In this document: positions 1 to 64,000 of the stretch, one piece after another
How the letters are laid out: the number at the start of each line of letters is the position of its first letter
Numbering within the stretch: the first letter of the stretch is position 1
Assembly (NCBI RefSeq): GCF_025717675.1
Contig: NZ_JAJIRT010000001.1
Coordinates: 992,001 to 1,056,000, forward strand
DNA from: Paucibacter sp. DJ2R-2
GTDB taxonomy: Bacteria > Pseudomonadota > Gammaproteobacteria > Burkholderiales > Burkholderiaceae_C
Reading direction: 5' to 3'
Length of the DNA stretch: 64,000 bases
Made by a program: the position numbers and the translations under genes
Notes under the pieces: model-generated
What the model was told of the DNA's origin: nothing
Database searches by the model: none
The model's input: only the letters and a program-made list of their open reading frames with translations

Positions 1-1
1 C

Positions 2-256
2 GATGCCGCCATGGCCCGCGCCATGCTGGCGGCCCGCGAGGGCGGAGCTGTGCGCGTGATCCTGATCGCCGGCAATGGCCATGTCGACCGCGACCTGGGC
101 GTGCCCCGCTATCTGGAAGCGGCCGGTGTGCCGGCCAGCGAGATCCAGGCCATCGGCTATCTGGAACAAGGCCAGGAAGGTCCAGGGCGCTTTGACAGCC
201 GCGTGCTCACCGCCCCGGCCGAGCGCGAAGACCCTTGCAAGTCGCTGCGGCGCTGA
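2..256 (+). CDS. ChaN-family lipoprotein, C-terminal end (partial)
   Basis: This is the last 84 or so codons of a gene that enters from the left edge; the reading frame is open from base 2 and stops at 254-256. The residues LIAGNGHVDRDLGVPRYL followed by AIGYLE resemble the end of the ChaN-like haem-binding uptake domain, in which a Gly-Asn-Gly-His segment precedes Arg-Asp-x-Gly-Val-Pro. Known members are outer-membrane lipoproteins linked to haem or iron acquisition. The lipobox and N-terminal domain lie outside the window, so localisation cannot be checked. The first ATG inside the window (base 11) is almost certainly internal. The family call rests on this one motif block. Confidence 0.6.
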   Translation, partial: DAAMARAMLAAREGGAVRVILIAGNGHVDRDLGVPRYLEAAGVPASEIQAIGYLEQGQEGPGRFDSRVLTAPAEREDPCKSLRR

Positions 257-379
257 GGCGCTGAAGTCGGGCGCCGTCACAGACGGTCAAACTCGGCGTA
301 CGCGAGTGCCACAGACATTCAGGGCGAGGTTTTTGACAATGCTGTTCATCGACACAACAGCTTCAACGGAGACCTCAAC

Positions 380-1090
380 ATGCACGCACTGGCCACCACC
401 CTCAGCCCCTTCCAGCGCAAATTCAGCAGCCGCATCGCCCGCCCCCAAGCCCGGCCCCTGCAGAGCCTGCCCGTGTTGGCGGAACAGGCCATCGCCGACC
501 GCAGCAAGGCCCAGAACATCGCCGCCAGCGCCCTGGCACTGGCTTTGAGCGCGGTCTTGTTTGCCGGCCTGCCGGCCGAAGTGCGGGCGCAAACCCTGGC
601 CCCACAGGCCAGCAGCGGCAATGGCAGCAGCATGATGGTGCGCGTGATCTCGTCCACCCCGAATCTGGAGCGCATCACCGAAACGCGCCAGCAATGCAGC
701 TATGAGACCCAGCAGGTGGTGCAGCCGCCCGTGGCCAGCCAAGCCGGCATGAGCGGCACCGGCGGCGCCTTGCTCGGCGCCCTGGCCGGCGGCCTGCTGG
801 CCAGCCAGGTCGGCAAGGGCAATGGCAAGCATGTGGCGATCGCCGCCGGCAGCGCCACCGGCGCCCTGATCGGCAAGAACATGGCCGAACAGTCAGGCTC
901 GACGGCGAGCTACCCCAGCTACAGCCAGCAGCAGGTGCAGGTCTGCCGCCCGGTCAGCGTGCAGCGCGAGCAGGTGCGCGACTACACGGTGCGTTATGAG
1001 CACCAGGGTCAGGAGTATCAGGTGCTGTTGCCCCAACAGCCGGGTCAATGGTTGAAGCTGAACATCAGCCACACCGTCCAACCCGTCTGA
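380..1090 (+). CDS. Glycine-zipper 2TM-domain outer-membrane/periplasmic protein
   Basis: The protein has 236 residues. A long polar N-terminus (about 50 residues) precedes a hydrophobic stretch near 53-69 ending in an Ala-x-Ala-type site (EVRAQT), so it looks like an exported protein with an extended n-region. Residues about 125-175 are a glycine zipper: GGALLGALAGGLLASQVG followed by a second Gly/Ala block ALIGKNMAEQ. This is the glycine-zipper 2TM / 17-kDa-antigen-like family, small envelope proteins of poorly defined role. The C-terminal part has CRPVSVQREQVRDYTVRYE-like sequence and a bulky-residue end. Start chosen at 380 because GGAG sits at 368-371, 8 bases upstream. The gene stands alone between the ChaN end and a convergent Crp/Fnr gene. 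Confidence 0.75.
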   Translation: MHALATTLSPFQRKFSSRIARPQARPLQSLPVLAEQAIADRSKAQNIAASALALALSAVLFAGLPAEVRAQTLAPQASSGNGSSMMVRVISSTPNLERITETRQQCSYETQQVVQPPVASQAGMSGTGGALLGALAGGLLASQVGKGNGKHVAIAAGSATGALIGKNMAEQSGSTASYPSYSQQQVQVCRPVSVQREQVRDYTVRYEHQGQEYQVLLPQQPGQWLKLNISHTVQPV

Positions 1091-1106
1091 GGCTGACGCC
1101 CGGGGC

Positions 1107-1799
1107 TCACCAGCCCGGCGGCAGCTTCTTCAGCAGCACCATGCGCCGGCCCTGGCGCTCGATATAGCCACCCTTGACCAGTTGCTGCAGGATGCGGCTG
1201 ATCATTTCGCGCGAGGCACCAACGCGTTCGGCCAGGTCTTGCTGGGTCAGCTTGTGCGGAACCACCAGGCGGCCGCTGGCATCGGGCTCGGCCATTTCCT
1301 GCAGCAGCTTGGCCAGGCGCGAATAGACATCATCCAGAGCCAGGCTCTTGACGCTGTCGGTCGCGCGGCGCAACAGGCCGATCAGGTGGCGGATCAGGTG
1401 CAGGGCGAAATCCGGGTGCTGCGCCAGAAACGCGCGCATCTCGGCGCCGCGCACCAGCACGCAGTGGACCGGCTCCAGGCTCTGCACCGAGGCTGAGCGG
1501 GGCGATCCGTCGAGACTCAGCTCGCCGAAATACTCGCCCGGGCCCAGGGTGTTGTAGACCACCTCACGGCCCTTGGCGTCGGTGCCGAACACCTTCACCC
1601 GACCCGAGAGCAGGATGTAGAAAGCGTCGGTGGTGTCGCCTTCGCGCAGCAAGGTGCTCAAGGCCGGAAAGGCGCGTACATCGCCGCGCCGGGCAATCTC
1701 GCGCAGCATTTCATCCTGCAACACGTCGGTGTATGGGCTCAACATCATGGTTGGGTCAGTTGTGGATTCCGGGCTGGGTTCGGTTGGCCGTTCAGGCAT
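1107..1799 (-). CDS. Crp/Fnr-family transcriptional regulator
   Basis: Up to 230 residues. The N-terminal half is a cyclic-nucleotide-binding-type beta-roll with a phosphate-binding-cassette-like segment GELSLDGSPRSASV, which keeps the Glu and Arg typical of cAMP-binding members. A long dimer helix follows, then a C-terminal winged helix with LTQQDLAERVGASREMISR as the recognition region. No N-terminal cysteine cluster is present, so it is not an Fnr-type iron-sulfur sensor. The start is uncertain: 1799 gives a Pro/Glu-rich leader, while ATGs at 1748 and 1745 give a more usual length; none has a clear ribosome site. It lies about 20 bases (or about 70 with the shorter start) after the RstB-like kinase gene on the same strand and may be the third gene of that operon. 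Confidence 0.85.
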   Translation of the reverse strand: MPERPTEPSPESTTDPTMMLSPYTDVLQDEMLREIARRGDVRAFPALSTLLREGDTTDAFYILLSGRVKVFGTDAKGREVVYNTLGPGEYFGELSLDGSPRSASVQSLEPVHCVLVRGAEMRAFLAQHPDFALHLIRHLIGLLRRATDSVKSLALDDVYSRLAKLLQEMAEPDASGRLVVPHKLTQQDLAERVGASREMISRILQQLVKGGYIERQGRRMVLLKKLPPGW

Positions 1800-1818
1800 T
1801 TGCGCAAACGGACCGGCG

Positions 1819-3156
1819 CTATTCTCTGTCAGGCCAGCGCATCAACAGGCGAGCGCCGGCCAATTCGGGCGCTTTCTGCATCAAGGCCTGGCCGCCATGG
1901 GCTTCGGCAACCCGCCGCACGATCGCCAGACCGAGGCCGAAGCCGCGGCTGCCGCGCTCCTTGGGGCCGTCCAAGCGCTTGAAGGGCGTGAACACAGCCT
2001 CGCGCTGCGACTCGGGCACGCCCTCGCCGTCATCGTCCACGGCCAGGCAAATCTGACCGCGCTCGTCCAACCAGGCCGACAAACGGATCCGCTCGCGCGC
2101 ATGGCGGGCCGCATTGCGCAACCCGTTGCGCAAGGCATAGGGCAGAAGGCGAGCATCGAAACGCAAGGGCTGCAGCCCGAGGCGGATGTCGGTGCTGAGT
2201 TGCTTGCCGTCCAACAGAGGTGCCAGGCTGGCCGCTTCCTGCGCCAGCAAACTGCCCAGGTCGCCGGGAGCGCAGGCCACTTCGAGCGCCCCCATGTCCA
2301 GGCGGGCCAACATCAGGCTGGCGTCGATCAAGGCATCGAGTTCGTCGATGTCGCGCTCGCAGGCCTGCACCGCCAGCTCGCGGCGGCCGGCATCGTCTTC
2401 GTCGACCAGGGCGTCAATGGCGAAACGCAGCCGAGCCAGCGGCGTGCGCAACTCATGCGAGACCGCGCCGGTCAGCTCGCGCTGGGTGGCCAGGGCCATG
2501 GCCAGACGCTCCAGCGTGGCGCGGGCGCCGGCGGCCAAGGGGGCAAACAAGCGGCTCTCGGGCTCGCGGATGGTGATGTCGAAACGACCGGCTGTCATGC
2601 CCTCGGCCGCCTGCTGCAGGGCTCGCATATCGCGCCAGACCGGGCGCAACAGCCAGGCCGCCAGCCCAAACACCGCCAGACCCAGCAGCAGCGATGCCGC
2701 GAGCTGCAGCCAGAGCTCGCGCGGCACCTGCAGATGACCGGCCGGGTGGCCGTCGGCATTCAGCGGCCCGAGCAGCAAGACCTGACCCTCGGCTTCGTTC
2801 AGCCCGGGCAGGGAGGCATAGATGCGCCGGTTGAAGCCTTGCACCACCAGCTCACCACGGCTCAAGGTCACCAGGTCTTCAGGCCGCAGCCCAGCCGCAG
2901 GCACCAGGGTGACCGGGTAGGCGAACAACTGGTCCAGCACCTGTACACGGATGGCGCGCTGTTCGGGATCCAGCGGTGCCAGCTCGTGCTGCAGCATGTC
3001 CACCGTGCCACGCATGAAGCGGCGCACATAGTCATCGGTCACGCCGTCCACGGCCAGCATCAGCAGGCCCTGGACCAGCAGCACCAAGGCCAGCACCGAC
3101 ACGCCGAGGCCCAGGGCGACCCGGGTCATGGGGGAACGGATGCTCAGGGCGGGCAT
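1819..3156 (-). CDS. rstB: Sensor histidine kinase, RstB-like
   Basis: A 445-residue membrane histidine kinase. Transmembrane segment 1 is about residues 12-36, a periplasmic sensor region of about 110 residues follows, and segment 2 is about 150-170. A HAMP linker leads to the phospho-acceptor helix with SHELRTPLARLR, His at about 234. The ATPase domain has an N-box (YALRNGLRNAARHA) and glycine boxes DDDGEGVP and GFGLGLAIV. In the E. coli RstB family the kinase phosphorylates its partner RstA; the adjacent regulator here fits that pairing. It lies 51 bases downstream of the regulator gene on the same strand. The N-box has Asn-Gly-Leu-Arg-Asn, still consistent with nucleotide binding. The symbol is by family resemblance; the regulon is not shown by the sequence. 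Confidence 0.8.
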   Translation of the reverse strand: MPALSIRSPMTRVALGLGVSVLALVLLVQGLLMLAVDGVTDDYVRRFMRGTVDMLQHELAPLDPEQRAIRVQVLDQLFAYPVTLVPAAGLRPEDLVTLSRGELVVQGFNRRIYASLPGLNEAEGQVLLLGPLNADGHPAGHLQVPRELWLQLAASLLLGLAVFGLAAWLLRPVWRDMRALQQAAEGMTAGRFDITIREPESRLFAPLAAGARATLERLAMALATQRELTGAVSHELRTPLARLRFAIDALVDEDDAGRRELAVQACERDIDELDALIDASLMLARLDMGALEVACAPGDLGSLLAQEAASLAPLLDGKQLSTDIRLGLQPLRFDARLLPYALRNGLRNAARHARERIRLSAWLDERGQICLAVDDDGEGVPESQREAVFTPFKRLDGPKERGSRGFGLGLAIVRRVAEAHGGQALMQKAPELAGARLLMRWPDRE

Positions 3157-3207
3157 GGTGGGGCGGCGTGCGGGGTCAGCCGGTCCGTTGATTGATCCAT
3201 CGATCCA

Positions 3208-3900
3208 TCAATCACGCGCGAACAGATAACCCTGGCCACGCACGGTCTTGATGCGCTCGGCGGCCTGGGCGTCGTCGCCAATCTTCTTGCGCAGGCGCGA
3301 GACGCGGGCGTCGATGGCGCGGTCCAGGCCGTCGAATTCCAGGCCGCGCAAGCCTTGCATGATGTCGTCGCGGCTGACCACCTGGCCGGCTCGCTCGGCC
3401 AGAAAGAGCAGCAGCTCGTACTCGGCCGTGGTCAGCTCGACCCGCTCGCCACCGCGCAACACATCGCGTGCCGCGGGGCGGATCAGCAGCTCGCCGAAGC
3501 GCAGATCGGCGTCTTCGTCCGCCTCGCCGGCCGCGGCCACTTCTCGGCGCAGCAAGGCCTTGAGGCGGGCCAGCAGCACGCGTGGCGCCACCGGTTTGGT
3601 GATGTAGTCGTCGGCGCCGCCCTCCAGGCCCAGGACCTGGTCGATGTCGTCGTCGCGCGCGGTCAGCATCACGATGCGGCCATGGAACACCGGCCGCACA
3701 TCGCGCAGCACGTCGAAACCGTCCTTGCCGGGCAGGTGGCCGTCCAGCAGCACCACATCGAAAGACTGTTCGCGCATCAGGCGCTCGCCCTCGGGGCCAG
3801 TGGCGGCGAGGCTGACCTCGTAGCCAGCCTTGCGCAATGCCTCGGCCACCAGTTCGGCCAGGCGTTCATCGTCTTCCACGAGCAGGATGGAGGAGGCCAT
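3208..3900 (-). CDS. rstA: OmpR-family response regulator, RstA-like
   Basis: A 230-residue two-domain regulator. The receiver domain (about 1-118) carries the acidic pair at residues 10-11, the phospho-acceptor Asp53 in VVLLDGHLPG, Thr in MLTARDDDID, and Lys in YITKPV. The C-terminal winged helix (about 130-230) has LTTAEYELLLFLAERAG and the recognition-helix region ARVSRLRKKIGDD, ending RTVRGQGYLF-like (KTVRGQGYLF). The GLEFDGLDRAIDARVSR segment and ARDDDID after the receiver strand are close to RstA. It is the first gene of a likely operon with the kinase downstream. A short inverted repeat, GATTGAT (3190-3196) and ATCAATC (3207-3213), overlaps its stop codon. Confidence 0.85.
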   Translation of the reverse strand: MASSILLVEDDERLAELVAEALRKAGYEVSLAATGPEGERLMREQSFDVVLLDGHLPGKDGFDVLRDVRPVFHGRIVMLTARDDDIDQVLGLEGGADDYITKPVAPRVLLARLKALLRREVAAAGEADEDADLRFGELLIRPAARDVLRGGERVELTTAEYELLLFLAERAGQVVSRDDIMQGLRGLEFDGLDRAIDARVSRLRKKIGDDAQAAERIKTVRGQGYLFARD

Positions 3901-3973
3901 AGTTCAGAGGGTCATGTCTTGACAGCCCGCAGTGTAGCCAGCCCCCTGCGGCGCAACCCCGCTTTCAAAGCTT

Positions 3974-4222
3974 GAGATTTTTTGTAGCGAGCGGCTGTCA
4001 GGCTAGGCTGAGCCCGGACAGAAGCAGTCCTGAGGCCTGCTTCTGCCTGGCGAAGGCCGAGGCCTCTGGCCGAGGCGGACGGAGCGCAGGAACCGGAACG
4101 TACTTCCTGTACGTGAGGATTCCGACAACGAAGTTGCGGCGCGACTCATATTCGCAGAGCGAATGTGATGTTGGAGCCAACACCGGACCAACGACGCATG
4201 ACAGTCGCGCAGTAGAAAATTC
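3974..4222. mobile_element. MITE-like non-coding element with imperfect terminal inverted repeats
   Basis: The 330 bases between the regulator start (3900) and the next stop (4231) hold no credible gene. The ends match as an inverted repeat: the 13-mer at 3991-4003 (GCGGCTGTCAGGC) matches the reverse complement of 4196-4208 at 11 of 13 positions. Outside it, GATTTTTTGTA (from 3974) resembles the reverse complement of 4211-4222 (GAATTTTCTACT). Inside, GGAACCGGAACGTAC / GTACGTGAGGATTCC form an imperfect hairpin around 4090-4125. The octamer AAGCTTGA occurs on both sides (3968-3975 and 4233-4240) and could be a target duplication, although the right copy does not abut the inverted repeat. Small open frames on both strands here look like chance. 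The transposable nature is inferred. Confidence 0.5.
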
Positions 4223-4230
4223 ACAAGCCC

Positions 4231-5166
4231 TCAAGCTTGATCTTGCCAGGCCATGGCGGCGATCTTCCAGCGCCGCCCAGGCTTGACCAACTGCACGGTC
4301 TTCTCGCCCGCGCCCTCGAAGGGCTCGCCGTCGAGGATGCCGCTCTTGCGGTAGCGCAGCCAGACTTGCGCGACCCGGCCGCTGATCTGCACCTGCTGCT
4401 CGGTCACCCATTCGGAAAACTCCTGCAGGCGGCCGCCTTCGGCGAGCATGCGAGCGCGCGGCTCGACGAAGTCGCGCACGCTCATGCGTTCCACGCCGGC
4501 CGGCTCGCCGGGCGCGTTGGCGCGGCTGATCACGGCCTCGGGCAGTAAAAAGAAAGGCAGGGCCGCCAGCGGCGCCAGGCGGCCGACCCGGTTGTCGAAG
4601 ACGGCGAAGAAGCGCGCCAGCAGGTCGCGCACCTGGCCCTCATCGCTCAGCCGCCCGGCCTCGCCCGCGCCGTAGAGATGGCTGGGCTCGGGGCTTTCGC
4701 CCAGAGGCCCAGTGGACAGCAGGTGCATGCCGATGTCCTTCAACACCGCGCCCGAATCCTCGTTGAAGGTGGCCGTGGTGCCGAACAGCAGGGGCTCGCC
4801 CAGCACCTCATGGGCATAAGCGCGGCAAGCACGGGCCGCCTCGCGGGCATATCCGGCGCCCTCGTAGCGCGGCAGCAGGGCGTAGCCGATGTCGGGCGCC
4901 TGCAGGTGCTCGCGCTGCAAGAGGCCGCACATGCCGACCACCACACCGTCACTGAGCCGCTCCATCGCCCAGAGGCCCAGGCCCTGCGGCCAGTACCAGT
5001 TGTAGAGCTTGGCCGCCATCCAGTCATGGGCGGCGGCCAGATCGCTGACGCCGGGATCGCTGATATTGCGCTTCCAGCCGGCCTCGTTGATCTGCTCCAG
5101 CACATAGGGCGCATCGGCGGGCTCGAACCAGCGCAAGCTCAGTCTCTCGGTCTTCAACACCTGCAT
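4231..5166 (-). CDS. GNAT acetyltransferase fused to a C-terminal NTF2/SnoaL-like domain
   Basis: A 311-residue protein. Residues 1-165 look like a RimJ/RimL-type GNAT acetyltransferase: LKTERLSLRWFEPADAPYVL at the start, GVVVGMCGLL as the central strand, DIGYALLPRYEGAGYAREAA as the acetyl-CoA loop, and a final strand with FGTTATFNEDSGAVLKDIGM. Residues about 190-311 form a separate alpha+beta region with VRDLLARFFAVFDNR near its start and VWLRYRKSGILDGE...TVQLVKPGRRWKIAAMAW at its end, the layout of NTF2-like/SnoaL-like domains. The start at 5166 is chosen because the frame open further upstream runs into pyrF and lacks GNAT features. Divergent from pyrF, with 73 bases between the starts. 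The substrate is unknown. Confidence 0.7.
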   Translation of the reverse strand: MQVLKTERLSLRWFEPADAPYVLEQINEAGWKRNISDPGVSDLAAAHDWMAAKLYNWYWPQGLGLWAMERLSDGVVVGMCGLLQREHLQAPDIGYALLPRYEGAGYAREAARACRAYAHEVLGEPLLFGTTATFNEDSGAVLKDIGMHLLSTGPLGESPEPSHLYGAGEAGRLSDEGQVRDLLARFFAVFDNRVGRLAPLAALPFFLLPEAVISRANAPGEPAGVERMSVRDFVEPRARMLAEGGRLQEFSEWVTEQQVQISGRVAQVWLRYRKSGILDGEPFEGAGEKTVQLVKPGRRWKIAAMAWQDQA

Positions 5167-5239
5167 GATGGCGCTCCCGGATTGAAAAATTGGACAATAT
5201 GCCACCCAGCCCTGCCACCACCTCAAGGTCATAGCCCCC

Positions 5240-6085
5240 ATGAACTTCATCCAGCAACTGCACGCCGCACAAACCCTGAACGACTCGCTGCTGTGTGTGG
5301 GCCTGGACCCGGAACCGAACAAGTTCCCAGGCGCCTGGAAGGGCGATGCCTCGCGCATCTATGACTTCTGCTCGGCCATCGTCGACGCGACCAAGGACCT
5401 GGTGATCGCCTTCAAGCCGCAGATCGCCTACTTCGCCGCCCACCGCGCCGAGGACCAACTGGAGCAGCTGATGGCCCACATCAAGCGCGTGGCGCCGGGC
5501 GTGCCCGTCATCCTGGACGCCAAGCGCGGCGACATCGGTTCCACCGCCGAGCAGTACGCCCGCGAGGCCTTCGAGCGCTACCAAGCCGATGCCGTCACGC
5601 TCTCGCCCTTCATGGGTTTTGACTCCATCGAGCCCTATCTGCGCTACCCGGACAAGGGCGCCATCCTGCTCTGCCGCACCTCCAACCCCGGTGGCAGCGA
5701 CTGGCAAAACCAGCGCCTGGCCGATGTGGCAGGCCAGCCACGCCTGTACGAGCATCTGGCCCGTTTGGCTCAGACCGACTGGAACCAGAACGGTCAGCTG
5801 GGCCTGGTGGTGGGCGCCACCTACCCGGCCGAGATCGCCCGGGTGCGCGAGTTGGCGCCGACCCTGCCCCTCTTGATCCCCGGCGTGGGCGCCCAGGGCG
5901 GCGACGCCGAGGCCACGGTCAAGGCCGGCTGGCGCGCCGGCGCCGGCGGCCGCGAGGGCCAGGGCGGCCCCATCATCGTCAGCAGCTCGCGCGCCGTGCT
6001 CTACGCCAGCGCCGGCGAAGACTTTGCCGCTGCCGCTCGGCGGGTCGCTGTTGCGACACGCGAGACCTTGAACCGCGCCCGCTGA
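5240..6085 (+). CDS. pyrF: Orotidine-5'-phosphate decarboxylase (class 2)
   Basis: 281 residues, the length usual for the longer class 2 PyrF. The enzyme decarboxylates OMP to UMP, the last step of de novo pyrimidine synthesis, in the cytoplasm. The catalytic Asp-x-Lys motif is visible as [15 protein letters not shown] with Asp93 and Lys95. An N-terminal substrate strand [15 protein letters not shown] and late TIM-barrel strands [15 protein letters not shown] and [13 protein letters not shown] also match. The start ATG opens MNFIQQL, and the stop TGA is followed by a hairpin-rich stretch without a T-run. It is a single gene, divergent from the GNAT/NTF2 fusion. Confidence 0.95.
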
Positions 6086-6246
6086 AGCACCGCCTGCCAC
6101 TTCCTGCACGCTTTGCGCCCGGCCGTGCGTCGGCGACGAAATAGCGTGGTTTTACCCGTGCAGTCCCGATGTTCAGACGCCCCGGAGTCGGGGAGACTGC
6201 GTTGTTCGTCGGGGGCAGGCCCCGGCGTGAGCGGCAGCATTCATGA

Positions 6247-9200
6247 TTGCCGCCAAGCCAGGGCGCAGATGTGAGCAGCAGCGGTACCGATTCCCTCGAT
6301 GATTTGAGCAGCCTGGTCGGCCAGGACCTGAGCCCGGCCGAACAACAGGCCGCCATAGAGCGCAAGGTGCGCTGGCATGCCGTGCGCCTGTTCCTGATGA
6401 CTTGCGGCGTGATCATGCTCTTCGGAGCCCTGGTGCTGCTGCTGAGCCGCCCGGGCAACGAGCCACTGGACGGCCTGCTGCCGCCGGCCGCCTGCGCCTT
6501 GCTCGGCGGCCTGAGCTTTCTGTGCCTGTGGAAGCTGCCGCGCCAGCATGGCGGGGCCGTGGTGGCCAGCTTGCTGGCCCTGGTGATCGGCGTCGCCACC
6601 CTGATCGCAGTCTCGCGCGGGGTCGGCCTCTACTCGATCGCCTTGGCCGTGGGCGGGCTGATCGCCGCGTTCGCGACCGGCATGCTGGGCCTGCGCATTG
6701 GCCTGGCCCTGGCCGGCCTGGGCCTGGCCGCCATCCTGGGCTTGGGCTGGGCCGAATATCAGGGCTGGGCGACCAGCGTCACGGCCCTGCAGCCCCTGGG
6801 CACCCGCATCGCCATCCACACCCTGCTGCTGTGCGCCGGCGTGTTGGTCGGCGTGGCCACGGAGCGCATGGTCAAGCGCTCGACCAAGGCCGCCAGCGAC
6901 CGCAGCGCCCGTTTCCGCGGCCTGCTGAGCATGGCGGCCGACTGGTACTGGGAGATGAACCGCGACTACCGCTTCACCCATCTGGCCGAGGACAAAGCCG
7001 GCAGCTCGGGCCTGGACCTGCAGGCCCGCCTGGGCAAGACGCCCTGGGAGGTGGAGCAGATCGGACTGAACGACGAGGACATGGACGCACACCGCGCCGA
7101 CCTCGAATCGCACCGCCCCTTCAACGGCCTGGTGGCGCGCCGCCGCGCCCTGGACGGCAGCGTGCGCTATGTCTCCATCAGCGGCGAGCCGCGTTTCGAC
7201 ACGGCCGGCAATTTCCGCGGTTACTGGGGCGTGGGCCGCGATGTCACCAGCGAGGTACAGGCCGAACAGGCCATCCACGCCACCGAAACCCGCTACCGCG
7301 AGCTGTTCCGCCGCTCGCCCAGCCCCCTGGTGCTGCACCGTTGGGGCCGGGTGCTGGACGCCAACCCGGCCGCCATGGCCATGTTCGGCTACACCCAGCG
7401 CTCGAGCATGATCGGCCAGGACCTGTTCTCCCACTACGAGCCCGGCGACGACGAGCGCGCCCGCCAGCGCGCCGCCAAGATCGAGGCCATGCCGGTCGGC
7501 GGCATGCTGCCCATGGCCGAGTTCCGCTTGCGCACCCTGTCGCGCCGCCACCGCCTGGTGCAGGCGACCAGCGTGCGTGTGGACGCCGCCAGCGGCCCGG
7601 CCACCCTGTCTTTCTTCATCGACCAGACCGAGCAGTCGCGTGCCCAGGACGCCCTGCGCCGCAGCGAGGGCCTGCTCTCGCATCTGGTGGCCACCAGCCC
7701 CGATGTCATCACCCTGACCGAGATCGCTTCCGGCCGCTACGCCATGGTCAACAAGACCTTCGAGCGCCTCAGCGGCTACAGCAGCGAAGAGGTGCTGGGG
7801 CGCAGCTCGGAGGAGCTGGGCATCTGGAAGAACCGCGCCGAACGCGAGCACATGCTGGATCTGATCCGCACCCAAGGCCGGGTGTCCGAACTGCCGGTGA
7901 CCTTTGTCTGCAAGAACGGCGAGGCCATTTCCATGCTGATGTCGGCGGCGCCGTTTGCGCTCGATGGCCAGCAATACCTGGTCATCAACGCGCGCGATGT
8001 GACCGAGACCGAGCGCACGCGCCTGGTGCACCAGGCGATTCTCGAGAACGCCTCGATCGGCATCACGCTGACGCGCGAGCAGCATTTCGTGCAGGCCAAC
8101 CGCCTGGTCGAGACCATGTTCGGCTGGCCCCCGGGCGGCCTGGTCGGTCAGCATGGCAGCGTGGTCTGGCCCAATGCCGAGGACTACGCGGCCGTCGGCC
8201 GTGAACTGGGCCCGCGCCTGGCCCTGGGCGAGCAGGTCGAGACCGAGCGGCCCATGCGCCGGCGTGATGGCACAACCTTCCTCTGCCGCCTGCTGGCGCG
8301 CGCCGTGGACCTGAACCACCCGAGCCGCGGCGGCACCATCTGGATCATGGAAGACGTGACCGAGCGCCGCCGCGTCGAAGCCGCCCTGGCCCAGGCCAAG
8401 GACGAAGCGCAGGCCGCCAACCGGGCCAAGAGTGCCTTCCTGGCCAACACCAGCCACGAGATTCGCACGCCGCTGAACGGCCTGCTGGGCCTGGCCCGCA
8501 TGCTGCAGCAACCCGACCTGCCCGAGGCCACGCGGCGCGAGTACCTGGACCAAATGCTGGACAGCGCCGAGAGCCTCTCGGGCCTGATCTCCGACATCCT
8601 CGACCTGTCCAAGATCGAGGCCGGCCGCCTGACCCTGGAGGCCGCGCCCTTCGCCCTGCGCGACATGCTGGCCACCATGCGCATGGCCTACCTGACCCTG
8701 GCCCATGCCCATGGCCTGGCCTTCAAGATCGATGTGGCGCCCGAGATCCCGGCCTGGGTGGTCGGCGACCAGGTGCGCATCCGCCAGATCCTCAGCAACT
8801 ATCTATCAAATGCATTGAAGTTCACCGAGTCGGGCTCGGTGGCCGTGCACGTGATGGCGCTGGCCGGCGAGCGCGTGCGCATCGAGGTCAGCGACACCGG
8901 CCCCGGCATTGCGCCCGAGCTCCATGAGCGCCTGTTCGAGGCCTTCACGCAAGCCGACGAATCAACCACCCGCCGCTACGGTGGAACCGGCCTGGGCCTG
9001 TCGATCTGCCGCGAGCTGGCCACCCTGATGGGCGGCGAAGTCGGTGTGCAGAGCGCACCGGGCCAGGGCTCCACCTTCTGGGCCGAGCTGCCCCTTCCGG
9101 CCGCGGCCACGCCCATCAGCAGCCAGCCGCGCGAAGCGCGCGACAACCAGGACCTGCAAGGCCTGCGCGTGCTGATGGTGGAGGACCATCCGGTGAACAT

Positions 9201-9564
9201 GATGATTGCCGTGGCCCAGCTGCAGCAATGGGGGCTGGAGGTCTCGCAGGCCAACGACGGCAGCCAGGCGGTCGAAGCCATCTTTGCTGCCGCCAGCATG
9301 GGCCGGCCTTTCGACGCGGTGCTGATGGATGTGCAGATGCCGGTGATGAGCGGCCACGAGGCCACCCGCCAGGTGCGCCAGCGCTTCGATGCCGAAGAGC
9401 TGCCCATCGTCGCCCTGACCGCCGCCGCGCTCGTCTCCGAGCGCGACGAGGCCCTGGCGGCCGGCATGAACGAGTTCCTGACCAAGCCCATCGACGCGCC
9501 CAAGCTGCGCGCCACCCTGGTCCGCCTGATCGGCCACAAAGACAACGACCAGACGCGTTCCTGA
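6247..9564 (+). CDS. Hybrid sensor histidine kinase/response regulator with PAS domains
   Basis: About 1105 residues. The N-terminal 200 residues contain roughly five hydrophobic segments forming an integral membrane sensor. Three to four PAS-type regions follow (about 225-340, 345-465, 470-590 and 595-710), several ending in the usual D-V-T linkers (GRDVTSE, ARDVTETE, EDVTERRR). The dimerisation helix NTSHEIRTPLNGLLG has His737. The ATPase domain shows NYLSNALKFT, DTGPGIAPE and GTGLGLSI. A C-terminal receiver domain (about 980-1100) has the acceptor Asp1028 in VLMDVQMPVMSG and Lys in FLTKPID. No HPt domain is fused, so a separate phosphotransfer protein or direct output is expected. The start is unclear: TTG at 6247 or GTG at 6271. 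No cognate output gene is adjacent. Confidence 0.88.
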   Translation: MPPSQGADVSSSGTDSLDDLSSLVGQDLSPAEQQAAIERKVRWHAVRLFLMTCGVIMLFGALVLLLSRPGNEPLDGLLPPAACALLGGLSFLCLWKLPRQHGGAVVASLLALVIGVATLIAVSRGVGLYSIALAVGGLIAAFATGMLGLRIGLALAGLGLAAILGLGWAEYQGWATSVTALQPLGTRIAIHTLLLCAGVLVGVATERMVKRSTKAASDRSARFRGLLSMAADWYWEMNRDYRFTHLAEDKAGSSGLDLQARLGKTPWEVEQIGLNDEDMDAHRADLESHRPFNGLVARRRALDGSVRYVSISGEPRFDTAGNFRGYWGVGRDVTSEVQAEQAIHATETRYRELFRRSPSPLVLHRWGRVLDANPAAMAMFGYTQRSSMIGQDLFSHYEPGDDERARQRAAKIEAMPVGGMLPMAEFRLRTLSRRHRLVQATSVRVDAASGPATLSFFIDQTEQSRAQDALRRSEGLLSHLVATSPDVITLTEIASGRYAMVNKTFERLSGYSSEEVLGRSSEELGIWKNRAEREHMLDLIRTQGRVSELPVTFVCKNGEAISMLMSAAPFALDGQQYLVINARDVTETERTRLVHQAILENASIGITLTREQHFVQANRLVETMFGWPPGGLVGQHGSVVWPNAEDYAAVGRELGPRLALGEQVETERPMRRRDGTTFLCRLLARAVDLNHPSRGGTIWIMEDVTERRRVEAALAQAKDEAQAANRAKSAFLANTSHEIRTPLNGLLGLARMLQQPDLPEATRREYLDQMLDSAESLSGLISDILDLSKIEAGRLTLEAAPFALRDMLATMRMAYLTLAHAHGLAFKIDVAPEIPAWVVGDQVRIRQILSNYLSNALKFTESGSVAVHVMALAGERVRIEVSDTGPGIAPELHERLFEAFTQADESTTRRYGGTGLGLSICRELATLMGGEVGVQSAPGQGSTFWAELPLPAAATPISSQPREARDNQDLQGLRVLMVEDHPVNMMIAVAQLQQWGLEVSQANDGSQAVEAIFAAASMGRPFDAVLMDVQMPVMSGHEATRQVRQRFDAEELPIVALTAAALVSERDEALAAGMNEFLTKPIDAPKLRATLVRLIGHKDNDQTRS

Positions 9565-9577
9565 GCGCCGCTTGGGC

Positions 9578-9901
9578 CTAGCCCGGATGTTTCACGAGGT
9601 CGGCCGTGGCCGGTCCACAGCACCGATGAGCACGATGATCTCTCGCTTCGACCTTCGATCCATTTTGGACACTGGGCCTACGCGGGCTTGCGCGGCCCAG
9701 ACCTTGCCCCTGACGCCTCAAGCCATGCAGGCCGCACCAAGCCCGAGGCTTGGCACTTCGTCAGTCATGGACAGGCCACTTGGCCTGTCCATGTCCGGAC
9801 TCAGCCTCGCCGATGCCACTGGGCATCGGCTGCGGCCGTCTCGGCGCCACCGGCTTCGGCCTCGACGCACGCAATTCCCGCGTCCCTCGTGAAATAGCTA
9901 G
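9578..9901. mobile_element. MITE-like element or decayed IS remnant, about 324 bp
   Basis: The left end begins CTAGCCCGGATGTTTCACGAGG (9578-9599 includes CTAGC and TTTCACGAGG). The right end read on the other strand begins CTAGCTATTTCACGAGG (9901 back to 9885). Both therefore share an outer CTAGC and an inner TTTCACGAGG, with a short insertion in the left copy. The interior has no intact transposase frame. Near the middle is a perfect 13-bp inverted repeat, 9766-9778 against 9781-9793, separated by two bases. The outer sequence TAGCCCGGATGTTTCA resembles insertion-sequence ends I associate with the IS1380 group, from memory only. It starts 13 bases after the hybrid kinase stop and lies upstream of the Cache gene. 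Confidence 0.5.
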
Positions 9902-10203
9902 AACAGAACACAACACCGCCCGTCTAAAGCGCGGAAATGCGCCTCCGAAACGGCCGCTTCGATGCAGCGGGCTCAGGCCACAAGAAGGAAGATGGCTCAG
10001 CGATGGGTGCCAGGCCGGTGCACAGCGATTGGGAGCTGCGGATATTCAATGCCGTGTGCGGTTCCCTGCTGGCACCGAAAGGCTTAGGATGAAACGAGCC
10101 GAAGGGGCAGGTCTGCAAGGCTCGCCCTGAAGCGGAGCTCTCGGCCAAGCGCCGGGGCCTCTGGCCTGGCCCTCCGTCGTTCACCCTCAATCAGGAGCAA
10201 CCG
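9902..10203. other. Non-coding stretch upstream of the Cache gene
   Basis: About 300 bases with no convincing coding frame. The only structure seen is a 6-bp stem, CGAGCC (10095-10100) with GGCTCG (10119-10124), plus the ribosome site CAGGAG just before the Cache start. The leader could carry a regulatory RNA, but I did not recognise a known riboswitch class. Confidence 0.4.
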
Positions 10204-10683
10204 ATGACATTCTTCAGCGCACTCAAAAAAGTTCTGCACTTGATGCTGGCCAGCCTGGCCAGCCTCGCCTTGGCGGGCGCTGCGCATGCGGTCGAGAACG
10301 GCACGGCAGCGGAGGCTGAAGCCATGGTCAAAAAGGCGATCAGCTACATCAAAGCCCAGGGGCCAGAGAAGGCCTACGAAGAGTTCACCAATGGCAAGTC
10401 CTTCAAGGACCGGGACCTGTACATCATCGTCTACGACCTGAACGGCAAGAACCTGGCCCAAGGTGCCAACCCCAAGCTGGTGGGCAAGGACCTGATCGGC
10501 CTCAAGGACCCGGATGGCAAGCCGCTGATCCAGATGTTTGTGGACCTGGCCAAGACCAAAGGCAAGGGCTGGGTCGAAGGCTATAAATTCCTCAACCCGG
10601 TGTCCCAGAAGATCGAGGGCAAGGCCATGTATCTGGAACGCGTCGGTGACACCCTGGTCGGCTGCGGCATCTACAAGAACTGA
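10204..10683 (+). CDS. Secreted single-Cache-domain protein
   Basis: 159 residues with a Sec signal peptide (hydrophobic core about 12-28, cleavage after AHA near 29). The mature part is a single Cache domain of the sCache_2 type: EAMVKKAISYIKAQGPEKAY helix, FKDRDLYIIVYDLNGKNLAQG, LIGLKDPDGKPLIQMFVDLA, and KGWVEGYKFLNP...KAMYLERVGDTLVGCGIY. Such domains normally form the extracellular ligand-binding part of chemoreceptors and kinases; here the domain stands alone, with no second membrane segment or signalling module. The start has the good ribosome site AGGAG 5-6 bases upstream. The chemoreceptor gene begins about 80 bases downstream on the same strand, suggesting the two may work together, for example as a soluble ligand-binding partner. 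Confidence 0.85.
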   Translation: MTFFSALKKVLHLMLASLASLALAGAAHAVENGTAAEAEAMVKKAISYIKAQGPEKAYEEFTNGKSFKDRDLYIIVYDLNGKNLAQGANPKLVGKDLIGLKDPDGKPLIQMFVDLAKTKGKGWVEGYKFLNPVSQKIEGKAMYLERVGDTLVGCGIYKN

Positions 10684-10764
10684 AGCCGGCCCAGCCTGCG
10701 CACTGTTGCAACGCCCATCTGCCACCCTTGAAGGCTGGCAGGTTTTTGAACGGCCCTCCGGAGC

Positions 10765-12315
10765 ATGCGGATGAACTTACGCGATATGAAAATCGGCCCG
10801 CGCCTGGGCCTCGGCTTTGGCGCCATTCTGCTGGCCGCCATCGTGCTGCTGCTGGGGGCGCTGCTGAGCAATCGCTCCAGCAGAGCCACACTGCTGGAAA
10901 CCCTGCAGCGCTCGGTCGCCCGCGAAGAGCTGGCATTCGAGATGCGCAACTCCCTGCTCAGCAGTGCTGTTGCGGTGCGCAATATGGGTCTGCAGACCGA
11001 AGTCAGTGGGGTACAGAAGGACGAGGCGGAAGCGAAAAAGCAACGTGCCGCCTACCTCGCCGCCAAGAGCAAGTTGGAGTCGGCCGAGCTTGTGGCCGAA
11101 GAGAAAGCCATCTTCGCCCGCCTGGCCGACATCGATCAGCAGATGGATGTGCAGTTCAAGGAAGCCGTTGATCTGGCGGCACAGTTCAACACCGAACAGG
11201 CGGCCAAGGTCATCACCAGCAAAATCGATCCCTTGCTCAACAAAGCGGTGGTCGAGCTGCTGGCCTTCATCGACCTGCAAAAGCAGCGTGGCAGCGAGGC
11301 GACCGCCCAAGCCAATGAGCGCAACGCAACCACCGTCGGTGTGATCAGCGTGGCCGGTGTGCTGGTCCTGGCCATGTCGGCCCTGATGGCCTGGCGCCTG
11401 ACGGTCAGCATCACCCAACCGCTGCAAATAGCCCTGGGCGCCACCGCCCGCGTGGCCAACGGCGACCTGGTCAGCGAGATCGAGATCAGCGGCAAGGACG
11501 AGGCCGCGCAGTTGCTCGGTGGCCTGCGAGACATGCGCAACGGCCTGGCCCGTATGGTCAGCGAGGTCCGCAGCGGCGCCGAGAACATCTCCACCGGCGC
11601 CAGCGAAATCGCCAGCGGCAACTCCGATCTGTCTCAGCGCACCGAAAGCCAGGCCAGCAACCTAGAACAGACGGCCGCCTCGGTCGAGCAGCTCAGTGCC
11701 ACGGTGAGAAATAACGCTGAAACTGCCCGCCAAGCCAATGCGATGGCCAGCTCAGCCAGCACGGCCGCGGTCAAGGGCGGCGAGGTGGTCGGTCAAGTCG
11801 TGGCAACGATGCAAGACATCAGCACCTCGTCGAAGAAGATCTCCGACATCATTGGTGTCATCGATGGCATCGCCTTCCAGACCAATATCCTGGCGCTCAA
11901 TGCCGCGGTCGAAGCGGCACGGGCCGGCGAACAAGGGCGCGGCTTTGCTGTGGTCGCCAGCGAAGTGCGCAGCTTGGCCGGGCGCTCGGCCGAGGCCGCG
12001 CGTGAGATCAAGACCCTGATCGGCGCCAGCGTCGAACGCGTCGAAGTCGGCAGCCGACTGGTGGGCGCGGCCGGCGAATCGATGGGCGATATCGTCGACC
12101 AGGTCAAGCAAGTCGCCAGCCTCATCAACGAGATCAGCAGCTCCGCTCAGGAACAGACCAGCGGCATTGGCCAGATCAACCAGGCGATCACTCAGCTGGA
12201 TCAGGTGACCCAACAGAACGCCGCCCTGGTCGAGGAAGCAGCGGCCGCCGCCGAAAGCCTGAACGGCCAAGCGGCGCGCATGGTGGAAGTGGTCAGCGTC
12301 TTCAAGCTTCGCTGA
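10765..12315 (+). CDS. Methyl-accepting chemotaxis protein
   Basis: 516 residues in the classical Tsr/Tar-like layout. Transmembrane helix 1 is about 12-32, the periplasmic region of about 155 residues is helical (four-helix-bundle type), and transmembrane helix 2 is about 189-212. A HAMP domain follows (about 213-265), then the cytoplasmic signalling coiled coil with the conserved hairpin tip [20 protein letters not shown] at about 371-390. It signals to the CheA-CheW array and is adapted by methylation. The C-terminus has no NWETF-type pentapeptide for CheR/CheB tethering. ATGs at 10771 and 10786 are alternative starts. It lies directly after the secreted Cache gene. Confidence 0.93.
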
Positions 12316-12372
12316 GTCGGAAGGGGCGGGGTCGGCAGGGGCGGGCTTTCAAGCCCAGCGACAATCCATGCC

Positions 12373-13089
12373 ATGAGTACCCCCCAACGCTCCCAAGCCC
12401 TCGCCCTGCTGCCCGACAAAGGCCTGCCCGAGCTGCTGTTTCTGTTGCTGCACGGTGCCGGCGCCGACGCCGCGCAGATGCGGCCGCTGGCGCAGGCCCT
12501 GCGCGCCCAGTACCCGCAGGCGGCCGTGGTGTCCATCAACGGCCCCGAGGCCTTCGACCAGCCCTCCGGCAGCGCTCAATCTAGCAAGGGCCAGCAGTGG
12601 TACTCGCTGCAAGGCGCCAGCGATGACGACCACCCCGAGCGTGTGGCTGCCGCCCTGCCCGGCTTCGTCGCCACCGTGCGCGCCTGGGCTGAGCAGTTCG
12701 ACATGGCCTGGGAACGCGTGGCCCTGGCCGGCTTTTCACAAGGCGCGGTAATGGCTCTGGAAGCAGTGCAAGCCGAGCCACAGCTGGCCGGCCGCGTGCT
12801 GGCCTTCTCGGGCGCCTATGCCCGCCCGCCCGCCCACGCGCCAGATCAGGTCAGCCTGCACATCCTGCACGGCCAACGCGACCCCGTGCTGCCCTACCAG
12901 GACCAGGTGACGGCCGCGCGCCGCCTGGTGCAGCTGGGCGCCGATGTCACCGCCGATGTGCTGCCTGACCTCGGCCACGAGTTGCACGCCGAGCTGATCG
13001 ACCGCGCCATGGAACAGCTGCGCACCTTCGTGCCGGCACGGGTGTGGAAGGCGGCGATGGAGGCGGCCAAGGAACAAAAGCTGGACTAG
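12373..13089 (+). CDS. ypfH: Carboxylesterase/phospholipase-type alpha/beta hydrolase, YpfH-like
   Basis: 238 residues, the size of the compact esterases of the YpfH / phospholipase-carboxylesterase group. The catalytic triad can be placed: nucleophile Ser122 in the elbow GFSQGAV, Asp170 in HGQRDPVLPYQ, and His202 in DLGHELH. An oxyanion-type LLHGAGADAAQM segment lies near residue 26. No signal peptide is seen, so the enzyme is cytoplasmic. E. coli YpfH hydrolyses short acyl esters; the natural substrate is unknown. It is a single gene on the plus strand after the chemoreceptor; no operon is obvious. Confidence 0.82.
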   Translation: MSTPQRSQALALLPDKGLPELLFLLLHGAGADAAQMRPLAQALRAQYPQAAVVSINGPEAFDQPSGSAQSSKGQQWYSLQGASDDDHPERVAAALPGFVATVRAWAEQFDMAWERVALAGFSQGAVMALEAVQAEPQLAGRVLAFSGAYARPPAHAPDQVSLHILHGQRDPVLPYQDQVTAARRLVQLGADVTADVLPDLGHELHAELIDRAMEQLRTFVPARVWKAAMEAAKEQKLD

Positions 13090-13308
13090 CCAAAGCCAAG
13101 CACCACCGCGCGGCCATGCCGTTATGGCACACTCGAGGCCACAGCGCCTGCCGGGGCGCTGCTGGATCCGCAGGCAGGGCTGAGCCCACCCGGCAGGACG
13201 CGCGTGCTCAAAGACACGCCGCGTCCACAGCGCCACCAGCCATCCCCTGCCTTTGTGCGGCCTGAACACGCGGATCTCGGGCACTCATTCGCATGGAGGT
13301 GTCCCTTG

Positions 13309-14937
13309 ATGACCCGTCACAACGGGGCTGCGCCGCAGCCCGTTCAACTTTCTCTTCCCGAAGCCGCCGATCTGCAGCAGCTGAAGCGCCGCGCGCGCGA
13401 ACTGCTGCGCGCCTGGCGGGCCGGCGAGGCCGAAAGCCTGGCGCGCGCCGCGCCTCACCACCGGGCGGACCCGGCTACTCCGCCGCGCCTGAGCATGGCG
13501 CAGTTGGTGATCGCACGTGAAATGGGCTTCCCCAGCTGGCCAGCCCTGCAGCGTGCCGTCCATGCGCAGCTGGAGGCGCGCCAGCTCGACCAGACTGCCC
13601 TGCTCACACGCGCCCTGACCCTGGCCATCGGCCGCGGCTGGGACAGCCCGCAAGCGGAACGCGCACTGGCGCTCATGCAGCAGAAGCGGCCGATGAGCAG
13701 CGCCTGCCCGCCCGGTCTGCGCGCCGCGAGGGCCCTGGTTCAGGGCGATCTGGACGCAGTGGTCGCCCTGCCCGATGCCATGCAGCTGCTGCCGCCCTTC
13801 GCCGCGCCGGCCTTGGCGTACGTGTGCTTCTCCAGCCTGCATCGTCTCGGCGAACCTTGGGCCTCGGGCCTGCTGCGCTGTGCTCAGACCTTGCTCGCCC
13901 GCTGCCCCAGCGGCGCCTTGAGCGCCATGCACATGCCGGACCTGGAAGCCGGTGCTGCCGAGCCGACGCCGATTCGCCTGCCCCTGCTCTACGGCGCCAT
14001 CAGCTGCGCGCGCAGCCCCGCGCTGGCCGCCGCCTTGCTGGCCGCGGGGGCGGAGCCCAACGATGGCGAGTCGCTGTACCACGCCTGCGAGGACCCCGAC
14101 CGCGGCCGTGCGGCCGTGCAGATCCGCCAGTTGTGCGCCCACGGTGCGCGTTGGCAGGGCACGAATGCCTTGCTGCGCATGCTCGACTTCGAGGACCCGA
14201 GCGGCCTGGCCTTGGCACTGAGCCTGGGCGCTGATGTGAACGAGGCGGGGCCGCAGGGCGGCGCTGCCTTGCACCATGCGTTGCGCCGGGGTCGCTCCTT
14301 GGAATGCCTGCGCCTGTTGACATCTCAGGGGGCCGATCTCGCGGCCCGCGACGCCGAGGGCCGCACGCCTGCCACCCTGGCGGCCCTTCTGGGCGAGACC
14401 GAGGCACTCGCGCTGCTGGCGGCGCGAGGCGCGCAGCCAGAACTGCCCACGACAGGCGAGCGCTTCCTCGCCGCCTGCGCGGCCGCAGATGCGCGCACGG
14501 CTCGTGCCTTGCTCGATGACCAGCCCGAGCTGCTGCAAAGCTTGAGCGCGCAAGAGCTGCGCCTGCTGCCCGACCAGGCGCAACGCCGCGCCCGAGCCTC
14601 GGTGGCGCTGATGCTGTCGCTGGGCTGGCCGGTCGCAGTGCCCGGGGATTGGGATGCCAGCGCCCTGAACCAGGCCGCCTTCAACGGCGACGCGGCCCTG
14701 GTGCAGTTGCTGCTGGACCAAGGCGCGAGCTGGGAAGAAGTCAACGGCTTCGGTGGCGATGTGATGGGCAGTTGGCAGCATGCCGCCACGCATCTGCCGC
14801 AGCCTGGTGGCGACTACCTGGCCTCGCTGCAAGCCCTCTTGGCCGCCGGCGCGCCTCGGCCGAGCCCGGAGGAGCGCGAGGACTTGCCTGATGCGCTGCA
14901 GGTCTGGCTGGACGAAACCGACCCCGACGAGGCCTAG
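13309..14937 (+). CDS. Ankyrin-repeat protein
   Basis: 542 residues from the start at 13309, which has an ideal GGAGGT at 13295-13300. The longer frame back to 13204 has no ribosome site. After an N-terminal helical region (LQQLKRRARELLRAW), the sequence AQLVIAREMGFPSWPALQRAV is the short motif that precedes ankyrin arrays in many bacterial proteins. Ankyrin-type repeats then occur: ALAAALLAAGAEPNDGES, GGAALHHALRRGRSLECLRLL, EGRTPATLAALLGETEALALL and ALNQAAFNGDAALVQLLLDQG. There is no signal peptide or membrane segment, so it is probably a cytoplasmic protein-interaction scaffold. The partner is not indicated. It is convergent with the GNAT gene. Confidence 0.85.
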   Translation: MTRHNGAAPQPVQLSLPEAADLQQLKRRARELLRAWRAGEAESLARAAPHHRADPATPPRLSMAQLVIAREMGFPSWPALQRAVHAQLEARQLDQTALLTRALTLAIGRGWDSPQAERALALMQQKRPMSSACPPGLRAARALVQGDLDAVVALPDAMQLLPPFAAPALAYVCFSSLHRLGEPWASGLLRCAQTLLARCPSGALSAMHMPDLEAGAAEPTPIRLPLLYGAISCARSPALAAALLAAGAEPNDGESLYHACEDPDRGRAAVQIRQLCAHGARWQGTNALLRMLDFEDPSGLALALSLGADVNEAGPQGGAALHHALRRGRSLECLRLLTSQGADLAARDAEGRTPATLAALLGETEALALLAARGAQPELPTTGERFLAACAAADARTARALLDDQPELLQSLSAQELRLLPDQAQRRARASVALMLSLGWPVAVPGDWDASALNQAAFNGDAALVQLLLDQGASWEEVNGFGGDVMGSWQHAATHLPQPGGDYLASLQALLAAGAPRPSPEEREDLPDALQVWLDETDPDEA

Positions 14938-14953
14938 CCCGAAAGTTCAGCCT

Positions 14954-15373
14954 TCAGCCGCGCCGCCCCAGCCGCTCCATGGCCACCTCGGAGCGGCTGA
15001 AGCCGATCTGTTCGTAAAAGCCCGCGACGCCCTCGCGGCCGGCGCGCAGCACCCAGGTCATTTCCGGGCGATCGCCCATGGCTTGCTGAACCAGAGCGCG
15101 ACCCACACCCCGCCCGCGCTGCGCTTCATCGACCACCAGCATGGAGATATAGCCATTGAAGATGCCGTCCGTGAGTGCGCGCAAAAAGCCGATCACGCGA
15201 TCACCGTCTTCGCCGCGCTCCACCGCCACCAAGGCCAGCTGCGACTGGTTCAGCAAGCGAGCGAACAGCGCGGGGTCGGCCACGCGAGAGGCCCAGCCAT
15301 TGGCGGACAAGAGGGCACGGGCGGCCTCGTGCTCGGCGGGCAGGATGGGACGGATGTGCAGGGTCGTACTCAA
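14954..15373 (-). CDS. GNAT-family N-acetyltransferase
   Basis: 139 residues, a minimal single-domain GNAT. The acetyl-CoA-binding motif A is visible as [20 protein letters not shown], preceded by the strand [16 protein letters not shown] forms the C-terminal strand-helix. Its ATG overlaps the stop of the winged-helix/TPR regulator (15370-15373, ATGA), so the two are translationally coupled and probably cotranscribed. The substrate (small molecule, peptide or protein lysine) cannot be read from the sequence; the coupling suggests a role tied to the regulator, possibly modifying it. Confidence 0.85.
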
Positions 15374-17742
15374 GTCAGCAGCCTTTGCCGCTGCAGGCGA
15401 TTCGAGTCCTCGATACGGGCCAGCACCGCCTTGAACCGGGGCAATTCACGCAGGCTTTGCAGTGCCGGGTCTTGGGCCAACCACCAGCCCCGTCGCCAGC
15501 CCAGGCGCACCGCATCTTCCAGGGCAGCCAGCGCCGCATCAGGCTGGCTGCGCAGGGCAGCGATGCGGGCGCGGTGGTAGCCGGCGGCATGCCAGACGTT
15601 GCCTTGCTTGACATAACGATCGATGTAGGCGGCAGCCTGCGCGATGAAAGGCTCGGCCTTCTCGCCTTGGCCCGCGGCGCTGTAGATGGTGGCCACATCG
15701 AGCAGGATGTGCTGACCCTGGAAGCTCAACCAGTTGTTGTAGAGCGGCACGGGGTCGGCTTGCACCAGACCGATGACAGACTCCAGTGCCTTCAGGGCCA
15801 GGTCTTTCTGACCCAGCAGCAGGCGCAACAGGGCGGCATCGATGACAGCATCGCGCTCGCTGGCCGCTTCTGCGCTCGTGAGCCGCAGCGCTTGCTCCAG
15901 CGCCGCGCGATCACCAGCCTGCACAAACCGATAAGCGGCGGTCACTCGCGCTGAGGCCGGCGTGGCGCTCAAGGCTTGAGATTGGGCGAAGGCCTTGTGT
16001 GCGTCATCCGCCAGGCCGAGATCCAGATACAACCAGGCCAACTGCTGCCAGAGCGGCTCACGCTTGGCATCCAGCAGCAAAGCCTTGCGATAGCCGAGCA
16101 CCGCATCGGCGAGTCGGCCACGCGCGAAACCGAGAATGCCCAAGCCCCAGTGCCCGTTGGCATGCTGTGGCGCCATGGCGATGGCGCGCCGATAGGCCTG
16201 CTCCGCAGCCTCATACTGCCCGGCATGGATGGCAGCCAGGCCGGCGCGATGCTGAATCTGCACCGCCAAAGGGCTCAGCTGCGCGGCCTTGCTGAAAAAG
16301 GGCTGGGCGCGGGCCGGCCAGCCGTCGTCACTCTCATTGCTGCCTGACCAGTTCAGCAGACTGGCGTCACTCGGTGCCTTTTCCAGGGCCTGACTCAACC
16401 AGCGCCGAGCTTCCTCGTGTTGGCTCAGATTGGCCTTGAGATGACCTTGCAGGCCCAGGGCCAGAGCTTGCTCGGGGTCCAGCTGCAAGGCGCGGTCGAT
16501 CAAGGGCTGGGCGCGCGCATCCATGGTGCGAAAACCCAGGCCGCTACCGTAATGGAACTCGGCGATCCAAGTGGCAGCCTGGCCCACATAGGCCAAGGCG
16601 AAGCCGGGGTCAGCGTCGATGGCACGCTGGAAATAGGCGCGGGCCTTCAAGACGCCCTCGATCTGCGCGCTACGCTGGTGGTGCAAACCCAGCAGATACA
16701 GCTCATAGGCATCGGCCAGTGGCATGGGTGCCGCACTGACCGGCAGCGGAGCTACGCCCAGAGCCTGCAAGGCGGCATTGGCGGCGCTGAAGGCCAGACT
16801 GCCCAAGGCGGCGGCCTGGGATTCCAACACATGGTGCCAAAGCAGCTCGCTGTCAGCCGCCCGGTGCAGGCTGAGCTTGAGCTGCAGGCCCTGCTGCCAG
16901 CGCCGCAGCTCACCCCAGAGCACATGGGTCACGGCCAGTTGCTTGGCCTGCGGCGCCAGAGCCTGGGCGCTGCGGAACTGGAAGGAGGTGGAGCGCGCCG
17001 TCACCCGGATCTGCTGATGGCGAGACAGTGCGCCGATCACGCTTTCGGCCAGGCCGTCGGCCAGGGGCTGCTCCAGGTCCTTGGGCGAGACATCATCAAA
17101 AGGAAGGACGGCCAGGGTGATGTCACCGGCCGGCATGCGCGCAGCACGCTGCCAAGCCCACCATCCGCCTGCGCCGAGCAAGGCCGCCGCAGCGGCCGAG
17201 CCGCCGAGCAAAAGACGCCGGCTTGGGACGGATGGCGAGGTAGGGGCGGGGGAGGCAGGAGGGGTGGGCAGCACCAGCGGCGCCACAGCTTGATCGGTCG
17301 CGCGTCGCTTTGGTTCAGGCTCAGGCTGCAAGGGCGCTGATGTCGCCCCCGCAGCCGGGGCAGGAGTGGCAACAGCCACCACTTCGCTGACAGAGGCCAC
17401 CAAGCGGTAACCCTTGCGCGGCACGGTGACGATATACCTCGGCTGACTCGCCTCATCGCCGAGCACGCTGCGCAGCTGTGAGATCGACTGGTACACCGAA
17501 CTAGGGGTTACCACCAGGTCAGCCCAGACCTCGTCGAGCAGCTGATCCAGCGTCACTAGCTGCTGCGGCCGGCGCGCCAGCGCCATCAGCAAGCGCATCT
17601 TGCGCGGCTCCAGCTTGAGCACCTGCTCGCCCCGGCGCAGCTCGTCCAAGACCGGATCGGCCTGCCATTCGCCGATCTGCAGGGTCCGCTCAGCCAAGGA
17701 ATCGACCTCTGCGCCCGGCGTTAAAGACTCGGCCCCGCTCAT
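15370..17742 (-). CDS. Membrane-anchored winged-helix (CadC-like) regulator with TolB-like and TPR regions
   Basis: 790 residues. Residues about 20-118 are an OmpR/PhoB-type winged-helix domain: [40 protein letters not shown], and the typical ending [11 protein letters not shown] Pro/Ala-rich linker leads to one hydrophobic segment about 178-200. The remainder would then be periplasmic: a segment [15 protein letters not shown]...[14 protein letters not shown] as in TolB-like domains of such regulators, then at least seven TPR-like helical repeats (for example [20 protein letters not shown] and [20 protein letters not shown]). CadC/ToxR-like proteins bind DNA directly from the membrane without phosphorylation. 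The gene is divergent from the giant PEP-CTERM gene, with 130 bases between the starts, making that gene a plausible target. Confidence 0.85.
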
Positions 17743-17872
17743 GAGAAGTTCCCGTAAACCATTGATTTCATTGAAAAATAAAACCTTGAGAGAAGCGCAA
17801 GAGTTCCATCAGGACTTATCGGGTGTGGCCGCCGACCATGGCGCCAAATTGACATCACACCAGGGAGCCCCG

Positions 17873-20800
17873 ATGCGCAGCCAGCCGTCTCAGCCAGAGT
17901 TTCAAAGCCACACGCACGACCAGGGCGCCGCGCCGAGCGATTGTGCTGGAGGGCAGCACGAGGCTTGGGGCCCTCGCCCCCCTAACTTGAAGGTAGGCGG
18001 AGTCAGTCATTCTCGACCTTGCGTCCTCACTGGAGATCTCTCAAGACGGAGGCAAGCCGCTGCCACGACCCCAGCAAGGCAAGCCCAGGGCGCGAAGGCT
18101 GCGAAACCCAGGCTGACCCAAATCGCCCTTGCCTTGCTGCCCTTGCTGTACGTCGGCCACGCTCACACCGCCACCGTCACCTGGGTCGGCGGCTCCGAAG
18201 GGAGGTGGAATCTCCCATCCAACTGGAGCGGGAATGCCCTGCCCACGTCATTTGACGACGTGCGCCTTGGGTCGAGCAGCGTCATCATCGAAGGGCCGCA
18301 GGCAGCAGCCAGTCTGATCGGTACCGGCAGAGTGCGTATCAACCAATCCAGCGCCAGCTTGACGCTCGCCGGCCCGGCAGAGCTCGGCAGCTTGGAACTG
18401 GAACTGGGCAGTTTCAACAGCCAAGGCAGCACACGGATCAGCGGGCGCTTGCTGTGGGAGGAAGGCGTTTTGTCAGGCGCTGGCAGCACGCTCGTGCTGG
18501 GGCCATCCCAATTGGGGAGCGGCCTATTTGAGCGGCGCAGCCTCACTGGCGGACACACGCTGACCCTGGCGGGCAACACCGTTCAAGGCGGCAACCATGG
18601 CCAGGACATCAGCGGCGGCAGCCGCATCGTCAACCAAGCCACCTGGACAGATCAGGCGTCAGGCAACATCGATTTCGGATCCTTGCAGTCCAGCACAGGC
18701 CCGAGCAATCACTTCGACAACCAGGGCAGCTTCATCAAGTCAGCCGGTTTCACGACCACATTCATTGACGGTGTTGCGTTCAACAACAGCGGCCGAGTGG
18801 ACGTGAACGCCGGCACCCTGCGCATCCTCGGCGGTGGCAGCAGCACCGGCAGCCTCAATGTGGCCGAAGGCGCCACCTTGGCCTTTGGCAACGGCAGCAC
18901 CTTCGCCCTGGGCCCAGCCGTCACCAATGCCGGCGCCATGACGATCGAGGCCAATGTCCGCGCTGCGCAAGGGCTGCAACTGGCCGGCAACGTCGCCGTG
19001 AACTCGGGCGAGCTGAGCCTCGGTGCGGCCAGCAGTTTCGTCAATGTGAGCCTGAATCGCCTCGGCGCCATCACCTCGTCTGCGCCCCTGCTCGTGACTG
19101 GCAACTTGGACTTGACGGGCGGCTTCCTGAGCGGGTCTGGCACGACACGTTCGACCGGAGAGTTGCGGATTTCGGGCAGCGACAGCAAATTCCTCAACCT
19201 GTCCAACCTGGTCGCGGCCGGCAGCACCCGGCAGACGGGGACGGGGCGTGTGGCGATCGGTAGTCGCATTGAGAACTTGGGGACTTGGTCGGAGCAGGCG
19301 ACGGGCAACAACCTGATCGACGGCATCGGCGGCAGCAGCAGCTTTGAAAACTCAGGCATCTTCAACAAAGACTCCGCCTTCATCACCACCCTGGGTGGCA
19401 ATGGCCTGGTGTTCAACAACACCGGCACGGTGAATGTGAATGCCGGCACCTTGCGCATTGCCGGAGATGGCAGCAGCAGCGGCAGCTTCCATGTGGCTCA
19501 GGGCGCCAGCCTGGTCTTTGGCCCCGGGGCACCCGTGCTCAGCCAGATGTCCAACTACAGCCTGGGGCCGGCTCTGAGCAATGCCGGCACCGTGAAGATC
19601 GAATATGACGGCGTGGTGACCGCGGCCCAGGGCCTGCAACTCAGCGGCAGGACCGAGGTGGAGGGGCGCCTTCGCCTGGATGGCATCAGCAGTTTTGTCG
19701 ACCTGAGCTTGGGCAGCTTTGGCAGCATCAACCAATCGGCCGCACAGCTCGTCACGGGCACCTTGAACTGGTCGGGCGGCGGCCTGAACGGCCCTGGCAG
19801 CACCCGCTCCACCGGCGTGCTCCAACTGGGCGCCAACTTCAAGCAGATGACTGGCGGCCATCTGCTGATCGCAGCCGGCACAACCCAGCAGACGGAGCGC
19901 GGCGCGATCCGCATGTTTGACACCTCGCGCATCCTGAACCTGGGCACATGGACGGACCAGGCCATTGCCGACACCTTCATCTCCGGCGGTCGCTTCGACA
20001 ACGAAGGCGTCTTCAACAAAACCACGAACACCCACACCGTGCTGGGTGGCAACGACGGGGTGTTCAACAACAGCGGCAGCGTCAACGTCAACGCCGGCAC
20101 CCTGCGCATCTTCGGCGGCGGCAGCAGCACCGGCAGCATCCAGGTGGCTGAAGGCGCCACCTTGGCCTTTGGCAACAGCCCCGCCTTCGCCCTGGGCCCA
20201 GCCTTCACCAATGCCGGCGCCGTGACGATCGACGGCAATGTCGGCGCTGCGCAAGGGCTGCAGCTGGCCGGAAACGTCGCCGTGAACTCGGGCGAGCTGA
20301 GCCTCGGTGCGGCCAGCAGCTTCGTCAATTTGAGCCTGAATGGCTTGGGCGCTGTCAGCTCGTCTGCGCCCCTGCTCGTGACCGGCCACTTGGATTTGAC
20401 CGGCGGCTTTTTGAACGGCTCCGGCACGACACGTTCGACCGGAGAGTTGCGGATTTCGGGCAGCGACAGCAAATTCCTCAACCTGTCCAATCTGGTCGTG
20501 GCCGGCAGCACCCGGCAGACGGGCACGGGGCGTGTGGCGATCGGGGGCGCTGTTCAGAACTTGGGGACTTGGTCGGAGCAGGCGACGGGCAACAACCTGA
20601 TCGACGGCATCGGCGGCAGCAGCAGCTTTGAAAACTCAGGCATCTTCAACAAAGACTCCGCCTTCATCACCACCCTGGGTGGCAATGGCCTGGTGTTCAA
20701 CAACACCGGCACGGTGAATGTGAATGCCGGCACCTTGCGCATTGCCGGAGATGGCAGCAGCAGCGGCAGCTTCCATGTGGCTCAGGGCGCCAGCCTGGTC

Positions 20801-23800
20801 TTTGGCCCCGGGGCACCCGTGCTCAGCCAGATGTCCAACTACAGCCTGGGGCCGGCTCTGAGCAATGCCGGCACCGTGAAGATCGAATATGACGGCGTGG
20901 TGACCGCGGCCCAGGGCCTGCAACTCAGCGGCAGGACCGAGGTGGAGGGGCGCCTTCGCCTGGATGGCATCAGCAGTTTTGTCGACCTGAGCTTGGGCAG
21001 CTTTGGCAGCATCAACCAATCGGCCGCACAGCTCGTCACGGGCACCTTGAACTGGTCGGGCGGCGGCCTGAACGGCCCTGGCAGCACCCGCTCCACCGGC
21101 GTGCTCCAACTGGGCGCCAACTTCAAGCAGATGACTGGCGGCCATCTGCTGATCGCAGCCGGCACAACCCAGCAGACGGAGCGCGGCGCGATCCGCATGT
21201 TTGACACCTCGCGCATCCTGAACCTGGGCACATGGACGGACCAGGCCATTGCCGACACCTTCATCTCCGGCGGTCGCTTCGACAACGAAGGCGTCTTCAA
21301 CAAAACCACGAACACCCGCACCGTGCTGGGTGGCAACGACGGGGTGTTCAACAACAGCGGCACCATCCATATTCAAGCCGGCAAGCTGCACCTGTTCAAC
21401 GGTTTCAACAACCAGGGCCTGATCCAGATCGCCAGCGGCGCCACGCTGCACGGCGAGCACGCCAGCTTTGCCAATGCCGGCACCCTGGCCGGCTCGGGCA
21501 CCGTGCGCGCTTTGGACACCCTCTCCAACACCGGCATCCTGGCCCCCGGCGGGGTCGGCCAAATCGGCCAGTTGCAGGTGGCGGGCAACTTGGCGACCCG
21601 CGGCAGCTTGCAGGTCGAGCTGGGCCGCAGCAGCGCCGACGTTCTGGCGATCAGTGGCAATGCGGACTTGGGCGGCACGCTGAATTTCTCCGTGCTCAGT
21701 GGCCAGCGCCTCGCGCGGGGCAGCAGCTTCACCGTCGTGAGCTGGGGCCAGCGCAGCGCCGGTAGCGAGTTCGCCAGCCTGGACTTCTCCCAGGCTTCGG
21801 GCTACCGCTTTGCCACGGCCTACGGCGCGACCGGCCTGGACGTGACCGTCACGGCCGTGCCCTTCAACTGGACCGGCCCGGCCAGCGGCGGCTTCTGGGA
21901 CGTGACACAAAACTGGAACGACGGCATCGATGGCCGGCCCCAGGCAGGCGACACGGTACTGCTGGGCAGCGCCAACACCGTGATCCGCTCCGTCCAGCCC
22001 ATGCAGGCCGCCACGGTCACGGGCACGGGTCTGCTGACCATCAATTCAGGCGGCACTCTCGATCTGAGCGACAGCGCCAGCCTGGGCCGCCTGAACCTCA
22101 GCGGCAGCTTGAACAACGCCGGTCGCGTGGTCGTCGTTGGGGGCAGCACCCTGAGCGGCGCCATCCTCAGCGGTGCCGGCACCACGCGCTATGAAGGCGC
22201 GCTCAACATCTCGGGCAACCGGTCGCTCCTGGGCAGCGGACACACCCTCGAACTGGCGGGCACTACCACCGTGCAGGGGAACACCATCACTGGCCTGTCC
22301 GTTGGCTCCGGTGGGCGCATCGTCAACCAAGGATCATGGGTGGAGGCCGCCAGCGGCAACACCAGTTGGAGCGGCAACGGCGGCGCCAGCGTCTTTGACA
22401 ACCAGGGCAGCTTCACCAAGACCAGCAACACCACCACGACCATCGGCAGCTTTGGCCTGACCTTCAACAACAGCGGTAGCGTCAACGTCGATGCCGGCAC
22501 CTTGAGCCTGGTCGGCGGCGGCGCCAGCACCGGGCAGATTGACATCGCCAGCGGCGCCACGCTGGACTTCGCCGGCAGCGCCACTTACAACCTGAACCGC
22601 GCTGTGAACAACGCCGGCACCTTCCAGGTCCGTGGCGGCATCGTCAACGCGCAGGACGGCCTGGCGCTGGGCGGCAGCACCGTCATCAGCGGCGGCCAGC
22701 TCAATCTGAGCGGCAGCAGCCAGTTCGACAGCTTCAACTTCGCCGGCGGCACGCTCAACAACAATGGCACGCTGGTGGTGAGCGGCCCCACGATCTGGGG
22801 CGGCAGCACGCTCACTGGCAGTGGCAACACCCGACTGGAAGGCCCGCTGAGCCTGGAAAGCTCCCGTATCACAGTCTCCGCCGGCACCCTGGTGCTGGCC
22901 GGCACCACCAGCCAAACCGGCACCGGGGGCATCAACACCAACGGCGCCGGCGCTCGCATCATCAATGAAGGCAGCTGGATTGAGCAGGCGAATGGCGCGC
23001 TGAGCATGGGCGGGGCTGGGGCCACCCACTTCGACAACCCCGGCAGCTTCAGCAAAACCAGCGCCTTCACCACCACCATCGGCAGCTCCGGGCTGGCCTT
23101 CAACAACACCGGCACGGTCAAGGTCGATGCCGGCACGCTGGCCCTGGTGGGCGGCGGCAACAGCCCCGGCCAGTTCAAGGTGGCCGCTGGCAGTACGCTG
23201 CAGTTCGGTGGCGGCACGATGGCGCTGGGCAAGGCGGTCAGCAATGCCGGCACCGTGCGGGTCAGCAACGGCATCGTCAACGCGGCCGATGGTCTGGTGT
23301 TGGGGGGCAGCACGGTCATCAGCGGTGGCACGCTGAATCTGGGCGGCAGCAGCCAGTTCGAACGCTTCGATTTCGTCGGCGGCGGCAGTCTCAACAACAG
23401 CGGCAGCCTCGTCGTCACCGGGCCGACCACCTGGGGCGGAAGCGTGTTCAGCGGCACAGGCAGCACAAGGCTGCAAGGGCCCCTGAGCCTGGTTGGTGCG
23501 TCCAGCAACACGATCACCAGCGGCACCCTGGTGCTGGCCGGCACCACCACCCAAACCGGCACCGGCAATGTCAACACTTCCGGCGGGCGCCTTGTCAACG
23601 AAGGCGTCTGGCTGGAGCAGGCGACGGGCAACACCAGCCTCGGTGGCGGCGGCGCTGCCAGCTTCGAGAACACCGGGCGCTTCAGCAAGACCAGCGCTTT
23701 CACCACGGCCATCGGCAGCTTTGGCACCGCGTTCAAGAACACCGGCACAGTGGACGTGCAGGCCGGCAAGCTGCAAGTGTTTTCGGGCTTCAACAACCAA

Positions 23801-26674
23801 GGCCTGTTGACGATCGCTGCGGGCGCGGAGCTGCACGGCACCAGCAGCGCCTTCACCAACGCCGGTACCCTGGCCGGCGCTGGCACGGTGCGCGCGGCCG
23901 ACCGCCTCAGCAACACCGGCACCCTGGCCCCCGGTGGTGTCGGCCAAGTGGGCCAGCTGCAAGTCCTGGGCAATCTGACCACCAGCGGCAGCTTGCAGGT
24001 CGAGCTGGGCCGCAGCAGCGCCGACGTTCTGGCGATCAGTGGCAATGCGGACTTGGGCGGCACCTTGAATTTCTCCGTGCTCAGCGGCCAGCGCCTCGCG
24101 CGGGGCAGCAGCTTCACCGTCGTGAGCTGGGGCCAGCGCAGCGCCGGCAGCGAGTTCGCCAGCCTGGACTTCTCCCAGGCTTCGGGCTACCGCTTTGCCA
24201 CGGCCTACGGCGCGACCGGCCTGGACGTGACCGTCACGGCCGTGCCCTTCAACTGGACCGGCCCGGCCAGCGGCGGCTTCTGGGACGTGACACAAAACTG
24301 GAACGACGGCATCGATGGCAGGCCGCAAGCGGGCGACACGGTGCTGCTGGGCGGTGCCGACACGCGCCTGCGCACGACCCAGGCGGTGGGCGAGATCACC
24401 GGCACCGGCACGCTGAGCCTGGACGGCGGCAGCCACCTGATCCTGAGCGGCAGCAGCAGTGGCCGTGTTGGCGGCCTGGCGCTGCTGCAGGGCGAACTGA
24501 GCAACCAAGGCCGCTTGGTGGCCAGCGGCGACAGCAGCTGGGTCGGCACCCTCTTGCGCGGCAGCGGCGGCGTCACCCGCGTGGAAGGCAACCTGGCCAT
24601 CGCGGGCCCCAACTTTGATGGCACGCCGACCCTGCTCGACAAGCACACGCTGGAGATGGCAGGCACCACCACCTTCACCGGCCGGCGCGGCCTCTCCATC
24701 GGCCAGGGCTCAAGCCTGGTGAACGAGGGCACTTGGTTGGACAAGGCCAGCGCCAACGTCAACTTCGGTAACTTCAACGGCGGTGCGAACGGTGTCTTCC
24801 TCAACCAGGGCACCTACATCAAGGCCTCGGCCTTCACCACCGAGATCGGCAACGGCCTGAATCTGCATAACACCGGCACGGTCAAGGTCGAAAGTGGCCT
24901 GCTGCGGATCAGCGGCGCCGACAGCAGATCCACCGGGCATCTCGACATCGCTGCGGGCGCTGAGCTCAGCCTGGTGAGCAATGACGCCACGCTGGGCGGC
25001 AGCGTGTTGAACGAAGGCACGCTGAGCCTGGACGGCGGCGTGCTCGCCATCGCAAGCGACCTGCTCGTGCAGGGCAGCGGCCTGACGCGAGTGAAAAGCA
25101 TCGTCAACAACGACAACGCCTTGCGCATCGCCGGCAGCGTCGACTGGCATGAGTCGACCTTGCGCGGCAGCGGCAGCACCCGCATGGACGGCACTGTCAT
25201 GCTGGTCGGCGACCGCAGCCGTGGCGTGCTCGGCGGGCAGACCGTGGAGCTGGCGGGCACCACCCGGCAGGTCGGAACGGGCGGCTTCAGCATTGGCCAA
25301 GGCGCGCGAGTGCGCAATCTGGGCACCTGGTTGGACGAGGCCCCGGGCAATGTGAGCATCGGCAACTTCAACGGCGGCGCGGCCGGCAGCTTCGACAACG
25401 TCGGCACCTTCACCAAGAACTCGGCCTTCGTCACCAACATCGGCAATGGCCTGGTGCTGAACAACACCGGCGCGATCAACATCAACGCCGGCACCTTGCG
25501 CATCAGCGGCGACGCCAGCCTCACGGCCGGGCAAATCCAGATCGCCAGTGGCGCCATGCTCGACCTGGCCAGCGGCAGCATCGCACTCAAGGGCACGGTT
25601 CAGAACGCGGGCAGCTTGGCCCTGAATGGCGCCACGGTGTTGGTCGCGGACAGTGCCACCGTGCAAGGCGGCCTGACAACGCTCAACAGCAGCACGGTCC
25701 ACAACACCGGCCGACTCGTGCTGAGCGGCAACACCGACTGGCTCATCGCCAACCTGGCCGGCAGTGGCAGCACGCGGATGGAGGGCGCCGTCACGCTGTC
25801 GGGCAGCAACGGCCGCGGCTTGACCGGCGGCCATACGCTGGAGTTGGCCGGCAGCACCACGCAGACGGGCACCGGCAGCCTCAACACCGGGGGCGGAGCG
25901 CGCGTGCTCAACCTCGGCAGCTGGATCGAGGCGGCGAACGGCAACGTCAGCTTGGGCAACTTCGCCGGCGGTGCGCTCAGTCGTTTCGACAACGTCGGCA
26001 GCTTCACCAAGACCTCGGCCTTCATCACCGACATCGGCAACGGCCTGGTGTTGAACAACACCGGCAACATCAAGGTCAACGCCGGCACGCTGCGCATCAG
26101 CCAGACCTTCAACAACCAAGGCCAGCTGAACGTGGCGGCCGGCGCGGAAGTTGCCAGCGCCGTCGTGGACTTTGCCAACGCCGGCACCCTGGCCGGCGAC
26201 GGCACGGTGCGCATGGTCAACGCGTTCTCCAGCCTGAGCAACACCGGCATCTTGGCGGCTGGCGGCCTGAACGACGCGGGCACGCTGAGCCTCGTGGGCG
26301 GCCTGACGCAGGAAACCAGCGGCATCTTTCTGGTCGACCTGGGCAGCACGGCGGCCGGCGGCTTTGATGTGCTGACCGTCAGCGGCGCGGCCTCGCTGAC
26401 CGGCACTCTCGCCGTCAATCTGCTGGACGGCGCGCACTTCAATGTGGGCGACAGCTTCACCGTGATGACCTGGAACCAGCGCCTGAACAACAGCCAATTC
26501 GCCAGCCTGGACCTGACGCAGGCCGGCGGCTACGACTTCGCGACCGAGTACGGCGCCAACAGCCTGACGCTGCGGGTGACAACGGCCGTGCCCGAGCCGG
26601 GCAGCTGGGCGCTGATGGCGCTGGGCCTGCTGGGGCTGGGTGCATGGCAGCGCCGTCGTCGCGCCGCGCCTTGA
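17873..26674 (+). CDS. Giant repeat-built PEP-CTERM surface protein (three fused modules)
   Basis: About 2933 residues from ATG 17873, which has GGGAG at 17863-17867; the frame open further upstream overlaps the divergent regulator and is discounted. An unusually long polar leader of about 75 residues precedes a hydrophobic segment ending LLYVGHAHTA near residue 100, an extended signal peptide. Three modules follow, starting near residues 101, 1331 and 2126, each opening with a W-x-G...G-x-W-x(4)-NW motif and closing with a FASLD...TAVP-like segment. Eleven copies of an F(D/E)N-x-G-x-F-x-K...FNN(T/S)G...AGTL repeat occur. The C-terminus is VPEPGSWALMALGLLGLG with a basic tail, a PEP-CTERM sorting signal cut by an exosortase. 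There is no autotransporter barrel. Probable exported, surface or matrix-associated beta-solenoid protein. Confidence 0.85.
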   Translation: MRSQPSQPEFQSHTHDQGAAPSDCAGGQHEAWGPRPPNLKVGGVSHSRPCVLTGDLSRRRQAAATTPARQAQGAKAAKPRLTQIALALLPLLYVGHAHTATVTWVGGSEGRWNLPSNWSGNALPTSFDDVRLGSSSVIIEGPQAAASLIGTGRVRINQSSASLTLAGPAELGSLELELGSFNSQGSTRISGRLLWEEGVLSGAGSTLVLGPSQLGSGLFERRSLTGGHTLTLAGNTVQGGNHGQDISGGSRIVNQATWTDQASGNIDFGSLQSSTGPSNHFDNQGSFIKSAGFTTTFIDGVAFNNSGRVDVNAGTLRILGGGSSTGSLNVAEGATLAFGNGSTFALGPAVTNAGAMTIEANVRAAQGLQLAGNVAVNSGELSLGAASSFVNVSLNRLGAITSSAPLLVTGNLDLTGGFLSGSGTTRSTGELRISGSDSKFLNLSNLVAAGSTRQTGTGRVAIGSRIENLGTWSEQATGNNLIDGIGGSSSFENSGIFNKDSAFITTLGGNGLVFNNTGTVNVNAGTLRIAGDGSSSGSFHVAQGASLVFGPGAPVLSQMSNYSLGPALSNAGTVKIEYDGVVTAAQGLQLSGRTEVEGRLRLDGISSFVDLSLGSFGSINQSAAQLVTGTLNWSGGGLNGPGSTRSTGVLQLGANFKQMTGGHLLIAAGTTQQTERGAIRMFDTSRILNLGTWTDQAIADTFISGGRFDNEGVFNKTTNTHTVLGGNDGVFNNSGSVNVNAGTLRIFGGGSSTGSIQVAEGATLAFGNSPAFALGPAFTNAGAVTIDGNVGAAQGLQLAGNVAVNSGELSLGAASSFVNLSLNGLGAVSSSAPLLVTGHLDLTGGFLNGSGTTRSTGELRISGSDSKFLNLSNLVVAGSTRQTGTGRVAIGGAVQNLGTWSEQATGNNLIDGIGGSSSFENSGIFNKDSAFITTLGGNGLVFNNTGTVNVNAGTLRIAGDGSSSGSFHVAQGASLVFGPGAPVLSQMSNYSLGPALSNAGTVKIEYDGVVTAAQGLQLSGRTEVEGRLRLDGISSFVDLSLGSFGSINQSAAQLVTGTLNWSGGGLNGPGSTRSTGVLQLGANFKQMTGGHLLIAAGTTQQTERGAIRMFDTSRILNLGTWTDQAIADTFISGGRFDNEGVFNKTTNTRTVLGGNDGVFNNSGTIHIQAGKLHLFNGFNNQGLIQIASGATLHGEHASFANAGTLAGSGTVRALDTLSNTGILAPGGVGQIGQLQVAGNLATRGSLQVELGRSSADVLAISGNADLGGTLNFSVLSGQRLARGSSFTVVSWGQRSAGSEFASLDFSQASGYRFATAYGATGLDVTVTAVPFNWTGPASGGFWDVTQNWNDGIDGRPQAGDTVLLGSANTVIRSVQPMQAATVTGTGLLTINSGGTLDLSDSASLGRLNLSGSLNNAGRVVVVGGSTLSGAILSGAGTTRYEGALNISGNRSLLGSGHTLELAGTTTVQGNTITGLSVGSGGRIVNQGSWVEAASGNTSWSGNGGASVFDNQGSFTKTSNTTTTIGSFGLTFNNSGSVNVDAGTLSLVGGGASTGQIDIASGATLDFAGSATYNLNRAVNNAGTFQVRGGIVNAQDGLALGGSTVISGGQLNLSGSSQFDSFNFAGGTLNNNGTLVVSGPTIWGGSTLTGSGNTRLEGPLSLESSRITVSAGTLVLAGTTSQTGTGGINTNGAGARIINEGSWIEQANGALSMGGAGATHFDNPGSFSKTSAFTTTIGSSGLAFNNTGTVKVDAGTLALVGGGNSPGQFKVAAGSTLQFGGGTMALGKAVSNAGTVRVSNGIVNAADGLVLGGSTVISGGTLNLGGSSQFERFDFVGGGSLNNSGSLVVTGPTTWGGSVFSGTGSTRLQGPLSLVGASSNTITSGTLVLAGTTTQTGTGNVNTSGGRLVNEGVWLEQATGNTSLGGGGAASFENTGRFSKTSAFTTAIGSFGTAFKNTGTVDVQAGKLQVFSGFNNQGLLTIAAGAELHGTSSAFTNAGTLAGAGTVRAADRLSNTGTLAPGGVGQVGQLQVLGNLTTSGSLQVELGRSSADVLAISGNADLGGTLNFSVLSGQRLARGSSFTVVSWGQRSAGSEFASLDFSQASGYRFATAYGATGLDVTVTAVPFNWTGPASGGFWDVTQNWNDGIDGRPQAGDTVLLGGADTRLRTTQAVGEITGTGTLSLDGGSHLILSGSSSGRVGGLALLQGELSNQGRLVASGDSSWVGTLLRGSGGVTRVEGNLAIAGPNFDGTPTLLDKHTLEMAGTTTFTGRRGLSIGQGSSLVNEGTWLDKASANVNFGNFNGGANGVFLNQGTYIKASAFTTEIGNGLNLHNTGTVKVESGLLRISGADSRSTGHLDIAAGAELSLVSNDATLGGSVLNEGTLSLDGGVLAIASDLLVQGSGLTRVKSIVNNDNALRIAGSVDWHESTLRGSGSTRMDGTVMLVGDRSRGVLGGQTVELAGTTRQVGTGGFSIGQGARVRNLGTWLDEAPGNVSIGNFNGGAAGSFDNVGTFTKNSAFVTNIGNGLVLNNTGAININAGTLRISGDASLTAGQIQIASGAMLDLASGSIALKGTVQNAGSLALNGATVLVADSATVQGGLTTLNSSTVHNTGRLVLSGNTDWLIANLAGSGSTRMEGAVTLSGSNGRGLTGGHTLELAGSTTQTGTGSLNTGGGARVLNLGSWIEAANGNVSLGNFAGGALSRFDNVGSFTKTSAFITDIGNGLVLNNTGNIKVNAGTLRISQTFNNQGQLNVAAGAEVASAVVDFANAGTLAGDGTVRMVNAFSSLSNTGILAAGGLNDAGTLSLVGGLTQETSGIFLVDLGSTAAGGFDVLTVSGAASLTGTLAVNLLDGAHFNVGDSFTVMTWNQRLNNSQFASLDLTQAGGYDFATEYGANSLTLRVTTAVPEPGSWALMALGLLGLGAWQRRRRAAP
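18799..20082 (+). repeat. 1284-bp internal repeat unit, copy 1 of the giant PEP-CTERM gene
   Basis: This segment encodes 428 residues beginning NVNAGTLRI and recurs immediately downstream at 20083-21366 with an exact offset of 1284 bases. The 5' part (18799-19273) differs from copy 2 by scattered substitutions. The 3' part (19274-20078) matches 20558-21362 with one difference seen by eye, at 20034 (A) against 21318 (G), giving His against Arg. Confidence 0.85.
20083..21366 (+). repeat. 1284-bp internal repeat unit, copy 2
   Basis: Second tandem copy of the 428-residue unit, in frame. It is close to identical to copy 1 from 20558 to 21362 and more diverged before that, which suggests a duplication followed by later homogenisation of the 3' half. 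The right boundary is approximate because the sequence leaves the repeat within the AACAACAGCGGCA segment. Confidence 0.8.
21608..21968 (+). repeat. Module-end repeat, copy 1
   Basis: About 360 bases encoding the end of module 1 and the beginning of module 2 (LQVELGRSSADVLAISGN through the GGFWDVTQNW motif). The same stretch recurs at 23993-24353, offset 2385 bases, with about ten base differences by eye. The repeat spans the join between modules, so the join itself was copied. Confidence 0.8.
23993..24353 (+). repeat. Module-end repeat, copy 2
   Basis: Second copy of the 360-base segment at 21608-21968, spanning the join between modules 2 and 3. Differences cluster at the far right end (around 24325-24350), where the two copies start to diverge. 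Confidence 0.8.
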
Positions 26675-26720
26675 ACGAGCCCGCGCGCTGCCCGCCTTCG
26701 CGACACCAACCCGCACCCCC

Positions 26721-27512
26721 ATGACCTTGACTTCACTGCGCAACATGCCACACCCACTGATGCACCGAAACCTGATCCGCCTTGCCTTCGCCGCCTTGAC
26801 GCTCGGAGGCTACAGCCTTCAGGCTGCGCCCGTTATCTACACCGTGCAGGGACACTTCACCGGCACCAGCACAGACGACCCGGCACTGATCGCCGCCCTC
26901 TCGCCGCTGCTCGGTGCGGGCCAGGCGATCAGTCTCACGGTGAGTATCGAAACCACAACCGCAGCCTCGGGCCGAGATGGGCTTGGCGCCACCATCTACC
27001 CGGCCGTCACGGCCACCAGTGCGCGCTTTGCCGGCTTCGACGATGCCATCAGCGAGTTGGGCTGCGCCCGCCCCTCCGACCTCATCTGCAGCCTCCACGT
27101 GCGCGATGGTGCGGGCGGCTTTTTGGACCCAGATCAGGTGTCGCTCTTCCCGGCCTTCCTGACCAGCCGGGCTTTGGAGAGGGCCAGCGGCTTCGGGCGA
27201 GGCTTCAGCCTGCAGCTGATGATGTTCTTCAACGATTTTTCGGGCAACGCGTTCACCAGCGATACGCCGAGCCTTGACCTCAGCACGCTCAGCCCGAGCG
27301 GCTGGAGGGGCGAGTTCGGGGTGTTCTCGATCAAGCCCGAGGGCGGCTTTGATCGCGCGAGCTTCAGATTCAACGTCGACAGCATCCGGCAAGGCATGCC
27401 GGACAACGGGCATCAGCTGCCTGAACCCGGCCCGTTGGCCTTGCTGGCCATCGCGGCCGCAGGCGCAGCCCTGGCCTCGCGCCGGCGCACACCGGCGCGC
27501 CGACCCAACTGA
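26721..27512 (+). CDS. Small PEP-CTERM sorting-domain protein
   Basis: 263 residues from ATG 26721; ATGs at 26745 and 26760 are equally possible and none has a strong ribosome site. A signal peptide is present (LIRLAFAALTLGGYSLQAAP). The mature part has IYTVQGHFTGTSTDDPALIA and a body with two cysteines (LGCARPSDLICSL) but no recognised enzymatic motif. The C-terminus LPEPGPLALLAIAAAGAALA followed by Arg-rich residues is a PEP-CTERM signal, so export and exosortase processing are expected. It begins 46 bases after the giant gene on the same strand and may share its transcript. Confidence 0.75.
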   Translation: MTLTSLRNMPHPLMHRNLIRLAFAALTLGGYSLQAAPVIYTVQGHFTGTSTDDPALIAALSPLLGAGQAISLTVSIETTTAASGRDGLGATIYPAVTATSARFAGFDDAISELGCARPSDLICSLHVRDGAGGFLDPDQVSLFPAFLTSRALERASGFGRGFSLQLMMFFNDFSGNAFTSDTPSLDLSTLSPSGWRGEFGVFSIKPEGGFDRASFRFNVDSIRQGMPDNGHQLPEPGPLALLAIAAAGAALASRRRTPARRPN

Positions 27513-27539
27513 CGCGCGCGGCATTGCACGGAGCCCGCC

Positions 27540-28418
27540 ATGTCCAAAGCCCTCGACGATTTGTTGACCCAGCTGCCGCAATGGCTGGGCAAGTTCACGC
27601 AATGCCTGACCCACCCCAGCCAGGTGCTGAACGAACACCTGACCATGGCCACCGCGCCCCAGGGGGAAGGCAAGCCCGAGGCCAAGCCGGTGCCAGACGG
27701 GGTGAGCTTTCTCATCCTGTCCTTCGCAGTGGCGGCGGGCGTGAGCATCGCGTTTCCGGTGCCCAGCATGGCGCCGCTGGCGGCAGGCCAGGCCGAGGGC
27801 GCATTGACGCAAAGCGCGGCGGTGCTGCGCAATCTGTTCGTCTTCCTGGGCGCCGCCGCCCTGCTACATGGCGGCAGCAAGCTGTTGGGCAACCGGCAGG
27901 CCTTTGCCGGCTTCTTCGGCGCGGTGGCGCGCTTCGGCGGCGCCACGCTGGTGCTGCTGGCCCTGGCCGGCGCCTTGACCAATGTCGGCATGGCCGACCC
28001 GGTGGTGGCACGCAACTGGCAGCAACTGCGCCAGGTGGCCGAGCCGATGGGCCCGGGGGCCAAAGCCTTGCTGTGCATGGTCGACCCCAAGACCGGCCAA
28101 CTGCCAGCAGGGATGCCCGCCAACAGCATCCCGCTGCCCAAGCCCGAGGAATTGGCCCAAGCCCAGGCCCTGTTCCTCGACACCATGACCCGGCCGATGT
28201 TCCTGATCGCCGCCGGCCTGGAAACCGCCGGCCTGTTCGCCTTGAGCCTGTGGCTGGGCTGGGTGTGGTGGCGCTATCTGCGCGTCAGCGGCCTCAGCCA
28301 GGCCCGTGCCCTGGCCGCCAGCGCCGTCGGCAGCGCCGGGCTGGGCGGCGGCTACCTGCTGCTAACGCTGATCGACAGCGGTCAGATGAGCTCACAGCTG
28401 ATGCAGACCTGCACATGA
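27540..28418 (+). CDS. Multi-pass membrane protein of unknown function in the PEP-CTERM locus
   Basis: 292 residues with four hydrophobic segments, roughly 55-80, 95-115, 125-150 and 220-245, and a further one near 265-285. The N-terminal 50 residues are cytoplasmic-looking (LDDLLTQLPQWLGKFTQCLT). No catalytic motif is visible; in particular it lacks the Cys/Arg/His pattern of exosortases. The overall shape is similar to Yip1-type membrane proteins, but I do not place it in a family. It lies 27 bases after one PEP-CTERM gene and 37 bases before another, so an operon role in surface-protein handling is possible but unproven. Confidence 0.65.
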   Translation: MSKALDDLLTQLPQWLGKFTQCLTHPSQVLNEHLTMATAPQGEGKPEAKPVPDGVSFLILSFAVAAGVSIAFPVPSMAPLAAGQAEGALTQSAAVLRNLFVFLGAAALLHGGSKLLGNRQAFAGFFGAVARFGGATLVLLALAGALTNVGMADPVVARNWQQLRQVAEPMGPGAKALLCMVDPKTGQLPAGMPANSIPLPKPEELAQAQALFLDTMTRPMFLIAAGLETAGLFALSLWLGWVWWRYLRVSGLSQARALAASAVGSAGLGGGYLLLTLIDSGQMSSQLMQTCT

Positions 28419-28455
28419 ACACCCCCCCGACTCGAACACCCCTTTTGGAGACTCC

Positions 28456-31167
28456 ATGAAAGCGTTCACCCTCAAACACACCGCCCTTGCCTTGGCGCTC
28501 GCGCTGGCCAGCGCCCAGGGTGCTTGGGCCGGCACCAGCACAGTGGCGCTCACCGGCAGCGCCGCGCCTGGTACGGGCAACGGGGTGAGCTTCGCCAGCC
28601 TCAGCACGCCGCAGCTCAACGCCGCCGGCCAGGTGGCGTTCTTGGCCACGCTCAGCGGGGCTGGCGTCAGCGGCAGCAACGATGGCGGCATTTGGCGCGA
28701 CGGGACCCTGCTCGTGCGTAAGGGCAGCGCAGCCCCCGGCGCGGGCAGCGGGGTGAGCTTGTCCACCTTGAGTTCGATGCAGCTCAACGCAGCCGGCCAG
28801 GTCACGTACTCGGCTCTTCTCAGCGGCACGAACATCACGCCGGATAAGAACGACAGCAGCCTCTGGCTCGGCAGCAAGCTGATCGCCCAGACCGGCAGAG
28901 CGGCTCCCGGCACAGGCAGCGGCGTGAGCTTCGCTTTCCTGGGCGGCGGGATGCTTAACTCGGCGGGTCAAGTGGCCTACCGGGCTCAGCTCAGCGGCAC
29001 TGGCGTCAACACGAGCAATGATTTCGGCATATGGCGTGACAACAGCATGATCGTGCGCGAAGGCAGCGCAGCACCAGGCACAGGCAGCGGTGTGAACTTC
29101 GCCGTCGCGATCCTTTCAGATTTCAACGCGGCGGGTCAGGTGGCCTACCAGGCTAACCTCACTGGCAGCTCGCTGAACGATTCCAGCATCTGGCGAGACA
29201 GTGACTTGATCGCCCGCGAAGGCAACGCGGCCCCCGGCACCGTCGCCGGCGTGAGCTTTGGCAACCTAACGTCGACTCGGCTTAACGCGGCCGGCCAAGT
29301 GGCCTTCCGGGCTGGACTCACCGGCACAGGTGTGAACTCCTTCAACAATGACAGCATCTGGCGTGGCAGCAGCTTGATCGCTCGAACAGGAGACGCCGCC
29401 CCCGGCACGGGCACCGGAGTGAGCTTCGCGGAATTTGCCGGCATCAGCGACCCACTGAAATTGAATGCAGCGGGCCAAGTGGCATTCATGGCGACTCTGA
29501 GAGGCGATGGCGTTTCCGAGAGCAACGAGCGCGGCATTTGGCGCGACGACAAGCTGATCGCCCGCACAGGCGACGCTGCACCAGGCACCGCCACCTTCAA
29601 GTCCTTGTCGGCGCACCAGCTCAATGCCGGTGGCCAGGTGGCCTTCAGAGCCACCCTTGACGGGGTAGGCAGCACCGGCCATTACCTGGGAGACGGCCAG
29701 GAGATCATTCAGGTCGCTCGCACGGGCGACGCGCTCGCGGGCTCCACCATCAGCTCACTGGCACCCTTCGGCGTGAGCTTCAACGACAAAGCCCAACTCG
29801 CTTACCAGGCCACCCTGGCCGACGGGCGCAGCGGCGTGTTCTTGTTCACCCCCACGCTGCACTGGCGCAGCAGCACCGGCGGCAGCTGGGACGACGCCGC
29901 CAAATGGACACTGGGCCTGAACCCGGGCGATGTGTATGACGTGGCCCTTGATGCAGCCAACAGCCTGCGCATCACCGGCCCCACCGGCGCGGTGATGCTG
30001 AAGTCCCTGCAAGTCGGCACCGGCGCCGGCCTGGTGACGCTGCAGATGGCCGGCGGCTCCTTCGACGCGGCGGACCCCGTGGTGATCGGCCCGCGCGGCG
30101 TCCTGACCGGCACAGGCAGCTTCTCGCGCCTGGTGATCAACCAGGGCACGGTGCAGGCCGAGCGTCTGGTGATGAGCGAGAGCCTGAGCAACGCCGGCCT
30201 GCTGCGCGGCGTGGCCGGTGGCCCGCGCCAAGGCGCAGGCCTGGAGGCCGACCTGCTCAACCAAGCCAGCGGCCGCGTGCTGGTGCAGCCCGGCGAAACC
30301 CTGCAGCTGCGCGGCGCCAGCCACCGCAATCTGGGCGTGTTCGAGATCAACCAGGGCCGGCTGGAAATGGCGGGCAGCCTGCTCAACGGCAGCGGCGGCC
30401 TGATCGACCTGAACGGCGCCACCGCCCTGGCCAGCGGCGCCTGGAGCAATGCCGCCGGCGCGCGCATCCTTCTGGGCAACGCCCGGCTGACGGTCAGCGG
30501 CGGGCTCAGCAATTCAGGCCAGCTGCTGGTCACTTCGGGCGATAGCGATGTGTTCGGCGACCTGAGCAACGAGAAGGGCGGGCAGATCATCTTGTCGGGC
30601 CAGGGCAGCACCACCTTCTACGACGCCGTGGAGCTGCAGGCGAACAGCGAGCTGCGCACTTCGGCCGGCGCCACCGCCGTGTTCTTCGGCGCCGTGGCGC
30701 AGCGCAGCGGCGCCTTGCTCAGCGGCACAGGGCACAAATACTTCGAAGGCGGCTTCAGCGTCGGCAACTCACCCGGCCTGGGCGAGGACGGCGGCGATGT
30801 CAGCTTTGGCGCCGCCAACGTCTATCTCGCCGAGATCGGTGGCACCGAGCTGGGAAGCAGTTATGACCACTACCGCGTGGCCGGCACGCTGACCCTGGGC
30901 GGCACGCTCAAGCTCGCCTCCTTCGCCGGCTTCAGCGGCCAGGCGGGGCAGAGCTTCGACCTGTTCGACTGGGGCAGCTTGCAGGGCCAGTTCAGCAATA
31001 TCGACAGCAGCGGCCTGCTGCTGGCCGAAGGCACGCAGCTCGATTTGTCGCGCCTCTACCTCGACGGCGTGATCGGCGTGACGGCCGTGCCCGAGCCCTC
31101 GCAATGGGCTTTGATGCTGCTGGGCGGCGTGAGCTTGCTGTCCTGGCGCCGGCGCCCGTTGCGCTGA
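28456..31167 (+). CDS. PEP-CTERM protein with NxxGxxAF tandem repeats
   Basis: 903 residues with a clear signal peptide (LALALALASAQGAWA) and GGAG at 28447-28450 before the ATG. Residues about 28-455 hold eight copies of a repeat of roughly 50-60 residues centred on LNAAGQVAF (variants VTY, VAY, LNAGGQVAF), each with GIWRD or SIWRD and ending in a G(S/D)AAPGTG segment. This is the pattern of the choice-of-anchor NxxGxxAF family. From about 468 the protein switches to the W...GGSWDDAAKW motif and Gly/Asn-rich beta repeats like those of the giant protein, then ends TAVPEPSQWALMLLGGVSLL plus Arg residues, a PEP-CTERM signal. It is probably secreted and anchored or released by exosortase. Function unknown. 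Confidence 0.85.
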   Translation: MKAFTLKHTALALALALASAQGAWAGTSTVALTGSAAPGTGNGVSFASLSTPQLNAAGQVAFLATLSGAGVSGSNDGGIWRDGTLLVRKGSAAPGAGSGVSLSTLSSMQLNAAGQVTYSALLSGTNITPDKNDSSLWLGSKLIAQTGRAAPGTGSGVSFAFLGGGMLNSAGQVAYRAQLSGTGVNTSNDFGIWRDNSMIVREGSAAPGTGSGVNFAVAILSDFNAAGQVAYQANLTGSSLNDSSIWRDSDLIAREGNAAPGTVAGVSFGNLTSTRLNAAGQVAFRAGLTGTGVNSFNNDSIWRGSSLIARTGDAAPGTGTGVSFAEFAGISDPLKLNAAGQVAFMATLRGDGVSESNERGIWRDDKLIARTGDAAPGTATFKSLSAHQLNAGGQVAFRATLDGVGSTGHYLGDGQEIIQVARTGDALAGSTISSLAPFGVSFNDKAQLAYQATLADGRSGVFLFTPTLHWRSSTGGSWDDAAKWTLGLNPGDVYDVALDAANSLRITGPTGAVMLKSLQVGTGAGLVTLQMAGGSFDAADPVVIGPRGVLTGTGSFSRLVINQGTVQAERLVMSESLSNAGLLRGVAGGPRQGAGLEADLLNQASGRVLVQPGETLQLRGASHRNLGVFEINQGRLEMAGSLLNGSGGLIDLNGATALASGAWSNAAGARILLGNARLTVSGGLSNSGQLLVTSGDSDVFGDLSNEKGGQIILSGQGSTTFYDAVELQANSELRTSAGATAVFFGAVAQRSGALLSGTGHKYFEGGFSVGNSPGLGEDGGDVSFGAANVYLAEIGGTELGSSYDHYRVAGTLTLGGTLKLASFAGFSGQAGQSFDLFDWGSLQGQFSNIDSSGLLLAEGTQLDLSRLYLDGVIGVTAVPEPSQWALMLLGGVSLLSWRRRPLR

Positions 31168-31212
31168 GCCAAGCCGCCGCCAGCCAAGCGGCCGACTTGG
31201 CGGTGAACGATG

Positions 31213-32916
31213 TCAGTCGAGCACGACTTCCGTGCGCACCGTGCCCGCCCGATCGGCGCTGGCGGTAAGCGCCAGCCGCGTGCCCTTGGGCGCGCGCACC
31301 ACCCACTCGCCGATGGCGCGGTCGGCGGTCAGCTCGCGGCTGGCCAGGAAGGCGAGCTGCGAGCTCTTGGGCGCATGGCCTTCCAGCTGCGGGCCTTCCA
31401 TGCGCTCCTTGCCACTGACCAGGCTGACCGTGGCATCGCCGGGCGGCAGGTGGATCTCGAACATCACGCCGCGCACCACTTTGCGCTCCAAGGCGCGTTG
31501 GGTCACATAAGCCGGCAGATAGCCGCTGTTGGCTACTGCCAGGCGGATGCGCCAGCTGTCGGGGCCGAGCGCGCGCACTTCGGTGCGCAGCAGCTCCAGC
31601 TTGGGCAGGCTGAGCGCGATCTGGTTCATCCAGGCCGGGAAGCGCGCGGCCTCGCGCTCGCGCAGGGCGGGCGGCGGGTTGCGCCAGTAGTTCATCTTGT
31701 CCCAGCCGCCGATCTCGACCTGGCCCAGCTGCGGGTGCAGAAAGGGCTTCCAGTCCACATGGGCCAGGCCACCGCATTGCTCGTCGCTCCATTTGAGCAG
31801 TTTGAGGTCGTCCTCCACGGGGTGGTCGCGGTACCAGTCGATCCACTTGTAGCCCTCAATGCCGGCTTCCTTGTTGGGCGACCAGAGCTCAACCACCCAG
31901 AACAAGGCGCCCAGGTGTTCGTAGACCCAGTCCTGCGTGCCGGTGATGACATCCTTGGGGTGGTACTTGAAGTCGTGCCAGATGCTGACGGCGGGGTAGC
32001 CGCTGAGCTTTTCGCCCAGAGCCGAGAAGCGTTTGTAGCTCCACAGGTCCTCGGGGATCATGTCCTCGTCGCTCTGCGAACCCATGGGCCGCAGGATCAC
32101 GCCGCTGTGGGTGTGGAAGCTGATGGCCGCGCCGATGTTCGGGTGGCTGCTGATGAACTCCACCATGGCCCGCACCTCGGGTTCGCTGGTCGGGAAGGGG
32201 CCGGCGCCCAGCTGCTTGTACTCCTGCCGCCATTCGCTGGGGAAGTTGCGGTTCAGGTCCAGGCCTTCGCGGTCCTTGTTGACGGTGACGGTCAGGCCGT
32301 CGTGGTTCTTGATGAAACCCTCGGGGATCAGGCGGTAGTAGTCGCCGCCGAACTCGCCGGGCTCGCGCGCCACCATCAGGCGCGGCTCGGTCGGGTGTTT
32401 TTTGTAGGTGCCATGCGGGTCGGGCACGCGCATGCTGAGGATGCGGCCGTCGCCGTCCACGTCTTCGGGCGTCAGGCCGTCGACCGGGTGCTCGTCATAG
32501 GGATAGGGCCGGGTGCTGGAGCGGATGTGGCGGGGCCGGTCGGCCAGGGCCAGCTCGGCGCCGTCGGGATTCAGGCGCGGCACCATATAGATGACCCGGC
32601 TGTCGAGCAGGTAGGTGATCTGCGGGTCAACCGCAAAACCGCTGAGCAGCTGGTGCAGGTAGTACAGGCAGGTGGTCGAGGCGGTCAGCTCGGCGGCGTG
32701 GATGTTGCCGTCCAGCCAGAAGGCGGGCTTGTCGATGTCGGCGCCGCTGGCGGTGTTGGTCAGCACCAGCACCCAGATGTCGCGGCCTTCATGGCTGCGG
32801 CCGATGGAGCGCACCGAGACCAGATTGGGCCGCGCTTCGGCGTAGGCGAACAGCAGCTCGGTGAGGGCGTCGTAGCGGTAGAACTGGTCGAATCGGGGGG
32901 TGGGCAAGGCGGCCAT
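31213..32916 (-). CDS. M14-family zinc carboxypeptidase
   Basis: 567 residues. The N-terminal catalytic domain has the zinc motif GNIHAAE (His73, Glu76), a further His in SFHTHSGV, substrate-binding LDLNRNFPSEW, and a late Glu in FWVVELWSPNKE that fits the general-base position. The region MVPRLNPDGAELAL is also typical. The C-terminal 150 residues form an all-beta accessory domain (RIRLAVANSGYLPAYVT, VMFEIHLPPGDATVSLV). No signal peptide is visible, so it is probably cytoplasmic. It would remove C-terminal residues from peptides. It is convergent with the PEP-CTERM gene, with 45 bases between the stops. Confidence 0.88.
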   Translation of the reverse strand: MAALPTPRFDQFYRYDALTELLFAYAEARPNLVSVRSIGRSHEGRDIWVLVLTNTASGADIDKPAFWLDGNIHAAELTASTTCLYYLHQLLSGFAVDPQITYLLDSRVIYMVPRLNPDGAELALADRPRHIRSSTRPYPYDEHPVDGLTPEDVDGDGRILSMRVPDPHGTYKKHPTEPRLMVAREPGEFGGDYYRLIPEGFIKNHDGLTVTVNKDREGLDLNRNFPSEWRQEYKQLGAGPFPTSEPEVRAMVEFISSHPNIGAAISFHTHSGVILRPMGSQSDEDMIPEDLWSYKRFSALGEKLSGYPAVSIWHDFKYHPKDVITGTQDWVYEHLGALFWVVELWSPNKEAGIEGYKWIDWYRDHPVEDDLKLLKWSDEQCGGLAHVDWKPFLHPQLGQVEIGGWDKMNYWRNPPPALREREAARFPAWMNQIALSLPKLELLRTEVRALGPDSWRIRLAVANSGYLPAYVTQRALERKVVRGVMFEIHLPPGDATVSLVSGKERMEGPQLEGHAPKSSQLAFLASRELTADRAIGEWVVRAPKGTRLALTASADRAGTVRTEVVLD

Positions 32917-33016
32917 GGCTGATCGTGGGTGTGCGGGTGCGGCTCATTGTGCCGAAAGCGCGCGACCCATGCCCCCAGGGCTGACCCTGCCACAGCATTC
33001 CGCTTCGCCCGGTGCC

Positions 33017-33790
33017 TCACTGCCCCTTGAACAAACCCTGAAACTGGCGCGACACCGGCAGCTTTTCCTCGCGGCCCTTGAGCGTGATGTGCATGGAGTT
33101 TTCATCCACGCGCACGGCGCTGGCGATGTGGCGGCTGTTGACCAGCACGCTGCGGTGCACCTGCCAGAACAGTTCCGTGTCCAAGGTGGTCAGCAGTTCC
33201 TTGAGCGGGGTGCGGATCAAGGCCTCGCCGCCGTCGAAGACGACCCGGGTGTAGCGGTTGTCGCTCTCGAAATAGACCACGTCCTCGGGCGCGATCAGCT
33301 TGATCTCGCGGCCCAGCGAGGCCTGGATGGGCTTGGGCTTGGGTGCCGCTACGGCCGGCAGCAGCTGCCGGAGCAAGGCGTTCAGGTCAGGGCCGCTGCC
33401 ACCCTCTTTCTGCAGCCGGGTCTTGAGCCGCTCAATCGCCTGGCCCAGGCGGGTGTCGTCCACCGGCTTCATCACATAGTCGACCGCGCCGGCATCAAAA
33501 GCCGACAGCGCATGGTCGCCAAAGGCGGTGACGAAGACCACCTGCGGCGGGCTGGCGGTGGCGGCCATGCGGCGGGCCACTTCGATGCCGGTCAGGCCCG
33601 GCATGCGGATGTCCAGAAAGCAGACTTGCGGCTCATGGGCCAGGAAATCATCCCAGGCATCGACGCCATGCTCGCTGGCGGCGACGATCTGCAGCTCGGG
33701 CCAGAGCCGCTGCAGGGCGGCGCGCAGCTGCTCGCGCGGGCCTTCTTCGTCGTCAGCGATCAGGGCGGTGATGGGCTTGAGGGTGTTCAT
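33017..33790 (-). CDS. LytTR-family response regulator
   Basis: 257 residues. The receiver domain has Asp-Asp near residues 13-15, acceptor Asp60 in VCFLDIRMPGLTG, and Lys in YVMKPVDD. The C-terminal LytTR DNA-binding domain (about 155-255) shows LIAPEDVVYFESDNRYTRVV, TPLKELLTTLD and FWQVHRSVLVNSRHI. The start at 33790 is chosen over 33796 because AAGGA (33801 to 33797 on this strand) is six bases from it and would abut the other. It is the last gene of a four-gene minus-strand operon with three LytS-like kinases. LytTR regulators bind direct repeats in promoters and often control exopolysaccharide or surface functions. Confidence 0.92.
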   Translation of the reverse strand: MNTLKPITALIADDEEGPREQLRAALQRLWPELQIVAASEHGVDAWDDFLAHEPQVCFLDIRMPGLTGIEVARRMAATASPPQVVFVTAFGDHALSAFDAGAVDYVMKPVDDTRLGQAIERLKTRLQKEGGSGPDLNALLRQLLPAVAAPKPKPIQASLGREIKLIAPEDVVYFESDNRYTRVVFDGGEALIRTPLKELLTTLDTELFWQVHRSVLVNSRHIASAVRVDENSMHITLKGREEKLPVSRQFQGLFKGQ

Positions 33791-33826
33791 GGGCATTCCT
33801 TGCTCGGCAATGTATCTTTGAGATTC

Positions 33827-34981
33827 TCAGGACTTGGCGGCCTGCACCCAGACCTGGGCGCGGCAGCCGCCCTCCAGACGGTGGCTCAGACTCAAACTGG
33901 CCGCAGGTCCGAAGGCCTGGAACAGGCGCAAGCGGGTGTTCTGCAAGCCCAGGCTGGCCTCAGCGTCGCGCAGCATGGCGAAGGGTTCCAGGGGCGGCAG
34001 CTGCAGCAGGGCCTCGCTCGGGCCGGAGCCATCATCGAGCACCTCGACGCAGAGGCTGCCATCGTCTTGCATGCGCGCCAGGAGCTGCACCTCGCCACCG
34101 CTGAGCTGGGGCTGCACGCCATGCTCCACGGCATTCTCCACCAGGGTCAGCAGCACGCCGGGCGGCAGCTGGGCGGCGGCCGCATCAGGCGCGATGTCGA
34201 GCACAAAGCGCAGACGCCCCCCCAGGCGGGCCTGCATCACCTCCAGGTAGCGGCGCACGGCCTCAGCCTCTTCGCCAACCGCCAGCAGGGGCCGATCAAA
34301 CAAGGGCAAGGTGGCGCGCAAGTAGGACGTTAGCGATTGCAGCAAAGGCGCGGCGCGATCGTCCTTGACGGCCACCCAATGCTGCAGCGAAGCCAGGGAA
34401 TTGAACAGAAAGTGCGGCTGGATCTGGGCGCTGCTGAGACGCTGGGCCAGCTCCAACTTTTGCTCGCGCAGGGCTTCGTCGTGCAGCCAGTCGGCCATGA
34501 ACTCGTTGCGCCACATGGCCACGGCCCAGGTGGCCATCGAGTAGAAAAAACCGATGGCGCAGCCGCGGATCAGCAGCTCATGGTTCCAGGGGTCTTGCAT
34601 CCACTGCTGAGGCTTGGAGGCCATCATGAAGCCGAACACCGCGCCAAGCGGGAAGGCGCTGAAGCCATAAGCCCGGTACAGGCGCTTCTGAGTCGGGTGA
34701 CGCCAGAGATCGGCGCCAATCCACAACGTCAGCAAGCCCACCAGCAGCGCCGAGGCGAACACCAGGCGCGCGGTGGCCTGAGGCAGCTCCAGCGACGCGA
34801 TCCAGGCGAGGGCCAACACATTGACCACGGCCGCCACTTTGATGGTGGGCGAGATACCGGGCAGACGGTCCAGGCGCTGCCATTGCTCGGGCGTGAAGCT
34901 GTGACGCGGGCCCATCAGAAAGACCAGGCGCCAATCCACTTCGCGGAAGAAGCCGCGCAGCTTCGCAAACGAGTTTTTCAT
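33827..34981 (-). CDS. LytS/YehU-type sensor histidine kinase (third of three)
   Basis: 384 residues. The N-terminal half has about four transmembrane helices (roughly 44-65, 68-90, 102-121 and 138-157). The His-kinase region starts with AQIQPHFLFNSLASLQ (His190). The ATPase domain has LVENAVEHG (Asn283) and the glycine-rich LDDGSGPS...SLGLQNTRLRL. The start ATG at 34981 overlaps the previous kinase stop (34978-34980), so it is translationally coupled. The regulator gene follows 36 bases later. Confidence 0.9.
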   Translation of the reverse strand: MKNSFAKLRGFFREVDWRLVFLMGPRHSFTPEQWQRLDRLPGISPTIKVAAVVNVLALAWIASLELPQATARLVFASALLVGLLTLWIGADLWRHPTQKRLYRAYGFSAFPLGAVFGFMMASKPQQWMQDPWNHELLIRGCAIGFFYSMATWAVAMWRNEFMADWLHDEALREQKLELAQRLSSAQIQPHFLFNSLASLQHWVAVKDDRAAPLLQSLTSYLRATLPLFDRPLLAVGEEAEAVRRYLEVMQARLGGRLRFVLDIAPDAAAAQLPPGVLLTLVENAVEHGVQPQLSGGEVQLLARMQDDGSLCVEVLDDGSGPSEALLQLPPLEPFAMLRDAEASLGLQNTRLRLFQAFGPAASLSLSHRLEGGCRAQVWVQAAKS

Positions 34982-36120
34982 GATGGCGCACCCGTTTCCA
35001 AGGACCAGGGCAGCAGCAACTCCGCCACGCAGCCGCCCTGCTCGCCGTTGTGCAAGCTCAGCCGGGCAGCCTCGCCGTAGGTCTGCGCCAAGCGCAGGCG
35101 GGAATTGCTCAGGCCAACTCCGCGGCCGGCGCCGGCGGGTGGCAGCGGCTCGGAGAGGCCCGGGCCGTCATCGATGACTTGCAGGCGCAAGACCTGGCCC
35201 TCTCCGGCCTCGGCATCGCCCTCGCGCCGCGCTTCGATGCGCAGCAGTGCCGCGCCCAGCTTGGGCACCACGCCATGCTCGATGGCGTTCTCGACCAGGG
35301 TCAGCAGCAGGGCTGGCGGCAGCTGGAAAGCGCGCAGCGCCTCGGGCACCTCGATCTCCACCTGCAGGCGTGCACCCAGCCGCGCCTGCATCACCGCCAG
35401 GTACTGGCGCACCGCCTCCAGCTCCTCGCCCAGGCTGAGCTGGCGGCGATTGAACAGCGGCAGGGTGGCGCGCAAATAAGCAGTTAGCGCATCCAGCAAA
35501 GGTGCGGCGCGGGCATCGCCCTGGTGCACCCAGTGCTGCAGCGAAGCCAGCGAGTTGAAAAGAAAGTGGGGCTGAATCTGGGCTTGCGCCAGCTGGGCCT
35601 GGGCGGCCAGCGCCAGCTCGCGCTCGGCCAGTTCGCGTTGGCGGGCGCTGATCTGGTGGCGGCGGTACATGGACAGAAAGCTGATGCCACCCAGCACCAT
35701 CAAGCCCAGACCGAGAAACATCAGGCGCAGCCATTCGCTTTCGCCGCCCTCGGTGCCATGCTTGATCAGCAGCGCGAACAGCACCATGGCGATGGCGCAG
35801 CCCAGGGAGCTGCGGACGATGCGCTCGGAGCTGGGCCGCGCCCAGACCCAGCGCGCCAACCAGGCAAAGCCCGCGGCCGATGAGCCCAGCATCAGCAGCA
35901 ACAGGCCGCGCGCGGACGCGCTCTGCACCGGCCAGATCGACATCAAGGTCAGCAAGGTTGAGGTGAAACCCAGAGGCCACCACAGGGCCAGTCCACCCAG
36001 GGGCTGCAGGCCCAGCCGACGCATGCTGGCCTCGTCGGGCAGGCGATCGCTGGCGCTGTCGCAAGGCATCAGGCGGCGCCGCGTGGCGCGCCAGAGCGAG
36101 GCCACGGCGGCCAGTCTCAT
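34978..36120 (-). CDS. LytS/YehU-type sensor histidine kinase (second of three)
   Basis: 380 residues with the start at 36120, which overlaps the upstream kinase stop as ATGA; the longer open frame reaching 36462 lies inside that upstream gene and is rejected. About four transmembrane helices (roughly 48-66, 70-90, 103-120 and 132-152) are followed by AQIQPHFLFNSLASLQ (His185), LVENAIEHG and GVGLSNSRLRL. The sequence is clearly paralogous to both neighbours but well diverged, above all in the membrane region. Confidence 0.9.
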   Translation of the reverse strand: MRLAAVASLWRATRRRLMPCDSASDRLPDEASMRRLGLQPLGGLALWWPLGFTSTLLTLMSIWPVQSASARGLLLLMLGSSAAGFAWLARWVWARPSSERIVRSSLGCAIAMVLFALLIKHGTEGGESEWLRLMFLGLGLMVLGGISFLSMYRRHQISARQRELAERELALAAQAQLAQAQIQPHFLFNSLASLQHWVHQGDARAAPLLDALTAYLRATLPLFNRRQLSLGEELEAVRQYLAVMQARLGARLQVEIEVPEALRAFQLPPALLLTLVENAIEHGVVPKLGAALLRIEARREGDAEAGEGQVLRLQVIDDGPGLSEPLPPAGAGRGVGLSNSRLRLAQTYGEAARLSLHNGEQGGCVAELLLPWSLETGAPS

Positions 36121-37241
36121 GCCGACGCTCCCGCGGCAGGCCAAGGAATCTGCACCTGGGCCAAGGCGCCCGGCGCACGCGGCAGCAGGCGCAGGCTGGC
36201 TTGGTCGCCGTGCAGCTGGCGCAGGCGGTCGCGCGAGTTGCTCAGGCCAAGGCGTTCGACCGGCTCGGCACTGCTCAGGCCCATGCCGTCGTCTTCCACC
36301 TCCAGCACCACCTGCTGATCCTGGCGCCAGGCGCGCACGACCACGCGGCCGCCGCGCAGGGCTGGCTCGATGCCATGCCCGATGGCGTTCTCCGCCAGGG
36401 TCAGCAACAGGCCCGGCGGTACGGTCACGGCCTCCAGGCCCGGTTCGATTTCCAGCTCCCATCGCAGGCGCTCGCCCAGGCGGGCCTGCATCACCTCCAG
36501 ATAGCTGCGCACGATTTGCAGCTCCTCGGCCAGGTTCAGGCTCTCGCGCTCGAACATGGGCAGGGTGGCGCGCAGGTACTGGGTGAAGGCGCGCAAGGTG
36601 CCACCGGCGCGCGGGTCTTGGGTGTCCACCCAGTGCTGGACCGAAGCCAAGGTGTTGAACAGGAAATGCGGCTGCATCTGCGCCGTGGCCAGGCGGCGGG
36701 CCAGCTTGAGGGCATGAGCTTGCTCGTCGAGCTCACGCAGGCGGGCCTCGATCTGCTGCACGCGGATGACAGTCAGGAACAGAAAGGAGGTGTAGACGAC
36801 GAGAAAGACCGACAGCCCGAACACGGCGAAGAACTTCACGACGCGGCCATACTGGGCGGCCTGCTCGGCAAGTAGGGGCCGGCCAAGCAACGCCACCACC
36901 AGGGCCACGGAAAAGGCCATGCCGTAGCTGATCAGGTTCAGCCTGCGCCGGCTCGGGTGGCGCCAGAGGATGCGCGCCAGGCCCAGCACGCCCAGGGTCA
37001 AGGCCATGGCCGCGATGCAGATCAGCAAGACCCAATGGCGCGACATCTCCCGGTAATTGATGGCCAGCAGCACCAGCACATTGCTGAGCACGTAGTAGTC
37101 GATCGAAACCGGCCAAGGCTGTTGGCCGGCGCGCGCCAGCTCGTCTTCGCTGAAGACGCGGCGCGGGCCGGGCCAGACCCACTGGGTCCAGTCCAGCACC
37201 AGGTGGGTGGGATGATCCTTGGAAGACGGCAGGTGCGGCAT
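36117..37241 (-). CDS. LytS/YehU-type sensor histidine kinase (first of three)
   Basis: 374 residues and the first gene of the four-gene operon. Membrane helices are roughly at 48-62, 68-88, 104-120 and 138-160. The kinase core shows AQMQPHFLFNTLASVQHW (His192), LLTLAENAIGHG and RLGLSNSRDRL. The ATPase N-box has Ala and Gly where the siblings have Val and Glu (LAENAIGHG against LVENAIEHG). No strong ribosome site was found at the start. Confidence 0.9.
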   Translation of the reverse strand: MPHLPSSKDHPTHLVLDWTQWVWPGPRRVFSEDELARAGQQPWPVSIDYYVLSNVLVLLAINYREMSRHWVLLICIAAMALTLGVLGLARILWRHPSRRRLNLISYGMAFSVALVVALLGRPLLAEQAAQYGRVVKFFAVFGLSVFLVVYTSFLFLTVIRVQQIEARLRELDEQAHALKLARRLATAQMQPHFLFNTLASVQHWVDTQDPRAGGTLRAFTQYLRATLPMFERESLNLAEELQIVRSYLEVMQARLGERLRWELEIEPGLEAVTVPPGLLLTLAENAIGHGIEPALRGGRVVVRAWRQDQQVVLEVEDDGMGLSSAEPVERLGLSNSRDRLRQLHGDQASLRLLPRAPGALAQVQIPWPAAGASA

Positions 37242-37336
37242 GGCCGGCAGTCTAGGTCAGCGCGAAGGGCGCGGCCGGGCGCAGGCGGCGAATGGCAGCA
37301 TGCTGCGGCGAATGGCGGGCCACGCCTCGCGCCAGC

Positions 37337-38092
37337 TCAGCCGAACAGCTCGCCACCCACAAAGACCTTGAGCTCCCCGGGCTGGAAGGCCACCCAGGGC
37401 TCGTCGCGCGTCAGCGGCTGGGTGGCCACCATGGCCACGCGGTCCTGCGCGGTGGTGTCTGGCGCGAAATCGACGCTGAGGTCTTCGTCCTGCAGGTGCA
37501 CGCGGCCGAAGGGGTGGCGGCGCAGCAGGTAGTGCAGATGGGTGGAGCCATGGGCCCAGAGCGCCTGGCCATTGGACAGCAGCATATTGAAGGTGCCGTA
37601 GGCATTCAGCTGGGGCATCAGCTCGGCCAGGGTCAGGCTCAGCTCGGCGATGCTGGGCACGGTGCAATGCGCTTTGGCCAGCTCCTGCATCAGCCAGCAA
37701 AAGGCCAGCTCGCTGTCGGTCTGGCCCACCGGCCGGAAGGCGGCATGCAAGCGCGGCTGGAAATCCTTGAGGTTGCCATTGTGGGCAAACACCCAGTAAC
37801 GACCCCAGAGCTCGCGCACAAAAGGATGGGTGTTCTCCAGCGAGACCTGACCCTGGGTGGCCTTGCGGATGTGGGCAATGACGTTGTCGCTGCGGATCGG
37901 GTAGCGCTGCACCAGCTCGGCCAGGGGCGAGACCCGGGCGCTGTGGTGGTCGACGAAATGCCGCAGGCCGCGGCCCTCGAAGAAGGCGATGCCGAAGCCG
38001 TCCTTGTGCTCATCGGCGCGATTGGCCAGACCGGTGAAGCTGAACATCACATCGGTGGGCGTGTTGGCATTCATGCCGAGGAGTTGACACAT
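37337..38092 (-). CDS. Class II glutamine amidotransferase, YafJ-like
   Basis: 251 residues. The start is fixed at 38092 because it puts the catalytic Cys at position 2 (MCQLLGMN), as needed for an N-terminal nucleophile enzyme; the longer frame would bury it. Other family features are SFTGLANRADEHKDGFGIAF, the substrate loop VIAHIRKATQGQVSLENTHPF, FAHNGNLKDF and the late GQTDSELAF. Members hydrolyse glutamine; the acceptor in YafJ-type proteins is not established. The upstream region is filled by the GTGAATC array (38102-38193). Confidence 0.9.
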   Translation of the reverse strand: MCQLLGMNANTPTDVMFSFTGLANRADEHKDGFGIAFFEGRGLRHFVDHHSARVSPLAELVQRYPIRSDNVIAHIRKATQGQVSLENTHPFVRELWGRYWVFAHNGNLKDFQPRLHAAFRPVGQTDSELAFCWLMQELAKAHCTVPSIAELSLTLAELMPQLNAYGTFNMLLSNGQALWAHGSTHLHYLLRRHPFGRVHLQDEDLSVDFAPDTTAQDRVAMVATQPLTRDEPWVAFQPGELKVFVGGELFG

Positions 38093-38101
38093 GGGGCGGG
38101 G

Positions 38102-38193
38102 GTGAATCGTGAATCGTGAATCGTGAGTCGTGAGTGGTGAGGTGCTCGAAGAATTGGCGTATTGCGATTCACCATTCACGATTCACCATTCAC
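38102..38193. repeat. Inverted array of GTGAATC / GATTCAC heptamers
   Basis: GTGAATC occurs three times in a row from 38102, followed by variants GTGAGTC, GTGAGTG and GTGAGGT to 38143. After a 22-base gap the opposite orientation appears: GATTCAC (38166), CATTCAC (38173), GATTCAC (38180) and CATTCAC (38187). The two arms can pair as a long hairpin. It lies between the amidotransferase start and the flavoprotein stop. The same unit occurs at 55815-55904 and 62946-63055. Confidence 0.85.
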
Positions 38194-38198
38194 CAAAC

Positions 38199-39485
38199 TC
38201 ACTCCAAAAACAGCCGCCTGAAGCCCTTCAGGCTGATCAGATTGCCCGGATTGCTGGTTTCATTCAAGACCCCGCTCATGCGCTGCACCAAGCGCGGGCT
38301 GCGCCGAGCGCGCCAGATCAGCAGGTCGACCAACCAGGGGTGGGCGTTGACACGGTTGGCGCGCTCGTACAAGTCGAACTTGGGCTTGAGCGCGCGCAGG
38401 CTTTCCTCGTAGGCGGCGCGCACCTGGGCGTCCTGCCAGCTGCGGCTGCGGCCCAGCAGCAAGGCATCGGCCGCCAACATGCCGGTTTCCATGGCCTTGC
38501 CTATGCCTTCGCCGGTGAAGGAGTAGGTGCTCCCGGCGGCTTCGCCGGTGACCAGCAGGCCCGGGCGGCTCCAGCGCGCGCCGTTCAAGGTGCAGCGCAG
38601 CGGCGCACCTTTGAGCTCGCCGACCAGCTGGCCTTCTCGCATCAGCTCGGCCGCGGGTGGGTAGTTGGCGACGAAGGCATCAAAGATGGCGCGCAGATTG
38701 AGCTCCTTCTTCTCGCCTTTGCCTCCGACCGCTTTATGGCTGTCGGTCACACCGACGCCGATATTGAAGCAACCATCGGGGGCCGGAAAGATCCAGCCGT
38801 AGCCCGGACGCACCGATTCATGCCAGACCACGTCCATGGCCTTGATGCGACCCACCATCGAGGGCGCACGCACATAACCTCGCAGGGCCACGCCACTGGG
38901 CGTGTGGCGCTCGCACAGGCCCGCGGCCGTCAGCGCCTTGGGCACGGCACCGGTGGCCAGAATCACCCAATCGGCGTGAACCTCGTGCTGCTGATCACCG
39001 ATCTTGAGCCGCGCACCGCAGACCCGGCCTTGCGCATCCTCCAGCGGCGCTTCAAAACGAGCGGGGGCCAGGAAACGCGCACCGGCATCCTGCGCCGCCT
39101 GGCACAGCATCTCGTCCAGTTCCCGGCGCGGCAGCACCGCCAGCGTGCCCGGCACCTCGATGCGCCCGCCCCGCGGGCCGACGCAGGCCACATGCTGGAC
39201 CGACTGCGCGCGCGCCATCACCTGCTCCAACACGCCCAGGCGGGCCAGGGCGGCATGGCTGTCCGGGATCAGGCCATCACCGCAGATCTTGTCCCTGCCC
39301 TGAGGCTGCTGGTCGACCAGCAGCACATCCAGCCCGGCTTGAGCCAACACGCGTGCACATGCGCTGCCGGCCGGGCCGGCGCCGATGATGAGGACGGAGC
39401 AGTTGGTCGGCAAGCATTTCTCACTGGCAAGAAGTTGATCGGTGGTACCGGAACTGTCTTGGCAATCTGCGTGGGGATGGGTCAT
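38199..39485 (-). CDS. FAD-dependent oxidoreductase, geranylgeranyl-reductase family
   Basis: 428 residues from ATG 39485. The long upstream frame to 39713 contains low-complexity, non-homologous-looking sequence and crosses a terminator, so it is rejected. The dinucleotide-binding fold opens with VLIIGAGPAGSACARVLAQA, and QPQGRDKICGDGLIP matches the family's second conserved block. WVILATGAVPKAL and GLLVTGEAAGSTYSFTGEGI are the later FAD motifs. Members reduce isoprenoid chains or act on related lipids; the substrate here is unknown. The coding end is only a few bases from the GATTCAC array. Confidence 0.85.
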   Translation of the reverse strand: MTHPHADCQDSSGTTDQLLASEKCLPTNCSVLIIGAGPAGSACARVLAQAGLDVLLVDQQPQGRDKICGDGLIPDSHAALARLGVLEQVMARAQSVQHVACVGPRGGRIEVPGTLAVLPRRELDEMLCQAAQDAGARFLAPARFEAPLEDAQGRVCGARLKIGDQQHEVHADWVILATGAVPKALTAAGLCERHTPSGVALRGYVRAPSMVGRIKAMDVVWHESVRPGYGWIFPAPDGCFNIGVGVTDSHKAVGGKGEKKELNLRAIFDAFVANYPPAAELMREGQLVGELKGAPLRCTLNGARWSRPGLLVTGEAAGSTYSFTGEGIGKAMETGMLAADALLLGRSRSWQDAQVRAAYEESLRALKPKFDLYERANRVNAHPWLVDLLIWRARRSPRLVQRMSGVLNETSNPGNLISLKGFRRLFLE

Positions 39486-39555
39486 CGCAATGTCTTCAAA
39501 GAAGGACCGGCATTCTATGCAGGGCAGCAAGAAGGAACAGTCTGCCCACCACCAT

Positions 39556-39589
39556 GAAAAAGGCCCGCCACCTTTCGATCGCGGGCCTT
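39556..39589 (-). terminator. Rho-independent terminator of the Oar-like receptor gene
   Basis: A 9-bp stem, AAGGCCCGC (39560-39568) with GCGGGCCTT (39581-39589), has a 12-base loop and is followed on the minus strand by a run of five T. It lies 54 bases after the receptor stop at 39643. Confidence 0.8.
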
Positions 39590-39642
39590 GCTTTCGATCC
39601 TGAACAGAGCCCTGGAGGGCCCTGCCTACACTCTGAATCGAA

Positions 39643-42600
39643 TCAGAACTTCTTGTTGTAAACGGCGCTGAACTGCACACGGCGCGGAGCCGTCGTGCTG
39701 ATTGTGCGGCCATAGTCAGGGCTGACCACGGACTTGTCGGCGCCGTTGTAAACCTCGATCACGTTCTGTGTGACCTGTTGGTTGGTCACATTGAACACGT
39801 CCACAGAAAGCTCCAGACCCTTCATCACTTCAGGCTTGTGCGTCACGCGGAGGTCCAAGCGCTGGGTCCAAGGCAGGCGACCCACAGTACCACGGGGAGA
39901 CGGTTGGCCCGCGCAATAGTGGTGCGCAGAGCCGTACCCGACCGGATTGGTCTCAGCGGCGCCATACAAGCCCAAGCAATTGACGGGGCGACCCGACTGA
40001 ATCGAGGCGGAGCCGCCGATGTCCCACTGCGAGTTCAATTGCACATAGCCATTGGCGCGGAGCATGTGACGACGGTCACCGGGCAAGAAGCCATTGGCGT
40101 ATTCCATCAACTCATAGTGGTCCCATGCCTGCGTCGCGGCAATGTCGGTCTGCGCCACGTCAGACAAAGTTTGTCCTTCCGTGTTGCCCTTATTCTTGGC
40201 CCAGGTGTAGGTCACCTTGCCATACCAGCCATTGCGGAACGGGTGCTCCAAGGTGAAGTCCAAGGCGGTGTAGGTTCGCTTGGCCTTTTCCAGATTGAAA
40301 TCAGCGCCAGTCAAGGTAACTTCGGTATAAGTCTTGCCTGCATTCGGCCCTGCATTCTTGAAATCGATCAAGAACTTATTGGTCAGACCTGGGTTGAAGC
40401 TGGCACAGCCGAAACCATCCCACTCAGAGGTGTCAACCTTGTTGTCCGCAGCCCATTTGTCAAATGGAGCGGCGTCGCAGGTGTCATCGATCGTGCTCTT
40501 CAAAACGCGATGTGTGAACTTCACGCCTGCACGGTAGTCCTGGAACAGCGCCTTTTCAAAGCCCAATGTCAGCTCATCCTGGAATGAGGGCTTCATGTCA
40601 ATGGCAGCCACAACTTTGGCATCTTTAGCCTGACCATACTCATTGTTGGCCGAGTAGGGCTTGGCGATGTTGACGCGGCCGGTCGGCTGTCCATTCGCAT
40701 CGACGCCGGTGTAGATGAACATTTCACGCGTGAATGTGGAGCGGCTTGCGCCGCGCACAGCAATCGCGGTAGGAATCTGAATCGAATACCGGCCGGCGCT
40801 ACCATAAACCTTGGTGGTGGAATCACCTTGGGGATCCCAGACAGCCGCAAAACGCGGGTTGTACTGGTTCTTCATTTCAAGGAAAACTTCCTTGTCACCA
40901 TTCATGTTCTGGTAGGTTTCACGGCGCAGACCTGCTGTCAAAGCAAGGCCCTTGAACGGCTGGTACTTGTCTTCGATGTACTGTGCCGTTTGATCCGAAT
41001 AGGCGCTGGTCGTGGTGGTGAAAATGGTTTCACGACCGTAAAAACCTTGAGCTGCCAAAGGACCGTTCGCTGGATTGGCCAACCAGATCTTGTCACTCGA
41101 GCCACCCAAAGGCCTGAAATTGGGATTGGCCGCATTGGCTGCGCTGGTCTTCAGGTAGGTGATAGTCGAACCAGCAGCCAAGATAGAACCAGCATTGGCC
41201 GACGCCAACTTGTTGTTGTCCAAGCCCGCGCGAATCGTGTGCTTACCAAGGCGGTACTCAAGATCGAGTCGGAAACTGGTGACAGTATCCTTGGATCCCG
41301 GAGCCAGCAGATTGGCGCCGGTAATCGGGTTCTTGACGGGAATAGCGATACCGGGAGGCGTTGCAGTAGCCGTGCTGGGGCTGAAATTCACGCCCTTGAT
41401 GGCCGGGTCATAGCCCAGGAAATCATTCAAATGCTCAGTCTTGCTCTTGCCGTAGAGCGCGGTGACCGTCAAGTCTTCAGTCAATTCACCCGAGTAGCGC
41501 AGAATTCCGACATCGGCACCAACTGCCGTCTGATTGGGCACATTAGTATAAAACTCCGCCGAGTTTTTCACCGAACCAACATTGCCGGTTGCATAGTCGT
41601 AACTGTAGTACGAACGTTCGATTTCCGGCTTATCGCGAATCAAAGTCAAATCGACTCGATGTTGATCAGTGATATTGAAATCGAGCTTACCCAAGGCACG
41701 CAGCGTCGAGCTACGGTCTTTGCGCCAACCAGCCGAAGCCATCGTCGACGCAGCTTGGCCGGTGATTTGGTTGACTTGGTCCGATTTCACTTCACGCTTT
41801 TCAACAGCAGTGAAGAGGAAAAGCTTGTCTTTGATGATTGGACCACCCACGTAAGCGCCGTAGGTGTACTCAGTGCGGTCTGTATCCGAGCGACGCAGGC
41901 GCAGAGTATTGTCGGTGGTCGGATTTTTACCGGTATTTGCGTAGTAGAGATCAACCGGCTTGTTACGGAAACTGTTCGGAGTAATCAGATACTGAGCACC
42001 CGCTTCCCATTCGTTTGTGCCCGATTTTGTAATGACGTTCAAAACGCCGCCCACCGAGCGCCCATATTCAGCACCAAAACCGCCGTTCAGAACCTGAGCT
42101 TCAGCAATTGCGCCGAAAGGCAGTTCTGCCGAACCCAACTGGTTCAACGGGTTTGTGACAGGGAAGCCGTTGATGTAATAAGCATTTTCCGAGGGACCAC
42201 CACCGGCAATGCTGATACCACCCGAGTAACGGGAGTCGGCTTCAGTAGTGCCAGGAGCCAACAAAATGATCGCATTCAGGTTGCGCGCCACCGGCAAGGC
42301 AGCCAGTTGCTGCGCACTGAAGGTCGAACCCACATCAGCCGAGGATGTGTCGATCACCTTGCGGGAACCGGTCACCGTCACGGTCTCCATGCGGGTACCA
42401 AACTCAAGAGCGGTACCTTGACCAATACGAACTTCCACACTGGAAAGAACGCTCACCACCTTACCGTCTTGCAAGAGACTTGCCTTGTAGACGCCAGGAG
42501 GCAAATTGCCGGCCACGATACGACCATCGGCGCCTGGAGCAATCGTGCGCTTGAAGCCGGTGGCTGTGTTCTCCAGCAGCACAGACGCGCCTTGGGTCTG

Positions 42601-42729
42601 GGCCAGAACTCCATAGACCTGGCCGGTCGCGTTGGACTGGGCCTGAACCAGGCCCGTGCCCAAGGCCATGCTGGCGGCGATGGCAATGAGGCTGAGGCGC
42701 CCCACTGAACGGATTTGAGATTTCGACAT
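39643..42729 (-). CDS. Oar-like TonB-dependent receptor with N-terminal carboxypeptidase-regulatory-like domain
   Basis: 1028 residues from ATG 42729, which has GAGGGA just upstream. A signal peptide ends ...GTGLVQAQS. Residues about 28-115 are a CarboxypepD_reg-like beta domain (TGQVYGVLAQTQGASVLLEN, LPPGVYKASLLQDGKVV). The plug domain has ISIAGGGPSENAYYINGFPV and GRSVGGVLNVITKSGTNEW, and the C-terminal barrel ends with aromatic Phe (VYNKKF). Oar-type receptors sit in the outer membrane and take up large or unknown substrates. Base composition is unlike the neighbours: the 60-base lines at 41041 and 41521 contain 31 and 28 G+C, against 41 of 60 at 43201. It has its own terminator and is divergent from the TPR/oxygenase gene. 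Confidence 0.9.
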   Translation of the reverse strand: MSKSQIRSVGRLSLIAIAASMALGTGLVQAQSNATGQVYGVLAQTQGASVLLENTATGFKRTIAPGADGRIVAGNLPPGVYKASLLQDGKVVSVLSSVEVRIGQGTALEFGTRMETVTVTGSRKVIDTSSADVGSTFSAQQLAALPVARNLNAIILLAPGTTEADSRYSGGISIAGGGPSENAYYINGFPVTNPLNQLGSAELPFGAIAEAQVLNGGFGAEYGRSVGGVLNVITKSGTNEWEAGAQYLITPNSFRNKPVDLYYANTGKNPTTDNTLRLRRSDTDRTEYTYGAYVGGPIIKDKLFLFTAVEKREVKSDQVNQITGQAASTMASAGWRKDRSSTLRALGKLDFNITDQHRVDLTLIRDKPEIERSYYSYDYATGNVGSVKNSAEFYTNVPNQTAVGADVGILRYSGELTEDLTVTALYGKSKTEHLNDFLGYDPAIKGVNFSPSTATATPPGIAIPVKNPITGANLLAPGSKDTVTSFRLDLEYRLGKHTIRAGLDNNKLASANAGSILAAGSTITYLKTSAANAANPNFRPLGGSSDKIWLANPANGPLAAQGFYGRETIFTTTTSAYSDQTAQYIEDKYQPFKGLALTAGLRRETYQNMNGDKEVFLEMKNQYNPRFAAVWDPQGDSTTKVYGSAGRYSIQIPTAIAVRGASRSTFTREMFIYTGVDANGQPTGRVNIAKPYSANNEYGQAKDAKVVAAIDMKPSFQDELTLGFEKALFQDYRAGVKFTHRVLKSTIDDTCDAAPFDKWAADNKVDTSEWDGFGCASFNPGLTNKFLIDFKNAGPNAGKTYTEVTLTGADFNLEKAKRTYTALDFTLEHPFRNGWYGKVTYTWAKNKGNTEGQTLSDVAQTDIAATQAWDHYELMEYANGFLPGDRRHMLRANGYVQLNSQWDIGGSASIQSGRPVNCLGLYGAAETNPVGYGSAHHYCAGQPSPRGTVGRLPWTQRLDLRVTHKPEVMKGLELSVDVFNVTNQQVTQNVIEVYNGADKSVVSPDYGRTISTTAPRRVQFSAVYNKKF

Positions 42730-42948
42730 GGTGATCCCTCTTTCAATCAATGGCTCGGAACGATTAAGGCACTCGACTTTTGATCCAGTGCTGAAAGTCA
42801 CGCTCTAAAGGGCGTAGGGGCGAATTTTGAGCGTATCGAGAGTGCGCTCGCATTCGTGACTACCCCCGCTGCGCTGGAGCAACAAGAAAGGGTAAGCACC
42901 AAGCAAACTGACAATTAGTTTCAAAAATTTCCGTCGTTGGGCAGTCTG

Positions 42949-42977
42949 TTCAAAGACGAATCCACATTCACTACACT
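42949..42977 (+). promoter_or_regulatory. Possible sigma-70-type promoter for the TPR/oxygenase gene
   Basis: TTCAAA (42949-42954) and TACACT (42972-42977) are 17 bases apart, each matching four of six consensus positions. Transcription would start almost at the ATG (42986), giving a leaderless message, which fits the lack of a ribosome site there. Weak evidence. Confidence 0.25.
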
Positions 42978-42985
42978 GCCCGCCC

Positions 42986-44791
42986 ATGAAACCCCAGGAT
43001 CCGGCTCGCTTGCTGCATCAGTCCGTCCAGGCCCATCAACAAGGGCGCCTGGATATCGCCGAGGCCGGCTATCGCCAGGTCTTGCAGCAGTTGGCGAACC
43101 AGCCCGATGCTTGGCGCCTGCTGGGCCAGTTGCAGCTGGCACAAGCCCGCTGGGCCGAGGCAGCCACCAGCTTGAGCCAGTCCATCCGGGCACGCCCGCA
43201 ACAGGCCGAGGCCTGGCATGCGCTCGGCGAAGCCCAAGAGGAGCTGCAGCAACTGGCCGAAGCCGAGGCCAGCTACCGACGAGCCGGCGAGTTACGCCCA
43301 GGCTGGCCCGAAGCCCATTACAACCAAGCCCGATTGCTGCGCATGCTCGAGCAAACCGAGCCGGCACGCCTGGCCCTGAAGCGAAGCCTCGACCTGAACC
43401 CCAGCGCCGTGGCAGCCTGGCAGCTGCGCGCCCTGCTGGAGCAGGACGCGGGGGAACTGTTGACGGCACTGAAGAGCCTGGATCAGGCCTTGCACCTGGC
43501 GCCCGAGCGGGCCGCTTTGCACCACAACCGCGCCGTGCTGCTGCAGCGCTTGCATCGCCATGCCGAGGCCTTGGCGGCTCACGAACGAGCGCTCGGCCTC
43601 GGCCTGCAGGTCGCCGACGCGCATTACAACCATGGCAACACCTTGCAGAGCCTGGGCCGCAACGCCGCGGCAGCCGCCGCCTATCGGCAGGCGCTGAAGC
43701 TGGACGGCCAGCATGGCCTGGCGCTCTATGACCTGGCGCGCTTGCGCTACAGCCAGGGTGAGCCGGACTTTCTGGACGAGCTCGATGCGGCCGAAACCGC
43801 GGCGCCGCAGTCAGCGCTGGCGCCAGGGCTGAAAGCTCAGCTCCTGCTCAAGGCCGAACGCCCGAGTGAAGCCGCCGATGCCTACGCACGGGCCTGCCGC
43901 TTGGCGCCGCAGAGCTGCGCCTACTTTGACGGCCTCGGTCAGGCGCTCAGCCGCCTGGGCCGGCATGAAGAAGCCCTGCAGGCGCAACAGCATGCCCTGC
44001 AACTGAACCCGAGCGATGCCAACACGCGCAGCAATCTGGCGCGCAGCTTGCTGGCGGCAGGCCGCGCTGCGGAGGCTGCAGCCACGGCAGAACAAGCGCT
44101 GAGGCATAGGCCCGATGACCAATTGGCGGTCGCCCTGCTCGGCCTGGCCTGGCGCCTCCTGGGCGACCCACGCGAGGCCTGGCTCAATGACTATGGAAGC
44201 CTGGTCCAGGTTTTTGATCTGCCGGCGCCGCCGGGCTGGGCCGGGATGACGGAATTCAACCAAGCCCTCGCCACCGAACTGAACGCCTTGCACACCGACC
44301 GCGAAGCGCCGGTCGACCAAACTTTGCGCCATGGCACGCAGACGCACGACAACTTGCTCGACCAGGCCTGGCCACGGGTGGCCGAACTCAAGCCCGTGCT
44401 GAGCGCAGCCATCCAGCGCTACATCGCCGGCCTGCCCAAGGACAGTTCCCACCCGTTCTTGCAAGAGCGCCGCGCCGGCTGGCGCTTCACCGATTCCTGG
44501 TCCTCACGCCTGCGCAGCAGCGGCTTTCACACCAACCATGTGCATGGCCATGGCTGGATCAGCGCCTGCTACTACGTTGCCCTGCCCGAGGCGACCGTGG
44601 ATGCCGAGGCACAAGCGGGCTGGATCAAATTCGGCCAGCCCGATCTGGACCTGGGCCTGGCCCCACAACGGCTGGAGCAGCCCCGAGTGGGCCGGTTGGT
44701 GCTCTTCCCCTCGTGTTTCTGGCATGGCACCACGCCCTTTGTCGACGAGCAGCCGCGGCTGACTATCGCCTTCGACATCAAGCCCGACTGA
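42986..44791 (+). CDS. TPR protein with C-terminal 2OG-Fe(II) oxygenase-like domain
   Basis: 601 residues. The first 395 or so are TPR repeats of about 34 residues, for example YRQVLQQLANQPDAWRLLGQ and LSQSIRARPQQAEAWHALGE. The last 200 form a jelly-roll oxygenase-like domain: HTNHVHGHGWISACYYVALP (His518, His520, His522), then FGQPDLDLG, and LVLFPSCFWHGTTPF with His580 followed by RLTIAFD. This is the layout of putative 2-oxoglutarate/Fe(II) hydroxylases that accompany TPR arms in proteobacteria. There is no signal peptide, so the location is cytoplasmic. The gene lies between two TonB receptors. The substrate is unknown; hydroxylation of a peptide or small molecule is an inference from the fold. 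Confidence 0.82.
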   Translation: MKPQDPARLLHQSVQAHQQGRLDIAEAGYRQVLQQLANQPDAWRLLGQLQLAQARWAEAATSLSQSIRARPQQAEAWHALGEAQEELQQLAEAEASYRRAGELRPGWPEAHYNQARLLRMLEQTEPARLALKRSLDLNPSAVAAWQLRALLEQDAGELLTALKSLDQALHLAPERAALHHNRAVLLQRLHRHAEALAAHERALGLGLQVADAHYNHGNTLQSLGRNAAAAAAYRQALKLDGQHGLALYDLARLRYSQGEPDFLDELDAAETAAPQSALAPGLKAQLLLKAERPSEAADAYARACRLAPQSCAYFDGLGQALSRLGRHEEALQAQQHALQLNPSDANTRSNLARSLLAAGRAAEAAATAEQALRHRPDDQLAVALLGLAWRLLGDPREAWLNDYGSLVQVFDLPAPPGWAGMTEFNQALATELNALHTDREAPVDQTLRHGTQTHDNLLDQAWPRVAELKPVLSAAIQRYIAGLPKDSSHPFLQERRAGWRFTDSWSSRLRSSGFHTNHVHGHGWISACYYVALPEATVDAEAQAGWIKFGQPDLDLGLAPQRLEQPRVGRLVLFPSCFWHGTTPFVDEQPRLTIAFDIKPD

Positions 44792-45096
44792 AGGCAATGA
44801 CCGCACGCAGCCACCTTGTCAACTGCAAGGTCTTGCGGTTTTTGTCTCAAAACGACAACGTTTGACAGTGCGCTAACCCCCTGACTGCAGGGGCGTTTCA
44901 TAGGGGAACGGCACCGCCCAGGGGGTGTGCATCGTCATCCCCCCCCACTATTAGGGACAACCCCAGAAAGCGCCGGGGGTGCCCATCGTCACACTGCGCC
45001 TGCGGAATCTTCGCCCCCAGTCAGGCGGCTGCAAGCATCCGATGTTTATCCGCCTCACCGAGCTTTCAATCAAAACGCCCTCACGAAGGAGTTTTC
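44792..45096. other. Intergenic region between the TPR/oxygenase gene and the second TonB receptor
   Basis: 305 bases without a credible gene. Near its left end GCAAG-GT-CTTGC (44825-44836) followed by five T (44839-44843) is a weak terminator candidate. A perfect TTGACA occurs at 44864-44869, but no matching -10 box is evident. The rest is C/G-rich runs (for example eight C near 44940). The receptor's AAGGAG at 45086-45091 closes it. Confidence 0.5.
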
Positions 45097-47991
45097 ATGT
45101 TCAAACGTAGTGCTATCAGCGCCGCCGCGCTGGTGACGATTGGCGCCATCACCGCCGCCCCCGCCTTTGCCCAAGAAGTCGTCCAGGAAAAGCTGGAACG
45201 CGTGGAAGTCACGGGTTCGCGCCTGAAGACCATCGGCAACACGTCCAGCAGCCCCATCACCTCGGTGGGCAAGGAAGACATCAACACCACCCAGCCGGTG
45301 GCCGTTGAAGAACTGGTGCGCGGCCTGCCTTCGTCCTACCCGGCCATCGGCCCGGCCATGAACAACGGCTCCACCGGCATTGCCTCGATCGACCTGCGTG
45401 GTCTGGGTTCGAACCGCACCCTGGTGCTGTTCAACGGCAAGCGCTTCGTGCCCGCCAATCTGGGCGGTGTGGTTGACACCAACAACGTGCCGGTCTCGCT
45501 GCTGGAGCGCGTCGACCTGGTGACCGGCGGCGCCTCCGCCGTGTACGGTGCTGACGCCGTGTCCGGCGTGGTCAACTTCGTGACCAAGCGCAACTTCACT
45601 GGCATTGAAGCCACCACCCTGTACAGCATTTCCGAACAAGGTGATGCCGGTCGTCGCAAGAACGACATCACCATGGGTGCCAACCTGGCCGATGGCCGCG
45701 GCAATGTGGCCCTGCACATCGGCACCACCAAGACCGACCCCCTGCGCCTGGCCGACCGCGACTACTCGCAAATCGTGATCAGCTCGGCCACCGGCAACCC
45801 CGGCGGCTTCTCGGGCACGGCTGCACCGGCTCAGTTCTCCGGCATGCCGGCACCGATCGCCGGCGGCCGCGTCATCGACGCGACCACCGGTCTGCTGCGC
45901 GCAGTCGGCGGCACCGAAGATGCTTACAACACCAACCCGCCGAACTACTTCGAAACCCCGCTGACCCGCACGCAAGCGACGGCGCTGGGCCACTTCCGCA
46001 TCAATGACAACGCGGAAGCCTATGCCGAGCTGTTCCACACGCGCAGCAATGTGACGCTGAACCTGGCGCCCTCGGGCACCTTCGGCGCCGCCTTCAATGT
46101 GCCTATCGGCAACCCCTTCATCACCGACAAGGTGCGCACCCAGCTGTGCGCGGCCTACGCCATCGCCGCAGCCGACTGCGTGGCCGGCGGCACGAAGGAA
46201 GTGCGCATGAATATCGCCCGCCGCTTCGTCGAAGCCGGCCCGCGTATTTACAGCTACGACAACACCACAACCCAGTACACCGTCGGCCTGCGTGGCGACA
46301 TCCCGATGCTGGACAGCTGGAGCTACGACACCTACTACCAGTCGGGCCGTTCGGACCAGACCCAGCGTACCGGCAATGGCTTCTCGGCCACCAAGACCCA
46401 GCAAGCCCTGCGCGCCACCAACGCCAACGGCTGCACGGTCACCACCGGCGGCTGCGTGCCCTTGAACGTGTTCGGCGCCGCCGGCAGCATCACGCCGGCC
46501 ATGCTGGCCTTCATCTCGACGCCGACCTTCCAAACCACCCGTGTGGAGCAGCAGGTCACCTCGCTGGCCGCCAACGGTGAAGTGGCTTTCGCCAAGAGCC
46601 CTTGGGCGCGCGCACCGCTGGGCCTGGCGCTCGGTATGGAAAAGCGCACTGTGTTCGGCGCCAATGCCTCTGACGCCGTGGTGCAGACCCAGGGCGAACT
46701 GCTGGGCAGCGGCGCTCCGACCCCGGACCGCAGCGGCAAGCTGAACTTCACCGAAACCTATATGGAAGCGAACCTGCCCCTGCTGCAGAACCTGCCGCTG
46801 GTGCAATCGCTGAACCTGGGTGCCGGCTACCGCGAAACCAAGCTGTCCACCTCGACCGGCGAAAGCCAGAGCTATGGCAGCTGGAAGGGTGGCCTGGACT
46901 GGACCCCGATGAAGGGCCTGCGTTTCCGTGGCGAGCGCCAGCGCGCCACACGCGCACCCAACATCAATGAGCTCTACGCTCCGGTGACCACGGGCCTGGC
47001 CACGCTGGCCAAGGATCCCTGCCAAGGCAAGGAAATCAACGCAGCCGACGCAGGCAAGGCCGGCACCCTGACCAATGTGTGCCAGCTGACCGGCGTGCCA
47101 GTGGCCCAGATCGGCAATGTGGCCGCACCGTCGTCCAGCCAGATCAACAACACCGGCGGCGGCAACCCCAGCCTGGGCCCGGAAAAGGCCAACACCACCA
47201 CCCTGGGCGTGGTCTGGGAGCCGGCGTTCATCGACAACCTGTCCCTGAACCTGGACTACTGGCGCATCAAGATCAGCGAAGGCGTTTCCAGCGCCACCGC
47301 CGGTCAAGTGATCAATGGCTGCTACGACATCAAGCTGAACCCCGGTCTGACCAACAACGTCTTCTGCCAGGCCATCCAGCGCGACCCGCTGAACGGCGGT
47401 CTGAATGGCACGGGCAGCAAGGGCGTGGTCACACAGTCCTCCAATCTGGGTGCTTATGACTTCTCTGGCGTGGACATCGGCGGCTCTTACCGCCTGAACC
47501 TGAAGAGCCTGGGTGCACCCAAGATGGGCCGCATCGACTTCACGCTGCAGCTGAGCCTGCTGAACAAGGCCGACTTCAAGTCCCTGCCTTCGGTGGCGAC
47601 CCTGGAGCAAGCCGGCTACTACGGCACGGACGTGGGTACGCCTTACGCCAAGACCCGTTTCAGCCAGCGCGCCACCTGGACCTTCGGCGACTACTCGCTG
47701 GGCTACAACTGGCGCTATATCGGCGAGTCGGAGATCCAGCAGGACAAGGTCGCGGCCAACAAGGCTGAGTACACCAAGCTCAAGGCTGTCAGCTACATCG
47801 ACCTGAATGGCTCATGGCAAGCGATGAAGAACGTCAAGCTTTCGCTGACGGTCAACAATCTCTTCGACAAGCAGCCCCCGTTCACCGCCACCGGTGTGGG
47901 CCCTGGTGCCTCCAACTATGGCAACACCTTCCCGGGTGTGTACGACGTGATCGGTCGTCGCTTCACCTTCAGCGCGCAAGCTACTTTCTGA
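45097..47991 (+). CDS. TonB-dependent receptor
   Basis: 964 residues with an excellent ribosome site (AAGGAG, 45086-45091). The signal peptide ends ITAAPAFAQ. A TonB-box-like LERVEVTGSRLK is followed by the plug domain: SIDLRGLGSNRTLVLFNGKR, LLERVDLVTGGASAVYGADA and VSGVVNFVTKRNF. The barrel ends FTFSAQATF with the terminal Phe needed for outer-membrane insertion. The late segment SLTVNNLFDKQPPF is the usual final-strand motif. Codon usage is strongly biased to C/G and looks highly expressed, unlike the Oar-like receptor nearby. The substrate is unknown. Confidence 0.93.
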   Translation: MFKRSAISAAALVTIGAITAAPAFAQEVVQEKLERVEVTGSRLKTIGNTSSSPITSVGKEDINTTQPVAVEELVRGLPSSYPAIGPAMNNGSTGIASIDLRGLGSNRTLVLFNGKRFVPANLGGVVDTNNVPVSLLERVDLVTGGASAVYGADAVSGVVNFVTKRNFTGIEATTLYSISEQGDAGRRKNDITMGANLADGRGNVALHIGTTKTDPLRLADRDYSQIVISSATGNPGGFSGTAAPAQFSGMPAPIAGGRVIDATTGLLRAVGGTEDAYNTNPPNYFETPLTRTQATALGHFRINDNAEAYAELFHTRSNVTLNLAPSGTFGAAFNVPIGNPFITDKVRTQLCAAYAIAAADCVAGGTKEVRMNIARRFVEAGPRIYSYDNTTTQYTVGLRGDIPMLDSWSYDTYYQSGRSDQTQRTGNGFSATKTQQALRATNANGCTVTTGGCVPLNVFGAAGSITPAMLAFISTPTFQTTRVEQQVTSLAANGEVAFAKSPWARAPLGLALGMEKRTVFGANASDAVVQTQGELLGSGAPTPDRSGKLNFTETYMEANLPLLQNLPLVQSLNLGAGYRETKLSTSTGESQSYGSWKGGLDWTPMKGLRFRGERQRATRAPNINELYAPVTTGLATLAKDPCQGKEINAADAGKAGTLTNVCQLTGVPVAQIGNVAAPSSSQINNTGGGNPSLGPEKANTTTLGVVWEPAFIDNLSLNLDYWRIKISEGVSSATAGQVINGCYDIKLNPGLTNNVFCQAIQRDPLNGGLNGTGSKGVVTQSSNLGAYDFSGVDIGGSYRLNLKSLGAPKMGRIDFTLQLSLLNKADFKSLPSVATLEQAGYYGTDVGTPYAKTRFSQRATWTFGDYSLGYNWRYIGESEIQQDKVAANKAEYTKLKAVSYIDLNGSWQAMKNVKLSLTVNNLFDKQPPFTATGVGPGASNYGNTFPGVYDVIGRRFTFSAQATF

Positions 47992-48029
47992 TCCGGCGGG
48001 TCCGCCCCAGCGGGGCGGCGAACCATGCA

Positions 48030-48058
48030 AAAGGCGGGCCCTCGGGCCCGCCTTTTTT
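48030..48058 (+). terminator. Strong Rho-independent terminator (bidirectional)
   Basis: A 12-bp perfect stem, AAAGGCGGGCCC (48030-48041) with GGGCCCGCCTTT (48044-48055), has a two-base loop and is followed by T to 48058. On the minus strand the stem is also followed by T residues, so it may end both the receptor (plus) and malate synthase (minus) transcripts. Confidence 0.9.
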
Positions 48059-48084
48059 GTGGGTGCAACAGTTCTGCAGGGGAC

Positions 48085-50286
48085 TCAGACTTGGCCGGCC
48101 TTGACGCGCAAACGCCAGGCATGCAACAGCGGCTCGGTGTAGCCGCTCGGTTGCTCCAAGCCCTTGAACACCAGATCCAGGGCCGCACGGTAGGCGGCCG
48201 AACTCTCGAAGTGGCCGGCCATGGGCTGGTAGGCCGGGTCGCCCGCGTTCTGGCCGTCCACCACCGCCGCCATGCGCTGGAAGGTTTCGTGCACCTGGGC
48301 GGCATGGGTCACGCCGTGATGCAGCCAGTTGGCAATGTGCTGGCTGGAGATGCGCAAGGTGGCGCGGTCTTCCATCAGGCCGATGTTGTGGATGTCGGGC
48401 ACCTTGGAGCAGCCCACGCCCTGGTCAACCCAGCGCACCACATAACCCAGAATGCCCTGGGCGTTGTTGTCCAGCTCCTGCTGCACCTCGGCAGCGCTCC
48501 AGTTCGCCTGCGCGACCACCGGGATCTGCAAGAGTCGGTCGAGGATGGCGCCGCGTTCGGCGTCGGCATCGATGGCCTCCAACTCCTTCTGCACTGCCTG
48601 CACATTCACCTGGTGGTAATGCAGGGCATGCAGGGTGGCGGCCGTCGGCGAAGGCACCCAGGCGGTGTTGGCGCCGGCCTTGGGGTGGGCGATCTTCTGT
48701 TCAAGCATGGCGGCCATCAGGTCCGGCATGGCCCACATGCCCTTGCCGATCTGGGCCCGGCCGCGCAAGCCGCAGCTCAGGCCGGTCAACACATTGCTGC
48801 GCTCATAGGCCTGGATCCAGGCGCTGGTCTTCATATCACCCTTGCGGAACATGGGGCCGGCTTGCATGGCGGTGTGCATCTCGTCGCCGGTGCGGTCGAG
48901 GAAGCCGGTGTTGATGAAAGCCACGCGGCTGCCGGCCGCAGCAATGCAGGCCTTGAGGTTGACGCTGGTGCGGCGCTCCTCGTCCATGATGCCCAGCTTG
49001 ACCGTGCTGTCCGGCAAGCCCAGCATCTGCTCGACGCGGGCGAACAGCTCAGCCGCAAAAGCGACCTCGGCGGGGCCGTGCATCTTGGGCTTGACGATGT
49101 AGATGGAGCCGGCGCGCGAATTGCGGATGGCCCGGCCGGCCTCGCTCTGCAGATCATGCAGGGCGATGGTGGTCGTGATGACGGCATCCATGATGCCTTC
49201 GGGGATCTCCTGGCCCTCGCCATACAGAATGGCCGGGTTGCTCATCAAGTGGCCGACATTGCGCACGAACATCAACGAACGGCCATGCAGGCTCAAGCTG
49301 CCACCGTCTGGCGCCGTGTAGACCCGGTCCGGGTTGAGGCGGCGGGTGATGGTCTTGCCGTTCTTGCTCAGCTCCTCGCTCAGCGTGCCTTGCAAGATGC
49401 CCAGCCAGTTGCCATAGGCCAGCACCTTGTCTTCTGCGTCGACCACGGCCACCGAATCTTCCAGGTCGAGGATGGTGGACAGGGCCGCTTCCAGCACCAG
49501 ATCGCTGATGCCGGCCGCGTCGCTGGCGCCGATGGCGGTTCTGCGGTCGATCTGGAGGTCCAGATGCAGGCCGTTGTGACGCAGCAGCACCGAACGCGGC
49601 GCCGCTGCATCGCCCTGATAGCCAACGAACTGCGCGGGGTCGACCAGGCCGGTGCTGGAACCGTCGATCAAGCCGACGAGCAGGCGGCCACCGTCCACTT
49701 GGTAGCTCTTGGCCTGGGTGTGCGAAGCACCGGCCAAGGGCGCGGCCTGGTCCAGCACCTGGCGTGCATAGGCAATCACCTGGGCGCCGCGCACCGGGTT
49801 GTAGGCGCCGGCACGCTCGGCGCCGCCGCTTTCGGAAATCGCATCGGAGCCGTAGAGGGCGTCATACAGCGAGCCCCAGCGCGCATTGGCGGCATTGAGG
49901 GCATAACGTGCATTGAGGATGGGCACGACCAGCTGAGGGCCGGCCTGCAGCGCCAGCTCCGCATCGACATGAGCGGTACTCACCTGCACTGCACCGGGCG
50001 GCGGGACCAGGTAGCCGATCTGTTCCAGGAACGCCCGGTAGGCCGGCATGTCCTGGATCGGCCCCGGATGGGCGCGGTGCCAGTCATCAAGCGCCACTTG
50101 CAGGCGCTCACGTTCGGCCAGCAAGGCCAGGTTTTTGGGTGCCAGATCCCGGACGATGGCGTCAAAGCCGGCCCAGAAGCGTTCGCTGCTGATGCCGGTA
50201 CCGGGCAGCACCCGGTCTTCGACAAAACGGAACAGCTCGGTGGCGACCTGGAGGCCGTGGATGGAGTTGCGAGAGCTGGCTTTCAT
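48085..50286 (-). CDS. glcB: Malate synthase G
   Basis: 733 residues, the length usual for the G isoform. It condenses glyoxylate with acetyl-CoA to malate in the cytoplasm, in glyoxylate and glycolate use. Features include the N-terminal [40 protein letters not shown], the barrel segment [38 protein letters not shown] and [16 protein letters not shown], and late [16 protein letters not shown]-like residues. The start is at 50286, with GGAAGGG upstream; the longer frame across the LysR gene is rejected. Divergent from the LysR regulator. Confidence 0.96.
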
Positions 50287-50353
50287 GAGAAACCCTTCCG
50301 GATGCAAGTTGGGGAGATGGGGGAATTTCGATACGGTACGCAGGCAAGGGGCC

Positions 50354-50440
50354 ATACCTGCAGCAATTGCTTGCCAATTTAGAGCAAAACCAAGACCTGA
50401 TTCCCTACCTCGCTCAGATGGAATACCTGCAGAATTTGCA
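50354..50440. promoter_or_regulatory. Paired ATACCTGCAG sites in the glcB-lysR intergenic region
   Basis: ATACCTGCAGCAATTGC (from 50354) and ATACCTGCAGAATTTGC (from 50423) agree at 15 of 17 positions and lie 69 bases apart between the divergent starts. The first copy overlaps the palindrome AGCAATTGCT (50362-50371). Their place suggests operator half-sites for the LysR protein, but no experimental signature can be read from sequence alone. Confidence 0.4.
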
Positions 50441-50494
50441 CGAATAGACTGGCTCCGTTTGTTTTTAACGGCACCAAATAGCAGAATCGAGTCC

Positions 50495-51421
50495 ATGGAC
50501 CGCCTCAAGCAAATTGAATCCTTCGTTTCCGTGGCCAGCAAAGGCAGCTTGACCGCGGCGGCGCAGCTGGAAGGTGTGGCGCCGGCGGTGATGGGGCGGC
50601 GCATCGACGCGCTCGAGGCCAGGCTGGGCGTGAAACTGCTGCTGCGCACCACCCGGCGTATCAGCTTGACCCATGAAGGCAGTGCCTTTTTGGAAGACTG
50701 CCAGCGTCTGCTGACCGAGTTCAACAGCGCGGAAGCCAGCGTCAGCGCCGGCGGCGTCAAGGCCAGCGGCCATTTGCGCATCACCGCGCCGGCCGGCTTC
50801 GGCCGCCGCCACGTGGCGCCCTTGCTGCCCGAGTTCCTGGCCGGCCACCCCGACGTCAGCGTTTCACTCAATCTGAGCGACCGGGTGGTGGACATCGGCG
50901 CCGAAGGCTTCGACTGCGCGGTGCGCGTCGGCGACCTGCCCGATTCCAGCCTGATCAGCGTGCGCCTGGCCGACAACCGCCGCCTGTGCGTGGCCACGCC
51001 GGCCTACCTCAAGCGCGCCGGCATTCCCCAGCACCCTTCCGAACTCGCCCGGCATGCCTGCCTGACCCTGAGCTCGGACGCCAGCCAGACGCGCGGCTGG
51101 GCCTTTGTCATCGACGGCGCCGTCCAGCATCTGCGCCCCAATGGCCGGCTCGACTGCAGCGACGGCCAGGTCTTGCACGACTGGTGCCTGGCCGGCCTGG
51201 GCTTGGCCTGGCGCAGCACCTGGGAGGTCGAGGGCGATATCGCGGCCGGGCGCCTGCTCAGCGTGCTCGACACTTTTGCCGCGCCGCCCAACGGCATTTA
51301 CGCCCTGTTCCCACAGGCCAAGCACCTGCCCTTGCGTGTGCGCCTGTGGGTGGACTTCCTGAAGCTGCGCTATGCCGACCCAGGCTTCTGGCGCGCGGCC
51401 GGCCCAGGGGCGGCGGGCTGA
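50495..51421 (+). CDS. LysR-family transcriptional regulator, probable regulator of glcB
   Basis: 308 residues from ATG 50495. The winged-helix N-terminus reads [20 protein letters not shown], then [20 protein letters not shown], which are the typical LysR helices. The C-terminal effector domain has [20 protein letters not shown] and a second lobe with [15 protein letters not shown], in the CrgA/DsdC-like LysR subgroup. The divergent position next to glcB, 208 bases apart with paired repeats between, suggests it controls glcB, with a metabolite of glyoxylate or glycolate metabolism as effector. This is inference from position. Confidence 0.85.
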
Positions 51422-51425
51422 AACC

Positions 51426-53738
51426 TCATCCGGCTGGCTGCGCGGCCGCCAGCCAGCTGGCATCGGGGCGCCAGTCAGCCATCCAGACCGGCAAGGCAGC
51501 GGCCGGCATGGGCCTGGCAATGCCATAGCCCTGGGCCAGATGACAGCCGAGCTGAACCAGCACGGCGCCATGCGCCACGGTCTCCACACCCTCGGCGATC
51601 ACCTCGCAACCGAAAGCGCGGGCCATGCCAATCACACCCTGCAGGATCGAGATGTCGACCGGGTTGTCCAACATATCGCGCACAAAACTCTGGTCGATCT
51701 TGAGCTGGGCCACCGGCAGGCGCTTGAGGTAGGTCAGCGAGGAATAGCCGGTACCAAAGTCGTCGAGGGCGAAACGCACGCCCAGGGCCTTGCATTCGGC
51801 GATCAGGCGGGTGACGTGGGTGATGTCTTCGATGGCGCTGGTTTCCAGCACCTCCAGCTCCAGCAGGCCTGGCGCTACCTCGGCGTGGCGAGTCAACAAG
51901 CGCTGCAGCCGCTCGACAAAATCGGCCTGCTGCAACTGCCGGGCACCGATATTGACGCTGACCGGCAAGGCCAGCCCCTCGCTTTGCCAGGCGGCGACCT
52001 GCCGCAAAGCCTGGTCGATCACCCATTCACCGAGCTCGATCGCCAGCGCATGGTCCTCGATCACTGGCAGGAACACCGCCGGTGGCAGCAGGCCGCGCTC
52101 TGGGTGCTGCCAGCGGATCAAGGCTTCGGCGCCCACCACATGGCCGGCCACCATGTCCACCTTGGGCTGGAAGTACAGAACGAATTCGCCGGCCGCGAGC
52201 GCCTGCGCGATGCGCTGCACGCTTTCGTGGTGGCCGCGCACGCTGCGGTCATGCTGGGCATCGAAGAGATGCATGCGGTTCTTGCCGGCCAGCTTGGCCT
52301 GGTACATGGCCTGGTCGGCTTGGCGCAGCAGTTGGTCGGCGTCCATCTCTTCATCCTGAGGGAAGAAGGTCACGCCCAGGCTGGCTGATACCTGCAAGGT
52401 CTGCCCGGCAACGCTCAGCGGCAGCGCACTGGCCTCCAGTAACTGCTGCAGCAAGGGCTGGGCCTCGGCCACCGTGGCCAAATCGCCCAGCACGGCCACG
52501 AACTCATCACCCCCGAGGCGCGCCAAGGTGTCGCCTTCGCGCAGGGTCAGTTTCATGGCTTCGGCCACGGCGATCAGCATCTGGTCGCCGACCTCGTGCC
52601 CATGGCTGTCATTCACCGCCTTGAAACCATCGAGATCGAGAAACACCACCGCCAGCAAACGCCCCTGAAGCTGAGCCTGCGCCATGGCTTGCTGCAGACG
52701 CTCGGCCAGCAAGAGGCGGTTGGGCAGCTGGGTCAAGGGGTCATAGTGGGTCAGGCGCTGCAGCTTGACTTCCTGCTCCTGCAGATGGGTGATGTCGGAG
52801 AACAGACCCACATAGTTCTGGATGGCGCCGCCCGAGCCTCGCACCGCGCTGATGGTCTGCGTCACCGCATACATACTGCCCGACTTGTGGCGGTTCCACA
52901 TCTCCAACTGCACGGAGCCATCGCGCTGCAGCTGCGACCACATATGGGCAAAGAAGTCCGGGCCATGGCGCCCGCTGCTCAGGAGGCGAGGATTGCGGCC
53001 CAGCACCTCGGCGGCTTCGTAGCCGGAGATGCGGGTGAAGGCCTGGTTGACGGCCACGATCTCGCCCTGGGCCGAGGTGACCAAGATGCCTTCGCCGGCA
53101 TGGTCGAACATGCTGGCGGCCAGCACGCGGTCGGCTTCGGCCCGCTTGCGCTGGTCAATGTCCATCAAAGCCAGGCGCAGCTGCGGCTGGCCGCGAGCGT
53201 CGAGCATGGCCACGGCCTGCAGCTGAACCCAGCGCATGGAGCCATGCTCCAGGCGCAGACGCAGCTCACAGGCAGGCTCGGCCTCGGACCGCCCCAATTG
53301 GAGTCGGTAGCGGTGATAGGTGTCCTGGTCGCCGTCGCAGATGAACTGCTCCAGCTTCTGCCCGCACAAGCTGGCACTGCTGCGCCCAAGCAAGTGGCCC
53401 AGACCCATATTGGCTTCAAAGATCGAGCCATGCTCGTCCGTGCTGCACAAACCCATGGGCGCCAGGTCATAGAGATCGAAGTAACGGGCCCGCGCCTCGC
53501 TCAAGTCCTGCTGGGTGCGGAGCAACTCCTCGTTCTGCAGCTCCAGCTCGATCTGGTGAACCTGCAACTCATGCAAGACGGCCTCGGCGCCTTGCAGCTG
53601 CAGGGCTCGGGCAGGTGAGTCAAGCACTGGAAGCGCCCCTGCCGCAGCATGCACAGCGGCCTCGGCACGTTGCCGCAAGGCCATTGAACCCGGTTCCGTG
53701 CCCGACGCGGGCACAAGCCTTGCCGCTTGTCCGTTCAT
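51426..53738 (-). CDS. Bifunctional GGDEF/EAL protein with PAS domains (c-di-GMP turnover)
   Basis: 770 residues. After an N-terminal helical region there are two PAS-type segments (about 90-205 and 210-335, the second with GYEAAEVLGRNPRLLSSGRH and ending YVGLFSDITHLQEQE). The GGDEF domain (about 340-500) has YDPLTQLPNRLLL and an intact LARLGGDEFVAVL. The EAL domain (about 515-755) has VGAEALIRWQHPERG, LDDFGTGYSSLTYLK and LKIDQSFVRDM, so both active sites look complete. No membrane segment is evident, so it is cytoplasmic. It could make and degrade c-di-GMP; which activity prevails depends on signals to the PAS domains. The stop is five bases from the LysR stop, convergent. Confidence 0.93.
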   Translation of the reverse strand: MNGQAARLVPASGTEPGSMALRQRAEAAVHAAAGALPVLDSPARALQLQGAEAVLHELQVHQIELELQNEELLRTQQDLSEARARYFDLYDLAPMGLCSTDEHGSIFEANMGLGHLLGRSSASLCGQKLEQFICDGDQDTYHRYRLQLGRSEAEPACELRLRLEHGSMRWVQLQAVAMLDARGQPQLRLALMDIDQRKRAEADRVLAASMFDHAGEGILVTSAQGEIVAVNQAFTRISGYEAAEVLGRNPRLLSSGRHGPDFFAHMWSQLQRDGSVQLEMWNRHKSGSMYAVTQTISAVRGSGGAIQNYVGLFSDITHLQEQEVKLQRLTHYDPLTQLPNRLLLAERLQQAMAQAQLQGRLLAVVFLDLDGFKAVNDSHGHEVGDQMLIAVAEAMKLTLREGDTLARLGGDEFVAVLGDLATVAEAQPLLQQLLEASALPLSVAGQTLQVSASLGVTFFPQDEEMDADQLLRQADQAMYQAKLAGKNRMHLFDAQHDRSVRGHHESVQRIAQALAAGEFVLYFQPKVDMVAGHVVGAEALIRWQHPERGLLPPAVFLPVIEDHALAIELGEWVIDQALRQVAAWQSEGLALPVSVNIGARQLQQADFVERLQRLLTRHAEVAPGLLELEVLETSAIEDITHVTRLIAECKALGVRFALDDFGTGYSSLTYLKRLPVAQLKIDQSFVRDMLDNPVDISILQGVIGMARAFGCEVIAEGVETVAHGAVLVQLGCHLAQGYGIARPMPAAALPVWMADWRPDASWLAAAQPAG

Positions 53739-53881
53739 GAAGCAGACCCTGCCGGGCGATCACTGCGATGTCGCAGCATAGAGCCTAAGGCCGCTTTCAG
53801 AGCGGACGCGGCAAAAAACTGACGCCCCAGGCGGCCGAAAGCTGGCGGCCCAGCCCGCGGCCCGGCCGCCACTGAGTCGTC

Positions 53882-54289
53882 TTACTTGCCGGCCGCGTCC
53901 GCCACGCACTTCTTGGTGAAGCTGTTCTTGGCCGCACCGGCCAGCTTCTTCTCGGCCGCCTTGGCGGCACAGGCCGCTTGTGCATCGCTGGGCGCTGCCG
54001 CTTCAGCCGCGCCACTGTCGGCATTGCACTTCTTCAGGAAACTGTTCTTGGCGGCACCGGCCAGCTTTTTCTCAGCGGCAGCGGCATCACAGGACGCATT
54101 GCCCGCGGCAGACGCTGCAGCTGCCGGCATGTCGGCATTGCACTTCTTCAGGAAGCTGGTTTTGGCCGCGCCGGCCAACTTCTTCTCGCTGGCCTGGGCA
54201 TCGCAGGAGGGCATCGTCATCGCCGCTTGGGCCAGGCCAGCAAAGGTCATCAGGCCCAGGGCCAGGAGGTGAATCAGCTTCGTCTTCAT
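53882..54289 (-). CDS. psiF: PsiF-repeat protein
   Basis: 135 residues from ATG 54289. The signal peptide is LALGLMTFAGLAQAA. The mature part has three repeats of the PsiF type, each with A-x-EKKLAGAAK-x-SF-x-KKC, at about residues 33-50, 71-90 and 112-129. The cysteines ending each repeat, together with one preceding each, could form disulfides. In E. coli psiF is induced by phosphate starvation; its function is unknown. No Pho box was identified upstream here. The protein has three repeats, more than the E. coli form. It lies 91 bases after the kinase gene's stop on the same strand. Confidence 0.85.
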   Translation of the reverse strand: MKTKLIHLLALGLMTFAGLAQAAMTMPSCDAQASEKKLAGAAKTSFLKKCNADMPAAAASAAGNASCDAAAAEKKLAGAAKNSFLKKCNADSGAAEAAAPSDAQAACAAKAAEKKLAGAAKNSFTKKCVADAAGK

Positions 54290-54380
54290 GTGAGGGAATC
54301 CTTCAAGGGCTAAGGGGAAATGGCGAGCGCCGCCGCCGCGCTTGATTCCAGCACGACCATGCGACAGGCTCAAGACGGGT

Positions 54381-55742
54381 TTACATGATGCGGCGCGGAT
54401 GCGCCATGGACTCATGCGCGGCATGGAGGCGCCGCACCAGCACCTGGATGAAGGCGCGGTCGAAGCGATGCTGGCATTCCGGGCTCAACAAACCCAGGGA
54501 CTCCGGCGTGAAGGAGATGGTGATGCAGACCTCGCTGACCCGCACATCGGCGCTGTGGCGCCGAAGATCGGGGTTAGGCGCCAGATAGGCCATCTCGCCG
54601 ACCGAGGTGCCCTGGCCGAGGCTGGCGACCTTGTTGCCGTCGCGGTACACATCGACCGCACCCTGGGCCAGGATGTGGAAGGTGTTGCCCTCCTGGCCGC
54701 GCTTGTAGAGCGCATGGTCGAGCGGAAAGCGCCGCCAGCGCGCGCGGTGCACCACTTCCCAGAGTTCCACATCGCCGAAATCGGCGAAGAACTCGAGTTC
54801 GCGCAGCATATTGAAGCGCTCGGAATCCTTGACCTCGTAGAGCCGCGCCAGCGGCACCAGCTGCTTGGACACCAGCTCGGACAAGGCCTTGCCGAAGGCT
54901 TCCCAGTCGGCATAACGCTCCTGGGGGTGCTTGGCCAGGGCCTTCAGGATGACAGCCTCCAGCTCCGGCGTCACGCCGCCACGCAAGCCCTGCAAGGGCG
55001 GCGGCGCCTGGTGGTAAATCTGGTGCATCAACGCCATCTGGCTGGGCGCATCAAAGGGCGCACGGCCGGCCACCAGGTGGTAGAGCACGGCACCGAGGGC
55101 GTAGATGTCGGCACGGCAATCGACATCGCCGCCCTCGATCTGCTCGGGCGGCATATAGGCCAGGGAGCCGACCCGGTGCACCTGGGTCGAGTCGGAGCGC
55201 AAATTCAGGGCGCTGCCGAAATCGCTGACCTTCACATCGGTGACCTGGCCTTGGGCATCGAGCACGGCCAGCAGATTGGCCGGTTTGACATCGCGGTGGA
55301 TCAGCCCCTGGCGGAACACATAGGACAGCGCCATGGCGCATTTGAAGCCCAGCTCGACGATTTGATCCAGGGGCAGCAGGCGGTCGCTGCGGCAGAAATG
55401 CTTGAGCGTGACGCCAGGCACGTACTCCATGACCAGATAGGGCGAGTCTTCCTCAGGCACGGCGTCAAGGATCTGCACCACATTCGGGTGCTGCAGCCGC
55501 CCGGCCAGCGCCGCCTCAGCGGCATAGAAGCGCAGGCCGAAGTCGCTGCCATGGCCAGCGCGGCTGACCGCGGCCCAGGCGCGCATGCGTTTGATGGCCA
55601 CCTCGTTGCGATGGAACTCGTCCACCGCGAGAAAGACATCGCTGGTGGCACCCTCGCCGAGCCGACGCAGCACCTTGTACTTGCCGATATGGGCAGGCAG
55701 ATCGGCAGCGCTCTCGAAGGCGAGGTCTGAATCCAAAGACAT
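54381..55742 (-). CDS. Hanks-type Ser/Thr protein kinase with C-terminal cyclic-nucleotide-binding-like domain
   Basis: 453 residues from 55742 (ATGs at 55751 and 55754 are alternatives). The kinase domain (about 18-290) has [13 protein letters not shown] as the Gly loop, catalytic Lys51 in [14 protein letters not shown] (Asp151), and DFG (Asp174); PPEQIE stands where APE is usual. Residues about 315-440 are a cNMP-binding-type beta-roll: [20 protein letters not shown] and [20 protein letters not shown], with the Glu and an Arg in roughly canonical places. No membrane segment is present, unlike many bacterial Hanks kinases. Kinase activity could be controlled by a nucleotide, but binding residues deviate and must be tested. 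Confidence 0.88.
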
Positions 55743-55814
55743 GCCGAACATCATAAGTTGCCCCAGCCCGCCCCAATTGCAAGCAAATGCACGCACCCAA
55801 GCCCCAAGCCCGAC

Positions 55815-55904
55815 GATTCACGATTCACGATTCACGATTCACGATTCACGATTCACCCGTTCACCCGTTCACCCGTTCACCCGTTCACCCGTTCACCTGT
55901 TCAC
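55815..55904. repeat. Direct array: six GATTCAC then six CCGTTCAC-type units
   Basis: GATTCAC is repeated six times without interruption (55815-55856), then CCGTTCAC five times and CTGTTCAC once (55857-55904). The period changes from 7 to 8 at the join. It lies just upstream of argS (start 55947). Unit sequence matches the arrays at 38102-38193 and 62946-63055. Confidence 0.9.
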
Positions 55905-55946
55905 CCCCACACCCCTTGCCCCGCCCCCGCCCGTAGAATTCCCCCC

Positions 55947-57665
55947 ATGATCCAAGCCAAGCAAGAATTGCTCGCCGCCCTGGCCGAAGCCATTCAAGAA
56001 CTCAGCCCCGGCACCGACCTGGTTGCCGCCTTCGAATCCCCCAAGCAAGCCGCCCATGGCGATTTCGCTTGCACGGCCGCCATGCAGCTGGCGCGACCGC
56101 TGAAAAAGAACCCGCGCGAGCTCGCCCAGGCCTTGATCGAGGCCTTGCAGCGCCGCCCGGCCTTCGCTCGCTGGGTCACCGGCCTGGAAATTGCCGGCCC
56201 CGGCTTCATCAACATCCGCCTGAGTGCCGCGGCCAAGCAGGCCGTGGTCAGCGAAGTGCTGTCGGCCACCGCAGCCTTCGGCCAGCAGCCGGCCACGGCA
56301 CAACATGTGATGGTCGAGTTCGTCTCGGCCAACCCGACCGGCCCGCTCCATGTCGGCCATGCCCGCCAGGCCGCGCTCGGCGACGCCTTGTGCAGCCTGT
56401 TCAAGACCCAGGGCGCGCAAGTCACGCGCGAGTTCTATTACAACGACGCCGGCGTGCAGATCGCCACCCTCGCGAACTCGACCCAATGCCGCCTGAAAGG
56501 GCTCAAGCCCGGTGACGCCGGCTGGCCGGAAAGCGCCTACAACGGCGACTACATCCAGGACATCGCCGACGCCTTCCTGGCCAAGCAGACCGTGGTGGCC
56601 GATGACCGCCAGTTCACGGCCTCGGGCGATATCGAAGACCTGGACAGCATCCGCCAGTTCGCCGTCGCCTACCTGCGCCACGAACAAGACCTGGACCTGC
56701 AGGCCTTCGGCCTGAAGTTCGACAGCTACTTCCTGGAATCCAGCCTCTACAGCAGCGGCCGGGTCGAGGACACCGTGGCCAAGCTGATCGCCAAGGGCAA
56801 GACCTTCGAAGAGGGCGGCGCGCTCTGGCTGCGCACGACCGACTACGGCGACGACAAAGACCGCGTGATGCGCAAGAGCGAAGGGGGCTACACCTACTTC
56901 GTGCCCGATGTGGCCTATCACATCGACAAGTTCCAGCGCGGCTACAGCAAGTGCATCAATGTCCAGGGCAGCGACCACCACGGCACCATTGCCCGCGTGC
57001 GCGGTGGCCTGCAGGCGGCCGATGTCGGCATCCCGCAGGGCTTCCCCGATTACATCCTGCACAAGATGGTCACCGTGATGAAGGGCGGCGAGGAGGTCAA
57101 GATCTCCAAGCGCGCCGGCTCCTACGTGACCCTGCGTGACCTGATCGACTGGACCAGCCGCGACGCCGTGCGCTTCTTCCTGATTGGCCGCAAGGCCGAC
57201 ACGGAATTCATCTTCGACGTCGACCTGGCCCTGAAGCAAAACGACGAGAACCCGGTGTTCTACGTCCAGTATGCGCACGCCCGCATTTGCTCGGTGATCC
57301 GCAACTGGGTGGCCCGCGGCGGTGACGAGACGGCCCTGGCCAGCGCCGACCTGAGCCTGCTGAGCGCCCCGACCGAAGCCGCCCTGATGCTCAAGCTGGC
57401 CGAGTACCCGGCCATGCTGTCTGGCGCCGCAGCCGGCCTGGCCCCGCATGACGTGGCCTTCTACCTGCGCGACTTGGCGGCCAGCTATCACAGCTACTAT
57501 GCGGCTGAGCGCGTGTTGGACCAGGCGCCCGAGCTGAGTGCGGCGCGGGTGGCCTTGCTGGCCGCCACGCGCCAGGTGTTGCGCAATGCCCTGGCCGTTC
57601 TGGGCGTCAGCGCACCCGAGGTGATGTCCCGCGAAGCAATTCCTGAAGCGACGGAGAAGGCATGA
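55947..57665 (+). CDS. argS: Arginyl-tRNA synthetase
   Basis: 572 residues, the usual class Ia ArgRS length. It charges tRNA-Arg in the cytoplasm. The N-terminal additional domain is residues 1-110, then the HIGH signature appears as HVGH (135-138) in [19 protein letters not shown]. The catalytic domain includes [16 protein letters not shown] and [16 protein letters not shown]. The KMSKS region is [16 protein letters not shown]; the C-terminal helical anticodon domain ends [20 protein letters not shown]. The start is at 55947, since the longer frame would translate the repeat array. The stop overlaps the next gene's start (ATGA), so the two are coupled. Confidence 0.97.
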
Positions 57666-58372
57666 GCACGGCTCAATCTGGCAGCAGCAACAAAAACAAA
57701 AGCAAACAACAACGGGGTGGCTTTGTCCTCGGCTTGATCGTCGGCTTGCTGCTGGGTCTGGCCGTGGCGCTGGGCGTGGCGCTCTACATCGCCAAGGTGC
57801 CCATCCCCTTCATCGACAAGGTGCCGCAGCGCACGGCCGAGCAGGACGCGGCCGAAGCCCAGCGCAACAAGAACTGGGACCCCAACGCTCCCCTGGCCGG
57901 CAAGGCCGGCGTGAAGGCCAGCGGTGTGGTCAGCGGCGCGCCGGCACCGGCCGCACCTGCGCAGGTCGCCGCACCGGCAAGCACGGCGCCGGCGGTGGCC
58001 CCTCCAGCGCCAAGCGCCTCGGCAGCCGCTCCCAAGGCTGCGGACAAGGCCCCCGAGAAAGCCGCTGACAAAGCGGCCGACAAGAAGGCCGAAGCCAAGG
58101 CTGCCGCCGCCAGTGCTGCTGCGGCCGCCGCCGACCCCAATCTCTACTTCGTGCAGGCCGGCGCCTATGTGAAGAACGAGGACGCCGAGCAGCAGCGCGC
58201 TCGTCTGGCCTTGCTGGGCTTCAGCGCCAAGGTCATGGAGAAAGAACAATCGGGCCGCACGGTCTTCCGTGTGCGCATCGGCCCCATCGACAGCCGCGAT
58301 GAAGCCGAAGGCCTGCAGCGCAAGATCGAAGCGGCCGGCATCGAAGCCAATCTGGTCGGCGTTAAACGCTGA
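57662..58372 (+). CDS. SPOR-domain membrane protein, FtsN-like architecture
   Basis: 236 residues. A short basic cytoplasmic tail (about 20 residues, [10 protein letters not shown]) precedes one transmembrane helix about 21-43. A low-complexity Ala/Pro/Lys linker (about 85-160) leads to a C-terminal SPOR domain (about 158-236: [57 protein letters not shown]). SPOR domains bind denuded peptidoglycan at the septum, so this protein probably acts in the periplasm at division. It is coupled to argS by the ATGA overlap. Confidence 0.9.
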
Positions 58373-58390
58373 GTTTTCGCCCCAATACTC

Positions 58391-58409
58391 GGGGCTGCGG
58401 CCCCTTTTT
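58391..58409 (+). terminator. Rho-independent terminator after the SPOR gene
   Basis: GGGGC (58391-58395) and GCCCC (58400-58404) form a stem with a four-base loop, followed by five T (58405-58409). It lies 19 bases after the SPOR stop and ends the argS-SPOR message, at least in part, before the dsbA genes. Confidence 0.6.
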
Positions 58410-58434
58410 GTCCACCGAGATGAACGAGAAGAAG

Positions 58435-59112
58435 ATGATGAAACGTCGCGAGTTTTCTGCCCTGTTGTCGACTCCTCTGGCTTTGGGCGGCCTGAGCCTG
58501 GCCCCGCAGCTGGCCTTGGCACAAACCGACCCCTTTGCCGGCAAGTTCCAGACCCTGGCCCAGGCCCTGCCCGTGGCCGTGCCGGGCAAGATCGAGGTGG
58601 TGGAGTTCTTCTGGTACGGCTGCCCGCATTGCTTTGCTTTCGAGCCGGTGCTGGCGCCCTGGATCAAGCAGCTGCCGGCCGATGTCGCCTTTCGCCGCGT
58701 CCATGTCGGCTTCAACGCCATGATCAAGCTGCACCAGCGCCTGTTCTACGCCCTGGAAGCCCTGGGCAAGGCCGCCGAGCTGCAGGACAAGATTTTCAAT
58801 GCCTTCCACGTTGAGCGCCTCGAGCTCAACGACGAGAAAAGCCTCACCGAGCTGGTGGTGCGCATGGGCGTGGACGGTGCCAAGTTCAAGGATGCTTTCA
58901 ACGCTTTCGGCGTGGTCACCAAGGCCGGCCAGGGAGCCAAGCTGTCCGAGGCTTACCGCATCGACGGCGTGCCGGCGCTGGGCATTGGCGGCCGCTACCT
59001 GACCTCGCCTTCGATCGCCGGCGTCCGTGGCGAAGCCGAAGTGGCCAACGGGCGCCGAGCCCTGGCCGTGGCCGATCACTTGATCCAGCTGGCCCGCGCC
59101 GCCAAGGCCTGA
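58435..59112 (+). CDS. dsbA: DsbA-type thiol:disulfide interchange protein (first of two)
   Basis: 225 residues from 58435; ATGs at 58420 and 58438 are alternatives, and GAGAAGAAG upstream favours 58435 or 58438. A signal peptide is present (LLSTPLALGGLSLAPQLALA). The thioredoxin-fold core shows VVEFFWYGCPHCFAFEPVL with a CPHC active site, the helical insert, and the cis-Pro loop DGVPALGIGGRYL. DsbA introduces disulfides into exported proteins in the periplasm and is reoxidised by DsbB (not in this window). The PsiF-repeat protein and others in the window have cysteines that could be substrates. Confidence 0.93.
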   Translation: MMKRREFSALLSTPLALGGLSLAPQLALAQTDPFAGKFQTLAQALPVAVPGKIEVVEFFWYGCPHCFAFEPVLAPWIKQLPADVAFRRVHVGFNAMIKLHQRLFYALEALGKAAELQDKIFNAFHVERLELNDEKSLTELVVRMGVDGAKFKDAFNAFGVVTKAGQGAKLSEAYRIDGVPALGIGGRYLTSPSIAGVRGEAEVANGRRALAVADHLIQLARAAKA

Positions 59113-59161
59113 GGGCTGGACGCCCGGACGCCCGATCTCAACACCTGCCCCCTGCGAAGCG

Positions 59162-59824
59162 ATGAAACCGATCTCCCGCCGTGACTTCTCCGTTTGCCTG
59201 GCCGCCACCGGCCTGCCGGCCCTGAGCCAGGCTCAAGGCGCTGCGCCGGTCGAAGGCAAGCAGTACCTGCGCCTGGCACAGCCCTTGCCGGCCACGCCGG
59301 GCAAGATCGAGGTGTATGAGTTCTTCCTCTACACCTGCCCGCACTGCTTCGCCTTCGACCCGCTGGTGTCAGCCTGGGCCAAACAGTTGCCGGCCGATGT
59401 CAGCTTCCGTCGGGTCCATGTCGGCGTGGGCGCCATGCACAAGTTGCACCAGCGCTTGATGTTTGCCCTGGAGACCCTGGGCCGAATCGGGGACTTTCAC
59501 GAGTCCGTGTTCAAGGCCATCCATGTCCAACATCTGGACCTCAGCGACGAAAAAGCCATCACCAAGTTTGCCGTCAGCCTGGGCCTGGACGAGGCCAAGT
59601 TCACGGCTGCCTTCAATTCCTTCAGCGCCCAGGGCCGCCCGGCCCAATCAGCAAAGCTGGCGGCGTCCTACCGCGCCGACACCGTGCCGGCGATCGGTAT
59701 TGGCGGCCGCTTCCTGACCAGCCCCAGCATGGCCGCCCCAGGGCAGAACCCGCAAGTGGGCGGGCAAGCGGCCCTGGCTTTGACGAACCAGCTGATCCAG
59801 CAACTGCGCAGCGGCAAGGCCTGA
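59162..59824 (+). CDS. DsbA-type thiol:disulfide interchange protein (second of two)
   Basis: 220 residues, a tandem paralogue of the preceding gene, 49 bases downstream. Signal peptide LAATGLPALSQAQG. Active site CPHC in VYEFFLYTCPHCFAFDPLV; cis-Pro region ADTVPAIGIGGRFL. Compared with the first copy, the residues before the active site differ (LYT against WYG), as do the helical insert and C-terminus, suggesting separate substrates or redox potential. Neither copy has a LipB-like lipobox, so both should be soluble in the periplasm. Confidence 0.9.
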   Translation: MKPISRRDFSVCLAATGLPALSQAQGAAPVEGKQYLRLAQPLPATPGKIEVYEFFLYTCPHCFAFDPLVSAWAKQLPADVSFRRVHVGVGAMHKLHQRLMFALETLGRIGDFHESVFKAIHVQHLDLSDEKAITKFAVSLGLDEAKFTAAFNSFSAQGRPAQSAKLAASYRADTVPAIGIGGRFLTSPSMAAPGQNPQVGGQAALALTNQLIQQLRSGKA

Positions 59825-59950
59825 GGGCCGTTCCTCGCGCGCAGCGACTCTACGAGCCCGGCATAGCGGGGCGCGTACTAGAATGGTCTGCAAGATTTGT
59901 GCCGCCACCCGTCGGCGTCCACGCCCTTGCCTGACCGAACCCCTGTGCCC

Positions 59951-60576
59951 ATGAAGCTGTCCTCGCGTTCCACCGCCCTGCCCGGCCTGCTGGCGACCCT
60001 GGTCCTGGGCCTGGCCGCCGGCGCAGCCCAGGCCGAGAAGGCCGACCGCGGCAAGCCGCTCAATATTTCCTCCAAGAACGGCGGCAGCGTCGAGATCGCC
60101 AAGCAGCGCACCGAGTTCAACGGTGATGTGGTGCTGAGCAAGGGCAGCTTGGTGCTGCGCGCCGAGAAGCTCGATGTGCGCGAGACCGGCGACGGCTACC
60201 ACCAGGTCTATGCCAATGGCCAGACCGGCAAGCAGGTCAGCTTCCGCCAGGCGCGCGACATCCCGGGCGAGGCCATCGAAGGCCTGGCCGACCAGCTCGA
60301 ATACGACACCCGCAGCGACACCGTGCGCTTCATCGGCAACGCCGTGGTGCGGCGCCTGCAAGGCACGACCGTGGCCGACGAGGTGACCGGCGCGGTCATC
60401 CTGTTCGACAACCGCAGCGAGGTGTTCACCTTGGAAGGCGGCCAGAGTTCGCCCCACCCGAGCGGCCGTGTGCGCGTGGTGATGATGCCGCGCGGCGCGG
60501 CCTCGGAGCCCGCCGCCACGCCGGCCTCGGGCATCCAGCTCAAGCCGAGCACCAGCCTCAGCCCGCGCAAGACGCC

Positions 60577-60580
<4 letters not shown>
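59951..60580 (+). CDS. lptA: Lipopolysaccharide export periplasmic protein LptA
   Basis: 209 residues from ATG 59951; the frame upstream lacks a ribosome site. Signal peptide [20 protein letters not shown]. The mature part is an OstA-like beta-jellyroll: [40 protein letters not shown] and [20 protein letters not shown]. LptA bridges LptC and LptD and carries LPS across the periplasm. The C-terminal 30 residues ([16 protein letters not shown]) are low-complexity. lptB follows with an ATGA overlap. No lptC is adjacent. Confidence 0.92.
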
Positions 60581-61368
<788 letters not shown>

Positions 61369-61407
61369 TGTGATGGCGAGCCTCCTGACAGCGCCGGGCC
61401 TGCGGCC

Positions 61408-62937
61408 ATGAAGCAATCGCTCCAGGTTCGCCTGAGTCAGCATCTGGCGCTGACGCCGCAGCTGCAGCAGTCGATCCGTCTGCTGCAACTGTCCACCCTG
61501 GAACTGAACCAGGAAGTCGAGCAGATGCTGGCGCAGAACCCGCTGCTCGAAACCGAGGACGACTTCTCCGTCGCCACGCCCGAGCTGCCCGAGCTGCGCC
61601 CGGCCAGTGCCGCCGAAGACAGCGGCGCGGAACGCGAGCTGGGCGGCGGCGCCGACGCCGAGGCCACGCCCGAGCTCAAGGCCGAGGACTTCGGCAACAG
61701 CGAACGCGAGGACTGGGAGAACGGCACCGAAGGTGACGATTTCGACGGCATCCGCGAGCTGCCCAGCAACAGCGGCAGCGGCTCGGGCAGCAACGACGAA
61801 GACGGCGAGCGCAGCGAGCAGGAGTCGGCCGAGATCTCCCTGCAAGAACATCTGCAGCAGCAGATGGCAGGCATGAGCTTGAGCGAATCGGACCAGCTGG
61901 CCCTGCGCCTGCTGATCGATTCCCTGAACGAGGACGGCCTGCTGGAAGACAGCCTGGCGTCGATTGCCGAGGCCTTGATCCCCGACGCCGGCGAGGACAG
62001 CGCGGCCGAACGCGAGGACCTGCTCGACCACCTGCGCATCGCCCTGAAGTGGCTGCACCATATGGACCCGGCCGGCGTCGGCGCCCGCGATCTGCCCGAG
62101 TGCCTGGAGCTGCAGCTGCGCCAGCTGCCACGCAGCGCGCCGCAGGTGATCGCCATCATGATCTGCAAAAAGCATCTGGACCTGCTGGCCAAGCGCGACA
62201 GCCGCCGCCTGATGCTGCTGACCGGCGCCGACGAGCCCTTGCTGCGCGAGGCCCAGGCCCTGATCGTGGCGCTTGAGCCCAAGCCGGGCCGGCGCTTTGC
62301 CCGCGGCCAGGCGCCGGCGGTGATTCCCGATGTGATCGTGCGCAAGGTCGGGCGCGAGCTGCGCGTCATCATCAACCCCGAGGTCGCGCCCAAGCTGCGC
62401 ATCAACGAGCTCTATGCCAATGCCCTGCGTCAGACGCGCGGCGGCATCAGCAACAGCGCCCTGGGCGGCGCGCTGCAGGAGGCGCGCTGGTTCATCAAGA
62501 ACATCCAGCAGCGCTTCGACACCATCCTGCGCGTCTCCACCGCCATCGTCGAGCGCCAGAAAGGTTTCTTCAGCCACGGCGCCGTGGCGATGAAGCCGCT
62601 GGTGCTGCGCGAGATCGCCGACGAGCTGGGCCTGCATGAGTCGACCATCTCGCGCGTGACCACGGCCAAGTACATGGCCACGCCCTTTGGCACCTACGAG
62701 CTCAAGTACTTCTTCGGCTCGGGCCTGTCCACCGAGGCCGGCGGCGAAGCATCCAGCACGGCCGTGCGCGAGCTGATCAAGCAATTCATCGCCGCCGAGA
62801 ACCCGGCCAAGCCCCTGTCCGACAGCGCCCTGGCCAATATGTTGGAAGAACAAGGCATCCAGGTCGCCCGCCGCACCGTCGCCAAGTACCGCGAAGGCAT
62901 GCATATTGGGACAACGACGATGCGGCGGGCGGGCTGA
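61408..62937 (+). CDS. rpoN: RNA polymerase sigma-54 factor
   Basis: 509 residues. Region I is Gln/Leu-rich (LSQHLALTPQLQQSIRLLQL, then LELNQEVEQMLAQNPLLE), region II is an acidic linker (about 50-140), and region III contains the core-binding and DNA-binding parts. ELGLHESTISRVTTAKYM is the helix-turn-helix and the RpoN box ARRTVAKYRE is near the C-terminus. Sigma-54 directs enhancer-dependent transcription. The order lptA-lptB-rpoN is conserved in proteobacteria. The usual hpf/raiA gene does not follow; instead the hairpin repeat and a GDSL hydrolase gene do. Confidence 0.97.
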   Translation: MKQSLQVRLSQHLALTPQLQQSIRLLQLSTLELNQEVEQMLAQNPLLETEDDFSVATPELPELRPASAAEDSGAERELGGGADAEATPELKAEDFGNSEREDWENGTEGDDFDGIRELPSNSGSGSGSNDEDGERSEQESAEISLQEHLQQQMAGMSLSESDQLALRLLIDSLNEDGLLEDSLASIAEALIPDAGEDSAAEREDLLDHLRIALKWLHHMDPAGVGARDLPECLELQLRQLPRSAPQVIAIMICKKHLDLLAKRDSRRLMLLTGADEPLLREAQALIVALEPKPGRRFARGQAPAVIPDVIVRKVGRELRVIINPEVAPKLRINELYANALRQTRGGISNSALGGALQEARWFIKNIQQRFDTILRVSTAIVERQKGFFSHGAVAMKPLVLREIADELGLHESTISRVTTAKYMATPFGTYELKYFFGSGLSTEAGGEASSTAVRELIKQFIAAENPAKPLSDSALANMLEEQGIQVARRTVAKYREGMHIGTTTMRRAG

Positions 62938-62945
62938 GGGTGGAA

Positions 62946-63055
62946 GTGAACTGGTGAACTGGTGAACTGGTGAACTGGTGAACAGGTGAACGAGTGAACA
63001 ACACCCCCACGATTCACGATTCACGATTCACCTGTTCACCTGTTCACCTGTTCAC
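62946..63055. repeat. Inverted array of GTGAACTG and GATTCAC/CTGTTCAC units
   Basis: Seven 8-bp units run from 62946 to 63001 (four GTGAACTG, then GTGAACAG, GTGAACGA and GTGAACAA). After the spacer to 63010 there are three GATTCAC (63011-63031) and three CTGTTCAC (63032-63055). GTGAACAGGTGAAC (62978-62991) is the exact reverse complement of 63034-63047, so the region can form a strong hairpin. It lies just after rpoN and may serve as a transcription barrier. Confidence 0.9.
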
Positions 63056-63160
63056 CCCACCCCAGCCCCAAACGTGCACACGCACGCGAATTTCGAGTGA
63101 TTCCCAGGCCACGGCATGCCATCATGCCGCCGACTTGGCTTGTTACTTGAAAGGACTGCC

Positions 63161-64000
63161 GTGAACGCTACTTCTGCCTCCCGACGCCGCTGGCACAGCG
63201 TCTCCTCCTCCGCCCTGATGATGACGGCCGGTCTGGCGCTGAGCGTTGCCGCGCAAGCGCAGGCCGTCAGCTCGAGCAGCACCCCCGCTTACAGCCGCAT
63301 CGTCGCCTTCGGCGACAGCCTCTCGGACAAGGGCAATTTCTATCAAGCCACGGGCGGCACCGTGCCGCAGCCCGGCAACTACTACCAGGGCCGCTTCTCC
63401 AACGGGCCGGTCGCCATCGAGCATCTGGCCCAAGGCCTGGGCGTGACCCTGCAGGACTACGCCTGGGGCGGCGCCCAGACCGGCTTGCTCAACGGCGCCG
63501 CCGTGGCCGCCGGCGCACCGGCCGCCCTGCAGAACACCGGCATGCTGTCCCAGGTCGGGGCCTTCCAGGCCGGCTTGGGTGGTGGCGCAGCCGACAGCCA
63601 GGCCCTGTACTTCCTCTGGGGTGGCGCCAATGACTTCCAGTACCAGGGCTACTCTCAGGCGACCGCACAGACGGCCATCCAGAACCTCAGCAACGCCGTT
63701 CAGACGCTGTACGGCCTGGGCGCGCGCCACTTCCTGATGCCAGGCCTGCCCGACCTGGGCCAGACCCCGGGCGGCCTCAGTTCCGGCGCCGCCGGTCAAC
63801 TGCACCTGCTTTCGCTCGGCTTCAACCAGGGTTTGAACGGTGCACTTGGCCAGTTGCGCGCGCTGCCCGGCATCGACATCCGCTATTTCGACACCCTGGG
63901 CGCGCAGCAAAACCTGATCGACAACGCCGCCCAGTACGGTCTCAGCAATGTCACCGAGGCTTGCTTCACCGGCTATGTCGGCCAGCCCAATGGCAGCACC
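63161..64000 (+). CDS. GDSL/SGNH-family hydrolase, N-terminal part (runs off the window)
   Basis: 280 codons are visible, without a stop. The start is GTG at 63161, with GAAAGGA (63149-63155) upstream. A signal peptide is present (LMMTAGLALSVAAQAQA). Block I is FGDSLSDKGN with nucleophile Ser53, block III is WGGANDF, and a Gly lies in the expected oxyanion position between them. This is the pattern of secreted GDSL esterases/lipases. The remainder beyond the window would contain the Asp-x-x-His block and might show an autotransporter barrel or a PEP-CTERM tail; neither can be judged. It follows the rpoN hairpin array. Confidence 0.88.
   Translation, partial: MNATSASRRRWHSVSSSALMMTAGLALSVAAQAQAVSSSSTPAYSRIVAFGDSLSDKGNFYQATGGTVPQPGNYYQGRFSNGPVAIEHLAQGLGVTLQDYAWGGAQTGLLNGAAVAAGAPAALQNTGMLSQVGAFQAGLGGGAADSQALYFLWGGANDFQYQGYSQATAQTAIQNLSNAVQTLYGLGARHFLMPGLPDLGQTPGGLSSGAAGQLHLLSLGFNQGLNGALGQLRALPGIDIRYFDTLGAQQNLIDNAAQYGLSNVTEACFTGYVGQPNGST

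What the first reader, a model, noticed from the sequence alone, without database searches (positions are those of the whole stretch)
17873..26674. Giant PEP-CTERM protein formed by fusing three complete modules, with joins exactly at the sorting-signal site
Seen: modules open with a W-x-G...G-x-W-x(4)-NW motif near residues 101, 1331 and 2126. Each ends with a FASLD...TAVP segment. At the true C-terminus TAVP continues into EPGSW (Pro2907-Glu-Pro), a PEP-CTERM signal; at the two internal joins it continues into FNWTG instead, at residues 1330/1331 and 2125/2126. Known: PEP-CTERM begins V-P-E-P and is cut by exosortase. Inference: three single-module genes merged by recombination at the sorting signal, so only the last signal remains and one very long chain is anchored.
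Basis: partly seen in the sequence, partly recalled or inferred. Interest (0 to 1): 0.7.

Follow-up and report, generated by a model that had tools for sequence, protein, structure and literature searches.

The report
Mosaic three-rod bacterial surface protein
A very long bacterial surface protein appears to have been patched together by recombination between a one-rod gene and a two-rod gene from related species, which shows how such proteins can grow in whole units; it was probably not made by fusing three genes at their anchoring signals.

Summary
In detail: one 2933-aa frame with three HEAD-repeats-CAP modules and one C-terminal PEP-CTERM signal. The proposed origin is only partly right. 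Two same-genus genomes carry two-module versions with a join at the same point, between matching neighbours, and a Methylophilaceae MAG carries a distant one: the join is old. Another genus (G219) has a one-module PEP-CTERM gene whose body is the closest relative found of our MIDDLE module. The window gene alternates between the two types. Leader and middle body match G219 at ordinary divergence (4-fold-site identity 71-81%; flanks 60-80%). Module 1, both joins and module 3 match the two-module gene G006 at 84-94%, flanks 57-72%. Switches lie at the signal-peptide end, inside a HEAD, inside a CAP and possibly in the sorting signal, not at the internal joins. Both joins are copies of a pre-existing join; "TAVP" there is not conserved in relatives. 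Verdict: a cassette-built mosaic PEP-CTERM giant. Its role, an extracellular beta-solenoid adhesin or matrix protein, is inferred.

The parts
17873..26674 (+). giant PEP-CTERM gene, 2933 aa, three modules
   Evidence: conserved ATG with a GGGAG stretch just upstream, shared with G219
17873..18167 (+). long leader and signal-peptide region (aa 1-~99), G219 (one-module) type; followed by switch B1
   Evidence: 30-residue windows starting at aa 1-76: 57-70% to G219 in 5 of 6 (one 37%), 23-30% to G006 in the first 5 and 57% in the sixth; B1 at window ~18167/18168, 89 of 94 informative sites fit, 0 of 2000 shuffles
18170..21862 (+). module 1 (aa 100-1330), G006 (two-module) type in its front, its fourth repeat and its end; repeats 3 and 5 have no close counterpart in G006
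   Evidence: 4-fold-site identity to G006 91.8 / 94.4 / 88.0% in three stretches; repeats 3 and 5 only 50-55% aa to G006
18778..20078 (+). first copy of the two-repeat tandem duplication inside module 1
   Evidence: 96.2% identical to the second copy
20062..21362 (+). second copy of that tandem duplication
21848..21880 (+). join 1 (TAVP|FNWTG, aa 1330/1331)
21971..23923 (+). middle-module body (aa ~1367-2017), G219 (one-module) type, between switches B2 (window ~21969-21974) and B3 (~23922/23923, graded)
   Evidence: 69.1% aa, 4-fold 70.8% to G219 (aa 1367-1990); B2 75 of 90 and B3 193 of 235 informative sites fit a single switch, 0 of 2000 shuffles each
24233..24265 (+). join 2 (aa 2125/2126), a copy of join 1
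   Evidence: 9 nt differences from join 1 over 121 codons, each synonymous (codons 1245-1365 of the list)
24248..26590 (+). module 3 (aa 2126-2906), G006 type, with terminal-type CAP
   Evidence: 4-fold 90.6% to G006 (aa 2130-2912), 85.3% to G003 (aa 2340-2912); CAP 93% to the G006 terminal CAP
26585..26656 (+). PEP-CTERM sorting signal (aa 2905-2928); possible switch B4 at window ~26602-26605
   Evidence: PF07589 28.2 bits; B4 73 of 90 informative sites; tail from PEPGSW on 20/27 residues like G219, 15/27 G003, 11/27 G006, ungapped

Best explanation
The gene encodes an exported, PEP-CTERM-sorted surface protein built of three beta-solenoid rods in series. Each rod is HEAD (W-x-G...NW), about 200-aa repeats, and a C-terminal CAP. 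It is a mosaic. A resident one-module gene of the kind seen in G219 supplied the upstream DNA, leader, signal peptide, middle body and possibly the last part of the sorting signal. A two-module gene of the kind seen in Paucibacter oligotrophus CHU3 (G006) supplied module 1, both CAP-HEAD joins and module 3. Homologous recombination inside the conserved HEAD and CAP inserted or kept the resident body in frame between two copies of a pre-existing join. Module 1 was further lengthened by tandem duplication of two repeats. Shown: the architecture, the mosaic and an exchange more recent than the divergence of the flanks. Inferred: the order of events, donor direction (two-module clade to window lineage), the two exchanges needed, and the role (one long chain held by one sorting signal in the extracellular matrix or on the surface, acting in adhesion or aggregation).
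For: Architecture and single PF07589. One-module gene L142/G219, 960 aa, PF07589 25.3 bits; among 399 genomes G219 is the only other one that matches the middle body above 50% identity (69% over residues 2-630 of 630), two others matching at 36-42%. Two-module genes in G003 and G006 (identified with the named records by equal contig lengths and equal frames) and in a Methylophilaceae MAG. Block-wise similarity switches. 4-fold-site identity to G006: five stretches of modules 1, 3 and joins 87.1-94.4%, core of join 1 84.1% and of join 2 91.2%; five flanking genes 57.3-72.4%. To G219: middle body 70.8%, leader 80.6%; six flanking genes 59.8-80.1%. Intergenic DNA and leader start shared with G219. 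Switch tests B1-B4, 0 of 2000 shuffles each. CAP tree of 41 rows: internal CAPs incl. the MAG's together (93/82), terminal CAPs incl. L142 together (100/98), sister to each other (88/75). Direction: module 3 is closer between G000 and G006 (90.6%) than its latter part is between G006 and G003 (84.6%) or G000 and G003 (85.3%), whereas 3 of 4 flanking genes put G003 with G006 (77.6, 83.5, 79.4% against 58.3, 72.4, 70.9% for G000-G006). AF2 model of aa 1940-2933: mean pLDDT 85.2, nearly all beta, with an inner confidence dip at and after join 2 (model residues ~181-220), so the join is probably a loose linker. Exosortase PF09721: 3 matches in the genome; 70 PEP-CTERM matches.
Against: Direction of transfer is not settled for module 1: G003's module 1 is diverged from both (G006-G003 4-fold 59.5%), so G006 could have received it. 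The fourth flanking gene (12373-13089) does not group G003 with G006 at 4-fold sites (63.3% against 67.0% for G000-G006), though it does by protein (91.8 against 78.4%). B4 is weak, because G006's own tail is aberrant (PF07589 17.9 bits, under the cut-off). Sites where the window gene matches neither relative were set aside (6, 15, 27, 16 for B1-B4), and the shuffles treat sites as independent. G006 is not the donor itself: two repeats of module 1 have no close counterpart there. No intermediate (module 1 + middle body only) was seen in the listed matches. Duplicate use of the join needs two exchanges or a duplication step. Two of the three supports cited from the CAP tree (93/82 and 88/75) are under its 95/80 mark. 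A simple scan for TTTACA and a sigma-54-like box upstream found none. Solved-structure fold matches are weak (best E 9.4e-4, TM 0.15/0.30). Middle-module close relatives come from a single genome.
Confidence: 0.78

Rival explanations
1. Three one-module PEP-CTERM genes merged by recombination exactly at their sorting signals.
For: TAVP stands at both joins and at the end; codons ACG GCC GTG CCC are identical at all three places in the window gene. 29 of 38 terminal CAPs surveyed run into A-V-P-E-P. Tandem pairs of one-module PEP-CTERM genes exist in relatives (L052, L043).
Against: Middle CAP is internal-type; joins are copies of one older join; switches lie inside HEAD and CAP. G003 (GLP) and the MAG (GFN) lack TAVP at the join, and both, like G219, have an extra residue before VPEP at the end. 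0 of 16 joins in 9 other multi-module frames show VP. Internal and terminal CAPs are sisters with moderate support, which fits duplication in one lineage at least as well as fusion of unrelated genes.
Confidence: 0.07
2. The three-module form is ancestral; G003/G006 lost the middle module by recombination between the two near-identical joins, and G219 lost modules 1 and 3.
For: Recombination between the joins would delete exactly one module. Heads, caps and leaders are homologous.
Against: Under plain shared descent modules 1 and 3 should differ from G006 as flanks do (57-72% at 4-fold sites) but are 84-94%. The distant MAG is also two-module. G219 would need two separate deletions between poorly similar sequences.
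Confidence: 0.12
3. Assembly artefact: repeats copied or chimeric contig.
For: The genome is in 47 contigs, and codons 469-720 / 897-1148 have 0 nt differences. Contigs C44 and C47 end inside similar genes.
Against: The frame stays open through all copies. The two joins differ at 9 nt and the tandem copies at 51 nt in their first part, and the foreign-looking parts are about 93% and not 100% like G006. Contig C1 is 1.66 Mb; contamination 0.09%.
Confidence: 0.03

Closest known systems
PEP-CTERM / exosortase (EpsH) sorted proteins (Haft et al. 2006, PMC1569441; passages seen)
   Same: C-terminal PEP motif, hydrophobic stretch, Arg-rich end; many paralogues in one genome; exosortase genes present
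   Different: three large modules in series; mosaic of two types of gene; no TTTACA or sigma-54-like box upstream by a simple scan (the paper found its motif before 99 of 167 proteobacterial genes)
One-module HEAD-repeats-CAP PEP-CTERM proteins of the family (e.g. L142/G219, 960 aa)
   Same: same HEAD, ~200-aa repeats, CAP and PEP-CTERM; L142 is the nearest relative found of the middle module and leader
   Different: one module; the window gene has three, with internal-type CAPs at the joins
Giant beta-solenoid surface proteins of fructophilic lactic acid bacteria (PMC12863079; abstract parts and passages seen)
   Same: very large extracellular proteins with beta-solenoid domains that diversify by intragenic recombination and exchange between genera
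   Different: other bacteria; the passages seen mention neither PEP-CTERM nor module-wise CAP/HEAD joins
Autotransporter passenger beta-helices (e.g. antigen 43, Hap, IcsA; fold matches)
   Same: long beta-helix rod by the predicted model
   Different: weak fold scores; no beta-barrel translocator hit; PEP-CTERM end instead

Membership tests
PEP-CTERM proteins | C-terminal PEP-CTERM homology domain (PF07589 / TIGR02595) | tested here: met
   28.2 bits vs 20.7; 21.3 vs 16
PEP-CTERM proteins | N-terminal signal peptide | tested here: inconclusive
   hydrophobic stretch LTQIALALLPLLYVGHAHTA after a ~80-residue leader, shared with G219; no signal-peptide predictor was run
PEP-CTERM proteins | exosortase encoded in the same genome | tested here: met
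   PF09721, 3 matches over cut-off in G000, one of them partial
PEP-CTERM proteins | cleavage at the PEP motif and surface or matrix retention | not testable with these tools
   needs protein work
Autotransporters (type V secretion) | C-terminal beta-barrel translocator domain | tested here: not met
   no such family among the 3 Pfam hits at E<=1; the C-terminus is PEP-CTERM
Autotransporters (type V secretion) | beta-helical passenger | tested here: inconclusive
   nearly all-beta model, pLDDT 85.2, but weak PDB matches

The most novel reading that the evidence does not exclude
HEAD and CAP act as standing recombination handles, so that whole rods move between species as in-frame cassettes while each host keeps its own address labels (leader and signal peptide in front, sorting tail behind). 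Besides the window gene (B1 at the signal-peptide end, the weaker B4 in the sorting signal), G003 and G006 show the same pattern at the front: their signal peptides agree at 70 of 78 nt, the next 60 codons at only 96 of 180 nt. The number of rods, and so the reach of the surface protein, would be an exchangeable trait.
Probability: 0.35. Interest if true: 0.6.

Novelty: new variant of a known kind. Interest (0 to 1): 0.42.

Why it matters
Fewer than 10% of PEP-CTERM proteins matched any Pfam family in the founding paper (PMC1569441, passage), and in the listings of my four paper searches I saw no account of how giant members arise. This locus offers one-, two- and three-module states between shared neighbours, with pieces of clearly different divergence, so growth of a giant surface protein can be read step by step. 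It also warns that matching residues at a join (TAVP) can mislead about where the join was made.

Tried and rejected
Self-comparison by blastp printed nothing for all four proteins, although repeats are plainly present; I took it as a faulty setting and did not use it.

First frames chosen for flanking genes 31210-32922+, 32900-34333+ and 6241-8712- gave 88-99% 4-fold identity with 48-71% aa identity, i.e. the wrong strand; they were replaced by 31213-32916-, 33017-33796- and 6247-9564+ and not used as background. In one search the rows for 33827-34981-, 34978-36462- and 36117-37241- hit overlapping stretches of each relative (one of them a histidine kinase; 40-64% aa) and were left out of the background ranges.

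'Only internal duplication made the third module' was my first reading; it was dropped when the one-module L142 turned up.

The PDB sequence search with the five-row alignment gave 0 matches. Pfam and NCBIfam gave over-cut-off hits only to the sorting signal; the others are under their cut-offs.

The relic reading of TAVP for the OLDEST join cannot be excluded: A-V-P-E-P is the usual end after a CAP (29 of 38), and outgroups may have drifted.

Full report
Observation. The frame window:17873-26674 gives 2933 residues. In addition, module 1 contains a tandem duplication with a 428-residue offset (96.2% identical DNA), and the two joins lie in a 633-nt repeat of 87.9% identity.

Relatives. A search with the two C-terminal modules over 59 genomes matched 22, the window genome included. 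Two same-genus genomes carry long versions, G003 (1483-aa frame) and G006 (1575-aa frame). Both have two modules and one join: VTGLPYTWTG in G003, VTAVPFNWTG in G006. By equal contig lengths and equal frames they are the Paucibacter sp. TC2R-5 and Paucibacter oligotrophus CHU3 records. The same call adds a Methylophilaceae MAG with a two-module version of 1560 aa whose join reads MKGFNFYWSG. In the genus, 11 of 18 genomes match the join query, 8 of these 11 only through its CAP side.

Survey of the family. A profile of the join matched 37 of 299 genomes of the family and 25 of 399 of the order (the samples overlap). I fetched 61 stretches, chosen by hand from the matches, and scanned 60 of them (the G219 locus as L142, not again as L182) together with three named loci. 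After removing three duplicate loci, one search counted 38 terminal CAPs, 35 with VPEP; the other three end in VPEL (L160), IPEP (L174) or nothing like a sorting tail (L144). It counted 29 closed frames with one CAP at the end. There were 19 internal joins: 3 in the two-module family and 16 in 9 other frames. None of the 16 has VP just before the head.

The one-module relative. L142 (G219, another genus of the family) is a closed 960-aa frame with one HEAD, three repeats (by eye), one CAP and PEP-CTERM. Its body is the best match of our middle module (69% over residues 2-630 of 630; 4 of 399 genomes matched at E<=1e-20, one of them the window genome). Its leader and upstream DNA align with those of the window gene.

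Mosaic. Window by window the protein changes partner: G219 for residues 1 to about 99, then G006 to about 1366 (with repeats 3 and 5 of module 1 unlike either), G219 to about 2000, then G006. DNA matches agree: 15368-18184 continuous with G219 at 79.2%, 18103-19480 with G006 at 93.0%, 21868-24247 with G219 at 75.6%, 23793-26613 with G006 at 92.6%. At sites where G006 and G219 differ and the window gene matches one of them, one switch explains 89 of 94 (B1), 75 of 90 (B2), 193 of 235 (B3) and 73 of 90 (B4) sites; none of 2000 shuffles reached these values. B3 is a graded switch over tens of codons rather than a sharp point. B4 depends on a short tail and an aberrant G006 end.

Timing. Fourfold-site identity of the window gene to G006 is 87.1-94.4% in five stretches of modules 1, 3 and joins, and 84.1 and 91.2% in the cores of joins 1 and 2. 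In five flanking genes it is 67.0, 58.3, 57.3, 72.4 and 70.9%. To G219 the middle body has 70.8% and the leader 80.6%; six flanking genes have 65.3, 66.5, 80.1, 59.8, 70.8 and 69.9%. So the G006-like parts were exchanged after the flanks had diverged, and the G219-like parts are about as old as the neighbourhood. The shared neighbours (window 12.4-13.1, 15.4-17.7 and 31.2-32.9 kb in G006 and G219; 12.4-13.1 and 31.2-32.9 kb in G003) lie on both sides of the gene in each relative, with local rearrangement.

The joins. Join 1 and join 2 differ at 9 of 363 nt. Join 1 differs from the G006 join at 18 nt, join 2 at 11. The CAP before join 2 is internal-type (87% to CAP 1, 83% to the G006 internal CAP, 53% to the terminal CAP). 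The CAP tree separates internal from terminal CAPs, with the MAG's two CAPs split between them. The two-module architecture therefore predates the split of these lineages or was passed on whole. Whether the very first join came from fusing two genes at a PEP-CTERM site or from duplication within one gene stays open; the sister relation of the two CAP groups (88/75) fits duplication slightly better.

Structure and role. The AF2 model of aa 1940-2933 (5-row alignment) is an almost purely beta chain (mean pLDDT 85.2, pTM 0.65). Confidence dips at and after join 2 and again in the C-terminal tail, which holds the one helix of four or more residues, in the PEP-CTERM segment. PDB matches are weak, and the best-ranked ones are beta-helix domains and autotransporter passengers. 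The genome has three exosortase matches and 70 PEP-CTERM matches at E<=0.001. PepA, a PEP-CTERM protein of Aquincola, is involved in floc formation (PMC9850573, abstract seen). By analogy I infer a matrix or surface adhesin with added reach from serial rods; this is inference.

Literature. Searches: PEP-CTERM + exosortase (39 papers, 25 listed); two of PEP-CTERM / repeat / giant protein (847 papers, 15 listed); Paucibacter + PEP-CTERM (0 papers); exosortase + recombination + mosaic (3 papers). In these listings I saw no account of module-wise mosaic PEP-CTERM giants; most papers of subscription journals are not in that library. Diversification of giant surface proteins by recombination as such is known (PMC12863079, passages).

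Noticed in passing
window 38102-38195, 55813-55914, 62946-63056: Arrays of 7-8-bp units (GATTCAC, TTCACCNG and their complements), in two of the three places facing each other as inverted pairs. Pattern TTCACNNGTTCACNNGTTCAC: 58 matches in the window genome, 19, 4 and 2 in three others of the genus, 0 in 14 of 18; reversed control 0.
   Followed up: partly
window 28456-31167: A second PEP-CTERM gene (DUF7453 / NxxGxxAF repeats) downstream of the giant on the same strand.
   Followed up: no
L049 (end of contig C44) and L048 (start of contig C47): Two contigs of the window genome end inside a HEAD-type and a CAP-type PEP-CTERM-like gene, possibly one further gene broken by the assembly.
   Followed up: no
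L052 and L043: Pairs of PEP-CTERM genes with single-module features in tandem on one strand in relatives, a possible raw material for fusions.
   Followed up: no
L035, 3' end of the two-module gene: The sorting tail of G006 is aberrant (PF07589 17.9 bits, under the cut-off 20.7); it may be failing as an anchor.
   Followed up: no
window 18110-18200 versus L034/L035: G003 and G006 share the signal peptide (70 of 78 nt) but not the following 60 codons (96 of 180 nt), a second module-swap boundary at the same place.
   Followed up: yes
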